NCBI GenBank assembly: GCA_964036665.1
Contig: OZ038532.1
Span: 16,820,537 to 16,884,536 of the forward strand
Source: Gordius sp. MW1
Taxonomy: Eukaryota; Nematomorpha; Gordioida; Gordea; Gordiidae
DNA: 64,000 nucleotides
Direction: 5' to 3'
This document shows positions 1 to 64,000 of this stretch, in pieces. The position numbers and the translations under genes were made by a program. Numbering within the stretch: the first letter of the stretch is position 1; the number at the start of each line of letters is the position of its first letter. The notes under the pieces were generated by a model. It worked only from the letters and a program-made list of their open reading frames with translations, made no database searches and was not told the origin of the DNA.

Positions 1-3000
1 GGCGCTACCGTCCTGTCTTGCCTTGCTGGCCTGGACGGGATTCTACACCTACACATTGGCCTTGGTTGCCACCGGCTACATATTCTACAGAAGGTTCTGG
101 TCTGCCTTATATCTGCCTGATGTCTTGCCTGAGGACGCATCGGAACGTATCGGGCAATTTTGAGGGCGTTGCGTCGTTGTTGTTTGGGCTGCGCGCGGGG
201 CCACATTTTGGTGCTGAATCTGGTCAACTTGTCCAGCTATACCCCGGGGTTGGCCACGGTGTCTGGATAGCGCGTCGCTATGCCTACCCGAAATAGGTCT
301 AGCTGCATCCCGACTGCCTGTCTAAGCCTACCCGCCGCCCTTTCATCTGTGCAGGTGTCTTCGTGACGCTTAGGTAGGGTTCCATCGGCCTTCGTTCTCG
401 GACCCTCAAATACGATAGGTCTCGGCCTCCCCCTTCGTTCGTGGGCTATCGCTCTCAAGCGTACTTTCACGATCACCCATTCAGTTCTGTATTCAGAATA
501 AAATATAAAAAGATTATTATATCACTCTAGAGCGTAATTGTTCCACGTGGCGCACGTGCCCGGAGAAGCTAGTACTTCTACGTACATACCCTTCTGAGAT
601 AGGATCTTAGCTTCTAGCCATTTTTTCTTTCCATTATAATTTCGCGCTCATACAGCATCACCGATTTTAAATCTAGAATAACTACGTGATGTGGTGTCCA
701 ATTGCGCTGATTGTAACTATCTAGAGGCGTGTGTGGTAAACGGCCCAGAAATATCTCGCTAACCGGTTGTCGAGAAGGGAATCTTGGTGCGACGTTATGG
801 TATAGTCGATAAAGCCATGACCCATCTTTTTCGCCCTCAGCGTTCTTCAGTCATCGTTTAACACAGCAACGTGCCTTTCCGCGAGTCCATTCGTACTCGG
901 ATGATACGGAGGGGTAAGTAAATGCTGTATTCCCCATTTACTACAAAATTCTTTAAACTCGACGCTGGCAAAAGTGTGCCGTTGTCGGATACAATCGTCT
1001 TCGGTAGGCCATAAGCACTTGCAAGATTTTTTTAAGAAATCGACTACTACTTCCGTATATAACTTGCTCACTTGTTTATATTCTACCCAACTGGAGTGCG
1101 CATCTACGAGAATAATATATCGTTTCCCTTCAAAATCAAAGAAATCAAGGTGTATTTTTTCCCAAACTTGTTTAGTGGACGGCCATTTCGCTTTCCTGTA
1201 GTGTCATGGCGTCCTGGCAAGTTTTCCGCATTGCCCGCATTGTTCCACGAACACGGTAATATCTCGTATCTTGGGCCACCAGACGTGTCTTTTCGCTAGA
1301 CCTTTCATCTTGGCTATGCCCGTATGACCTGCATGAAGTAATTCAATTACTTGAGGTCGCTACACAGACGGAATTACTATATTTTCGCTTCGTAGTAACA
1401 CGTTGTTGTTGACCTCCAGTTCATTTATCAATCTTCGATAAGTAGCTGGTAACGTTTCTAGCGTACTTTTTCAAATCAAGTAATTAACACCAAAATTAAG
1501 TCTAGATCCTCTTGGACTAATTTTGCAAGATCAACATCGCCGCAATTTTGTGTTATTACGTTTACTTCTGCGAAGTTTTTGCCTTCTAACTCGTCGTATG
1601 TTAGGCCATCATTATCGTTTCCCAATCGTCTGGCAAGTGATTTGACTTACCTTTGCGGTATTTTGATGTTGCGTTGACATTTCCTAGCGCTAATAGCCAT
1701 TTTTGCAGCCTCGGCTTAACAATAGATCCCTATTGTTCTTTGCAAAATGTGATACCAGCGGTTTGTGGTAGGTAAAAAGGTCGAAACTTTGACCAATTAA
1801 GTATTCACGGCAACGGGTCAAACTCACTACCACTCAATCAATGAGTAATTAAGTTCTGCTTTGGAAATTTTTCGTGAAAAGTATGGAATTAGGTGTTCTT
1901 CCTGACAAATTACATGCAATAGCACACCACCTATACCTAGCTGTGACGCATCCACCGCTACGGCTAATGGTAGATCAGGAACAAAGCATGTCAGAACAGG
2001 ACCTTGTTAAAATCTTCTTTAACGCATCGAACGCTTCCTGCTCCTTGGTCCGCCATACAAATTTTAATGTCCGTCGTCAACAAGTATAAAGGTGCCGCTA
2101 TCTACGCGATGTTAGCATAAATAGTTGTAGTAATTCACTGACCCAAGAAAGGATAGTGTCTCTTCCTTATTTTGAGGTGGTCGCATTTTAAAAGTTGCAT
2201 CCACTTTGCTTTGTAAGGGACAAACGACTCGATTACCCAATTGATGTCCCAAATATTTTAGTTCTGTCACTCCTATGGCGCATTTGCTACGCTTTACCCG
2301 TAATCCTCGTTCCTGGATTCGTTCCAATACTGCCAACAAGTTATTATCGTGCTCATTCATTGCAGCTCCCACTACAAGAACGTCGTCTAAGTAGTAAAAC
2401 ACACCAGAAAGACCTTGAAATATTGACGCCATGGTCTTCTGAAACACGGGCCCACTTAGGTTGAGACCGAAATGCAGTCTTTTAAACGCGAAATGCCTAA
2501 GGACGTGTTTATTGTGGTCAACTTCGATGAGCGGTTATTTAACTTGATTCCAACTTACAAAATATTTTGCACCTTTGAGGTTTGCGAAGATTTCTTCGAT
2601 TCTGGGTAGGGGATACTTTATTTCTACTACCCACGGGTTAAGAGAAACCCTGTAGTCCGCGCATAAGCGCAAGCCACAATCTGGCTTTTTGACAAGTACC
2701 AATGGCGTAGCCCATTCGCTATATTCCAACGGCTCGATTATCCCTTGTTCTCCCATTGTAGCAAGATGGCTTCTACTTTCTCGCGCCAAACAAATGGTAT
2801 TCTCCGCGCTGGCCAAAACTTGGTACAGCGTCTGGCTCTGGCTTCAGTAGGATATCGTACTCGTATGCCCTTAGGCATCCAACTCGTCTATAAAGATAGA
2901 CTTGAACCATTCCATCATCCGCTGTAGACTTCCTGACAAACTATTCAGGGACCGGACTGCATGGCCACCACTCATAAGATTACGAGTGTCGGTAGAAGAT

Positions 3001-3661
3001 GTCGGTTGATCCCCCGACTCCGCTTTTACCGATAGACCATCTATTTTGGCTCCGCGAGAGGAGACTTTAGAGCCCACGCCATACATGGCATGCTCCTACC
3101 TGCTCCGCCGAAATCTTTTTCACCCAATTGTGGTCTGCTACCGTGGATTTTCTTACATAATCCAAACCATTCGTTAAACGGCCCTATCTCTTTAAGCCAT
3201 TGCCATCCTAATATTGGTATAATCTCCACCGCTGTAATATACAGTGGTAAAGTTAATTTATTATTCTCAATAATAATTTCTACTTTTACTCTACCTATTA
3301 CCCTAATTTCCGACCCATCCACTTGTTTTATTTAATACTAGGTTTTTCCCAGTTTCTATGGGGCCACAATTTTTTAAATTTAGCTTCTCCTATTAGGGTT
3401 ATGGATGCACCCATATTCATTAGGAATTCTACCTTCTTATTATCCACCCATAAAGAAGCTAACGGAATTTTATTTAAGTACATTCCTCCCCTTGTTCCCG
3501 CAAAGCTTCCTCTATTATCCTCATTATTCCCCTTTTTGTCTTCCAGTACATTTAGATTTTTTTGGTACAAGTTTACATTTATCCTGTTTAATAGTATGGT
3601 TCTCCGCGAAGGATTTTAACTTTTTCTTAGTTGGCACTCGTAATAGTTCACCAGATGCCAT
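1..3661 (-). pseudogene. Decayed Ty3/gypsy retrotransposon pol (PR-RT-RH-IN)
   Basis: Minus-strand reading fragments follow the Ty3/gypsy pol order. A possible start ATG lies at 3659-3661. A protease-like segment at 3328-3570 has a degenerate active site (NMGAS where D-T/S-G-A is expected). Reverse transcriptase covers 2816-2112 and keeps the YLDD catalytic box. An RNase H-like stretch lies around 1880-1650. Integrase follows: a zinc-binding region near 1330-1200, the first catalytic Asp near 1150-1100, and the PPYHPSTNGLAERH segment at about 915-875. The second integrase Asp region (about 990) is scrambled by a small indel. The C-terminal tail region runs on to 1. Fragments lie in different frames and are broken by stops, so this is an old dead copy. 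No LTR or gag was seen, so the element is truncated or continues beyond the window. Family assignment is firm and the clade is not resolved. Confidence 0.85.
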
Positions 3662-4449
3662 TAATATCTAAAAATAATAAGTTAATCTAATGATAAAGAT
3701 TTACCGGGATGGGACATACAGTATAATAAAACAAATTCTTAAGACAAAATAAAATAAAAAGATTAAAACATATGGTTTTTAACCAACTCGGCTTTGGCTT
3801 ACAATATTAAAATATTTAATTATAGCAATAATATAATCTGTAGAAAATGATATACAAATAAAAGTTATACTAAATTAAACTATTCTTCTTTCACGTATTC
3901 ACATATAAGACACATCTATATGTCCATTAATTTATTTATTTTTGTTTTATTTCTATATTTAAATTTATTATTTAGGTGAACCCCTTTTCCTTATTAAAAT
4001 TCGCCCCATTATGGTTAGAAAACGGAGTACATTAGAGTTCATACTACACAAGCGATGTTTACTAACACATTTCTGGCTCCCATTCTCGATCTCTTACACT
4101 CCCGCCTTCATATATATCCAAGCACATATGAAAAGGGCGGGAGTGGAGGAGAAAGAGAGGACGTCTGTGACCTTAAAAAATCTAAGATTTTGAGTTAATT
4201 TAGGAAGTCGGCAGTATTTCTAACACTAATTTTGAACTATTAATTATGTAAAACTGCCGAGTTTAATGATTTCTTTGTTAAGACAACAAAGCTGGCGAGC
4301 ATTGTGGCAAGCGACATCCAACCCAAATAATCTGAGCACCAATATCTGCCCCGAAAAGATACTTTTGTGGCATCAACATTTAAGAGCATTCTACGGCCCA
4401 TAAATTTTTTACATATCTTTAGGCATTGAACCAAAATATTTTCCTCGAC
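3662..4449. other. AT-rich intergenic DNA with a short unassigned ORF
   Basis: No recognisable gene. A 10-bp inverted repeat (CACTCCCGCC near 4095, GGCGGGAGTG near 4136) marks a possible hairpin, and a related GGGCGGGAGTGGAGGAG string recurs at 31910. A minus-strand open frame at 4240-4434 (64 codons) matches no family I know. It is interrupted on its upstream side by the MULE at 4458, so it could be a relic of an older element. Confidence 0.4.
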
Positions 4450-4862
4450 TTAAGAGGGGAACCCCGCATATCCCCGAAACCGCACAATCCCGAAACTACG
4501 ATAAGGCTATGGCTACGATTTCAAATTACCATATGACATTTTTCAATTCATCTCACAAGTAAACTTATATAAAAATCATATAAATTGTTGTATTAAGAGA
4601 AAATTATTGATAACTTGCCCTTCAAGAAATAAGATGCTAATATGTTACACATTAACTAAGGAAAATAAATTATTTCAAGATTAGAAAATATGAAATCATT
4701 AGTTGAAGTTGTTGGAATCATTATTTTAAAAATGATATATTTTTTCTTATCCGCATATTGTGAATTATTTACATGTTGAACATTATACAGAGCCTTGCAA
4801 AAATACATCAATTCAATTGTTGCTAGTACTAATCTTATTGCTTTTATTACATGTTTTATTGT

Positions 4863-5150
4863 TCAGATTTTTATATAATTACATATAGTATCTAAAAATT
4901 CATAACAATCAATTTCATTATTTTTATAAAGAGTTTGTAGGCGTATCACTTTTTTAGCCTTTGTTTCCATTTTCCTTTTAACTTTAAACAATATATTTCC
5001 ATTGTTGATTTGTATTATTTTTGTTTCAGTGTTCCTCTGATATTCCTTTATCATTTGTATAAAACTATAGATATTAGGAATGTGTTTCACTATCTTTTTT
5101 AAGGCACTGTGATAACCTTCCAAGTGGTTGTTGGTGGTTATGCCCGGGGT
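4863..5150 (-). pseudogene. MULE transposase C-terminal fragment
   Basis: The minus-strand translation contains NNHLEGYHSALKK followed by H-PNIYSFIQMIKEYQ. This is the conserved pattern near the end of MULE transposases (N-N-x-E-G/S-Y/W-H-x-x-L, then a helix with N-I-x-x-F-I). The codon before E-G-Y-H is TTG (Leu), so 5121-5123 is not a start. The catalytic DDE core expected upstream (higher coordinates) is not recognisable, and that stretch holds many stops. The enzyme cannot be functional here. Identification rests on this motif block and on the flanking inverted repeats and 8-bp target duplication. Confidence 0.65.
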
Positions 5151-5658
5151 TAGGGTTAATTTGTTTTATAATTGTACAAATTGTTTGATCTTTAATATAG
5201 TCTCTAGTAAGACCCAATTTCTTAGATTTTCCAATTATTGCTTGTGAAAAATGGAAATAGCAACCTTAAAAGATTCCATAACATTTAGGGCATCTATTTA
5301 CAATAAATTTAATAGTTAATAGTAACTAACAGTTAATGTCTATGATAATCAATCATGTGACATTACTTGGTATTATATCATCCCCTGAGTTTAATAAAAA
5401 TTACTTGACTAGAATCTTAAAAAAATCTCAAAAAATTACAGACATATCTTACTTTCTTGATTTTCTATGAGTGTAGAGATATTTTCTATAATGATAAAAC
5501 TTGTTGTTTTTTCATTCAAAGCTAAATTTGTATTAAAAATCTTTTAAGTTTCTTACTTTAAAGATTTTGTTTTTGTATACAATTTTGGGAATGTTCTGAT
5601 GTTATCATAAAATTATTATATCTACAGCTCTTCCTGGGCATTTACATATACTGTAGTG

Positions 5659-5836
5659 CATGGGCGTAGCCAGCTTTGGAATTAGAGGGGGGCATTGATA
5701 ATTTAAGGATGCTTAGGGAGGGGAAAAATGAACATTTTTTGAAATTTTAGCCATAATTTTAATGAATTTTAACAATTTTTTGGATTTAGAGGGGGGCAGC
5801 CGCCCCTCCCTGCCCCCCCCCTTGGCTACGCCCATG
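5659..5836. mobile_element. hAT-type MITE, TIR CATGGGCGTAGCCA, copy 1
   Basis: A 178-bp non-coding element with 13-14-bp inverted ends CATGGGCGTAGCCA, flanked by the 8-bp direct repeat CTGTAGTG (5651-5658 and 5837-5844). It has inserted into the MULE at 4458-6117. A second copy in the opposite orientation sits at 36961-37136. The 8-bp duplication suggests mobilisation by a hAT-class transposase. Confidence 0.85.
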
Positions 5837-6464
5837 CTGTAGTGCCTGCACTTATAGTATACTTGTCCCATCATACCTGCTCTGATCTTGATATAGTCAA
5901 ACTTTTTGAAAGTGACTATATCATTTTTTCTGTTAGATTTTTTAAAACCTATAACAATATGTGTATACTTGCATATTAAAGCTTACTTATATTCTCTTTG
6001 TTATCTTGATTTGCAATAGTTAAAGAGTTTTCCAAATTTCTCATATGTTGAAATTGGCGGGAAAACGTAGTTTCGAAATTTGGGATTCTGCGTTTTCGGG
6101 ATTATGCGGGGGAACCCTTAAGAGGTGTGGTTTTACTTTATGTAATATATTAATAATTAAAAAGCCTCGTTATGATTATCGTGCCAACGTACTGCCTTAG
6201 AAATATTCCCTTGCGAAATAAATTCTTATCAATCAAGCATTTGAAATGATTTTAACCCGACAGGGAACACTAATTTTTGCACGGTTAAATTTTATAAAAA
6301 AATAGGTTTCTAGGGTCACTAGGGTATAATAACAACAAATCAACTGAAATTTTTGAAAAATAATGACCCCGGGTAGATAGAGGGGTGTCACCTAAAAGTG
6401 ACATTGGGAAGGCCAAAAATGCAACATTAAATTTTTTATTAAAATCAGCTACAATATAATTAAT

Positions 6465-8060
6465 TATAATTCATGATAGGTCGCATAACATTTTAAATGC
6501 AATCCGGCGTTACAATATGAACATTTTAGGCGAGTGGCCTTCTTACAAACTTTACAACGCCTCTGAGAACAGGGTTCTTTTTGATGCTTTGTTATGTTAG
6601 ATTTATATTTCGTTAAACTCGAACACACGTTTCTTTTGGGTTGAATACCATATTTCCTGAAATATCACATTACAATCGATCTTCGGAAGTTGCATAATGA
6701 CTGATAATCATTGTTTGAGTTGTAAATTTGCCATGCATTTTGGCAGGCCGCATCTATTCCAAATGCTAACAAAGGAAAATACCATTTTTTTACCTCTGTA
6801 AGAAATTCTTGTAGATTGTACGTTCTGATCAAATCGATCAACCCAACCCATATATTTATTGTACATTTGTACCATAAATGGGCAATCGACTTGAATTTTT
6901 GATTTTACCTTATTTATTGAACCTATTCTGGATACTGCCGCAATTATATTTGAAGTTACTTTTTTAACGAAATATCCTCGGCCTTTCGGATCTGCCAGAG
7001 GACATTTATTCGATTGACTTTGACGGTTCCCGTAGAGCCGATGTTTTTTTGAAAGAGCATTCAATAATTTTGTGCTTGTGAAGTAATTATCGAAATAAAT
7101 ATTATAAGGAGAATATTCATTTGGTAATACATCCAGAAGATTCATTATGACAGCTCCCCCTAAACCGAAAGTTTTTCGCTGTGGTAAAATACATAATGAA
7201 CCCTGATAAAGGTCAAAACTAATAAGGTATCCCGACGTTGTTGCGGCTGTCCAGAGTTTATACCCAAAGCGCATTGGCTTTCCTTTTATAAATTGTTTCG
7301 TAGTATGGCGTCCATAGTGGGAACGATGGTTTCATCCATTGAAATATTTGAAGTTTTTAAATATTTAAAATTATTCCTAAATCGTTTATCTAAAAGATCA
7401 AAGAACTGTCGATCTTTGGCGAATTTGTCGACCGAGTCTAAATTTGAATTGTCGCATAGATGTAAATACTTTGTTATTTCTTTAAATCTGTTGAGGCGCA
7501 TTCCATACGAAACCATTTGATTGTAAGAATCGGATTTTAAATCCCAAAACATTTTAATATTTTTCAAAGTCAAATATGCAGTAAGAAGTAAGATGGCAAT
7601 ATAAATTTTAAGCTCCTCCTTTGTAAAGTTCAAATTTATATTGTGCTGTTTAGCGTATAGATCTGTCATTTCTACAATGAATGTCACAATTTCATCGGTA
7701 AAAATTTGTTCGAAATAATCTTCTGTGGTTGGTAAATTCATGACATCGACGTCAGTCTTATCATCTTCTTTGCGACTACACGGGGAAAAAACCTTTTCAT
7801 CATCTTGCCAATTTAAATTACCTTTAATGGTTGTACCCTCTAGGTCTGAGGAACGGATGACCTCAATAGAAGACGTAAGCATTGCTCTTGGTAGATGATC
7901 CCAATCAACCTCAATTTTATCGCCACTTTCTTGGTCAGTGTCACCTCACCATCCGTTGGTTGGGGAAATATGATAATTTGTTCCACATTTAAATTAGAAT
8001 ATTCTACTTCTTCAAAAAGGTCATTTAAAGTTCTAAATCAAATATTTTTAAAAATTTATA
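6465..8060 (-). pseudogene. piggyBac transposase, frameshifted
   Basis: Two long minus-strand frames, 7882-7286 and 7274-6708, give a piggyBac DDE transposase (DDE_Tnp_1_7). The N-terminal part includes the helix with FTKEELKIYIAILL and the catalytic SMDETIVP. The second half has FGYKLWTAATTSGYL, the IYFDNYFTS catalytic segment and the GWVDRFDQN segment. A one-base frameshift near 7311 separates them, since the YGRHTTKQ motif lies in the other frame, and a second frameshift near 7942 cuts the N-terminus. Downstream (about 6600-6465) a further frame encodes a cysteine-rich finger (C-x2-C..C-x2-C-x3-H-x2-C), as expected at piggyBac C-termini. The gene is dead but once encoded roughly 550-600 residues. 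It belongs to the TTAA-bounded element starting at 6256. Confidence 0.85.
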
Positions 8061-8344
8061 ATAAAATTAAATTATATTACAGACACATAATCAAACGTCT
8101 TTTTTGACTTTTTTTTTGTTTTTGCTGTTAATAAAATTAAGGAATGAGGACCAAGACTTAATAAAAGAAGGCTTACAAAAGTTTAATTGAGTAAAATATA
8201 ACTTAGGTGCTAACAAACAACGTTAAAAACGCCAAAAACTAGGTAATATCATATTGTTCAAAAATGCCCTTCCCAATGTCACTTTTAGGTAACGTTATAT
8301 TTAAGACTTAAAAATAACTATGATATATTTATAATTAATAAAAA

Positions 8345-8640
8345 ATTAATATATTTATACGGCCTTCGGGCGTAACTGGGGGCTTCGCCCCCAGACCCCC
8401 TTGGGGGCTTCGCCCCCAAACCCCCATCTCCTGGGGGCTCCGCCCCCAGACCCCCGGGAAAGTGCGCCACGTCCCCACACGGCCCTCGTGGGAGGGAAAA
8501 GGGGACGATTCATCTATACTCCGTATAAATGTAGCATATTTGCTATGCAATTTATGGGCGAGAGAGGTGGGAAGGGGCGAGAATGCCTATAGGTGGTAGG
8601 ATAATTGCTGGGGTTTCCCCTTGACTACTCCCATGCTAGT
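8345..8640. repeat. GC hairpin cluster plus dispersed repeat 'R-GGCGAG', copy 1
   Basis: 8360-8460 holds three successive hairpins of the type GGGGGCTTCGCCCCC, standing out from the AT-rich surroundings. It is followed by a segment with TATGCAATTTATGGGCGAG and GGGAAGGGGCGAGAATGCCT. The second segment recurs in reverse at 25150-25330 and 32935-33110, so it is part of an interspersed family about 180-300 bp long with CCTTCGG-rich ends. No coding potential seen. Confidence 0.6.
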
Positions 8641-9192
8641 TGCACAACATAAAAATCTACTTTTTTGTCAAAAAAAAAAAAATTCGTTTAAATTCAAAAC
8701 CTCAGTTTTACTGGCCGTTTTATAACGTATGTTTTGCATGTGATAAAAATTTGAAGAAGAAAAAGAATAGTATTTTTAAATTTGGCAGAAGCTGGCTATG
8801 TAACAAGGGATTGTTTTGTAAAATAAAATGTGAACATTAAAATATTATTAAGGCAATCAATTAAACGTCTTTGACTTTATGTTTTATTTCATGTTTTTAA
8901 TTATGATAGCTTTTCATTGATATAATATCTGTTTAAAGCAAAATAGCTTGTCTAAATGTATTTTTTACCAAAAAATTGATTTTTAAATGTCGTTTATTTG
9001 TTTATTTTTTAAAAAACGAATAAATTTGTTATAATAATATTTAGCTTAACTATGCTTCATTTCACTGAATTGGTTAAGGTTTAAGACATTGCACTCAAAA
9101 GGTTTAAGAAACCTCAAGGTTACCAAATGCCATAATTGAAACCCATAAAATGCAGTGCAGTGCGTATTAAGACAGAACTATATTTTAACGTG
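8641..9192. other. AT-rich DNA, no gene
   Basis: Poly-A and poly-T runs without a coding frame. 9064-9125 contains GAATTGGTTAAGGTTTAAGAC and other pieces resembling the A-box half of a tRNA, but no clover-leaf can be closed, so it is at best a tRNA-derived relic. Confidence 0.35.
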
Positions 9193-9532
9193 TGTAGAGG
9201 CTCTTTCGCACGCTACTTTCCCTTGACCCCGTCTAGGCGAATTCTAACACGTGATTTTTATTTTAATAGCCCCTCGCTTGTACTTAACCATCACGTGATT
9301 TTTATTTTAATAGCCCCTCGCTTGTACTTAACCATCAGGTGATTTTTATTTTAATAGCCCCTCGCTTGTACTTAACCATCACGTTATTTTTTATTTTAAT
9401 AGCCCCTCGCTTGTATTCAATCATCGCCTGATTATTCAAATTATAATGGGCTCGCGCAGCTAGATAAGCACAACTTTTAAAACTAACATTTATTATTCGT
9501 TTTTTCGCTAAATAATGAAATAAACCACTTCA
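9193..9532 (+). repeat. 5' LTR of the gypsy element
   Basis: 340 bp, TG...CA ends. Its first two thirds carry four tandem copies of a ~43-bp unit built around TTTTATTTTAATAGCCCCTC and ACTTAACCATCACGTGA. This LTR presumably holds promoter and polyadenylation signals. Copies of the same unit appear in the palindromic LTR insertion at 29406-29894. Confidence 0.95.
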
Positions 9533-9534
9533 TT

Positions 9535-9543
9535 TGGTGACCC
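9535..9543 (+). other. tRNA-Trp primer-binding site (shortened)
   Basis: TGGTGACCC matches the complement of the tRNA-Trp 3' end for nine bases and then diverges. In the related copy at 29546-29562 (reverse strand) the match runs 17 bases, TGGTGACCCCGACGTGA. Confidence 0.7.
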
Positions 9544-9547
9544 AAAA

Positions 9548-10387
9548 ATGTCCACGCAACCATCTGATATGGAGGTTAAAAGCGAAAATGCCACATATTT
9601 TAAACTGTCACAGTTTAACAATATAAACCCCCGCTCATGGTTCATCCAAATAGAGGCTCTTTTCTTAGTAAGAAAGATAAAAAGCGAAGCTACCAAAGTT
9701 GGGTACTTAATAGAAGCCTTGCCACTGGAAATAACCATCGAAATTCAAGACATCCTACAAAATATGCCCGACATTTTACCCTATACAACCATGAAAGCAG
9801 CCATCATAGACCGCACTAGCCAATCCGATTCTGCTAGAATTCGTGCTCTTCTCACAACTGTCGAATTAGGAGATCGCACCCCATCCCAGCTTCTGCGTTT
9901 CATGAAATATCTTCTGGGAACGAATTCCATGGATGAACGAGTTCTTAAAGAACTTTGGTTAGAAAAACTTCCAAAAAACATGACCGGCATTTTGGCAATT
10001 GTTTCTGACGAGCAGTCCCTCTCCAAATTGGCCGAAACTGCGGACAAAATTGTAGAGACCTACCACAACTCCACATGTCCAATTGTAAATGTAGTCACGG
10101 AAGATGAATCGACTCGGCTTAGGGAGATGATTGCAAAACTCACACAGGAGGTACAAAATTTAAAAATCTCAATCAATAGGCCACGTGATCGTTCCAACTC
10201 GAGACGCCGCAATCCCTCTACCGTTCGCCACCCTAGCGCGCATATTCAACCAAATATACTTTGTTGGTACCATTACCGCTTTAAAGACAAGGCGCTCAAA
10301 TCGTGCAACCTTGCGCATTTAACCCCCCCTCGACAAACTAGTAGACCACCCAGGGATGGCGACGCCTGGACTTGGTCTAAAACTTAG
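9548..10387 (+). CDS. Gag polyprotein of the gypsy element
   Basis: An uninterrupted 279-codon frame that starts 16 nt after the 5' LTR. It is the structural capsid protein of the retrotransposon particle. The body is helical and lacks recognisable enzymatic motifs. Near residues 230-260 a basic stretch (RPRDRSNSRRRN) precedes a degenerate zinc-finger-like motif, CWYHYRFKDKALKSC. This resembles the C-x2-H-x9-C-x3-C finger of CsRn1-type Gag, but the second spacer is one residue longer and the last Cys is replaced. The frame overlaps the start of pol (10356) by about 30 nt in a different frame, suggesting a programmed frameshift, although decay could also explain it. Confidence 0.8.
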   Translation: MSTQPSDMEVKSENATYFKLSQFNNINPRSWFIQIEALFLVRKIKSEATKVGYLIEALPLEITIEIQDILQNMPDILPYTTMKAAIIDRTSQSDSARIRALLTTVELGDRTPSQLLRFMKYLLGTNSMDERVLKELWLEKLPKNMTGILAIVSDEQSLSKLAETADKIVETYHNSTCPIVNVVTEDESTRLREMIAKLTQEVQNLKISINRPRDRSNSRRRNPSTVRHPSAHIQPNILCWYHYRFKDKALKSCNLAHLTPPRQTSRPPRDGDAWTWSKT

Positions 10388-13364
10388 TCGCCTATTTTAC
10401 ATATTCGACACATCCACGGGTCAGCGATTTCTCATTGACACAGGCGCGGAAATTTCCGTTATTCCGCCTTCTCGAGACCATTCCTTGACCCCTTCATATG
10501 TGCAACTTCAGGCCGCCAATTCTACCCCTATCAAAACATATGGCCAAAAGCTTTTCACTTTGGACCTCGGCCTACGCAAAGAATTTAGATGGATTTTTAC
10601 AATAGCAGACGTTAAACAGCCAATCATCGGAGCCGATTTTCTTAATCACTACCATCTAGTAGTTGATATAAAAAAGAAGCAGCTCTTCGACACTCAAACG
10701 ACATTAACATCTGCAGGTAAGGCTACACTCGCTACGTCAATCAACATACAAGTTGGGATAATTGGCACCTCCCCCATCAAATCACTACTTCAGAAGTATG
10801 CCTCCATAGTGTCCCCTTCTGATTATAAGGCTCAAGTAACTCATAGCACTCAACACTATATACAGACCAACGGCCCCCCGGTTCGCTGAAAACCAAGGAG
10901 ACTCTTCCCGGACAAGCTTAAGATTGCCCGAGACGAATTTACTCACATGCTCGAACTTGGTATAATCCGTCCCTCTAACAGTGACTGGTCCTCACCCCTG
11001 CACATGGTACCCAAGAAGGCCGCGGGAGATTGGAGACCTTGTGGCGACTATTGCATGCTCAACAGTCGTACAATTCCCGACTGTTATCCACTTCCCCACC
11101 TCCATGATTTTGCGCTGACCCTTTGCAATAAAACGGTATTCTCAAAGATCGACTTAGTCAGGGCATACCACCAAATTCCAATGGCCCCGAGGATATTTCT
11201 AAAACCGCCATCACAACCCCGTCCGGTCTTTTTGAATTTCTTCGCATGCCATTTGGCCTTCGCAACGCTGCCCAGACGTTTCAACGCTTTATGGACCAAG
11301 TTTTTAGAGAACTTGACTTTGTTTTTGTTTACCTTGACGACGTACTCATCGCGAGTTCTTCCATTGATGAACACCACAATCATATTAGACTGGTTTTTAA
11401 AAGACTCAAGTCTTTCGGGATTAAAATCAGTCAGGATAAATGCGTATGGTGCCAAAACGAAATTAATTTTTTGGGACACAAAATCACCCCTCAAGGTTTG
11501 TCACCCCTTCAGGACAAGGTGGAAGCAATCCTCAATTTCCCCCAGCCTACTTCGATGACTCAGTTGAGACGCTTCTTAGGGATGATTAATTTTTATAGAC
11601 GGTTTATTCCCATGTGTGCCGATTTACTCAAACCTCTCACCGATTTGCTCGACGGTTCAAAGAAGACAATTTCCTGCACCCCGGAAGCTTCGACTGCTTT
11701 TAACAACGCCAAACTCGCTTTAAGCAATGTCGTGCCTCTCTCCCATCTTCAAAAAGACGCTCAACTCTCAATCACCACCGACGCTTCCAACTCAGCTGTA
11801 GGAGCCGTATTACATCAAATATCTAACGGTAATACGCTGCCTTTGGCCTTTTTTCCCAAAAGCTAACAAAAACTCAACAGCGATACAGTGCATTCGGTCG
11901 CGAATTATTAGCAATATATTTAACAATCCGCCATTACCGCCATTTTTTAGAAGGTCATGAATTCACTATTTATACAGACCACAAGCCACTAACTTATGCT
12001 TTCAGTACACCTATCGACAAATACTCCCCGCGGGAGATTAGACAGTTAGACTATATTTCGCAATATACTACCGATCTCCAATATATAGCTGGCAAATCAA
12101 ATGTAGTCGCTGACACCCTCTCAAGGTCTGAAATTGATTCCGTTGATTTTAAAGACAGGCCCCCAGTAGAAAGGTTAGCTTTGGCTCAGATGGAAGAAAA
12201 GTCGGCATTTCAGGACCTAAAGTCCCTAAAATTAACGCAACTTCCTATACCTGGCTCTGATTTGACCGTGCAATGCGACATGTCCACAACCTCACCTCGA
12301 CCACTTGTTCCAACTTCACTCAGACGCCTAATTTTTGATAACTTCCACAACTTATCACACCCTGGTACGCGTGCAACGCTTAAGCTGATTTCACGTCGAT
12401 ATGTTTGGCCCTCCATCAATATGGATGTAAGGAAATGGGCCAAATCATGCGTTGCTTGTCAAAAATCGAAGATTCATCGTCACATAAAAGCCCCTTTAGG
12501 CACATTTGCTGAACCTGACGCTCGATTTAGCCACATCCACGTCGATCTCGTTGGTCCACTACCACCGTCGAATGGATATACCCACTTACTCACCATTATT
12601 GACCGTTTCACACGATGGCCTGTCGCCATGCCGATCCGTGACACCTCAGCCCAAACGGTTGCAAAAGCTCTGATCAAGTATTGGATAGCTGACCTCGGAG
12701 TACCATCAAGCCTCACAATAGATAGAGGTCCCCAATTTGAGTCCCAATTATTTCGGAATCTCACGCAACTCCTTGGTGTAAATCACATCACAACCACTGC
12801 CTATCATCCACAAGCCAACGGCATGATTGAGAGATTTCATCGACAGTTGAAAAGTTCCTTGATGGCACAAGGTGACACAAACAAATGGGATGAGCTCTTA
12901 CCATTAATTTTGCTTGGCATTCGAACCACAATCAAGGAAGACTTAGGTTGCACTCCAGCCGAATTAGTTTATGGCAATACACTTAGACTTCCCGGCGAAT
13001 TTTTTTACGAACTCAAGAACACCTCATAACGCCTCCGAATTCATTAAATGCCTAAAACAACATTTTTACCATTTACCTTTTAAAAAAGTCAGGACACAAT
13101 TGACAAATGCAAGTACAACTTCACTTCTTAAGGACTGTAAATACGTTTTTATCCGTAATTATTTTGTTCGAAAAAGTTTGGTGCCACCATAGAGTAAAGT
13201 CCAAACATGCTAAATATTTTATTATTGAAAAAAACGGAAAAGCTGACTCAGTTTCGATCGAGCGATTGAAACCTGCATATTTATTCAACTCAGCCGCTTA
13301 CGGCTACCGAAAATGTAAATCCACCCAAAGTTTGTCCCTCCGACGACATCGCCGGACCAGCTAA
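10356..13364 (+). pseudogene. Pol of the gypsy element (PR-RT-RH-IN), broken
   Basis: Aspartic protease at 10425-10640 has FLIDTGAEISVIP with an intact DTGA. An in-frame TGA at 10887-10889 interrupts the linker to RT, and the same frame resumes with [21 protein letters not shown] one-base loss near 11185 moves RT into another frame. RT keeps FVYLDDVLI around 11325-11350. A second one-base loss near 11866 shifts the frame again before RNase H (TDHKPLTYAF at about 11975) and the LDYISQYTTDLQYIAGKSN tail. Integrase at 12181-13029 is open and has the zinc finger (H..H..CVACQ), HVDLVGPLP, TIDRGPQFES and ANGMIERFH, so D,D,E are all present. A decayed tail with KYFIIEKNGKADSV lies near 13220. The protein cannot be made whole from this copy. 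Confidence 0.88.
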
Positions 13365-13487
13365 CTCCGACCCAGACCTAACAAATCAAAAGAAAACCCA
13401 TACATCACATCGAGAAAAAGGCACGTGCATTGGCGCTATAAACTACTACACTAGCCACAACTCTCCGAGTGGAGCCCCGAGGATAGT

Positions 13488-13827
13488 TGTAGAGGCTCTT
13501 TCGCACGCTACTTTCCCTTGACCCCGTCTAGGCGAATTCTAACATGTGATTTTTATTTTAATAGCCCCTCGCATGTACTTAACCATCACGTGATTTTTAT
13601 TTTAATAGCCCCTCGCTTGTACTTAACCATTAGGTGATTTTTATTTTAATAGCCCCTCGCTTGTACTTAACCATCACGTTATTTTTTATTTTAATAGCCC
13701 CTCGCTTGTATTCAATCATCGCCTGATTATTCAAATTATAATGGGCTCGCGCAGCTAGATAAGCACAACTTTTAAAACTAACATTTATTATTCGTTTTTT
13801 CGCTAAATAATGAAATAAACCACTTCA
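13488..13827 (+). repeat. 3' LTR of the gypsy element
   Basis: 340 bp, same length as the 5' LTR, with three single-base differences by eye. It is preceded by a purine-rich stretch (GTGGAGCCCCGAGGATAG) that could be the polypurine tract, and followed by the CGTG target duplicate. Confidence 0.95.
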
Positions 13828-13831
13828 CGTG

Positions 13832-14482
13832 TATTCGTTTTTTTTGCATCTGTGCAAAATGTGTCTTGTCACTTGCGTAGAAAGGGTTTATTGATTGGAT
13901 GATCTTAGCGTCAAAAACCAAATTACCTAGCAAAATTTATAAGCATATTATAATATAGGCTGCATAACAATTAATAATAATATATAGTAATTAAAATAAA
14001 ATTAAAAAACTATCTTTTTGTTAATATGTAAACAGAAAAAATAATATGATATGCCTTTCTGATGATTACTAATGAAAAATACTAAAATTGATAGCTAAAT
14101 TAATAAATGAAAATAATAGCAATGAATATGAATTTAAAAACTTATTTTTGTTTACTGTAGATGGTGAATTGAATAATAAAATTCAGATTTGTGCATAGCA
14201 ATTAAAAATATTAAGCAATTATTGCATAGCAATTAATATAATAAAAACAATTAAAACTTACTTGGGTGGCTTATAAAATCAATTAAAAATTTAGAAACCC
14301 AGACAATATAATTAATAAAACTTAATAACAAACATAAAAAGTTACAAATATACATAATGGATAATAATGAAATTTAATTGAATAATAATAATGGACTTGC
14401 GACGTAACAAGCAGCGACATGCAATAGCTCCGCTATTGCCTGTTACGACCGCGCATGACAAAATGTCAAAATGAGCAGCGAC
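13832..14482. other. AT-rich DNA; palindromic 'GCAGCGAC' motif at its right edge
   Basis: No coding frame. Near 14405-14455 lies a short inverted motif, AATAGCTCCGCTATT, preceded by AAGCAGCGACATGC. The same motif recurs at 15598-15640 and, reversed, at 31130-31170, marking the end of a larger dispersed repeat whose other end carries the CCAAT arrays. Confidence 0.5.
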
Positions 14483-15597
14483 TAGTGTTTCGATCTCGTC
14501 TCGTCTCGGTCTCGAAAACAAAATCTCGTCTCGTCTCGGGAGCGATTAAGAAAATCGATCTCGTCTCGTCTCGGTCTAGAAAAATCTCGGTCTCGTCTCG
14601 ACTTTTAAAAAAAATATATTCGGAATAAAAATTTCTCTTGTTTTATTAAAAATATAAATAAGTGTTCAAAAATCCAAATGGCAAATTTTATATTTTTCGA
14701 AAAACTTTAATACACAAACTTTTTAAAGATTTAGCGGGACACGACATCTCATTGACAATATAAAGATATGAATTAACTCATAAAGATAACATTTTCTATA
14801 AAAAGTGCAGACTAAAAAAACTATAGATAAATTTGAAATTTAAAAAATTAAATTTTATTGTTCTAGCAAATTATAATATTTGTATTAAATTCACTCTGTC
14901 TGTCAACTATAGGACTTCGAAAATTATAAGTTCGCTTATAGTTGATTTAGTTGCATAATTGAGCAAAATGAGACCCTTTATTAACCTTTGCTAATGCTTC
15001 AAAGTAGACCTTAACATATTTAAGGCAAATGTTTAAGTCCATTAATATAACCATCATTAATTATAGCCCATATGCATGTTTACTATAGCGCTATAAACCA
15101 CAAAGTGCGAGTGACATTTAATGATGTTATTATTATTTACAGAATTGATAACTAGTTGCACAAATTAAAACGTTGTAAAAACAACAATAAAAGCAGCATT
15201 ATTATAGAATTAAGAACATAAGGTTTAAACTTTAAATTAATGAGTACGTATTTAAATATATGACAAAAATCAACCATACTTAGGTAAATGATTGCCAAAT
15301 TTTAATTTTTTTGCAAAAATATATAATATTAACTACACTTGGGATTTTTTTTAATATCAAATATATTCCATACATATTGATTTACACTTAATACCTTAAA
15401 TGTAAATTAAAACACACAATAATTTACTAAAATCTAACGATCAATAAAAAGTCGAGATCTCGCCGAGAAAATCTAGTATCGTCTCGTCTCGACCTCAAAA
15501 TTCTCGTCTCGATCTCGACCTCAAAATTCTCGTCTCGATCTCGACTCAATTTTTCAAATTCTCGTCTCGGTTTTTTCTCGGTTTTTCCGCATCACTA
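14483..15597. mobile_element. Non-autonomous hAT element 'hAT-N', copy 1
   Basis: 1115 bp. Left end TAGTGTTTCGATCTCG, right end (reverse complement) TAGTGATGCGGAAAAACCG. The 8-bp target duplication GCAGCGAC lies at 14475-14482 and 15598-15605. The subterminal 100-130 bp at each end are packed with CTCGTCTCG-type repeats. The interior is AT-rich without coding frames. TAGTG ends, an 8-bp duplication and dense subterminal repeats all fit the hAT superfamily. Confidence 0.88.
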
Positions 15598-15714
15598 GCA
15601 GCGACATACAATAGCTCCGCTATTGCCTATTATGACCGTACACCTAAAAATGACACAGGTATTGTAAGGATATCTCAAAAAATTTACAGGTGCTAAATTA
15701 AAACTTTTTCAACC

Positions 15715-16620
15715 ACATTTTGCCCAATGGTCATTTTTTTCCATTGGTCAGCAGCCAGGACACGGTAAAAGTGGATATAAATTCATAAGAGTCAAAAAAA
15801 AAATTCGATTCACATTTTGGCCAATGGTCATTTTTTCATTGGTCAGCAGCCAGGACACGGTAAAAGTGGATATAAATTCATAAGAGTCAAAAAAAACGAA
15901 AAAAAAAATTTATTCACATTTTGGCCAATGGTCATTTTTTTTATTGGCCAGTTCCAAGAGACGGTCTATAACATGAGTCAAAAAATAACGAAAAAAATAT
16001 CTCGAATCATAATTTGGCCAATGGTCATTTTTTCCATTGGTCAGCAGCCAGGACACGGTAAAAGTGGATATGAATTCATAATAGTCAAAAAAAAACGAAA
16101 AAAATAATTTCGATTCACATTTTAACTAATGGTCATTTTTTCCATCGGTCAGGAGCCAGTGGACGGCCAAAAAGTCATAATAGCAATGGTAGTAACAGGA
16201 ACAATCATAATAGTAAAAAAAACGGAAAAAATAAACTTGGATTCACATTTTGGCCAATGGTCATTTTTTCCATCGGTCAGCAGCCAACGGACGGCCAAAA
16301 AGTCATAATAGCAATGGTAGTAACAGGAACAATCATAATAGGCGAAAAAAAGCGAAAAAATAAACTTGGTTTCACATTTTGGCCAACATTTTTTTCATTG
16401 GTCAGCCAGCACCCAACGGACGGCCAAAAAGTCATAATAGCAATGGTAGTAACAAAAACAATCATAATAGGCGAAAAAAAATCGAAAAAATAAACTTGGA
16501 TTCACATTTTGGCCAATGGTCATTTTTTTCATTGGTCAGCACCCAACGGACGGCCAAAAAGTGTTATTATCAATGGTAGTAACAAGAACAATCATAAGAG
16601 TCAAAAAAAACCCGGGATTC
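15715..16620 (+). repeat. CCAAT-hairpin minisatellite array with tRNA B-box
   Basis: About eight imperfect units of 90-130 bp. Each contains GGCCAATGG-TCATTTTTTC-CATTGGTCAGC, a stem of CCAATGG/CCATTGG, then ACGGACGGCCAAAAAGTCAT or CAGGACACGGTAAAAG and an A-rich tail. The array ends at about 16600 with the complement of GGGTTCGAATCCC, a tRNA/SINE B-box. The open frames that cross it arise from the repeat period. Reverse-oriented relatives lie at 23890-24780, 29280-31080 and 32260-32900. Confidence 0.75.
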
Positions 16621-18073
16621 GAACCCAAAAACTAGTTAAATTAATAAAAATTAAAAGTAAACAAAACAAGACATGCGGTGCATGACATTCAGTGTAGCAC
16701 GCCAAATAGCGGGACAAAACAAAAAGGAAAGTGAGCCCATAAATTGCATAGCAGTTAATATCAAAATATTAAGCAAGAATCATTATTCAGGAACATGCAA
16801 AAATATATTTTGCACTCACGTTCGATTTTACATTAAATTAAATAATCTGGAAGAGTTCAAAAAATAAAAAAAATTGCGAACTTTGGAATGGTATAATTTT
16901 TAAACAATGGATTCGGAAAGGAAAGACGTTGTGTGAGCTTATTTGGCAACGTCTCTTTTGTTAAATTCAATTTAAAAAATTAATTTTGAATAAATACTTT
17001 TTGAGTAATCATCAATCAAATAGGTGTAACTTAAAAGTTACATTGGTCCCTGTCGGGTTAACGCACTGTTTTCGTAGCTCAGATTGTAGTTCCAAAATCA
17101 CTGGTTTTAAAGCCTTCACCACATCTTAAAACGAAATCTAAAATCCTTGCATTTTATGAATTGCTTTGCTGTGTGTCCATAAAAGGCACCATGGATTTAT
17201 TCATTATTTTTAATTGATTTTAAGCCTATAATTTAATATTTGAAGAATTTGTGTTAGACTGTTTTGAGTTTTCTAATTATGTCTTGAAAACGATTTTACA
17301 TTGTTGAAAAGGACTTTGACATCGCTAATTACCCGTTATTTTGATGGTTAATTTTAAATTCGTGGTGAGTTTTTTTTTGCATTTAAATTAAAGATCTAAG
17401 GCAATGTAACATAATAACATTTTCATATTATTAAAAGGGGAGAAACAACGTCATAATTCTAATATTAATCACTTTTAACTCTTTATTACGGAAGGACCAA
17501 GTTTTATCGAGGTCTTTCGAGCAACATTGCAGGCTCATTTATTGCATTTCAAAAGCATATTTTTACTTGATCAAATAAAACTCATATCTTTTCCTCCTAA
17601 TTTAGTGGCAAACTGTAATACATTAACGCTTTTTATACCCAACGCTATATATTGCTCGCCTTCTCATTCTAAACAAAAAGCATGGCTACTACAATTTTCA
17701 CTACATATCATTGGCATAGACAAGAATTTTGTGAGGATGAAAGGTACAAAGCAGCAATCATGGGGAGGGGATGCCCCTGAAGACCATAACTTGTGAATAA
17801 TAATTTTCAGTGCATATCGCATATTCAGTCAGAATCATTATCAAAAGTCAGAACACTCTGCATAAGAAGCCCATTCCCATACACAGATATCTGTCTAAAT
17901 TGATTTAAGGAATCAATCCCATCTATATCACTTTAAAATTACTGGGTCATATAATTAATGCAACATGAGCAAAACCATAAGTGTCATGTAAAGGCTTAAC
18001 AATAATTTTATTTATGGCATTGAAATACTTAGTTCATGTTAAGAGCGATATTATATAAATAATGAATAAATTA
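16621..18073. other. AT-rich DNA between arrays and eEF1G
   Basis: Holds the right end of the piggyBac (CCCTGTCGGG then TTAA, 17048-17061). 17071-17110 resembles a tRNA A-box half (CGTAGCTCAGATTGTAG) with no matching 3' half. A plus-strand open frame at 17527-17796 (89 codons) is not recognised and shows no splice or family support. 18007-18012 reads TTTATT, giving an AATAAA polyadenylation signal for eEF1G 62 nt past its stop. Confidence 0.5.
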
Positions 18074-19891
18074 TCATTTGAAAATTTTGCCTTGATTAAA
18101 CTTTTTTCCATCAAATTTTCCTTCCCATGCCAAATATTCATTAACAGTTTCTTTTGTTTTAACTGAAGTAGCATCTAGCTTTTTCCAATCATATGACTCA
18201 TAATCAATTTGCCAATCAGGGCATAACTATAAAATTTTAATCTATAAATCTAAATAATGGTAACCTCAAAAGCAAGGTTTTGTCCCCTCCATATCCAAAT
18301 ACCAGAAATGGTTGACTTGTTATCTTCTCCAAATAAAATCATGCTGGCAAATGCATGTTTACGCATTTTGTCAAGTCTTTGAAACATTCCTTGAATAAAA
18401 TTGTAAAGGCACTATAGCTTTATGTACCCGTAATAAGGTTGCAACTCATGTAAATTTTCTTTAGTTCTTCTGTAAATTTATATTCACAATACCAAATGGA
18501 GTAATTTTCAGGATCAAATTTTTCCCAGAAGAATGGAATAGATACACTTGTGTCATTGTTTGAATACATACGTTTAAATTCATCTAGATTGAAGGTTCTA
18601 TTTTAAAATATGCTGATGAGTCTATGAGCATACCCCTTAGGTAATTCTGATAGAGGATCTTTAAATTTTTTTTCTTCCAACATTGCAGCATCCTCTTCCT
18701 CTTCTTCAGTCACTTCTTTCTATAATATTAATTAGGATGTCATCTAATTTAGAATATAACTTGAGGTTTTTTGACTTCCTTTTTTTCTCCATCTTTTTTA
18801 GGTTTTTTCCCCTTATCTATATAAAGATGTATATATTTTATATGAGAATTATAAATTAACTATAAATCCCACCCAAATATGCAATTAATATGCCTCTAGA
18901 TGACGAATTCATATATTAATAAATACATAAATGCTTTTATAGAGGTTAAATAAAACTTTAAAAACATGTATTTACCATCAACAATTGGCATTTTGTCACA
19001 ATAATTAAATTTGCCAATAACTTTTTCAAATTCAGGTTGATGTATTAAGGTGTTAAACCACCTAAGCAAACATTTGTAGCTCTTTCTAAATTCAGGCATA
19101 AAAAGCTGTTACAGTTGTAAACAATACAAAAAATACATACCATCTGAAAAGGTTTGATTAAATATGAAGATAGTATAACATCAGCAAGTGTAATTCTTTC
19201 TCCAACAAGAAAGGTGTTGTTTAGAAGATGATTATTCACAATACTTAAAAGTTTCTTAGTTTCCATAATTGCTTTTTCTTCAGCCTTTAAATAAATTATA
19301 TAAAACGAAAAAATATTATACATTTTTATTATAAGGCAGTATTCCTAAATATGGATATAACCAAGTTGATATGTGTGGTAATAATTCATTCTCAGCAAAC
19401 TGGATCCATTGAATCATTAAAGAAAAATCAAAATGATGTTTGGGTGACAATTTATCATTCGCAACTAAATATAACAAAACCAATATAGCTGTTAAAAATA
19501 CTTTTATTAATGTAAAATCAGATAGACTAATCAGGTAATCATTGATATCATGGGTAAGATTCATCATTTTAACCAATATTACCAAAATGAGTAATTGCAT
19601 TGCTCTCAAATATAGACTGTCCAGATGCTGTTTCAAATGTAGGCACCTAGATAAAATAAATTTGACAACATAAACAAAAATTACCTTTCCTAATGGAAAT
19701 TTTTTTAAAAAATCTGAGGACTTGTTCGTCTCGCCAAACACAAAATCAGGAGAATTAGACTTGACATTGATTTCTGCGCCAGAATACTTTGCTGCCACTA
19801 ATATTTTATAAGTCCTAAAATTATCTTCATACGTATATAAAGTCTAGAAAATAAATTTTAGTTTCTATAAATTTACCCCAGACACGTTCAT
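18074..19891 (-). CDS. EEF1G: Elongation factor 1-gamma
   Basis: Eleven exons on the minus strand, in gene order: 19891-19877, 19843-19685, 19646-19583, 19464-19322, 19284-19141, 19105-18976, 18816-18761, 18719-18634, 18597-18428, 18389-18265, 18226-18074. They join in frame to 1245 nt (414 residues plus TGA); animal eEF1G is usually about 430. Residues 1-210 are the GST-like domain (start [25 protein letters not shown] helix; NTLIHQPEF). A Lys/Glu-rich linker follows ([16 protein letters not shown], then an acidic run). The conserved C-terminal domain runs from [19 protein letters not shown] through [20 protein letters not shown] to the end FNQGKIFK. The protein scaffolds the eEF1B exchange complex that reloads eEF1A with GTP. 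All ten introns are GT-AG: 33, 38, 118, 37, 35, 159, 41, 36, 38 and 38 nt. No lesion seen, so it is probably functional. Confidence 0.95.
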
Positions 19892-20508
19892 AACGGAAGG
19901 TAAATGAAGATATATGAATGCGTGAAAGTGAGTGAAAGTTAACTCTATACGTACAAATCATAAATAAATAAAAAGTTTTAACACATTTCGGTGGTATTTA
20001 TCTGCCATTTAAAAAACAGTGAGCCATCAATGTTTATATATTACTAACAATGCCGTATTATTCTTTTACAAATTCTTTAGACTATTGCCCATATATTTAT
20101 AACTCAACCGTCTAAACTAATATGGTTTTCAAATTTTGACAAAATTATTATCGCATACCATTTAATAATTTAAATTTATGCTAATCTTTTTTGTTTGATA
20201 GCAATCTTACAATTCTTGATTTATTTGGAACTAACCAATAAAGAAGCTATAACATAACTCATAATAATAACATATAAACTTTATAGATAGTAGTTAAGTT
20301 GTTTTGAGAAATTAAATGATTTAAAATATCCTTAATTATTTAATATGAAATTAGTCACATTCTCCTTAAAGGGCGTAGGCAGGCTTGCCTAAGTAGTGGG
20401 GTTTCAAATTATATGATGGACTACTTATTAAATGTGGGGGGGGGGGGGGGGTAAATTTTGTTTAAAAAAATTAGATTAAACAAAAATTAATTAAAATTAT
20501 CTAAATTC
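19892..20508. other. Upstream DNA of eEF1G
   Basis: AT-rich, no gene. The eEF1G promoter should lie just above 19892, but no clear TATA element can be singled out in such AT-rich DNA. A run of 16 Gs at about 20437-20452 lies on the plus strand. Confidence 0.4.
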
Positions 20509-20660
20509 TAGTTATGCGGGAAAACCGAGAAAATTCTTTGTTTAATTGAGACGAGACGAGACGTGACGAGAATTTGAAAAATTGACCCGAGATCGAGACG
20601 AGAGTTTTGAACTCGATACGACTATTTTTATAGTCGAGATCTAGGCTTTAAATTTTTTTT
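20509..20660. mobile_element. hAT-N fragment (one end only)
   Basis: Begins TAGTTATGCGGGAAAACCGAG and continues with GAGACGAGACGAGACGTGACGAG repeats, matching the right end of the 14483-15597 element in reverse. The opposite end and target duplication were not found, so the copy is truncated or too diverged. Confidence 0.65.
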
Positions 20661-22473
20661 ATTGGCCATCATAATTATATATACTAAATTTAGTTTATAT
20701 TTGTTTTGTATGCTCTACATGATGCTGAATGTAAACTAATATAATTCAGAGTCCTTTATTATTGATTTTACACACCAAATTATAATCAATATTAGATATA
20801 TACCCGCGAAAAATTAATAGCTGTGGTCCTAATTAAAAAATTATTTAAAATCTTTGTTACATACTTATATACAGAGCCTTATATGAACATACAAACATAA
20901 GTTCTGATAAAGTAGTGGTGTTAGTAAAACATCTTAGGCCTTTAATGACATCTTTGTTACATACTTAATTACGTAATTGAATATTTTTCTTAAAAGGGAA
21001 TCATATGTTTTAAGCGCCAATATTAATTACAACATAAATTGCCTCGAGGCATAGTCAATTAACTTTTAAAACCATAATATATGATGTATCACATGTAATT
21101 AACTGTGAGCATCGGGAAATTATAAATTTCCCAAGGGAACTTCCTCTGGGAATTTCCCTATACTGCCATCTGTAATTCTTAGCAAGGTGGGTTTAATTAA
21201 ATGATATTTTATAAATGGGTTACACTGGGTTTTTTTCGGGCCTAGCTTAGGTCTAGGGTCGGGCTGCCTAAACCGGCCTGGCTCAAGCCTAATTAATTGT
21301 TTAAATCTTGCCCTAGCCCGGCGCCACTCAAGCCGGGTTTGGTTGCGCAGAATTATAATTATATGTGAAATTAACAAATTTTAATAGAAAAAACAAACTG
21401 CATTAACGATAGTTGCATTTAATGGTACCTTTTAGCAAAATGATAGCATGCATATTTTTAAATATTTACTATTCTTTTTTCAAATAACAGCCATATCAAA
21501 GATATTTCAACTTTTAACTACAATTTATAAATTTATTAATCAATAAGCCTTTTTCTAACCTTTATTACCAATCATATATTTACATTATAGAGCATTATTA
21601 TTTTTTTATCATAAAGTCTCTTTGATCCCTATTTTATAGTGCATGTTCTATTATAACAGTAATTTATTTATCAGAATGAGGATTATAGATCTGCATGAGC
21701 CGGGTCAACGCGCGGCCCTTAGGCCCAAGAGCTGCGCCGGACCTAAAATAGGAGTCTTCAAAAAGTGCGAGTTGAACTGGAACCTAGATAATTAAAACAG
21801 TTAGGATTTTATTTTTCTCTCTCTCAAATTAGGAATATAAAACAAAGAATGGATGTATTATTCTAAGGAAATGAAATTTGGTCGAGGATTTTAATTTTAT
21901 AAAAAAAGGATGTAATTTATAGAGAATTATGATTAAGTAAGGTAAGTCGTCTCATAGATGAGAAAAAGACCAAATTAAAGCTCCAATAAAATAGAAGTTC
22001 ATAATTTTTAAACGACAATTTTGAATTATAATTTTTTGTGTGCTAGATAAGTAACTTTAAATACAACGTTTTTATTATACAAATAATTATACTTAGAACA
22101 ATGTGGAATTGTTCTTAATTTATTTGGGCCTGGTCGATTAGCATTAATTTGCGAGGAATTATTTAGCCAGTATCGCAATTATCCGCTATAAAGCCACAAC
22201 TTAGACAAATTTATAGAATTTATATATAAAGGTAATCAGTTGGGCCCATAAACAATAATATAAATTGGGCTGGAGCGAGCTCGAAAATTTAAAGCCAATC
22301 TATGGTCATTAGCTAGTCTATTTGCGAAAGTAAAATAAAAGTCTTTTACAGTAGCATGAGCACACAGCCATTAAAAACCCGTATAAGTTTCCACAGCAAT
22401 GAAAAATTACAATTTGGACAGGATGGACAACCAAAAACGAGCCCATAAATTGTTGAAATAAATGATCGTAATA
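20661..22473. other. AT-rich DNA with two GC-rich islets
   Basis: No coding frame. 21235-21345 and 21695-21770 are short GC-rich patches with GGGCC/CCGGG words (for example CCGGCCTGGCTCAAGCC), different from everything around them. They may be ends of a degraded element, but no repeats pair them convincingly. Confidence 0.35.
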
Positions 22474-22869
22474 TATGGTTTCGATATCGTCTCGGTCTCG
22501 AAAGCAAAATCTCGTCACATCTCGGACGATTTTGAAAATCTCGTCTCGGTCTAAAAAAATCTCGGTCTCGTCTTGTCTCGACGACAATTCTCGACTTGTC
22601 TCGACTTTAAAAAAAATTTATACGAAATTAAAATTCCTCATGTTTTATTAAAAATATTCAATAAGTTTTAAAAAAATACAAATGGCAAACCTTTATATTT
22701 TTTGAAAAATTTTAATACACACTTTTTAACGATTTAGGGCGACACGACATATCATTGACAATATAAAGATAATAGTTAATTCATAAAGATAACATTTTAT
22801 ATGGAAAGTGCAAATTAAAAAACTATAAACAAATTTGAGGTATAGAAAATTAAATTTTATAGTTCTGAG

Positions 22870-23395
22870 GCATATGGTTATGCCGAAATTAGAAATTAAT
22901 CTAACTTACATTTATAACACACGCGCTATCATCAATCACGAGATATAATCATGCACCCCCAGGCACATTTACTTATAATACGCACTATAATATATGTAAT
23001 CAGGATGAATAACAATTTCGATATACCTACCAAGAGATACCATTATTATTATCAATCTTGTTATCCTGTATTACGGGTTATTGCGTTATGGATTATTATT
23101 ATTGAATCATTTTCGTATCAATAAATATAGTTTAATTTAGCGTGCGAGATCGCATATTGATAGATCATTCTGTTATTTTTCTCGGTCATTAAATTAAATA
23201 TTTTACTTCTGAAAGTAGAAAATAAAAGAGAAACAGAAAATGTAATTATAAAACCAGAAAAGTAATAACCTTCGCGCGCGTATAGTTTGTCGCAAATCCT
23301 TTTCGGTCGCATATATATTAATAAACTAGTTGATTTGGAATTCAAAATTCAAAACTTAAATAATATCGTGAAACAAAATTGAAAGCAAAAAACTT
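22870..23395. mobile_element. Unclassified ~530-bp insertion in hAT-N
   Basis: hAT-N sequence stops after ...TTATAGTTCT and resumes at ...TTAATGTTCTAGCAAATT. A GTTCT direct repeat flanks the extra ~530 bp, which starts GAGGCATATGGTTATGCC. It has no coding frame, poly-A tail or clear inverted ends, so the class is unknown. A 5-bp duplication would fit an LTR-type or other integrase. Confidence 0.4.
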
Positions 23396-23829
23396 AATGT
23401 TCTAGCAAATTATAAAATTTTTATCAAATTCACTGTGTCTCTTAGAAATTTACAAGTTCATCTATATTTGACTTAATTATAATTGGGCATATTGAGACTA
23501 TATTAATACTGGCTACATCAAAGTAGATCTTAACATATTAAGGCAAACGTATTAGTTTATCAATATTACCATCGTCAATATAGCGTTATAAACACAAAGT
23601 GGGAGTGACTTTTTATGATAATATTATTATTTGCAGAATTTATAATTAGTTGCACATATTAGAACGTTGTAAAAGCAACAATTATGGAACAATTGTAAAT
23701 AGGAGATAGTGAAACCGCAGACGATTATTTTCGCCCGCGGCAAAAAGCGAACGAAAATACAAATCATTTTGTACTTTTCGCGCGATGATTGAATTTGGTA
23801 CGTCGGCCCTGGTTTTTTTAAATTAATTG

Positions 23830-24780
23830 CTATGCAATTTATGGGCTCGCTTTTCGTTGTCCGTTCGTTGTTCCGTCCGTCCAACATTTATCTTAATTGC
23901 TGTTCGAATCCCGGAGAGGGCAAATTTTTTTTATTTTTTTTATTAATATATTGTTCTTGCTAATACCATTGATAATATGACTTTTTGACCGTGTCCTGGC
24001 TACTGACCAATGAAAAAATGACCATTGGCTAAATTGTGAATCTAAATTTTTAGTTTTGTTTTTGAATTGCTATATTTGTGTAACATTGATAATTACCCTA
24101 TGCCCCCCCCCTACAAGGGCCTATGCCTCTACTGATATGGTTCCCTGTGCCCCCCCCCCTACAAAGACCTATGCCTCTACTGCTGTGGGTTCGAATCCCG
24201 GAGAGGGCAAATTTTTTCATTTTTTTTTAAATTAATTTATTGTTCTTGTTAATACCATTGATAATATGACTTTTTGGCCGTCCGCTGGCTACTGACCAAT
24301 GAAGAAATGACCATTGGCCAAAGTGTGAATCGAAATTTTTTTTCCACTTTTTTCGTCTCTAATTTATTTATATCCTTTTTGACCGTCTTCTGGCTGCTGA
24401 CCAATGGATAAAATGACCATTGGTCAAAGTGTATCAACTTTTTTTTATATTTTTAATATAGGTTATTTGGCCGTTTGCTGGCTACTGACCAATAAAGTGA
24501 CCACTGGCCAAAGTGAGATTAAAATCAAATTTTTTTCCTAGAATATAATTATTGGCCAGTATTTGGCAGTTTGCTGGCTACTAACCAATGGAAAAAATGA
24601 CCACTAGCCAAAGTAGATTAAGATCGATTTTTTTTCTAGATTATAATTATAGGCTAGTTATATGGCTGTCTGCTGACCATTAGAAAAAATGACCACTGCC
24701 CAAAGTGTATATCGCATTTTTTTATTATAATTATAGGCTATTTGGCCGTCTGACCAATAGAAAAAATGACCAATGGAGGT
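23830..24780 (-). repeat. CCAAT-hairpin / B-box array, second locus
   Basis: Starts with GCTATGCAATTTATGGGCTC, then two B-box units (GTTCGAATCCCGGAGAGGG near 23905 and 24190), then about seven reverse-oriented GACCAATGaaAAAATGACCATTGG hairpin units to 24780. The family is the same as 15715-16620 in reverse, with units decaying towards the right. Confidence 0.7.
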
Positions 24781-25139
24781 CTGATTGGAAAATTTTTTCG
24801 CTTTTTAATATCTTGTTTATCCTATACATATGCGCATTATTTGAATAGAGTCTATAGTCATAATTCAAATTATGGGTCGCCTACACCAAATTGTTTAAAT
24901 TTATACTGTATCAAAAAAAACTCTAAATTGAAAATTGTACGTTTTGGAAGGATGACTATTGGCTTTCCCAAAGTCATACCCTCTATTTGCGTTCCTTTCG
25001 TCATTTTGATTAATTTAGAAGTAGCTAAATAGGAATGAATGAAAGAAAACCTATTCCTCAATAAATAAAGTATTAATAAATGTTTTATAGCAGGTTTTAC
25101 AAAAATTTAACTTTTTAAATATTTATACAAATAAATAAC

Positions 25140-25335
25140 TAATCATTTTGCACCCCCCCCCCCCCCCATAGACATTCTCGCCCCTTCCCATTTTTCTCGA
25201 TAAATTGCATAGCAAATATGCTACGTTTATATGGAGTATAGATGAGTTTCGTTCTTTCTTCCATCCTGCACCTCCCTCCCCCCTTTCCTTCCCCCCTCCC
25301 TCTTCCCACCAGGTCCGAAGGCCCTGGTTAATTTT
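25140..25335. repeat. Dispersed repeat 'R-GGCGAG', copy 2
   Basis: C-rich segment: a run of 16 Cs, ATTCTCGCCCCTTCCCA, TAAATTGCATAGCAAATATG and then CCCTCCC-rich DNA ending CCGAAGGCCCTGG. It is the reverse of 8510-8600 and parallel to 32935-33110. Confidence 0.65.
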
Positions 25336-25700
25336 ATGTGTTTATAGAATAATTTCGATCTTATCAATGAATATTATTGATATATGATAATTTCACTATG
25401 AATAAAAATATGAAGAAAAAGAATGAAGAGTTTGATAAATTAGCCCAAAAATTCACTTCGCTTTTTTATGCTTCGCGCGTCATCACGAACGCCCCCTAAT
25501 TAAATAAGGTTCTAAACTTTAAATTAATGTGCACATTTTTTATTTTACGACAAATTATTATAATCAAATTTGTATTCCAAATAATCACCTTCCAATTCTG
25601 ACTAACTTAATCATTAAATAGTAATTTATCATCTTCTTCTTTATCAGTTATTTGGTCCCACAGTCGTACGGTTTGTTCTAATAAGTTTCTTCCATCTTGA
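25336..25700. other. Interior of hAT-N, no gene
   Basis: AT-rich; the part from about 25505 (TTCTAAACTTTAAATTAATG) again matches hAT-N interior DNA. Confidence 0.4.
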
Positions 25701-26580
25701 ACGGGTGAGTGCCGTGTCTTGACTAATCATTTTTGTTTACATAATTTTCTCGACTTGCCCTTTCCACGTGACACGGGATCTTCCTCTCTTCCCCGGTACC
25801 TCCATGCTCAGTACTATTCGATTTACGTCATTCGTGTCCCTTCTAAGTAAATGACCATACCACCTTAGCCGATTTTCGTTAATCATGTCCGCCATAGGTT
25901 GAATACCCAATTTTGCCATGAGAAAGTCATTCGTGATATGGTCGAGCTGACTATAGCCGAAGCTCTAGCGTATCATTCTCATCTCTGTGGCTTGTAATAG
26001 CTTTCCTTCCGTGCTGTTTAATGCCCATGTTTAACTTCCATAGAGTAACACCAGTCTTACGATGGATTTGTAGGCTTTGCTTTTCAACCATATTGGCATT
26101 TTCTTGTAGCACATTACACCGGATACACTTCGCCATTTAAGCCATCCCTTTTGAATTTGGGCATTGACTTCTGTTGCGCAATCTCCTTCTTGATGTAGCA
26201 TCGTAGGTAAGTAAACCTGTCTACTTTTGGGTTCTTCAGATAGTCATCCAGCAATGGGCTGGCTGTAACGTTCATTTCCATGTATACTGTTTTTCGATCG
26301 TTGATCTTTAAACCATATCCAGCTAAGCGCTCTGACCACTTTTTGGCTTCTTCCAATACTTTCTCCTTTGTTTCCTCGCTTAGTACAATGTCTCTCGTTA
26401 TCGTGCCTATTATTTTATTAAATAAAAAGGGACTTAAATAAAATCCTTGATGTAAGCCAATGTTAACCCGAAAAGGTTTAGAGTCCCCAACTGTCGCCTT
26501 GATGCAAGAGTTTGAGGCTTTATAAATATTTTTCATAAGCCGTATATATGCGTCAGGGATATTTTGTTTTTTCAGGCACC
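25700..26580 (-). pseudogene. RTE-like LINE reverse transcriptase fragment
   Basis: Minus-strand fragments cover the second half of a non-LTR reverse transcriptase. 26536-26114 holds NIGLHQGFYLSPFLFNKII (the normally G-x-x-Q-G-D-P-L-S-P box, degenerated), then DIVLSEETKEKVLEEAKKW and LKINDRKTVYM. The expected Y/F-A-D-D catalytic segment is deleted. After further frameshifts, 25919-25737 carries ENRLRWYGHLLRR and SMEVPGKRGRSR, a tail typical of RTE-related LINEs. The RT N-terminus and endonuclease are absent, as usual for 5'-truncated LINEs. It interrupts the hAT-N copy at 22474-27335. Confidence 0.75.
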
Positions 26581-27335
26581 ACCGTATTAAATCGCGAGAG
26601 ACTGTGTCAAGATATTATAGTAAATTCGATGCACCTGAAAACCCAAGATTTTAATGTGAAAAGCAATGCATATGTTAAAAATGTATTCACATAATGTTTT
26701 ATTAAGGTTCAAAAATTTAGGAGGTATACTATTAGTTGAAGCATAAAAACCTGTAGAAAACTCATGATTTAATCTATTACGGTGTCTTCGATTACTCAAT
26801 TTTACTTTTGAAAATGTTAGGCAGGCACAAATGACACTAGGGTTATCAAAAAATCTCGAACCACCTTACTTTAATTTGCAAATATTTAAACTAATGGACC
26901 ACTAATTTATAATTGTTGCATCAGTATGAGAATCTGCGAAATTAAAATATTCTTTATTAATATTTACTAGTCCATCAAAACTCATTTTAAGCCTATTGCT
27001 AAATTAAGTAATGCTATGGATACAAATATGTTATAAATATATTATTAAATTATTCACATACCCTAAGGGCTATCCATAATTATGTAAATGAACTGAGATA
27101 ACTAAATTTTAATTTTTTTCAAAAATATCTAATATTTACTACACTTAGGCGTTTTCGATTATCAAATTTATTCCAATCATATTGATAAAAGCCGCGATTT
27201 TGCCGAAAAAATTTCGTATCGTCTCCAACAAATTCTCGTCTCGATCTCGGGTCACTTTTTCAAATTCTTGTCTCTCCTCTCGGTTTTTCGAGATGAGACG
27301 AGACCGAAAATTTTCTCTGTTTTTCCGCATCACTA

Positions 27336-28990
27336 ATTACTTTAAACATTTATTTTAGCTTAAACATTTGGTGATAACTTACATATATATTTACAAAAGC
27401 CCTCCAGCCCTTGATTAGGGTGCTAGGCTTAAAAAATACTCATCTAAGTGTAAATGTTTTAAGAGAACAAAAACGACTATCCCCTGAAATTGTCAAGGAT
27501 TAGCTATTTTGACACATAAATTACATAACGTAAAATAGTTAATTTTGTTTCAATTTTATGTCTATAAAGTGACGCTTAATTATAAATATTTTGCTAAATA
27601 TTTAAGACCCCATTAGTTAGTGACGTGCGTATGTTATAATACAGGACTAAAAGATTCCGGCTTGACCGGGCTGATATTTGGAAGGATTTATAATCGGGGA
27701 GGGCTTGACCTCTGGCCCAAATATAGGAAATAATGGGACTATACCAGGTTCGAAGATTAGCCATGTGGGAAATGTTATGTATCATCTACCCTCATTTAGC
27801 ATATTTGAAAGAATATAAATTATTAAGTTTATTCTACAAGTGCTTGCCCAAGTCTTGGTGATAAAAAATTGGCAGTAAATAATCACATTGATAGAATTAG
27901 AAATTAGTTAATAAATTGCGGGTTTACTATAATAATCAGAAGATAATAATAAAATTTAATTGCGGCACTCCTGAAAGGGGTAACATTGATAGAACGTTAA
28001 CTTCACCAATTCATTGTTTAACGAAATAACTGACCCATAATCAGTAAGCGATTGTAAATATTTAAATATGATATAGATATTTTTTAATAAAAATATATTT
28101 TAGTAACCGACTCACAAAATATTTTCTAAACTTATTAAAATAAATAAATAGCGTATGCAGTCTCACACTTTAATTTTATGACTATACTCAAATTTTCTCT
28201 GTCGGACATGTAATAACTGATTACTACCTGTAACGTAACTCTACACGATTAAAGCTTAATATCAGGTTTTTAAGATTTTAGTTTTGCCTCATACATCAAT
28301 TCTAGAAAATAATTTAAATGAGATATAAGGCTAGCTAATCCTTTAAGAAAAGTCCCTTTTCAAATGCTTTAAATCTTTATACGAGCTCAGTTTCAAAGGG
28401 GATGTATCCTATACCAAAATTGCTGAGGGTTTTATCAAATCATAACATTATTCCGATAATTTTGGTGAAAATTAATAGTAATGACTCCGTAAGAGGGTGT
28501 TCTTTATTTTTGTATTAAGCTTATGTATCTAGCTTTGCTTTTGTGAAGTAAACTTTTTAACCATAAAAAAATTGTTAAAATGTTGTGTAAACGTTTTTGC
28601 CAATCACTAACCTTGAATGAATTTGTGGTAAGTCGAGTTACTGGTGGGGGGACGAAAAATTAGAATAAAATAATAAATATGATGAAGACATTAATTATAA
28701 AAGGCTCAACAAATAAAAATTACATAATTTTGGAATGGAGCACATTAAAATTAGCCTAAAGTAATTATAGTCATTCCTAGTAGCTCCTCTGCTTGCAACA
28801 TTTTATTTAATTTGTTCTTATATTGAGCCGAACCTCCAATTTGGTAGGACAAAAAGAAATCAATTAATTACACGATACAGCTGACTGACGTAAAAAAGGC
28901 ATAATTGATATGGTATTAATACTCTCTATCTTTTAGCTAATGTAGTAAAAAAGCAGGTGCACAACTAATAAGTAACTTGGTCCCAGACTT
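27336..28990. other. AT-rich DNA, no gene
   Basis: No supported coding frame or RNA gene. 27957-27995 (AATTGCGGCACTCCTGAAAGGGG) is a fragment of the palindromic MITE found at 54777-55194. A small inverted element may overlap 27640-27740 (GGCTTGACC repeated). Confidence 0.35.
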
Positions 28991-29125
28991 AATATTCTAA
29001 TGGAACCATAGACTAATAAAACCATAAACTGCCGAATAGCTATAATTTTTCAGCAAGTATAAAAACCGCCATTTTGTAGGAAATTGTAACCAAACATTTT
29101 AAGTCAACATAAGTTATTGTTTTAC
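28990..29125. repeat. Dispersed repeat with AGACTAATAA end, copy 1
   Basis: Reads AGACTAATAAAACCATAAACTG and continues through ACCAAACATTTTAAGTCAACATAAG. It is the reverse of 34787-34945, where both ends carry AGACTAATAA/TTATTAGTCT, so this is probably one end of a small MITE. Confidence 0.5.
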
Positions 29126-29127
29126 TT

Positions 29128-31200
29128 TATTAATTGCTATGCAATTTATGGGCTCACTTTCCATTTTTGTAACGCTGTTCGTGTCACGCACCGAATGTCT
29201 TGTCTTGCACCGAATGTCTTGTCACGCTGTTTACTTTTATTATTAATTGCTATTATTAATTTAACTAGTTTTTGGGTTCGAATCCCGGGTTTTTTTTTAC
29301 TCTTATGATTGTTCTTGTTACTACCATTGATAATAAGACTTTTTGGCCGTCCGTTGGGTGCTGACCAATGAAAAAATGACCATTGGCCAAAATGTGAATC
29401 AAAGTTGTAGAGGCTCTTTCGCACGCTACTTTCCCTTGACCCCGTCTAGGCGAATTCTAACACGTTACTTTATTTAATAGCCCCTCGCTTGTACTTAACC
29501 ATCACGTAATTTTTATTTTAATAGCCCCTCGCTTGTACTTAACCATCACGTCGGGGTCACCAAATGAAGTGGTTAAATCATTAATTGAAGAGATACTTTA
29601 GTAATGTAGTGTAAAGTATATATCAAAAAAAATGGATAATGATCCTGTTAGTTTTAAAGGTTGTGCTTATGTAGCTGCGCGAGCCCATTATCATTTGAAT
29701 AATCAGGCGATGGTTGAATACAAGCGAGGGGCTATTAAAATAAAAATAACGTGATGGTTAAGTACAAGCGAGGGGCTATTAAAATAAAAATAACGTGATG
29801 GTTAAGTACAAGCGAGGGGCTATTAAATAAAGTAACGTGTTAGAATTCGCCTAGACGGGGTCAAGGGAAAGTAGCGTGCGAAAGAGCCTCTACAAAGTTT
29901 TTTTTCGTTTTTTTGACTATTATGATTGTTCCTGTTACTACCATTGCTATTATGACTTTTTGGCCGTCCGCTGGCTGCTTGAAAAAAATGACCATTGGCC
30001 AAAATGTGAATCAAAATTATTTTTTTTGTTTTTTTTGGCTAACATTGACAATTACCCTATGCCCTCCCCTAGCAAAGCCTATGCCTCTACTGATATGGGT
30101 CCCTGTGCCCCCCCCCCCTAAAAAATCTTATGCCTCTCCTGATGTGGGTTCGAATCCCGGAGAGGTTAAATTTTTTTTATTTTTTTTGTTTAAATTAATA
30201 TATTGTTCTTGTTAATACCATTGATAATAAGACTTTTTGGCCGTCCATTGGCTGCTGACCAATGGAATGGAATGACCATTGGCCAAAATATGAATCGCAA
30301 TTATTTTTTTCGTTTTTTTGACTATTATTTATTAATTGCTATGCAATTTATGGGCTCACTTTCCATTTTCCGATGTCTTGTCACGCTCTTCGGTGTCTTG
30401 CACCGAATGCTTATCACACCCCGAATGTCTTGTCACGCTGTTTACTTTTATTATTAATTGCTTATATTAATTTAACTAGTTTTGGGGTTCGAATCCCGGG
30501 TTTTTTTTTGACTCTTATGATTGTTCTTGTTACTACCATTGATAATAAGACTTTTTGGCCGTCCGTTGGGTGCTGACCAATGAAAAAAATGACCATTGGC
30601 CAAAATGTGAATCGCAATTATTTTTTTCGTTTTTTTTACTATTATAATTATTCCTGTTACTACCATTGCTATTATGACTTTTTGGTCCGCTGGCTGCTGA
30701 CCGATGGAAAAAATGACCATTGGCCAAAATGTGAATCGAAATTATTTTTTAAGTTTTTTTTGACTCTTATGAATTTATATCCACTTTTACCGTGTCCTGG
30801 CTGCTGACCAATGGAGAAAAATGACCATTGGCCAAACTGTGAATCGAAACTTTTTTGTTCGTTTTTTTTGACTCTTATGAATTTATATCCACTTTAACCG
30901 TGTCCTGGCTGCTGACCAATGGAAAAAATGACCTTTGGCCAAAATGTGAATCGAAAATTTTTTTTTCGTTTTTTTTTGATTCTTATGAAATTATAGACTG
31001 TCCGCTGTCTGCTGACCAATGCAAAAAAATGATCTTTGGCCAAAATGTGGTTGAAAAAGTTTTAATTTAGCACCTGTAAATTTTTTGAGATATCCTTACA
31101 ATACCTGTGTCATTTTTAGGTGTACGGTCATAACAGGCAATAGCGGAGCTATTGCATGTCGCTGCTTGTTTCGTCGCAAGCCCATTTAATTCAATTTTTT
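29128..31200 (-). repeat. Long CCAAT-hairpin / B-box array, third locus
   Basis: Built from units that start GCTATGCAATTTATGGGCTC (29138, 30340). They pass through CACCGAATGTCTTGTCACGC and a B-box GGTTCGAATCCCGGG (29276, 30148, 30488) into reverse-oriented GCTGACCAATG..TGACCATTGGCCAAAATGTGAATC hairpin units. The right end (31070-31190) carries GGCAATAGCGGAGCTATTGC and the GCAGCGAC motif, the mirror of 14400-15720. The LTR palindrome at 29406-29894 interrupts it. The B-boxes suggest a tRNA-derived SINE ancestry, but no intact A-box with correct spacing is visible. Confidence 0.7.
29406..29894. mobile_element. Palindromic gypsy LTR insertion (two U3 ends)
   Basis: Starts TGTAGAGG and ends CCTCTACA, so both termini are the same (U3) end of the gypsy LTR described at 9193. 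The forward LTR fragment spans 29406-29551. It is joined to a reverse-strand primer-binding site (29546-29562, complement of TGGTGACCCCGACGTGA), then a complete reverse LTR (29565-29894). A 4-bp repeat AAGT flanks it (29402-29405 and 29895-29898), the same length as the target duplication of the full element, so it looks integrase-inserted. The junction shares TCACGT between the LTR repeat and the primer site. Confidence 0.8.
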
Positions 31201-31224
31201 TTCATTACTCTCTATTTATTATTT

Positions 31225-31395
31225 TTTATGCCTACTATTTTAAATATTTTATTGTATTAAAAAAGCCTTTCTAAGCACGTGACTAGACACAATACGTAGA
31301 TACATACGCCTAATATTTTAAATATTTTATTGTATTAAAAAAAGCCTTTCCAAGCACGTGACTAGACACAATACGTACATACATACATCCATATT
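31225..31395. repeat. ~80-bp tandem duplication
   Basis: Two copies of TATTTTAAATATTTTATTG..AAGCCTTTC(T/C)AAGCACGTGACTAGACACAATACGTA, adjacent. Confidence 0.8.
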
Positions 31396-32240
31396 TTAAT
31401 AGCTATTTTTAATTTTTTGTAAGGCATAAATCTGAATTTTATTATCCAATTCACCATTGATATTATCATTCTATAGTAACCAAAAGTAAGTTTTTAAATT
31501 CATATTCATTGCTATTATTTTCATTTATTAATTGCTATCAATTTTAGCATTTTTCATCTGTAATCATCAGAAAGGCATATCATATTATTTTTTCTGTTTA
31601 TACATTAACTTTAATTTTATTATTTTCATTTATTAATTTAATGCATTTCACTATACTCTTATCTTAACTCTTTCGTATGTTATTGATTAATAATAAACAG
31701 TGCGTATATCGAATTCCATGCCGCGTCCATTAATAATATCGGGGGGAGAAATAACAAATATTGATTAATAATAATCAGTCCGTATATCGAATTCAATGCC
31801 GCGTGCAATAATGATATCGGGTAATATCAATTAAAAAACAAGTAATTAATAACCTCTCTCCCCTCCCCCCCCCCCCCTGTAAAATCAATACGTCATTATT
31901 GTATTAGGGGGCGGGAGTGGAGGAGATGGTAGAGATGCATTAAGATCAGCCGCTGTGGAAAAAAATAATAATAGCGTCGCACTTATAGGGAATATGTTCA
32001 CTTTTTTTACCATAGATATAAAATCTCAAATATCCCATAAGACTAAAATGTTGTGTTACAAAACATAATATTATTTACTAAAAAATTGGACTATATGCTT
32101 ATTTTATTCGTAACACCGAATATGACCGAGGCTATCATTATACCGAACATAAAAATTCTTAAATCTGAGCTTATTTCAAATGCTTAAATTTCTTTTTTGC
32201 ATTTAGTTTTGTTGGCATGCTTTGGCGCGTACCCAGGATT
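31396..32240. other. AT-rich DNA with a second tandem duplication
   Basis: 31680-31830 holds two ~75-bp units around TTGATTAATAATAA(A/T)CAGT and ATATCGAATTC(C/A)ATGCCGCGT. A C-run of 14 lies at about 31867, followed by GGGGGCGGGAGTGGAGGAG, also seen near 4135. No gene. Confidence 0.5.
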
Positions 32241-32244
32241 CTCT

Positions 32245-32925
32245 CAAGGGGGGAAGGGACCAAGTTATTGGCGCCAACTTTGTGACTTGAAGGTTTGGGT
32301 TCAATCCCCGGAGAGAACAAAAAATTTTATTTTTGTTTTAAATTAAATTAATATTTTGTTCTTGTTAATACCATTGATAATATGCCTTTTTGACCTTCCG
32401 CTGGCTACTGACCATTGAAAAAAAGACATTGGCCAAATAAATCGAAATTTTTAATTTTTTTATTTTTGAATAGGTTAACATTGATAATTACCCTATGCCC
32501 TTCCCTACAAGTGCCTATGCATCTACTGATATGGGTCCCTGTGCCCCTACAAAGACTTATGCCTGTAAATGTGAGTTCGAATCCAGGCGAACGTTCTAAA
32601 TGGTTCGATACCGGGAGAGGACAAAAATTTTTATTTTTTTTTAAATTAAATTAATATATTGTTCTTGTGAATACCGTTGATAATATGACTTTTTGACAGT
32701 GTTCTGGCTACTGCCCATTAAAAAATGACCATGCCAATTGTGATCGAAATTTTAATTTTCGTTTTTGAATTGGTTAACATCGATAATTACCCTATGCCCT
32801 CCCCTACAAGGGCACCTCTACTTATATGGTTCCCTGTGCCCCTACAAAAGCCTATGCCTCTATTAATGTGGGTTCGAATCTCGGAGAGTGCAAAATATTT
32901 GTATAAATAATTAACTAATCATTTT
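32245..32925 (+). repeat. B-box / CCAAT-type array, fourth locus
   Basis: Degenerate units with GGGTTCAATCCCCGGAGAG (32295), GTTCGATACCGGGAGAGG (32603) and GGTTCGAATCTCGGAGAG (32872). They alternate with CCCTATGCCC(T)CCCCTACAAG-type blocks and TTGTTCTTGTTAATACC spacers. Hairpin units are eroded. Confidence 0.6.
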
Positions 32926-32929
32926 GCAT

Positions 32930-33110
32930 TTAATATTCCCCTATAGGCATTCTCGCCCCTTCCCACCTTTCTCGCCCATAAATAGCATAGCAAATATGCT
33001 ACTTTTATACATAGTATAGAAGAGTTCGCCCTTCCCTTCCCCTCTTCTCTTCCCCCCTCCCCCTTCCCACGAGGGCCGAAGGCCCGAATTTTTTTATTAA
33101 ATTTATATAT
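32930..33110. repeat. Dispersed repeat 'R-GGCGAG', copy 3
   Basis: Same orientation as 25150-25335: GGCATTCTCGCCCCTTCCCA, AATAGCATAGCAAATATGCTAC, a C-rich stretch, then ACGAGGGCCGAAGGCCCG. Confidence 0.65.
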
Positions 33111-33153
33111 TAAGCTAATAGTCTTATTTATTTTAATATTATATGGTGGAGAA

Positions 33154-34479
33154 TAGTGATGCGGAAAAACCGAGAAAAATCTCGGTCTCGTCTCGTCTCA
33201 AAAAATTTGCAAAAATTTAAAATTTGGCGATCATTTATTTAAGTATAGTTGACCGGGTATGTGAATAATTTTATAAATATGCATCACATATTTGTAACCA
33301 TAGCATTATTGAATATTACAAAATTTTAGGCTTAGAATGAGTCTGATGGAATAGTAAATATTACTAAAACATATTTTATAATTTCGCAGTAACTCATCCT
33401 GTATGATGCAATAATAATAAATTGGTGGTCAATCAGTTTATAATTAATCAAGTTGCTAAGGTGGCTCGAGATTTTTGAGCATCCGACTATTGAAAAGTAC
33501 AATGTATTTAATTACACCCTAATAGATTAAATATTAAATCATGATTTTTCTAGAAGTTTTAATGCTTCAATTAATAGTACACCTCCCAAATTTTTGAACC
33601 TTAAAAAGACATTATATGAATACATAATTTTTTCATCTCCATTACTTTTCACATCATAAGCTGGCAGGTGCATTCAAATTTACTATAATTTCTTTAATTG
33701 TGCAATATAAAATAAATACACGAACCTTAACTATATCGATAAATAATTATTTAATGGCAAGGTTAGTTAGAATCGGAAGGTATAAATATTTGGAATATAA
33801 ATTTGATTATAATGAATTTTGTCATAAATTTAAATATGTGCGCTTTAATTTAAATTAAACCCTTATGTTCTAATACTAGAATAATGCTGCTTTTATTGTT
33901 GTTTTTACAACGTTTAATATGTGCAACTAGTTATCAATTCTGTAAATAAGAATGTTATAATTAAAAGTCACTCGCACTTTGTGGTTTAACGCTTTAATAA
34001 ACATATAAACACTATAGGCTATAATTTATGATAATAATAAAAATGGACTTATAGGTTTGTGTTAAATATGTTAAGGTCTACTTTGAAGCTTTAGCCTAAT
34101 AAAGGATCTTAATTTCCTCAATTATGCAACTAAGTCAACTATAAGCGAACTTATAATTTTCTAAGTCTATTTACAATTGACAGACACAGTGAATTTGATA
34201 CAAGTGTTATAATTTGCTAGAACAATATAATATAATTTTCTATACTTCCAATTTATTTATAGTTTTAAATAGCCTGCACTTTCCCTAGAAAATATTATCT
34301 TTATGAATTAATTCATATCTTTATATTGTCAATGAGATGTCGTGTTCCGCTAAATCTTTATAAAATTTGTGTATTAAAGTTTTTCAAAGAATTAAAAAGT
34401 TTGCCATTTTGAATAATCACTCCCGAGACCAGACGAGATTTTGTTTTCGAGACCGAGAGGAGACGAGATCAAAACACTA
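33154..34479. mobile_element. hAT-N element, copy 3
   Basis: 1326 bp, opposite orientation to copy 1. It starts TAGTGATGCGGAAAAACCG and ends ...GAGATCAAAACACTA. The perfect 8-bp target duplication GTGGAGAA lies at 33146-33153 and 34480-34487. Subterminal GAGAC/CTCGTCTCG repeats are present and the interior is non-coding. Confidence 0.9.
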
Positions 34480-34483
34480 GTGG

Positions 34484-34756
34484 AGAAGTATAAATATACC
34501 TGTGACTGAGTTTTTCCTTCAAGATGGCAGCTATATGGGTGTCTGAATGATTTTAATAGTAAAAATCAGGCAGTTCTCTAACCCGAGGTAACTGGAAGGA
34601 GTTGGTTACTCAAGGTCAAAAAGAACACCTAAAATATAGAATAAAAGATTTTCAAAAAAGAAGCAGATGTTTACTATTAAAATCATTGGGACACCACACC
34701 ATTATAGCTGCCATCTTGTAGGAAAATCTCAACAACATGATCATTTATACTTCTCT
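34484..34756. repeat. Hairpin MITE (~270 bp)
   Basis: An imperfect full-length palindrome. Left arm: GAGAAGTATAAAT..CAAGATGGCAGCTATA..AATGATTTTAATAGTAAA. The right arm is its reverse complement, ending ATTTATACTTCTC. The hAT-N target site lies at its very edge. Confidence 0.65.
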
Positions 34757-34786
34757 ACTATATAATATTTAAGAAAATAAATAAGA

Positions 34787-34945
34787 CTAATAACTTAATT
34801 TATAAATCGGGAAAAAAATAAGTAAAATAGAACAATAAATTATGTTGAGTTCTATTGTTTGGTTAAAATTTCCCTTAAAATGGTGCTTTCCTACTTGCTA
34901 AAAAATTATCAGCTCTGCAGTTTATGGTTTTACTTTTATTAGTCT
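34787..34945. repeat. Dispersed repeat with AGACTAATAA ends, copy 2
   Basis: Bounded by AGACTAATAA and TTATTAGTCT, about 155 bp, non-coding; reverse match to 28990-29125. Confidence 0.5.
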
Positions 34946-35061
34946 ATAATAAATCATAACTGTTGACAAATCCGAGTCAACTGACAACCATACAACTGAG
35001 CAAAATGTCGTCGTTAAGGTACCATGGCTAAATGCCACACGCCTAAATGAAACAGGTGCCC

Positions 35062-35600
35062 TATCAACTCGCCGAAAACCATCTCGCCGAATTTAATGTC
35101 CCCCGGTTAAAAAAGGTCCCCTAATTTAAAATCGTCCCCCAGAGGACCATTTTTAACCGCGGGACATTAAATTCGGCGAGATGGTTTTTGGCAAGTTGAC
35201 GGGCTACCAATGAAACACAATCTCACATCTCACGATGCTTTTAAAACGGCACCCGGTCAAAGTAGCAGAAAAAAAGCAGCCAAATTGGTCAGAATTGATC
35301 AGGATTGGTCAGGATTTAACATAGAATTAAGTTTTAACCTATAATTATGCAGTACTTTAGGGTTAGGGTTATAATTATGCAGTACTTTAGGGTTAGGATT
35401 ATAATTATGCAGTACTTTAGGGTTAGGGTTGTTTATTGTTTCGACTTTTCTGCTACTTTTTCATCATTCTGCTACTTTGACCCTGATTCCGGGGGACATT
35501 AAATTCGGCGAGATGGTTTTCGGCAAGTTGACGGGCCACCAATGAAACACAATCTCACATCTCACGATGCTTTTAAAACATATGAACGATTCAGTTGCAT
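35062..35600. repeat. Hairpin element split by a telomere-like MITE
   Basis: 35062-35200 is a palindrome (AACTCGCCGAAAACCATC .. GATGGTTTTTGGCAAGTT) with GGTCCCC/GGGGACC type inner arms. About 90 bp of it (35157-35245) is repeated at 35492-35578. Between the copies, about 35252-35480, lies a MITE with ends GGTCAAAGTAGCAGAA / TTCTGCTACTTTGACC and three 27-bp tandem units containing TTTAGGGTTAGGGTT. Relatives lie at 39125-39345, 36350-36470 (reverse, partial) and 61560-61650 (partial). Confidence 0.65.
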
Positions 35601-36960
35601 TTGACAAAAAAGCAAAAAACTAATAAATGTCTACGAAAATGCATTTTCGATTGAAATGTGTGCATCTAACGAGTGGGGGTCAAAGGAGCTCATCAGGAAA
35701 AAAAGGAGCACACTTTGTTTATTGAAAATAAATCAAGGCAAAACTATCAAACCTATTTCTAAGAAGAATTTGCACAAAGAAGGGTGTATTAATTTTAAAA
35801 TAACCCTAACCCACAGTCCCTCATTTTTTTAAAAAAACATATCATCTCATAAAATGTCAATATACATCATGCAATTATATCACATGTATATAAACAAAAT
35901 GATACAATAAAATCTTTTCATACATGATTGACTTTTATTATAAGTATGAAAAAACATCAGGATAAATAAAATATGTAATTTTATAAATATCCATAGTTGG
36001 TATCTAAAAAATATAAGTGCTTAATTATACAATAAAATCTTTCCATACATAAATGACTTTTATTATAAGTATAACATCAGGATAAGGTATTTGCTAAAAC
36101 AATATGTTAAATTCTGATATACATGATGAGAAATGTTCCAATACAATCTTTATATATTCATATATTTACTTGTTATGATTTCACTAGGACATGTTAATAT
36201 AAAATATTTTGTGCTAAGACAATATGTTAAATTCTGATGAATAATATGAGATAAGTTCCAATAAATTCTCTAAAAATTTATGTATATATTACTTGTTACA
36301 AATTCAAATTCACCATATCAAAAAACCCCGAGCAAATCTGAGCAATCATTACGAGTTTCGCTCCAATTTCTGTGCTCCTTTGACCGGTTCCCCATCTAAC
36401 CCTAACCTAAAACCCCGACCTAAAACACTAACCCTAACCCTCCTGACCAATCTTGATCTCACCAATTTTTGGTTTGTAGAGGTTGAGAAACCCGAGCTTT
36501 ATCAATAGATCCATAGTTTGGATAAGCTATTATGAAGATAAGATATAATAATCATAAACATTACTTGTATGGGGAATGTGGTCATAATTTTTTGTTATAA
36601 TACATTTTTCGTCTCTGTAAACCCCTCTCGAGGAGTATTTTCGTTAAATATTTATAGACTTTTGTCAGTTGATTTTTTGTCAGTTGATTTTTTGTCGAAT
36701 GATTATATACGGCTTTTAAAACCCTTTCAAGTCAACCCACAAACGGTCAGCTCACAAATCGTTAACAGGAGTTAACGATCGTTAACCCTTTTTGTCATTT
36801 TAATTCCCACGCATTTTTAACATTTCCTTCTCCGCTTTTTCAATATTCCATGTCTATTGAATTTATATTATCCCCATATCAAAAACCAATGGTATTTGGT
36901 GATTTTCAATACGTCAATATAAAAGTGGGGGAAAAAATGCAGAAATACTATAGATGTAGG
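35601..36960. other. AT-rich DNA, no gene
   Basis: Scattered CCCTAACCC words at 36395-36440 belong to a partial copy of the GGTCAAAGTAG MITE. 35880-36290 has loosely repeated blocks (TACAATAAAATCTTT and ATATGTTAAATTCTGAT occur twice each). No coding support. Confidence 0.4.
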
Positions 36961-37136
36961 CATGGGCGTAGCCAAGGGGGGGCAGGGAGGGGCGGCTGCC
37001 CCCCTCTAAATCCAAAAAATTGTTAAAATTCATTAAAATTATGGCTAAAATTTCAAAAAATGTTCATTTTTCCCCTCCCTAAGCATCCTTAAATCATTAT
37101 TGCCCCCCTCTAATTCCAAAGCTGGCTACGCCCATG
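36961..37136. mobile_element. hAT-type MITE, TIR CATGGGCGTAGCCA, copy 2
   Basis: 176 bp, reverse orientation to 5659-5836, with the perfect 8-bp target duplication GATGTAGG (36953-36960, 37137-37144). Confidence 0.88.
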
Positions 37137-37229
37137 GATGTAGGACCAAAAAATGTGGAGCTAGAGCAATTTTACATAATGCCCAATTTAACCTGACATA
37201 CCAACATGACGATATCCCACATAGAAGAA

Positions 37230-37505
37230 TGATATAAAAATTAATTCTATTTCTTATAGCTTCCCTTAACTTACCCTTTCAAATTCCTTCATATTCACCA
37301 TTGCAGACCCTCACCATTCAAAATGTAACAAGTAAGTTTAGAGTTAACTATTAGATTGATTCAAACTTTTTTAATTCTATTTCTTATAGCCTCCCCTAAC
37401 TTACCCTTTCAAATTCCTTCATGTTCACCATTGCAGACCCTCAACATTCAAAATGTAAAAAGTAAGTTTAGAGTTAACCATTAGATTGATTCAAACTTTT
37501 TTAGA
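37230..37505. repeat. ~135-bp tandem duplication
   Basis: Two near-identical copies of a unit running from TTCTATTTCTTATAGC(T/C)TCCC to ATTAGATTGATTCAAACTTTTTTA. Confidence 0.85.
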
Positions 37506-37638
37506 TATTATCCAAAATGTACGGGCTAATAATAGTGCCAGTCATAACCCTTCCATCATCAATAAATTGTAAGATATGTTTGAAAAGAATATATTAACAA
37601 AATATGTTGGGCATATTTTAGTGTATGTATGTAATTAG

Positions 37639-38046
37639 GTTTAAGACTCAGGTATTTTTTATACCACTTAAAATATAATCCTTTATTAAAATGTTTTAGT
37701 GTAAACTTATGCTTTAATGTAAATTTACTTATGTTTGTATAGGTTTAAGACTTAGGTATTTTTTTTTCCACTTAAAATATAATCCTTTATTAAAATGTTT
37801 TAGTATAAACTTATGCTTTAATGTAAATTTACTTATGTTTGTATAGGTTAAAGACTTAGGTATTTTTTATACCACTTAAAGTATAACCCTATTTTAAAAT
37901 ATTTTAATGTAAACTTATGCTTTAATGTAAATTTACTTATGTTTGTATAGGTTTAAGACTTAGGTATTTTTTATACCACTTCAAGTATAACCCTATTTTA
38001 AAATATTTTAATGTAAACTTATGCTTTAATGTAAATTTACCTATGT
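37639..38046. repeat. ~104-bp tandem repeat, four units
   Basis: Each unit reads roughly GTTTAAGACTTAGGTATTTT..CCACTTAAA..TTTTAATGTAAACTTATGC..TTACTTATGTTTGTAT. AT-rich and non-coding. Confidence 0.85.
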
Positions 38047-39120
38047 TTAAGTTTAATCATTTCAAATTTAATTCTTTCTAAATCATGTTAGGTAATGTCT
38101 CACAAGTCCAGTCCGGGGACCTCTACCTTTAATAACTTCATCTTTATTTATGAATAACTCCCTTAATTGGATTTATTTAATTATGTTGACCATGTATCTA
38201 AATATATGCATCTACAAAGTCATGAATTGCCATTAGAAATCTACATTTAGAATTGCACAATATATTCTTAGTCAATTTAGTGTTTTTAAGTGATTTTATC
38301 AAAAAAATTAAATGTATATATCAACCATATTATTGCAACTTTTTTAAGTAGTTAAATAACAAGCTATTTATAAACTCTTGCAATTAAACTCATCATAAAA
38401 GCTAAAATATTAACGATTTGCACTCCAATCTTTAAGTAATTAAATAGGAATACAATTTGCACTCCAATATACAACATACTATATTATTGCATCTTCTTTA
38501 AGTAGGTAAATATTTAGTTAAATTAAACTTTAAAAATGTCATGTTGATATAGATTTTTAGGGTTAGAAGCTAAGTTATTTTCAATTTTCCCAGTATGTGT
38601 ACAATATAAGTTTTTAAGTATAAGATTTCTAATACATACCAAAATGTAATGTTTATATAGGTTTTTAGGGTCAAGAGCTCAGTTATTTTTAAATTTCCTA
38701 ATATGGTACAGAAGTATCTAAGTTTAAGATTTTTAATATTTACCAAATGTTTATGTCATGTTTATTAAGATTTTTAGGGTTAGAAACTGATTTTCTGTAT
38801 CATAAAAGATCAACACAGTCTTTTGTTTACGGCTATAATTATATCACTTCAACGTTTAAAATTACCTTAAAAGCTAACAGATTATACAACTTACAGTCTA
38901 ATATCCAATTTTCTATTATTTTCTGATATCTTAGATTAATATATATAGTACAACTATTCCCTACAAAGAAAAATACAATATTATCCATTTATTCGCCAAT
39001 ATAAAATGATCTATCATATTCTTGCATCTTATTTAAGTAGTTATGTGGAATTTATAGCCTTTTAAACTATATTACGCAAATTTAATTTTAAAATCATATG
39101 TTTTAAAACTATTTAACGGG
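38047..39120. repeat. AT-rich DNA with reverse units of the ~103-bp satellite
   Basis: 38545-38790 contains about three degenerate units (TTTTTAGGGTTAGAAGCTAA, AAGATTTCTAATACATACC, AAATGT) that are the reverse complement of the satellite at 46618-48075. The rest is featureless AT-rich DNA. Confidence 0.6.
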
Positions 39121-39124
39121 AACC

Positions 39125-39345
39125 GGTCAAAGTAGCAGAAAAGCAGCCAAATTGGTCAGAACTGGTGAGAACTCATCAAGATCACGATTGGTCAGGAGGG
39201 TTAGGGTTAGTGTTTTAGGTCAGAGTTTTAAATTAGGGTTAGATGCACATCAAATTCCCTCCCAATTTGAGATTTAATTTTCATATATTGATTATCTAAA
39301 AGTCATATTTTTCTGCTACTTTTTCATCATTCTGCTACTTTGACC
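39125..39345. mobile_element. MITE with GGTCAAAGTAGCAGAA ends
   Basis: About 221 bp, ends GGTCAAAGTAGCAGAA and TTCTGCTACTTTGACC. It contains GGGTTAGGGTTAGTG and a TTGGTCAG repeat near its left end. Target duplication unclear. A related copy lies at 35252-35480. Confidence 0.65.
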
Positions 39346-41379
39346 CCTATCCCTATTAACAAATACGACATCCATCAATCGTTAACCCTTAATTTGTGAG
39401 TTGTACTTTTGTAGGCTGACTCGAATTCTTTTAAAACATATGAACATACGATTATAAAATTAAATTTGCATAATGTTAGAATGAGTATAAATATAAAAAG
39501 CTATAAATAGAACAATATTTAACAACTTAAAAAAAATGCATGAATGTGATAGATTATTTTATATTGAAGTATAAATGGATAATATTGCAGTTTTCTTTGT
39601 AAGGTAAGAATGGCCCAATATTTATTAATATAAGAATATAATAGAATATTGTAAATCAGAGTGTAAATTGTATAATATGCCAGCTTTTAAAGTCAATTTA
39701 AACGCTGAAGTGATATAATTATAGCCGTAAACTAATTTTAATCCCAAATTCTTACATTTAACGTTGTATCCACTTTGTATGCAACATTCATCCTAAAAAA
39801 GCTGAGTAAAGCCGCCAGCATCTGTTATTAATCACAACTTTTTTAGAAATACACTTAAAAAATTTTAATTATAAATTTAGTGGGGGTCAGAAATAATTAC
39901 ACCCTTCAAAAAAATCAAATATTGCTGCAGACTGTGCTGATCTTTTATAGGTTCCCCCGCATAATCCCGAAAACGCAGAATCCCGAATTGCGAAACTACG
40001 TTTTTCCGCCATTTTCACATATGGAAAATTTGGAAAACTCTTTAACTATTGCAAATCAAGATAATAAAGAGAATATAAGTAAGCTTTATTATGCAAGTAT
40101 ACACATATTGTTATAGGTTTTAAAAAATCTAAAGAAAAAATGATATAGTCACTTTCAAAAAGTTTGGTAAGATGGGACAAGTATACTGTAATTGCAGCAC
40201 TACAGTATATGTAAATGCCCAGGAAGAGCTGTCCATAGATATAATAATTTCTGATAACATCAGAACATTCCCAAAATTGTATACAAAAACAAAATCTCCA
40301 AAGTAAGAAACTTAAAAGTTTTTTAATACAAATTTAGCTTTGAATGAAAAAACAAAGTGTTATGGTTATAGAAAATATCATAGAAAATCAAGAAAGTAAG
40401 ATATGTCTAACCCTAACCCTAAGGTGCAATTTTATTAAACTCAGTGGATGATATATAATACCAAGTAATGTCACGTGATTTATCATAGACATTAACTGTT
40501 AGTTACTATTAACTATTAAATTTATTGTAAATAGATTCTAACAATAATGATGCGTAGATGCATGACCAAACATGAATTAAGTATCAAATATATGAAACAG
40601 ATCAGAAAAGAAGAAAATTATCCTATGAGAAAATTTGGACTTAAAGCTTGATTACATTTATTTATTACATCCAATAAAGATAATATCAATTGTATTAGTT
40701 CTAATTAAGTCTATATACATAAGCTAAATATTTGTTTAAATAGTTTTCTAAGCTTAAGCTTTATAAAGTTTGTCAATGATATAACAGAATTTACATTAAC
40801 TCTTTTTTCATATAGTATAACCCTAACCCTATATAAGATTACTTATGAGATGTTAGTAATGTCACATAATTGATTATCATAGACTATTAACTGTTAGTTA
40901 CTATTAACTAGTGTTGTAAAAACGGCTGGCTGGTTTTTCCCAGCGTATTGCTAAGCTTAGTTGTTGGCGTTTTTTTTCACCCAACCTTTTCAGTGTTAGG
41001 TGAATTTTCTTGGGAGGGCTTTGGCGTTTGGCGTTTTCGTAAAAAACACCCAAAGCGTTTTGGGTGTTTTTTTTTGGGGCACCTTTGGCGTTTAGGTTTG
41101 GGTGTATTAAAGAGCTAAAGGGTTTGGGTGGATAATATTATTAACCTTTTGGTTTAGTTTTGGTCGTTTTGGGTTGGGCATACAAATATATCAATTTGTT
41201 TATCATATTTGTGTATTTAGATTTAGGTAATGAACTTTTAATTTAAGAAAATAAAAATAAATGTATCATGACGTCACAATCTAGTAAATTCAGTAAATTA
41301 TAATTAATTATTATGCATTATAGAAGTAGGTAGTAAATTAATATGTTTTATTTATGAAAAAAATTTGTGAAGATTTGCC

Positions 41380-43110
41380 CCCCCCCCCTTATTTTTTACC
41401 CTCTTTCTCACCTGGGGAGGAACGGCGGGCAGGTGGGGTGTTTGCCCCCCCCCCCCCCCTAATTTTTTACCCTCTTTCTGGTGCGGGGGAGAGGGGGGCA
41501 TTTTGCCCCCCCCCCCTAATTTTTTACCCTCTTTCTGATGCGGGGGAGAGGGGGGTGTTTTGCCCCCCCCCTAATTTTTTACCCTCTTTCTGATGTGGGG
41601 GAGAGGGGGGCATGGGGGGTGTTTTGCCCCCCCCCCCCCCACCTAATTTTTCACCCTCTTTCTGATGTGGGGGAGAGGGGGGGGGCATGGGGGGTGTATT
41701 GCCCCCCTGTCCCCCCTACTTTTTTACCCTCTTTCTGATGCGAGGGAGAGGGGGGTGTTTTGCCCCCCGCCACCTAATTTTTTACCCTCTTTCTGATGTG
41801 GAGGAGAGGGGGGGCATGGGGGGTGTATTGCCACCCCCCCCCCCTAATTTTTTACCCTCTTTCTGATGCGAGGGAGAGGGGGGCAATGGGGTGTTTTGCC
41901 CCCCCCCCCTAATTCTTTACCCTCTTTCTGATGCGGGGGGCAGGGGGGTGTTTTGCCCCCCCCTAATTTTTTACCCTCTTTCTGATGCGGGGGGGGGGGG
42001 GGGGGCAGGGGGGTGTTTTGCCCCCCTCCCCCTAATTTTTTACCCTCTTTCTGATGCGAGGAAAAGGGGGGTGTTTTGCCCCTCCCCCTAATTTTTTACC
42101 CTCTTTCTGATGTGGGGGAGAGGGGGGCATGGGGGGTGTTTTGCCCCCCCCCCCCGAATTTTTTACCCTCTTTCTGATGCGAGGGAGAGGGGGGGGGGCA
42201 GGGGGTGTTTTGCCCCCCTCCCCCCTAATTTTTTACCCTCTTTCTGATGCGGGGGAGAGGGGGGGCAGGGGGTGTTTTGCCCCTTCCTAATTTTTTACCC
42301 TCTTTCTTAAGTGGTGGAGAGGGGGCAGGGGGTGTTTTGTCCCCCCCCTCCCCCCTAATTTTTTAACCCTCTTTCTGATGCGAGGAAAAGGGGGGTGTTT
42401 TGCCCCTCCCCCTAATTTTTTACCCTCTTTCTGATGTGGGGGAGAGGGGGGCATGGGGGGTTTTTGCCCCCCCCCCCCCAATTTTTTACCCTCTTTCTGA
42501 TGCGAGGGAGAGGGGGGTGGAAGGGGGGTGTTTTGCCCCTTCCTAATTTTTTACCCTCTTTCTTAAGTGGGGGAGAGGGGGCAGGGGGTGTTTTGTCCCC
42601 CCCCCCTCCCCCCTAATTTTTTTACCCTCTTTCTTAAGTGGGGGAGAGGGGGCAGGGGGTGTTTTGTCCCCCCCCCCTCCCCCCTAATTTTTTACCCTCT
42701 TTTTGATGTGGAAGAGAGGGGGGGCATAGGGGGTGTTTTGCCCCCCCTAATTATTTACCCTCTTTCTGATCCGGAGGAGAGGGGGGCATGGGGGGTGTTT
42801 TGCCCCCCCCCCAATTTTTTACCCTCTTTCTGATGCGGGGGAGAGGGGGGGGGGGGCAGGGGGGTGTTTGGCCCCCCTCCCCCCTAATTTTTTACCCTCT
42901 TTCTGATGCGAGGGAGAGGGGGCTGGCAGGGGGGTGTTTTACACCTCCCCTAATTTTTTACCCTCTTTCTGATGCGGGGGAGAGGGGGGGGGCATGGGGG
43001 GTGTTTTGTCCCCCCCCCCCTTATTTTTTACCCTCTTTCTGATGCCGGGGAGAGGGGGGGGGGTGAATCGGCCCTCTTCTTATTTTTTACTCTCTTTCTC
43101 ACCCGGGGGG
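41380..43110. repeat. G/C-run minisatellite, left arm of foldback copy 1
   Basis: About two dozen units of 55-75 bp: a C-run of 7-15, TAATTTTTTACCCTCTTTCTGATG, then GGGGGAGAGGGGGGCATGGGGGGTGTTTTG. Each GGGGGG-TGTTTTG-CCCCCC can close as a hairpin, and several G-runs per unit permit quadruplexes. The Pro/Gly-rich open frames crossing it are by-products of the period. Confidence 0.9.
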
Positions 43111-44409
43111 GGGGACCGGAAAGCCCTTTTTAACCCTTTCAAAATATTTTTGTGAATTTTTGCGGTCACGGTGGTGACAAATGTCATAATCAACATTTTA
43201 TATTGAAATTAGTATTTTTTTTGAAAATAGACTTCTTATATTTATGTTCTACTATTATAAAAAATATTTTTGGGAAGATTTGCGGTCACAGTGGAGACAA
43301 ATGTCTTAATCAACATTTTCTATTGAAATTTTTTTTTTTTTTGAAAATTGATTTATTATATGACAAAGATTTTCTAATATTCGAAAATATATTTTTGAAG
43401 ATTTGCGGTCAACAATTGTCTTAATATACCATATCAATTAAAATAAATTTTTTAATTTAACTTCATTTAAGAATAAGCTGTATTATTAAATATAATATTA
43501 ATATGAAATTTTACCAATTTAAAAAAATTTGCCATCACGGGTGAGTAAGTTTTACTATTTAAGTTATCTGGGCATTTAATGGAAAAACTTAAGGTATTTC
43601 CAAAAAGCATATCATGCTATTAATTACTATGCTTTCACAAGACAAGGCACCAACACTCTACGTCCTGTTGACTTAGACCTCGCGTTTATAATGCTAAGGA
43701 TCATAAAAAAAATCGGACTTTTCTGAGTAACAAAAATGAGTTAAGCATCTTAATTAAAATTGTTGCTTATTATTTAATAAGAAACTTAATTTTCTTATTG
43801 CTTATGACTTAATTAGTAGTTGACATAATAAAAAAAAGTTTAATTTTCATTAATTTTATTTATAATAATATGATTCGCAACTTCTACATACCTTGATATG
43901 TTACGTTAAAAAAGAAATGAATGTAAAATGATGTAATAAAGAGCCTAGCCAGCCCACGCCACACCATGCCTTGTTGTGCCATGATTTTTTTATATATTTA
44001 GTTTAGTACTTATCTTAAATCTGATAGGTTGCGCATGCATTGCAACGAGAAAGGGAGAGAGAGGGTGGATTAGTACATGAACATGTACATGATACATGGG
44101 AGTGGTGATATGTCGAGTCGCGCGGTATGCCGTTCTCTCATATTGAAAATATAGTTTAAATATAAAATAAAAGGGATATTATATAATTAATAAGTCTTTA
44201 TCTTTTACAAGAGGCGAGGAATTCAAAATATATTTAAATTAAATTTTGTGATTAAAATTGCTATTGCCGGGAATATTTAAATGGGGGTCTGTTAGCTGTC
44301 ATTAATTTAGAATGAATTAAAATATTAATTTTTAATTGAAGGATTGAATTCAAAATCTGCTCTCGAATGGCCAGATAAATCTCACTTTATAATCGTTTTC
44401 TATTTATTG
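43111..44409. other. Core of foldback copy 1
   Basis: Begins with three ~115-bp repeats around GATTTGCGGTCACAGTGG and CAACATTTTCTATTGAAATT (43140-43420), then unique AT-rich DNA and a short GAGAGAGAGGGTGG stretch near 44055. It is nearly identical to 57235-58590 in the second copy. No coding frame or transposase motif is visible. Confidence 0.7.
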
Positions 44410-45590
44410 AAAACACCCCACCTGCACCCCTCTCCCCCGCATCAGAAAGAGGGTAAAAAATTGGGGGGGGGGGGGGGGGGAGGGGGCAAAACACCTCCTG
44501 CCCCCCTTCTCCCTCGCATCAGAAAGAGGGTAAAAAATTGAGGGGGGGGGGCAAACATCCCCCATGCCCCCCCTCTCCCCCGCATTAGAAAGAGGGTAAA
44601 AAAGGGGGGGGGGCAAAACACCCCCCATGCCCCCCCCCCCTCTCCCCCACATTAGAAAGAGGGTAAAAAATAGGGGGGGGGGGCAAAACACCCCCCATGC
44701 CTCCCTCTCGCCCGCATTAAAAGAGGGTAAAAAATTAGGGGGGGGGGCAAAACACCCCCCATGCCCCCCTCTCCCCCGCATTAGAAAGAGGATAAAAAAT
44801 TAGGGGGGGGCAAAACACCCCTTGCCCCCCCCCCTCTCCCTCGCATCAGAAAGAGGGTAAAAAATTAGGGGGGGGGGGCAAAACACCCCCCATGCCCCCC
44901 CCCCTCCCCGCATTAGAAAGAGGATAAAAAATTAGGGGGGGGGGAGGGGCAAAAGACTCCTTGCCCCCCTCTCTCCCTCGCATCAGAAAGAGGGTAAAAA
45001 ATGGGGGGGGGGGCAAAACACCCCCCATGCCCCCCTCTCCCCCGCGGCAAAACACCCCCATGCTTCCCTCTCCCCCGCATTAAAAAGAGGGTAAAAAACT
45101 AGGGGGGGGGGCATAACACCCCCCCATGCCCCCCTCTCCCCCGCATTAGAAAGAGGATAAAAAATTAGGGGGGGGGGGGCAAAACACCCCCTGCCCCCCC
45201 TCTCCCTCGCATCAGAAAGAGGGTAAAAAATTGGGGGGGGGGGCAAAACACCCCCCATGCCCCCCCTCTCCCCCGGACCAGAAAGAGGGTAAAAAATTAG
45301 GGGGGGGGGCAAAACACCTCCTATGCCCCCCCCTCTCCCCCACATCAGAAAGAGGGTAAAAAATTAGGGGGGGGGGCAAAACACCCCCCATGCCCCCCTC
45401 TCCCCCACATCAGAAAGAGGGTAAAAAATTAGGGGGGGGGGCAAAACACCCCCCATGCCCCCCCCCCTCTCCCCCGCATCAGAAAGAGGGTAAAAAATTA
45501 AGGGGGGGGGGCAAACACCCCACCTGCCCGCCGTTCCTCCCCAGGTGAGAAAGAGGGTAAAAAATAAGGGGGGGGGCAAATCTTCACAAA
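44410..45590. repeat. G/C-run minisatellite, right arm of foldback copy 1
   Basis: The same unit as the left arm in reverse orientation (CATCAGAAAGAGGGTAAAAA then a G-run, GCAAAACACCCCCCATGCCC), in about 17-19 units. It is shorter than the left array, so the arms have changed length independently. Confidence 0.9.
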
Positions 45591-46617
45591 TTTTTTTCAT
45601 AAATAAAACATATTAATTTACTACCTACTTCTATAATGCATAATAATTAATTATAATTTACTGAATTTACTAGATTGTGACGTCATGATACATTTATTTT
45701 TATTTTCTTAAATTAAAAGTTCATTACCTAAATCTAAATACTCAAATATGATAAACAAATTGATATATTTGCATGCCCAACCCAAAACGACCAAAACTAA
45801 ACCAAAAGGTTAATAATATTATCCACCCAAACCCTTTAGCTCTTTAATACACCCAAACCTAAACGCCAAAGGTGCCCCAAAAAAAACACCCAAAACGCTT
45901 TGGGTGTTTTTTACAAAAACGCCAAACGCCAAAGCCCTCCCAAGAAAATTCACCTAACACTGAACTGAAAAGGTTGGGTGAAAAAAAACGCCAACGCTTG
46001 CAGGCAACCAATAGAAACCCTTGGTTTTTTACAACACTACTATTAACTATTAAATTTATTATAAATAGATTCTAACAATAATGATGCGTAGATGCATGAC
46101 CAAACATGAATTAAGTATCAAATCTAAGAAACAGATCAGAAAAGAAGAAAATTATCCTATGAGAAAATTTGCACTTTACATTTATTTATTACATCCAATA
46201 AAGATAAAATCAATTGTATTGTAGTTCTAACTAAATAAACATAATCTAAATATATATTTAATATAATAGTTTTCTAAGCTTAATGATTCCAACAACTTCA
46301 ACTAATGATTTCATATTTTCTAACCTAGAAATATTTATTTTTCTTAGTAAGGTTACTTGTGAGATGTCATTCTATCATTTTTAAAATAATGATTCCAAAC
46401 TTCAACTAATGATTTCATATTTTCTAACCTAGAAATAATTTATTTTTCTTAGTAAGGTTACTTGTGAGATTTCATTCTATCATGATTTCATATATAAATG
46501 TTAAAATGAAACCAATTGAAAAATATCATATGGTAATTTCAAATCGTAGCCATAGCCTTATCGTAGTTTCGGGATTGTGCGGTTTCGGGAATATGCGGGG
46601 TTCCCCTTTTATAATAT

Positions 46618-48075
46618 AGAAAATAACAGTTTCTAACCCTAAAAATCTTAAACATGACAATAACATTTTGGTAAATATTACAAATTTAAAAATAACTTAG
46701 TTTCTATTCCTAAAAATATATATAAACATGACATTTTGGTATGTATTACAAATCTTAAGCTTAAATACTTATATTGTACACATTTTGTGAAATTTGAAAA
46801 TAACATAGTTTCTAATCCTAGAAAATAAACATGACAATTTGGTATGTATTACAAATCTTAAACTTAAATACTTATACTATAAACATTTTGGGAAATTTGA
46901 AAATAACTTAGTTTTTAACCCTAAAAATCTATAGAAACATGACATTTTGGTATGTATTACCAATTTTTAGCTTATATACTTATACTGTACACATTTTGAG
47001 AAATTTGAAAATAACTTAGTTTCTAATCCTAAAATATAAACATGACATTTTGGCATGTATTACAAATCTTAAACTTAAATACTTAAACTGTACACATTTT
47101 GGGAAATTTGAAAATAACTTAGTTGCTAATCCTAAAAAATAAACATGACATTTTGGTATGTATTTCAAATCTTAAACTTAAATACTTAAACTGTACACAT
47201 TTTGGGAAATATGAAATTAACTTAGTTTCTAATCTTAAAAATCTATATAAACATGACATTTTGGTATGTATTACAAATCTTAAACTTAAATACTTATACT
47301 GTACACATTTTGGGAAATTTGAAAATAACTTAGTTGCTAATCCTAAAAAATAAACATGACATTTTGGTATGTATTACAAATCTTAAACTTAAATACTTAC
47401 ACTGTACACGTTTTGGGAAGTTTGAAAAAAACTTAGTTTCTAATCCTAAAAAATAAACATGACATTTTGGTATGTATTACAAATCTTAAACTAAAATACT
47501 TACACTGTACACATTTTGGGAAATATGAAAATAACTTAGTTTATAATCCTAAAAATTTATATAAACATGACATTTTGGGCATGTATTACAAATCTTAAAC
47601 TTAAATACTTACACTCTACACATTTGGGGATTTTGAAAATAACTTAGTTTTTAATCCTAAAAATCTATATAAACATATCATTTTTGTATGTATTACCAAT
47701 TTTTAACTTATATGCTTATACTGTACACATTTTGAGAAATTTGAAACTAACTTAGTTTCTAATCCTAAAATACAAACATGACATTTTGATATGTATTACA
47801 AATCTTAAACTTAAATACTTATACTGTACACATTTTGGGAAATTTGAAAATAACTTAGTTTCTAATCCTAGAAAATAAACATGACATTTTGGTATGTATT
47901 ACAAATCTTATACTTAAATATTTATACTGTACACATTTAGGGAAAAATAACTTAGTTTCTAATCTTAAAAAATAAACATGACATTTTGGTAGGTATTACA
48001 AATCTTTAACTTAAATACTTAAACTGTACACATTTTTGAAATTTTAAAATAACTTAGTTTCTAATCCTAAAAATC
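46618..48075. repeat. ~103-bp AT-rich satellite, about 14 units
   Basis: Unit core: AACATGACATTTTGGTATG, TATTACAAATCTTAAACTTA, TACTGTACACATTTTGGGAA, AAATAACTTAGTTTCTAATC. It continues into both units of the tandem duplication, and reverse copies lie at 38545-38790. Confidence 0.92.
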
Positions 48076-48649
48076 TATTATCGTGTCCGGAGATACGAGT
48101 ACGATAAGAGGATAATATCTCCCCCCCCCATGTTCATTTATACAAAGGGACGCCGACGTTACACGTATCTCCCTTTCTGATTAATTTCAGTACGCGTGTT
48201 GATTCCCCCCCCCCCCAACGCGCATATACGACACGTATATGATAATACGCGAGAATGTAGTCTACGACACCAACTGCCTTTCCTGGCCATGCTATTTAAT
48301 GTGTAGTTGTAGTACATAAAACTTTATTCCTTTACATTTAATTTCTAGTACGTTTTCCCCCCCCCCTGACGCGCTTATACGTTTGTGTTATTTATTTCTC
48401 CCCATATATGATTGTTTATCAACATGAATACGGATGAGTGATTTTGATATACGCGTGTCATCGTATGGATAATATTGATATCGTTCATTAATATAATTTT
48501 CCTGGTTTTATAATTAACTAGATGAACCCGGCAAACGTTGTTTTGCCATTTACCAGGGTGTATTAAATTATGTTGGAATTTTAGGGCATATATGATCATA
48601 AAGCGGTTATTGAAGTAAAAATAAAGGTTGATGTCTATATGTTCTACTT

Positions 48650-51600
48650 CTATTGTTCTATTTCCGTATACAGTGCAACGCCTACGAATACAACATAACG
48701 CAATAATAAATCAAAAAAGTAAACATTTAAAAATGATACCACAGAACATACCGCACTAATAATATATTGGCAAGACAGGTGATCATCGCAATGCGAGAGG
48801 ATATACGACATTTTTAGTTTTTCCATCAGGTGCGAAAATGAACAGATTTCTCGGTGTGCCAACTCTGGAGCAAAACATATAATTGACCATGTGAAAAACA
48901 TGGTTTTTCTAAATTCAATCCAGCAACGCTTAGTGATTGTCCGAGCTTTATTGATTGTAATTGCAAAAGCTAAGCGCACAGGAAACTGTAGGCGCTTGAA
49001 TTCGAAGGGCAAATCGGTTGGAAGCATTGGAATGCGCGGAATCAGTACATCTTCTTCTTTACTTTTGCCGCTGATGATTGTCGCTTCAATGACGTTTGGC
49101 AGTAGTTGTTTTACCGCAAGTCTAGTTCCGTTACACAGCTAAGGTTGATTTAAATTGCGAAGGATCATTATAGGTGAACCAATTTTCAGAGTCTATTTGT
49201 GAGGTGGCATTCCCGATGGTTCTAATGAATTTAGAAATTCAGTTGGATAATTCACCGCCTGATCTGCATCGATAACTGTGTCAACAGATGTGTAAGTAAA
49301 TGGTTCACCGGGAATGTTCAATAAAATGCGATTATTTATTTTGTTCACGTCGTCATTCTTCGGAGCCAAGATAGCCCGTTCACAAAGCCAGTCGTGATTT
49401 GTAAAGTTAATTACAATTTCCGGGAACACCATATTTACGACATCTTCAATTGATGACTGTATTTTGCAAAAGTGCGATGGAAATGATATTTCGTGCGTTG
49501 AGGGTTCAATTGGAAATTTACCGTTTCCCAAGTCCAACAGTTGGTTAGCAAATGGTTGCGCCGAATCATCTTGAATTAAATGAACACGCATGTTGGTGGT
49601 TAGCGTGAATATCTTCACACTTCTCCAAAGATATGACGCTTTCAGGCAAGCATTGAGCTCATCTGAGGGTGTTGACTTTGGGACTGGCAAGGATTGACGG
49701 AAGTCACCGGCTAGCAGCAAGAGCTCCTCCCATAGGACGTGCAATCTGTCTCAAATCTCGGAGTGTACCATCCAGCGCCTCGAGTGCTTTTTTATGTGCC
49801 ATCGTACATTCATCCCAAATGATGATTGTGCATGTCTTTAGTACCGTGGCAATACCCGAGTTTCTGCTGATGTTGCAAGTAAGAGTTTCATTTATATTTA
49901 GATTCAATGGGAGTTTGAAAGTTGAATGCGCTGTGCGGCCTCCATCGAGTAACGTGGCTGCTATGCCCGATGACGCGACAGCGAGAGCTATCTTATCATT
50001 TCTCCGAATTTCAGCCAATATCAGATTAAGAAGAAATGTTTTTCTGGTTCCTCCTGGCGCATTTAGGAAAAGTAGGCCTCCGTTACCGTTTGTGACGTAT
50101 TTCATGACGGTGGTATAGGCATATTTTTGGTCAGCGACTAAGAGTATATCCTGAGCGTTAACAAACAATTGTAGCTGAGCCACGTCGTAATGTTTTTCAC
50201 GCCATAAGTCACTGTCGTGATCATTGCTTCTATCACGTCTAGGTGCAGACAATTCGAGCTGACATAACATTTTATTGTTTATGGATAGACATATGTCCTC
50301 AAGTAATATAAGAGCTCGATTAAAGATGTCCTCGGAAAATGGTATCTCCATATCCGGATGCACTCTACGTACTCGTAAAAGGATATCTTCACTGAGGCTT
50401 TCTTTGTGTGTATCCCAAAGATCTTTTGGATTAGATGGTGCGCAAGTTGTCAAAAAGATCGCAAATAAAGTGCGTATTTGGTGCTGGAGACGTATGAGCG
50501 ATGCTTCCTCTAATGTCGTATTCCAATGTCGGTCATTTTCAAGCAAACGAAGTTTGAGACATGCTTGTCTATATGTGTCACACACGTCACCATAGATGGT
50601 TCTAATGGATTGAAATGATGTTGGTCCTTTGACATTGTGGAGCAACATTCTTAAAAAATAACATTCGGCGTTATTATGATGAACAGTATACATTCGACCC
50701 AAAGCATCAGACATACGTACGCTTGAATTTCCAGGAACTATCGTGCCCTGTTTTCTTCTTTGAAACACATTTTTTGATAAGTTCCAAGTGTAATAATTTG
50801 GGATTTCGTGGTAGAGCAAAGTTTTTGCGAAAACATTATTTTGGAACAACAGGAAAAAAGCTGTCAGTGTTGTATTAGGTGGTTGCGCCGCTCTTTGTAC
50901 AGCGTTCTCTTCCGTGAAGTAGACACGTTGGCCATTTTCCAAGTGAACGGCGAGATGTACAACAGTTGGATAGCGTTCGTGAATAGGGAACCCGAGAATG
51001 CGCCAGACAGCTTCATTAGTGCTGATATAACGTCCCATTTGAAATTGTGTGATTTCATCGGCTTGCGTATTAGTAAGTCCAAAAACTGCCATATCACTTG
51101 CCTTTGGTGACGTATTTGCAGATGTATTTTATAGATTTCACTGAATTGCAATACTCCACGTTTATGTGGGCCTTGAACATTTTTGAAAGCAACGGAGTGT
51201 AAGGGACGATCCATCTATTGTCGATTTCTACGGGAACAGTTTTCACTTTGATGGTGAATCTATGACCTCCATCGTTTGGATTACGGCGTCTATACCGCGG
51301 ACAGCCGTCGCCACCAGTTTTAGTTTCTAGGCTCATTTCTCTGGGATATTTTTTGGTGCATTTTCCGTCTTTCATACATGGTGAATCTCTATTCATTGCG
51401 ACTGATGATTTCAAATAGTAGCGGATCTTCTTGTGGATCGGGGTTCAGCCGATATAATATTATCAATATGAGTAGGAAATATTTTGTCCTTCAGCCAAAT
51501 TAGGATGTGAGCGTGTGGTAAGCCTCTTTTTTGCCATTCTATGGAATATAGCCAGCGGATAGTTTCTCCGTAAATGTGATCTTTGGTGATGACATCGATG

Positions 51601-53655
51601 AGGCGCGTTAGTTTTTGCCTAAAAACTCTGGCGGTGAGATCATGTCGAATGATGCTTGGCCTGCCAAGAGCAACTAAGTGATCTCAGTCCAAGCCGGATT
51701 GCAGGTAAAGGTAATGAAAAGATCTGGACATCCGTATTTGCGCACATATGTCATCGCATCTTGTGTATATTCATGCATGTGTCTAGGACTGCCGGTATAC
51801 GTAGCTGGAAGTATGACCATTTGTCCAACATTGCTTGCGTGACCATCATGTTCGACAAGTGAATATAATTTTCGGCACGGAGTAACCTCTGATTAAGACG
51901 GATGAAAAGGCGTTCGCTCTCGATTTTTGCATACATATCGACAATGTATTGATGGAATAGGTGTCGGCACTTCAAGATGTGGTTGTATTGCTGAGCTCTA
52001 ATCATTATACGATATGCATAATAATCCATAGAAGACACCTGTAAGAGAAAGAAATTTAGTAGATTAAGATCACATATTATCATTTTCGCTAGAACATCGT
52101 ATAACAAAGAGTATAACATTCACCTTTTTTGTTGTCGCGGCCCCTGAATCAGGATTAATTTGCATCACATTAAAGTGTTATCCGTCTTCTCCTTGCCAAA
52201 ATAATATAGGATATTGAAGGGCATCATATGATCTGTGTGTTGCATCAACACTTTGCAGATTTCATCCCTTCTGGAGATAATGATATCTCGACGATCAAAT
52301 TCTATTCCGACCATTACGATTGCCACTTCATCGATTGTTGGTGCATTAAAGCGTCTTTCATGCGCGCCTGATGGTGTTCTATCTGCTTTGATTACGATTT
52401 TATAATCATCCGTTGGCATTCGCTCTAATGCGATTTTGAATAATTTAATTAAATGATTTTTGTTGTGGAATAAATGTTGCAAGTCAATGATGATTTCACG
52501 TTTGACTCCTGCATGAATCCCACAACGTCGATCAGCCTCCATATCGCCCATGAAATAAATTTGCAGAAACCTTTGATCGATATCTGATAATGGTAGAAGA
52601 GAACCGATTTGATGGTAAATTTGTCCTTGCACTTTAAATGTGGGCATGTAACCTTCATCATTCAAAATTTTCGTTGCTCCGAACGATGTCATTTGGAAGC
52701 ATGCGTTGTACTTGCGAAGTGTTGGAAAAAGTGTTTAGCCAATGTATTAGTTCCAGATACATAAGATAAGAGCGGTTCAGGTGGATCACCCAGAGGTGGC
52801 AAATTGATTTTGCCATTCGAACAACACATTCCAGGATTTTATTCAGGGAACCGCAAAGCACGACAATGCAAACACATCGTATCCATTTGACCAATCATGA
52901 CATTGGGGTGCATGCTGTAATCAAACGCCATATCATAATGAAACGCTGCTAATCTCAAACTGGCTCGCGAACTATGTTGAGCGTCTAGATCGTGATCGCA
53001 TATTGTTTAGTCTTTCGATTCGCTCTTCAGCTGATTCTATGGCTCGTGAAGTTGTGGCTCGTGAGCGTTTAGTGGCTAGTCTTTCGATTCGCTCATCAGC
53101 TGATTCGGTAGCACGTGAAGTTGTGGCTCTTAATCGCATATTGTCTAGTCTTTCGATTCGCTTATCAGCTGATTTGGTAGCACGTGAAGTTTTGGCTCGT
53201 GAGCGTTTAGTGGCTAGTCTTTCGATTCGATCATCAGCTGATTCGGTAGCACGTGAAGTTGTGGCTCGTAATCGCATATTGTCTAGTCTTTCGATTCGCT
53301 TATCAGCTGATTCGGTAGCACGTGAAGTTATGGCTCGTGAGCGTTTAGTGGCTAGTCTTTCGATTCGCTCATCAGCTGATTCGGTAGCACGTGAAGTTGT
53401 GGCTCGTGATCGCATATTGTTTAGTCTTTCGATTCGCTCTTCAGCTGATTCGTTAGCTCGTTAAGTTGTGGCTTGTGAGCGTTTAGTGGCTAGTCTGTCG
53501 TTTCGCTCTTTCGATGTCTCAGTTTCTATTGTAGTTAAATTTCTCTCGCGATTATCGCGCAATCGTTCTTCACGATGTTGAGGAGTTTCAGCTGCTCTCC
53601 TTGTTTTATCTGTTTTTGATTTAGGTAATATTCTGCCGAATGATTTTTTTCGCAT
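48650..53655 (-). pseudogene. Helitron Rep/helicase gene, degraded
   Basis: In gene order on the minus strand: basic N-terminus (53655-53461, ended by a TAA); a region of ~23-residue repeats (53415-52980); a Cys finger near 52910-52810 (DTMCLHC.. then MCC); the Helitron-like N domain (52692-52165); an 85-nt GT-AG intron at 52123-52039; the Rep part with PHAHIL (HUH histidines, codons at 51507-51515) and KYICKYVTKG (catalytic Tyr region, about 51095-51130); then a Pif1-type helicase (51092-49704) with Walker A GGTRKTF, Arg replacing the second Gly (codon 50043-50045), and Walker B IIWDEC. A frameshift near 49730 leads to 49744-49193 (LAGDFRQSLPVP, TTNMRVH), and a C-terminal piece lies at 49027-48650. 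Many stops and shifts: non-functional. It would nick and replicate the element by rolling circle. Confidence 0.88.
52980..53460 (-). repeat. 69-bp coding repeats in the Helitron N-terminus
   Basis: About seven units of ~69 bp, alternating in two types (138-bp period). They encode ATTSRATESADERIERLATK-like heptad-rich sequence, probably a charged coiled coil. The unit number is likely variable. Mirror frames on the plus strand are by-products. Confidence 0.85.
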
Positions 53656-53666
53656 GCCGGAGTGTC

Positions 53667-54480
53667 AAGAATGAAGTGTGAAATTTTGAACCAAATCGGT
53701 CTGGTAGATTTCCAAAATTGTTGGCGGCTCCGATTATTTGTAGATTGTCGGGATGGAAAAAAAGGCTCCGATTATTTGTAGATTATCGGGATGGAAAATT
53801 TTTTTTTGTATTCCGGAGTGTCAGGAATGAAGTGTGAAATTTTGAACCAAATCGGTCTGGTAGATCTTCAAAAGTGGTAGCGGCTCCGATTTTTTGTAGA
53901 TTGTCTTTTATCTGTTTTTTTGTATTCCGGAGTGTCAGAAATGAAATGTGAAATTTTGAACCAAATCGGTCTGGTAGATTTTTAAAATTGTTAGCGGCTC
54001 CGATTATTTGTAGATTGTTGGGATGGAAAAAAAGGCTCCGATTATTTGTAGATTATCGGGATGGAAAAAATTTTTTTTTGCATTCCGGAGTGTCAGGAAT
54101 GAAGTGTGAAATTTAGAACCAAATCTGTCTGGTAGATTTCCAAAATTGTTAGCGGCTCCGATTATTTTTAGATTATCGGGATGGGGGAAAAGGCTCCAAT
54201 TATTTGTAGATTATCGGGATGGAAAAAAATTTACCTTTAAAACAATTCTGATTATATATATTGTTTCTGAATAAAAATAAACGTCTTATATTATTAAATT
54301 TGTTTGTTGTCACAATAACGTCATATGACGTCTTTATTAAATGCCAAAACTTATAAAACAAAAAAAACTTGACCTCTCGAAAACTACTGGACCGATTAGG
54401 CTCGAACAAACCTTAAAACATATTCGGGGGTGTGGGGAATAAACTGTGAAATTTTGAGCCATATCGGTCTGGTAGTTTTA
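53667..54480 (-). repeat. Amplified 5' non-coding module of the Helitron
   Basis: Three to four ~160-bp units with ATTCCGGAGTGTCAGGAATGA, TTTTGAACCAAATCGGTCTG, GCGGCTCCGATTATTTGTAG and ATTATCGGGATGG. A diverged relative at 54420-54480 lies next to the Helitron 5' end, suggesting the array grew from the terminal module. Confidence 0.75.
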
Positions 54481-54776
54481 CAAAATTGGTGGCGGCATAC
54501 ACACATACACACATAGTTTCATTTTTATATAAGATAAACTAGATAAATCTATCATGTAAGGTGTAGCAAAAATTAAGTATACCCTTATCGGGAAAAGGCT
54601 TTAAGCCCGGCCATCTCCCAATAACTTTCCTTATTTATTGCAATAGATGCCTGATGATTCCTCTCCTTTCCCTTCTAAACCTCTTTATTTAATTCAAACA
54701 TGACATTTTGCTATATATTACAAATCTTAAACTTAACTTATTATAAATAAGTAAATGAATTACGGGTTTTTCGATG

Positions 54777-55194
54777 ATAATCAGAATATAATAATAACCC
54801 CTTTCAGGAGTGCCGCAATTAACTTAAAAGTTTACCCTAATTAGCGCCATCTATAGGCGATTTTAATTAGAGACTAATTTGAACTATATATATCCCTATC
54901 TTTTTTAGTGACTTCGAAATGATAACAGACATAACGTTTTCGCTCTTATTAGAGCTCATCAGTACATACTGATGAGCTCTAAATAAGAGCGAAAACCTAT
55001 GGCATACTGATGAGCTCTAATAAGAGCGAAAACGTTATATGTCTGTTATCATTTTCGAAGTCACATGCTAAAAAAGATAGGGATATATATAGTTAAAATT
55101 AATCTCTAATTAAAATCGCCTATAGATGGCGCTAATTAGGGTAAACTTTGATTGCGGCACTTTTGAAAGGGGTTATTATTATCTCCTGATTAAA
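54777..55194. repeat. ~420-bp palindromic MITE, copy 1
   Basis: A long inverted repeat from TAATCAGAATATAATAATAA to its complement ending CTGATTA. Arm landmarks: ACCCCTTTCAGGAGTGCCGC, TTACCCTAATTAGCGCCATC, CGAAATGATAACAGACATAA, AGAGCTCATCAGTA. It can form a cruciform. It is part of the duplicated block. Confidence 0.8.
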
Positions 55195-55939
55195 CTTAAC
55201 TACTTTCACTGTACACATATTGGGAAATTTGAAAATAACTTAGTTTCTAAGCCTAAAAATCTATATAAGCATGACTATCATATGTATGTATCACAAATCT
55301 CAAACTTAATACTTATACTCTACACATTTGGGGATTTTGAAAATAACTTAGTTTTTAATCCTAAAAATCTATATAACATATCATTTTTGTATGTATTACC
55401 AATTTTTAACTTATATGCTTATACTGTACACATTTTGAGAAATTTGAAACTAACTTAGTTTCTAATCCTAAAATACAAACATGACATTTTGATATGTATT
55501 ACAAATCTTAAACTTAAATACTTATACTGTACACATTTTGGGAAATTTGAAAATAACTTAGTTTCTAATCCTAGAAAATAAACATGACATTTTGGTATGT
55601 ATTACAAATCTTAAACTTAAATACTTATACTGTACACATTTTGGGAAATTTAAAAATAACTTAGTTTCTAATCTTAAAAAATAAACATGACATTTTGGTA
55701 TGTATTACAAATCTTTAACTTAAATACTTTAACTGTACACATTTTGGGAAATTTGAAAATAACTTAGTTTCTAATCCTAAAAATCTATTATCGTATCCGG
55801 AGATACGAGTAGGATACGAGGATAATATCCCCCCCCATGTTCATTTATACAAAGAGACGTCGACGTTACACGTATCTCCCTTTCTAATTAATTTCAGTAC
55901 GCGTGTTGATTCCCCCCCCCCAACGCGCATATACGACAC

Positions 55940-58900
55940 TAGTGTTGTAAAAACGGCTGGCTGGTTTTTCCCAGCGTATTGCTAAGCGTAGTTGTTGGCG
56001 TTTTTTTTTCACCCAACCTTTTCAGTGTTAGGTGAATTTTCTTGGGAGGGCTTTGGCGTTTGGCGTTTTCGTAAAAAACACCCAAAGCGTTTTGGGTGTT
56101 TTTTTTGGGGGCACCTTTGGCGTTTAGGTTTGGGTGTATTAAAGAGCTAAAGGGTTTGGGTGGATAATATTATTAACCTTTTGGTTTGGTTTTGGTCGTT
56201 TTGGGTTGGGCATGCAAATATATCAATTTGTTTATATTGTTCATCATATTTGTGTATTTAGATTTAGGTAATGAACTTTTAATTTAAGAAAATAAAAATA
56301 AATGTATCATGACGTCACAATCTAGTAAATTCAGTAAATTATAATTAATTATTATGCATTATAGAAGTAGGTAGTGAATTAATATGTTTTATTTATAAAA
56401 AAAAATTTGTGAAGATTTGCCCCCCCCCCTTTTTTTTACCCACTTTCTGATGCGGGGGAGAGGGGGTGTTTTGCCCCCCCCCCCTAATTTTTTACCCTCT
56501 TTCTGATGCGGGGGAAAGGGGGGTGTTTTGCCCCCCCCCCCCCCAATTTTTTACCCTCTTTCTGATGTGGAAGAAAGGGGGGGCCCTGGGGGGTGTTTTG
56601 CCCCCCCCCCTAATTTTTTACCCTCTTTCTGATGTGGGGGAGAGGGGGGCAGGGGGGTGTTTTGCCCCCCCCCTAATTTTTTACCCTCTTTCTGATGTGG
56701 GGGAGAGGGGGGGCATAGGGGGTGTTTTGCCCCACCCCCCAATTTATTACCCTCTTTCTGGTCGGGGGGAGAGGGGGGGGCGGGGGTGTTTTGCCCCCCC
56801 CCCCAATTTTTTACCCTCTTTCTGATGCGAGGGAGAGGGGGGCAGGGGGTGTTTTGCCCCCCCCCCCCCTAATTTTTTATCCTCTTTCTAATGCGGGGGA
56901 GGGGGGGGGGCATGGGGGGTGTTTTGCCCCCCTTCCTAGTTTTTTACTCTCTTTTTAATGCGGGGGAGAGGGCGGCATGGGGGGGTGTTTTGCCCCCCCC
57001 CCCCCCCCCCAATTTTTTACCCTCTTTCTGATCCGGGGGAGAGGGGGGGGGGGCATGTTTTTTACCCTCTTTCTGATGCGAGGGAGAGGGGGGGGGGCAA
57101 AGGGTGTTTTGCCCCCCCCCCCCCACTTTTTTACCCTCTTTCTGATGCGAGGGAGAGGGGGGGCAGGGGGGTGTTTTGCCCCCCCCCCCCACCTAATTTT
57201 TTACCCTTTTTCTGATGTGGGGGAGAGGGGGGGGATGAATTGTCCCTCTTCTTATTTTTTACTCTCTTTCTCACCCGGGGGGGGGACCGGAAAGCCCTTT
57301 TTAACCCTTTTAAAATATTTTTGTGAATTTTTGCGGTCACGGTGATGACAAATGTCATAATCAACATTTTCTATTGAAATTAATATTTTTTTTGAAAATA
57401 GACTTATTATATTTATGTTCTACTATTATAAAAAATATTTTTGGGAAGATTTGCGGTCACAGTGGTGACAAATGTCTTAATCAACATTTTCTATTGAAAT
57501 TTATATTTTTTTTTTGAAAATTGACTTATTATATGACAAAGATTTTCTAATATTCGAAAATATATTTTTGAAGATTTGCGGTCAACAATTGTCTCAATAT
57601 ACCATATCAATTAAAGTAAATTTTTAATTTAACATTATTTAAGAATAAGCTGTATTATTAAATATAATATTAATATGAAATTTTACCAATTTAAAAAAAT
57701 TTGCCATCTAAGTAAGTTTTACTATTTAAGTTATCTGGGCATTTAATTAAAATACTTAAGGTATTTCCAAAAAGCATATCATGCTATTAATTACTATGCT
57801 TTCACAAGACACCAACACTCTACGTCCTGTTGACTTAGACCTCGCGTTTACAATGCTTATAAGGATCATAAAAAAATAGGACTTTTCGGAGTAACAAAAA
57901 TGAGTTAAGCATCTTAATTTAAATTATTGCTTATTATTTAATAAGAAACTTAATTTTCTAATTGCTTATGACTTAATTAGTAGTTGACATAATAAAAAAA
58001 GTTTAATTTTCATTAATTTTATTTATAATAATATGATTCGCAACTTCTACATACCTTGATATGTTACGTTAAAAAAGAAATGAATGTAAAATGATGTAAT
58101 AAAGAGCCTAGCCAGCCCACGCCACACCATGCCTTGTTGTGCCATGATTGTTTTATATATTTAGTTTAGTACTTAACTTAAATCTGATAGGTTGCGCATG
58201 CATTGCAACGAGAGAAGAAAGAGAGAGGGTGGATTAGTACATGAACATATACATGCTACATGGGAGTGGTGATTTGCCGAGTCGCGCGGGATGCCGTTCT
58301 CTCATATTGAAAATATAGTTTAAATATAAAATAAAAGGGATATTATATAATTAATAAGTCTTTATCTTTTACAAGAGGCGAGGAATTCAAAATATATTTA
58401 AATTAAATTTTGTGATTAAAATTGCTATTGCCGGGAATATTTAGATGGGGGTCTGTTAGCTGTCATTAATTTAGAATGAATTAAAATATTAATTTTTAAT
58501 TGAAGGATTGAATTCAAAATCTGCTCTCGAATGGCCAGATAAGTCTCACTTTATAATCGTTTTCTATTTTTTGAAAACACCCCACCTGCACCCCTCTCCC
58601 CCGCATCAGAAAGAGGGTAAAAAATTAGGGGGGGGGGCAAAACTACCCCCATGCCCCCCCCCCTCCCCCGCATTAGAAAGAGTGTAAAAAATTAGGGGGG
58701 GGGAACAAAACAACCCCTGCCCCCCTTCTCCCTCGCATCAGAAAGAGGGTAAAAAATTGGGGGGGGGGGGGGCAAAACACCCCCCATGCCCCCCCCCTCT
58801 CCCCCGCATTAGAAAGAGGGTAAAAAGGGGGGGGGGCAAAACACCCCCCATGCCCCCCTCTCCCCCGCATTAAAAAGAGGGTAAAAAACTAGGGGGGGGC

Positions 58901-59761
58901 AAAACACCCCCTGCCCCCCTCTCCCTCGCATCAGAAAGAGGGTAAAAAATTGGGGGGGGGGGGCAAAACACCCCCCATGCCCCCCCTCTCCCCCGGACCA
59001 AAAAAGGGTAAAAAATTAGGGGGGGGGGGGGGGCAAAACACCCCCTATGCCCCCCTCTCCCCTACATCAGAAAGAGGGTAAAAAATTAGGGGGGGGGGCA
59101 AAACACCCCCCATGCCTCCCCCCCTCTCCCCCACATCAGAAAGAGGGTAAAAAATTAGGGGGGGGGGGGGCAAAAAACCCCCCTCTCCCCCGCATCAGAA
59201 AGAGGGTAAAAAAATAGGGGGGGGGGGGCAAACACCCACCTGCCCGCCGTTCCTCCCCAGGTGAGAAAGAGTGTAAAAAATAGGGGGGGGGGCAAATCTT
59301 CACAAATTTTTTTTTATAAATAAAACATATTAATTCACTACCTACTTCTATAATGCATAATAATTAATTATAATTTACTGAATTTACTAGATTGTGACGT
59401 CATGATACATTTATTTTTATTTTCTTAAATTAAAAGTTCATTACCTAAATCTAAATACACAAATATGATGAACAATATAAACAAATTGATATATTTGCAT
59501 GCCCAACCCAAAACGACCAGAACCAAACCAAAAGGTTAATAATATTATCCACCCAAACCCTTTAGCTCTTTAATACACCCAAACCTAAACGCCAAAGGTG
59601 CCCCCAAAAAAAACACCCAAAACGCTTTGGGTGTTTTTTACGAAAACGCCAAACGCCAAAGCCCTCCCAAGAAAATTCACCTAACACTGAAAAGGTTGGG
59701 TGAAAAAAAACGCCAACGCTTGCAGGCAACCAATAGAAACCCTTGGTTTTTTACAACACTA
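55940..59761. mobile_element. hAT-type foldback element, copy 2
   Basis: 3822 bp, same TAGTGTTGTAAAAACGGCT ends, with the 8-bp target duplication TACGACAC at 55932-55939 and 59762-59769. Arms: outer ~470 bp, minisatellite 56418-57230 and 58590-59300, core 57235-58590. It is shorter than copy 1 because both arrays hold fewer units, while the outer arms and core are nearly identical to copy 1. Confidence 0.92.
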
Positions 59762-60335
59762 TACGACACGTATATGATAATACGCGAGAATGTAGTCTAC
59801 GACACCATCTGCCTTTCCTGGCCATGCTATTTAATGTGTAGTTGTAGTACATAGAACTTTATTCCTTTACATTTAATTTCTAGTACGCGTATGTTATTCC
59901 CCCCCCCGACGCGCTTATACATTTATGTTATTTTTTTCTCCCCATATATGATTGTTTATCAACATGAATACGGATGAGTGATTTTGATATACGCGTGTCA
60001 TCGTATGGATAATATTGACATCGTTCATTAATATAATTTTTCTTCTTGGTTTTATAATTAATAAACTAGATAAATCTATCATGTAAGGTGTAGCAAAAAT
60101 TAAGTATACCCTTATCGGGAAAAGGCTTTAAGCCCGGCCATCTCCCAATAACTTTCCTTATTTATTACAATAGATGCCTGATGATTTCTCTCCCTTCCCT
60201 TCTAAACCTATTTATTTAAATCGTATTCCTTCCAGGAATCCGATATCTATATAAACATTGCATTTTGCTATATATTACAAATCTTAAACTTAACTATATT
60301 AGAAATAAGTAAATGAATTGCGGGTTTTTCGATAA

Positions 60336-60788
60336 TAATCAGAAGGTAATAATAACCCCTTTCAGGAGTGCCGCAATTAACTTAAAAGTTTTTAGCGCGA
60401 TCTATAGGCGATTTTAATTAGAGACTAATTTGAACTACATATATATATCCCTATCTTTTTTAGTGACTTCGAAAATGATAACAGACATATAACGTTTTCG
60501 CTCTTATTAGAGCTCATCAGTATGCCATAGGTTTTGCTCTTATTTAGAGCTCATCAGTATGCCATAGGTTTTCGCTCTTATTTATAGCTCATCAGTATGT
60601 ACTGATGAGCTCTAATAAGAGCAAAAACGTTATATGTCTGTTATCATTTCAAAGTCACATGCTAAAAAAGATAGGGATATATATAGTTCAAATTAGTCTC
60701 TAATTAAAATCGCCTAGGCGCTAATTAGGGTAAACTTTTAAGTTAAATGCGGCACTTTTGAAAAGGGTTATTAGTATCTTCTGATTAA
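60336..60788. repeat. Palindromic MITE, copy 2
   Basis: Sister of 54777-55194. Its loop holds additional copies of the AGAGCTCATCAGTATGCCAT..CGCTCTTATTT module, so the hairpin tip has been amplified. Confidence 0.8.
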
Positions 60789-60940
60789 CTTAACTACTTT
60801 CACTGTACACATTTTGGCAAATTTGAAAATAACTTAGTTTCTAAGCCTAAAAATCTATATAAGCATGTATCATATTTATGTATTACAAATCTCAAACTTA
60901 AATACTTATACTGTACACATTTAAGGATTTTGAAAATAAC

Positions 60941-61775
60941 TTTCTTAAACCCTAAAAATCAATATAAACATGGCATTTTGCTATGTATAACAAATTTTTT
61001 GCAAATTATTTTATTTGTTAATATTCAACAAATGAGTGATAGTCCTAATCTGAGTATAAAAACAAAAAGTAAATCATGGGCTTATAAATACTATATATAT
61101 ATATGTTATTAATGACTTAATTAATATTTAATTATTAACTTACTAGCAATATTATTTATATCTAATGTTTGCAGAGGCCCAGCAATGCACCCATAATTTG
61201 GATAAGCTATATAATATTTTAAAATTAGTTAAACTTTAAACATTTTACACTTTAAAATTTTGAAATGAAGGGGAGGTGAGATTAGGTAAGTTTAGGTGAG
61301 ATTAGGTGGTTGTTCGGCTGACTGGTTGTGGGTTGATTTGAAAGGCTTGTGGACGGTATTTTCCCAAAATACAATGGGACAAAATACAAATAGCTTGAAA
61401 CGGTTTCAAGATCTTGAAACCGTTTTAAGATCTTATAATGCGCATGGGTATGCATTTAACAGACCAATCAGATAGCTGCGCATTTTAATGATGCGCATGC
61501 GTATGCATTTAACAATTTTTGCTGCACTATAAAACTCTAAGGGACAGGGTTAAGGTTCAGGGTAGTGTTTTAGGTCAGCGTTTTAGGTTAGGGTTAGGAT
61601 TAGATGCACATCAAATTCCCTCCCTATTTGAGATTTAATTTTCCGTGATATTGAGTGTGGCATTTTGGACTGTAACCATTATATTTTGTCTCATTGAATT
61701 TTGGTTTACGCATGAATCCTTGTTTCCCCAGCATGGGTACCTCTGTGCATACACACCTACGTTGTTTTAAACAAA
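60941..61775. other. AT-rich DNA upstream of LRRC57
   Basis: 61265-61305 repeats AGGTGAGATTAGGT. A perfect 28-bp palindrome lies at 61398-61425. GATGCGCATG(C/G)GTATGCATTTAAC-like words occur twice (61437, 61479). 61555-61650 is a partial GGTTAGGGTTAG-bearing MITE, also found at 39180-39280. The LRRC57 promoter presumably lies here; no element stands out. Confidence 0.45.
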
Positions 61776-62686
61776 ATGGGAAATAAGGTTAATAAAACTC
61801 ATTTAGAAGGCGCAAAGAAAACTGGTTGTCTAAACTTGTCTGATTCTAATTTACGCGAGGTTTATATTTTTAACTATTTATTTTAAATATATATATAGTT
61901 ACCACCGCAACTAATAAAAATGGCCGGTAATTTGAGAAACTTAGATTTATCATCTAATAAATTAAAACTTCCAGATGATTTAAGTCCTTTTTCTTCATTA
62001 AAAATATTAAATTTATCTAATTGTCAATTAAGTACAAATAGTTTGTTATTTATCAACATTAATTATTTATAGAAACCATACCAAACAGTATTTTTCAAAT
62101 AAGCAAATTGGAAAATTTACTTTTAGACAATAATGATATTGAAAAACTTCCAGAATCATTTGTTAGCCTAAAATGCCTTAAAAATCTTTCCATTAAGAAC
62201 AATAAATTAGTATATTTTCCTAAAGAATTGTTTAGCCTTAATAACTTGGTAAATGTGAATATATCAGAAAATCAAATAACTTCACTTCCCCCTGAATCAA
62301 ATCTGCTACAATGTGTTGAATTAAACCTTAATAAAAATCAGGTATATATATTGTCTATATAAATTAATGACCATTAGCTAACTTCTATTCCTCAATCACT
62401 TGCACTATGTGCCAAACTGAAAATATTAAGATTAGATGACAATTGTTTAAGCTTAGATGGGCTTCCTAAGCAATTGTTTACAAATTCAAACATATCATTA
62501 ATAACAACTGATGGTAATTTGTTTCTCAATAAAGATTTACAAAGTCATCCAGGATATGATCAGGTACATAATACCTTTTATCAGTGTAATAAAGTGTTAA
62601 AATCCCAATAGTGTTTTTTACATTTTTATTATTATTTATAGTATTTAGAACGTTACACTAATAGCAAACGAAAGTATGAAAAATGA
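61776..62686 (+). CDS. LRRC57: Leucine-rich repeat-containing protein 57
   Basis: Five exons: 61776-61859, 62073-62341 and 62378-62563, plus 61899-62031 as exon 2 and 62642-62686 as the last. They join in frame and end in TGA. Introns are GT-AG: 61860-61898 (39 nt), 62032-62072 (41), 62342-62377 (36), 62564-62641 (78). The product is about 238 residues, the usual length of animal LRRC57. It starts MGNKVNKTHLEGAKKTG, a likely N-myristoylation signal (M-G-N), and has about seven leucine-rich repeats (L-x-x-L-x-L-x-x-N-x-L pattern, for example LRNLDLSSNKL, LENLLLDNNDIEKLP, LKNLSIKNNKL). It ends with the family tail HPGYDQYLERYTNSKRKYEK. Its function in animals is poorly defined; it is probably a membrane-associated adaptor. 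AATAAA at 62775-62780 is a likely polyadenylation signal. No lesion seen. Confidence 0.93.
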
Positions 62687-64000
62687 ACCTATCTTATCGT
62701 AAAAAACATGTGATTATGATATTTTGTATAAAGAAGTTCCAAACGTTTTGTTAATCATTTGAATTGTAATATCTAATAAATGATTTATCTTACACTCTTA
62801 TTTTTTGTATACACTTAAACCCATATATATATTGATTATTTGTTTATAAGAGAGTCAAATAGATAAAATGAAATAGTTTAACATCCTTTTACACATTTTA
62901 ACTTGTTTCAATTACATGTGCAAAACTTATTAGTGGACCTAATGTTCATCTTAATACAAACTAAATTCATAGTTCAATAAAAAAATAGAATTTAAGTTCA
63001 ATTTTATAAAAGTAAGTAGTTGTTATTTAAAAATGAATTGGTTTAATGTGTTTTGCCCACCTCTAATTTCACTCCTGGTTAAGCCCAATGTTTAAGCTTA
63101 AATTAAAAACAGTATTTGTTTCTAACTTCAGTTCATTTTTTGTTTGTTTAATATGTCGTATTTTTTTATATAAATTTTTTATGCTTAAATCAAAAAGTAA
63201 AACAAAAATTAATTTGTTCTAATAAAACAATACATTCAATTTAGATAAACTATAGAATTTGTAATAGTCAACTTTTATTTAGTTTACTTTTTTAAACCAG
63301 CAACCTTGGGTTAACAAAACTGAATCAGGACCAGATTCTTGCAAATTTGTAAGCTTGCAAAATTGCTTTTCACCTGCTGGGGCCGGGCCAAAGTTCTCTT
63401 CTATAATTTGTTTTAATACATTTTAACTATAAATTTTATAGCAAAAGTACTTATGCTGAATTAAACAATTGAATCTTATCTTTAATAAGTTTTTTCCTTA
63501 TCAACAGCTTTTTCATACAGGCCCATTAAAGACCATTTTATTGATTTTTTGTTGATACTTAACAAGCAAATTGTTGTCCACTATGATTTTTTGAGCCTTC
63601 CCAAGTTTACCTCCCGAAACTTGGCCCCCTGGCTTTCAAGTGCTTATCTCCCTAACCTCATTGATAAAACCAAGGGGTAGACTTTTAACAAAAATTCATG
63701 GAATTAATGTAATGCCCTAAAAAATTAAGTAAAATGAAAATAGCCGCGTTTTACTTAATTTTACTTAGTTACTTTTCAAATGAATTTTGTTCCAAACAAA
63801 ATTGTGATGTTAAGTTACGGGCCATTCCATGTCGATTCGTCAAAAAAAGACGATTTTCGACCGACCATTTCAGATCAGGATAATTTTTGGTGAGAGTGTA
63901 GGTCTCATTTATTAGATTAATTTCTGAAAGTTTTAGCCATTTTGGGCCAATACTTTTTAAGTTATGGACGCTTAAAGGGCCAAATCACGTTCGGGAGCGT
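62687..64000. other. AT-rich DNA downstream of LRRC57
   Basis: No gene. From about 63818 to the end (GGGCCATTCCATGTCGATTC onwards) base composition changes and the text resembles the end of a dispersed element that continues outside the window, but no partner copy is present here to prove it. Confidence 0.4.

Follow-up and report, generated by a model that had tools for sequence, protein, structure and literature searches.

What is the 5131-bp structure at positions 40909-46039 of the window (the whole 64,000-nucleotide stretch of Gordius sp. MW1 contig OZ038532.1 that was analysed) and, if it is a transposon, which type of enzyme moved it? An earlier note made from the sequence alone had called it a giant hAT-type foldback transposon with quadruplex-prone arms. 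Its ends, with TAGTGTTGTAAAA on both sides, its coordinates and its perfect 8-bp target duplication were all exact in the sequence. We refer to this structure as copy 1; a second copy of the same element and an empty version of that second copy's target also lie in the window.

40901..40908, no strand: left target duplication of copy 1, CTATTAAC, 8 bp (sequence)
40909..41377, + strand: left outer arm of copy 1, beginning TAGTGTTGTAAAAACGGCTGG (search: 40 scored of 645 candidates, 96-100% identity)
41378..43120, + strand: left minisatellite array; 27 unit anchors 54-73 bp apart
43121..44410, + strand: core, between the two arrays (search: 40 scored of 739 candidates)
44411..45576, - strand: right minisatellite array (16 unit anchors), inverted relative to the left array
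45577..46039, - strand: right outer arm of copy 1, reading TAGTGTTGTAAAAAACCAAGGG from its outer end inward (sequence)
46040..46047, no strand: right target duplication of copy 1, CTATTAAC, 8 bp (sequence)
48227..48234, no strand: empty paralogous target TACGACAC (flank alignment of copy 2)
55940..59761, + strand: copy 2, same element, 3822 bp, with the TACGACAC duplication at 55932-55939 and 59762-59769

Architecture of copy 1 and its arrays

The outer arms of copy 1 are about 470 bp long and inverted, with 95% complementarity over 354 nt and 4163 nt in between, and the two arrays, whose unit is built of G runs and C runs, are inverted relative to each other. The 27 unit anchors of the left array gave 26 spacings of 54-73 bp, and 17 anchors were counted on the right side, one of which (44066) is a chance match inside the core. 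The claim of a 5.1-kb inverted repeat held for the outer arms and the arrays, but the repeat is not continuous: the arrays are separated by a core of ~1.3 kb (about 43121-44410), and at their outer extremes the two ends differ over ~75 alignment columns, agreeing there only in the terminal 13-14 bases. No reading frame of at least 110 amino acids was found in the core (43121-44410), and copy 1 has the long inverted tandem-repeat arms flanking a non-coding middle that mark a foldback element. Comparison of copy 1 with Rfam gave 16 matches at E up to 0.1, all within the arrays; a functional RNA was rejected because every match fell below the gathering score of its family.

Evidence that the arrays form quadruplexes was mixed. 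Canonical G4 motifs are dense in them (16 on both strands of about 2.9 kb, versus 7 in the remaining 55 kb of the window), and the G-rich strand of the right array has eight such motifs, versus 3.4 in dinucleotide shuffles, a number reached by none of 500 shuffles. The earlier suggestion of quadruplex- and hairpin-prone arms is supported to that extent, whereas the G-rich strand of the left array has no excess (six motifs versus 4.4, reached by 120 of 500 shuffles) and a typical unit has no folding advantage over its shuffles (z -0.48).

An abundant and recently mobile family

Genome-wide, TAGTGTTGTAAAA occurs 2608+2600 times, versus 25+25 times for the reversed pattern, which excludes chance at that scale. 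Its four exact matches in the window are the ends of copies 1 and 2, and at up to two mismatches the window has seven matches versus 4.7 expected, indicating that degenerate matches are not in excess. Longer probes were found throughout the genome, each with a control count of 0: the left-end 33-mer (131+138 = 269), the right-end 32-mer (86+84 = 170) and the unit 30-mer (1163+1235), all at up to one mismatch, and the arm/array junction (116+110) at up to two. The proposed search for further members of the family returned many copies with identical ends, and the 27 that we tabulated were 3771-6435 bp in length. Twitchin-like and ABC-transporter-like exons, which point to an animal genome, were recognised by eye in loci L008 and L003.

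The foldback family is genuine and recently mobile. An exact 8-bp duplication flanks 24 of the 25 foldback copies for which both ends were read, the exception being one copy that has none; two further duplicated copies lie in GTAT/ATAC microsatellites, where a duplication match is cheap, and three copies have one common target within repeated host sequence. Empty alleles were sought in the form of empty paralogous sites, and seven exact sites and two with one mismatch were identified (control 0), in addition to the one in the window, where the flanks of copy 2, with the duplication counted once, match positions 47993-48517 with 93.8% identity over 536 columns. One copy has inserted into the core of another, the self-insertion ending at the base equivalent to window position 43701. 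These same-ended copies, duplications and empty sites bear out the description of the element as a foldback transposon. Its copies are also highly uniform: the core alignment of seven copies (1291 columns) contains three single-copy substitutions and no gap columns.

The candidate mobiliser and alternative explanations

We consider it likely that the family is a foldback DNA transposon that moves by cut and paste but is non-autonomous, depending very probably on a hAT transposase supplied in trans. Ends of hAT elements follow the rule (C/T)A(A/G)NG, and their preferred target is nTnnnnAn. The end TAGTG, which was present in both window copies and at 30 of 30 left-arm loci, fits that rule, and 8 bp, the duplication length in 24 of 25 copies, is that of hAT elements. 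Twenty-two targets gave the consensus nTAcgTAn, in which T at position 2 (15 of 22, p 0.0013) and A at position 7 (17 of 22, p 5e-5) fit the hAT preference, and position 6 was not significant (p 0.19). Excluded from these 22 are L067 (copy 2 of the window), two of the three copies at the repeated host target (the second and the third) and L016, since its flank is element sequence. Taken together, the TAGTG end and the nTAcgTAn target match hAT best, and it is from these sequence features that we infer the hAT label.

The end motif and target preference support the hAT assignment of the earlier note, but the autonomous hAT with the same ends that it proposed as a check was not found. Domains for hAT dimerisation are abundant in the genome (150 scored of 3413 candidates), and TTTTACAACACTA was found downstream of none of 40 hAT loci sampled from those scored, on their 3' sides. 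At up to two mismatches to TTTTACAACACTA these 40 loci gave one match, TTTTACATCATTA in L119, which we take as chance; short near-matches, with one mismatch in nine bases, occur in L099 and L105. Similarly, none of the 68 scored hAT matches on C1-C4 lay inside a paired copy or less than 15 kb from a listed left end, and tblastn of eight hAT-locus domains against the window and L001-L068 gave no match at E 1e-3. Among the matches listed, several Ac-like families seem by eye to have TAGAGG-type ends instead. A 42-base MITE end was found at 83 places, the closest facing pair of which is, by eye, ~13 kb apart on C8.

Under the hAT explanation, an enzyme encoded elsewhere would recognise the TAGTGTTGTAAAA ends, which also occur at thousands of other genomic positions. 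The G/C-rich arrays would grow and shrink via slippage and unequal exchange, and the arms of one copy would be templated on each other by gene conversion or template switching, potentially aided by their ability to pair. If arms and arrays behave in this way, the arrays would be a product of foldback behaviour and not a coding device. In the five copies compared, left and right arms have no fixed difference beyond the ~75 outermost columns, subfamily substitutions are common to both arms of one copy, and copy 1 has four of 12 variable arm columns altered jointly in both arms.

Possibly, although we think it unlikely, elements of different kinds carry the palindromic G-run/C-run array as a module, the hAT-ended family being its commonest carrier. 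For 11 of 24 exact-unit clusters on C1, neither end of the element nor an arm junction was listed within a distance of 9 kb, and six of those 11 were still palindromic; however, the listing comprised exact units, exact ends and junctions at up to one mismatch, so decayed ends would escape it. A parallel tally of terminal-repeat positions near the clusters used 51 of 100 listed positions and has no part in these counts. A bolder version, which we regard as doubtful, is that the array is mobile in its own right: a hundred or more copies have it flanked by hAT-type ends, other palindromes have it without them, and besides being moved by the transposase it may pass from one transposon family to another or multiply through hairpin-driven copying.

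A foldback of the P superfamily, resembling Galileo and moved by a P-type transposase, is improbable. P elements also make 8-bp duplications, and PF21787, the P-type RNase-H domain, has 76 matches in the genome, but P ends begin with CA and their target is GC-rich, whereas the foldback ends start TAGTG and the target is the AT-flanked nTAcgTAn. The long inverted arms with internal repeats ascribed to Galileo in its descriptions (PMC2775673, PMC3573991) speak for this explanation.

More improbable still is a Mutator-type foldback. Members of that superfamily have 8-11-bp duplications and a MULE transposase, whereas the duplication here is a constant 8 bp in 24 copies and both end and target are hAT-like. 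In support of a Mutator origin, PMC4079207 states that most foldbacks seem to be Mutator and places Tetris, with its 8-10-bp duplications, there. Finally, an assembly artefact or local duplication is scarcely credible: arrays of G/C homopolymers and palindromes are hard to assemble, but the many copies occur on many contigs, have common ends and empty sites, differ in length and in target, and have duplications of their own.

Comparison with known foldback elements

Foldback elements are already known, and they cause chromosome rearrangements. FB of Drosophila melanogaster, TU of sea urchin and TFB1 of Chironomus have inverted arms of short tandem repeats, as does the Gordius family; TU also has 8-bp duplications and may come nearest. 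Within the same genome, the short elements L001-L006 (~150-210 bp) have the end TAGTGTTGTAAAAACGGC in common with the foldback family, making the same mobiliser plausible for both; they differ in having no arrays and in their imperfect 8-bp flanks (by eye), which suggest older insertions.

As described in PMC4079207, Tetris of Drosophila virilis is a foldback with ~220-bp repeats and three structurally complete copies that was assigned to Mutator. Its likeness to the Gordius family extends to an outer arm domain, tandem repeats variable in number, a non-coding middle, 8-10-bp duplications, a transposase not found and an end sequence common with a MITE, whereas the Gordius family has a 54-73 bp unit of alternating G and C runs, more than 100 copies, a constant 8-bp duplication and hAT-like ends. 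Galileo of Drosophila (PMC2775673, PMC3573991) likewise has long inverted arms, tandem repeats that expand and contract and foldback-like non-coding copies, but it differs in belonging to the P superfamily, in its known transposase and in its other ends.

A hAT-ended foldback with minisatellite arms was not found in the open-access literature searched, which leaves the earlier description of the element as undescribed uncontradicted there. In the near-identical copies, it would be possible to measure directly how arms become homogenised, how run lengths change by slippage and how palindromes are deleted. As foldbacks have been placed in Mutator or P in these reports (PMC4079207, PMC2775673, PMC3573991), the occurrence of minisatellite arms in a family that is young, abundant and hAT-ended would mean that foldback architecture arose in a further superfamily.

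Structure and mobility of the foldback family

The earlier note had described window 40909-46039 as a giant foldback transposon of hAT type, and the structure observed there is as claimed, with the described ends, an exact 8-bp target duplication, and inverted arms and arrays. A second copy of the family is present in the window.

Foldback copies in the window
Copy 1, window 40909-46039: foldback element, 5131 bp, starting TAGTGTTGTAAAAACGGCTGG and, from the opposite end, TAGTGTTGTAAAAAACCAAGGG
Copy 2, window 55940-59761: foldback element with TACGACAC at both flanks

Copy 1 has CTATTAAC at both flanks, and its two outer arms are 95% complementary along 354 nt. Inside these arms are two mutually inverted arrays, whose unit is composed of alternating G and C runs, with 27 unit anchors in the left array (spacings 54-73 bp) and 16 in the right. 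The core between the arrays (~1.3 kb) has one further unit anchor, a chance match, and a stop-to-stop listing found no frame of at least 110 aa inside it, except an array frame touching its edge. Nothing in copy 1 matched Rfam at gathering score.

Searches of the genome (212 Mb, 12 contigs) identified 5208 occurrences of TAGTGTTGTAAAA, versus 50 of the reversed control, and provided the list of copies and duplications that the earlier note had proposed: 269 foldback-specific left ends and 170 right ends (≤1 mismatch each; control 0 for both). Among the best 40 of 605-739 candidates per search, left arms were 96-100% and cores 94-100% identical to copy 1. On contigs C1-C4, a correctly oriented exact right end lies within 12 kb for 57 of 96 exact left ends, at distances of 229-9880 bp. 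Both ends were read in 25 elements (20 with right ends retrieved, the two window copies, and core loci L062, L065 and L066), and 24 have an exact 8-bp duplication (19/20, 2/2 and 3/3, respectively), the exception being C5:19831937, with CTATATAT versus CATATATA. Two of the duplications lie in GTAT/ATAC microsatellites and are weak proof in those cases. One target is common to three copies, whose insertions are possibly non-independent because the host sequence around it shows 97-98% similarity along ~1.4-1.5 kb.

With its duplication counted once, that common target has seven other exact sites and two with one mismatch (control 0). Removing copy 2 and joining its two flanks gives a sequence that matches window 47993-48517 at 93.8% over 536 columns, with a single TACGACAC at 48227-48234. 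The empty alleles sought by the earlier note were not among these sites, all of which are paralogous. The duplications, the pairing of the arms and the empty paralogous sites establish the foldback transposon reading, and the elements are a mobile family.

One insertion was into the family itself.

Self-nested foldback
C5:21511593-21519242: left end within another copy's core; one right end remaining

The left end at C5:21516594 has CTAAGGAT as its flank, and element-matching sequence occupies the 1500 bp preceding it and stops at the base corresponding to window 43701; therefore, one copy inserted in another's core. The sole right end has the duplication of the outer left end (21519242), from which we infer that part of the nest was lost.

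Target, arms and arrays

The commonest bases at the 22 target sites read C T A C G T A C; at positions 2-7, these bases (T, A, C, G, T and A) occur in 15, 15, 12, 11, 10 and 17 sites (p = 0.0013, 0.0013, 3e-5, 2e-4, 0.19 and 5e-5, respectively, versus a flank composition of 69% A+T). In the youngest subfamily (seven copies), the 1291-bp core has three substitutions, each in a single copy, and no gap columns. With the array flanks included, gaps are present in 297 alignment columns, of which 193 fall within G/C runs of ≥5. Such runs occupy 1016 of 4334 columns; sequencing error could be partly behind these run-length differences.

Array spans, tabulated from match positions in 27 copies, are ~328-2730 bp on the left and ~758-1693 bp on the right, and a 2286-bp copy at C1:23058583 has its arms almost directly joined, the core being absent. 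Across five copies with both arms read, there is no fixed left/right difference past the first ~75 alignment columns. At 4 of 12 variable columns, the two arms of copy 1 share one state and those of the other four copies another; the remaining eight are private to single arms or common to a few. The simplest reading of these alignments is that the two arms of an element are copied from each other.

The emphasis of the earlier note on quadruplex-prone arms was only partly borne out, as the evidence is mixed. Canonical G4 motifs number six on the G-rich strand and one on the other in the left array, eight and one in the right array, compared with seven across the other 55 kb of the window. Relative to dinucleotide shuffles, the G-rich strand of the right array exceeds 500/500 (8 versus 3.4), whereas the left array is ordinary (6 versus 4.4; 120/500 reach 6). 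The folding of a typical unit is no stronger than that of its shuffles (z -0.48). The strong structure is arm-arm pairing, a property of any foldback.

Unit arrays also occur apart from foldback ends. Exact unit 30-mers form 24 clusters on C1 (listing complete to 21.7 Mb), of which 17 have both orientations, convergent (+ then -) in 17/17. For 11/24, six of them palindromic, neither an end (left or right) nor an arm junction is listed within 9 kb, although mismatched ends were possibly overlooked.

Convergent unit arrays for which no foldback end or arm is listed within 9 kb
C1:2731134-2732139
C1:5089918-5090835
C1:18458890-18459960
C1:7960194-7965845
C1:16882463-16887139
C1:20115747-20116241

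Possibly, these are another family of elements sharing the foldback's arms, and they are the most interesting loose end of this study.

Several other repeats were observed in the window. Tandem repeats of ~103-105 bp surround both foldback copies (46281-48073, 55190-55783, 60787-60995), copy 2 being inside one of two related blocks. A Gypsy-like element (9193-13800; integrase and RNase H frames) has flanking repeats (9193-9505, 13487-13800) that carry 44-bp tandem repeats and recur, inverted, at 29405-29895. A second inverted minisatellite pair (15597-16760 and 30330-31166; ~95-130-bp units, 79-84% alike) may be another foldback, or else two separate copies. PIF1-helicase frames (49193-51128, minus) are probably of Helitron origin, and DDE_Tnp_1_7 (piggyBac-type) frames occur at 6708-7945 (minus).

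Superfamily and known relatives

Elements of the hAT superfamily have ends of a type matching TAGTG and a target of nTnnnnAn. The foldback end, TAGTG, and the observed target agree with these rules, and hAT domains are plentiful in the genome (150 scored among 3413 candidates). However, TTTTACAACACTA was downstream of 0/40 hAT loci sampled, and all 68 scored hAT matches on C1-C4 were outside paired foldback copies and more than 15 kb from any listed left end. P-type transposase domains are also present (76 matches among 114 candidates), one adjoining a foldback left end at C3:8112886-8113101, where match positions suggest that the foldback probably landed in a P-type copy. The hAT type claimed by the earlier note is thus likely, as the best inference for the superfamily, short of demonstration. 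By eye, some hAT loci (L089, L098, L103 and others) have tandem GGGTCGGGTTCGGGTTGAAAA-type repeats directly inside an apparent TAGAGG-type 3' end, and these loci belong to Ac-like hAT families.

The earlier note had considered the element undescribed, and no description of a hAT-type foldback was found in the titles and abstract openings listed by searches of an open-access collection, which mostly excludes older foldback papers. The literature covered also included PMC9659126 and PMC8504770. Most foldbacks are apparently Mutator, with exceptions, in the excerpted text of PMC4079207. Galileo is P-type, and its arms show tandem-repeat expansion (excerpts of PMC2775673, PMC3573991). The closest in build is Tetris of Drosophila virilis, with an outer domain, tandem repeats and a middle; it is assigned to Mutator and shares an end with a MITE, its transposase not having been found (excerpts of PMC4079207). 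The Gordius foldback is a new family and, with the hAT reading being likely, a new hAT-ended variant of this known architecture.
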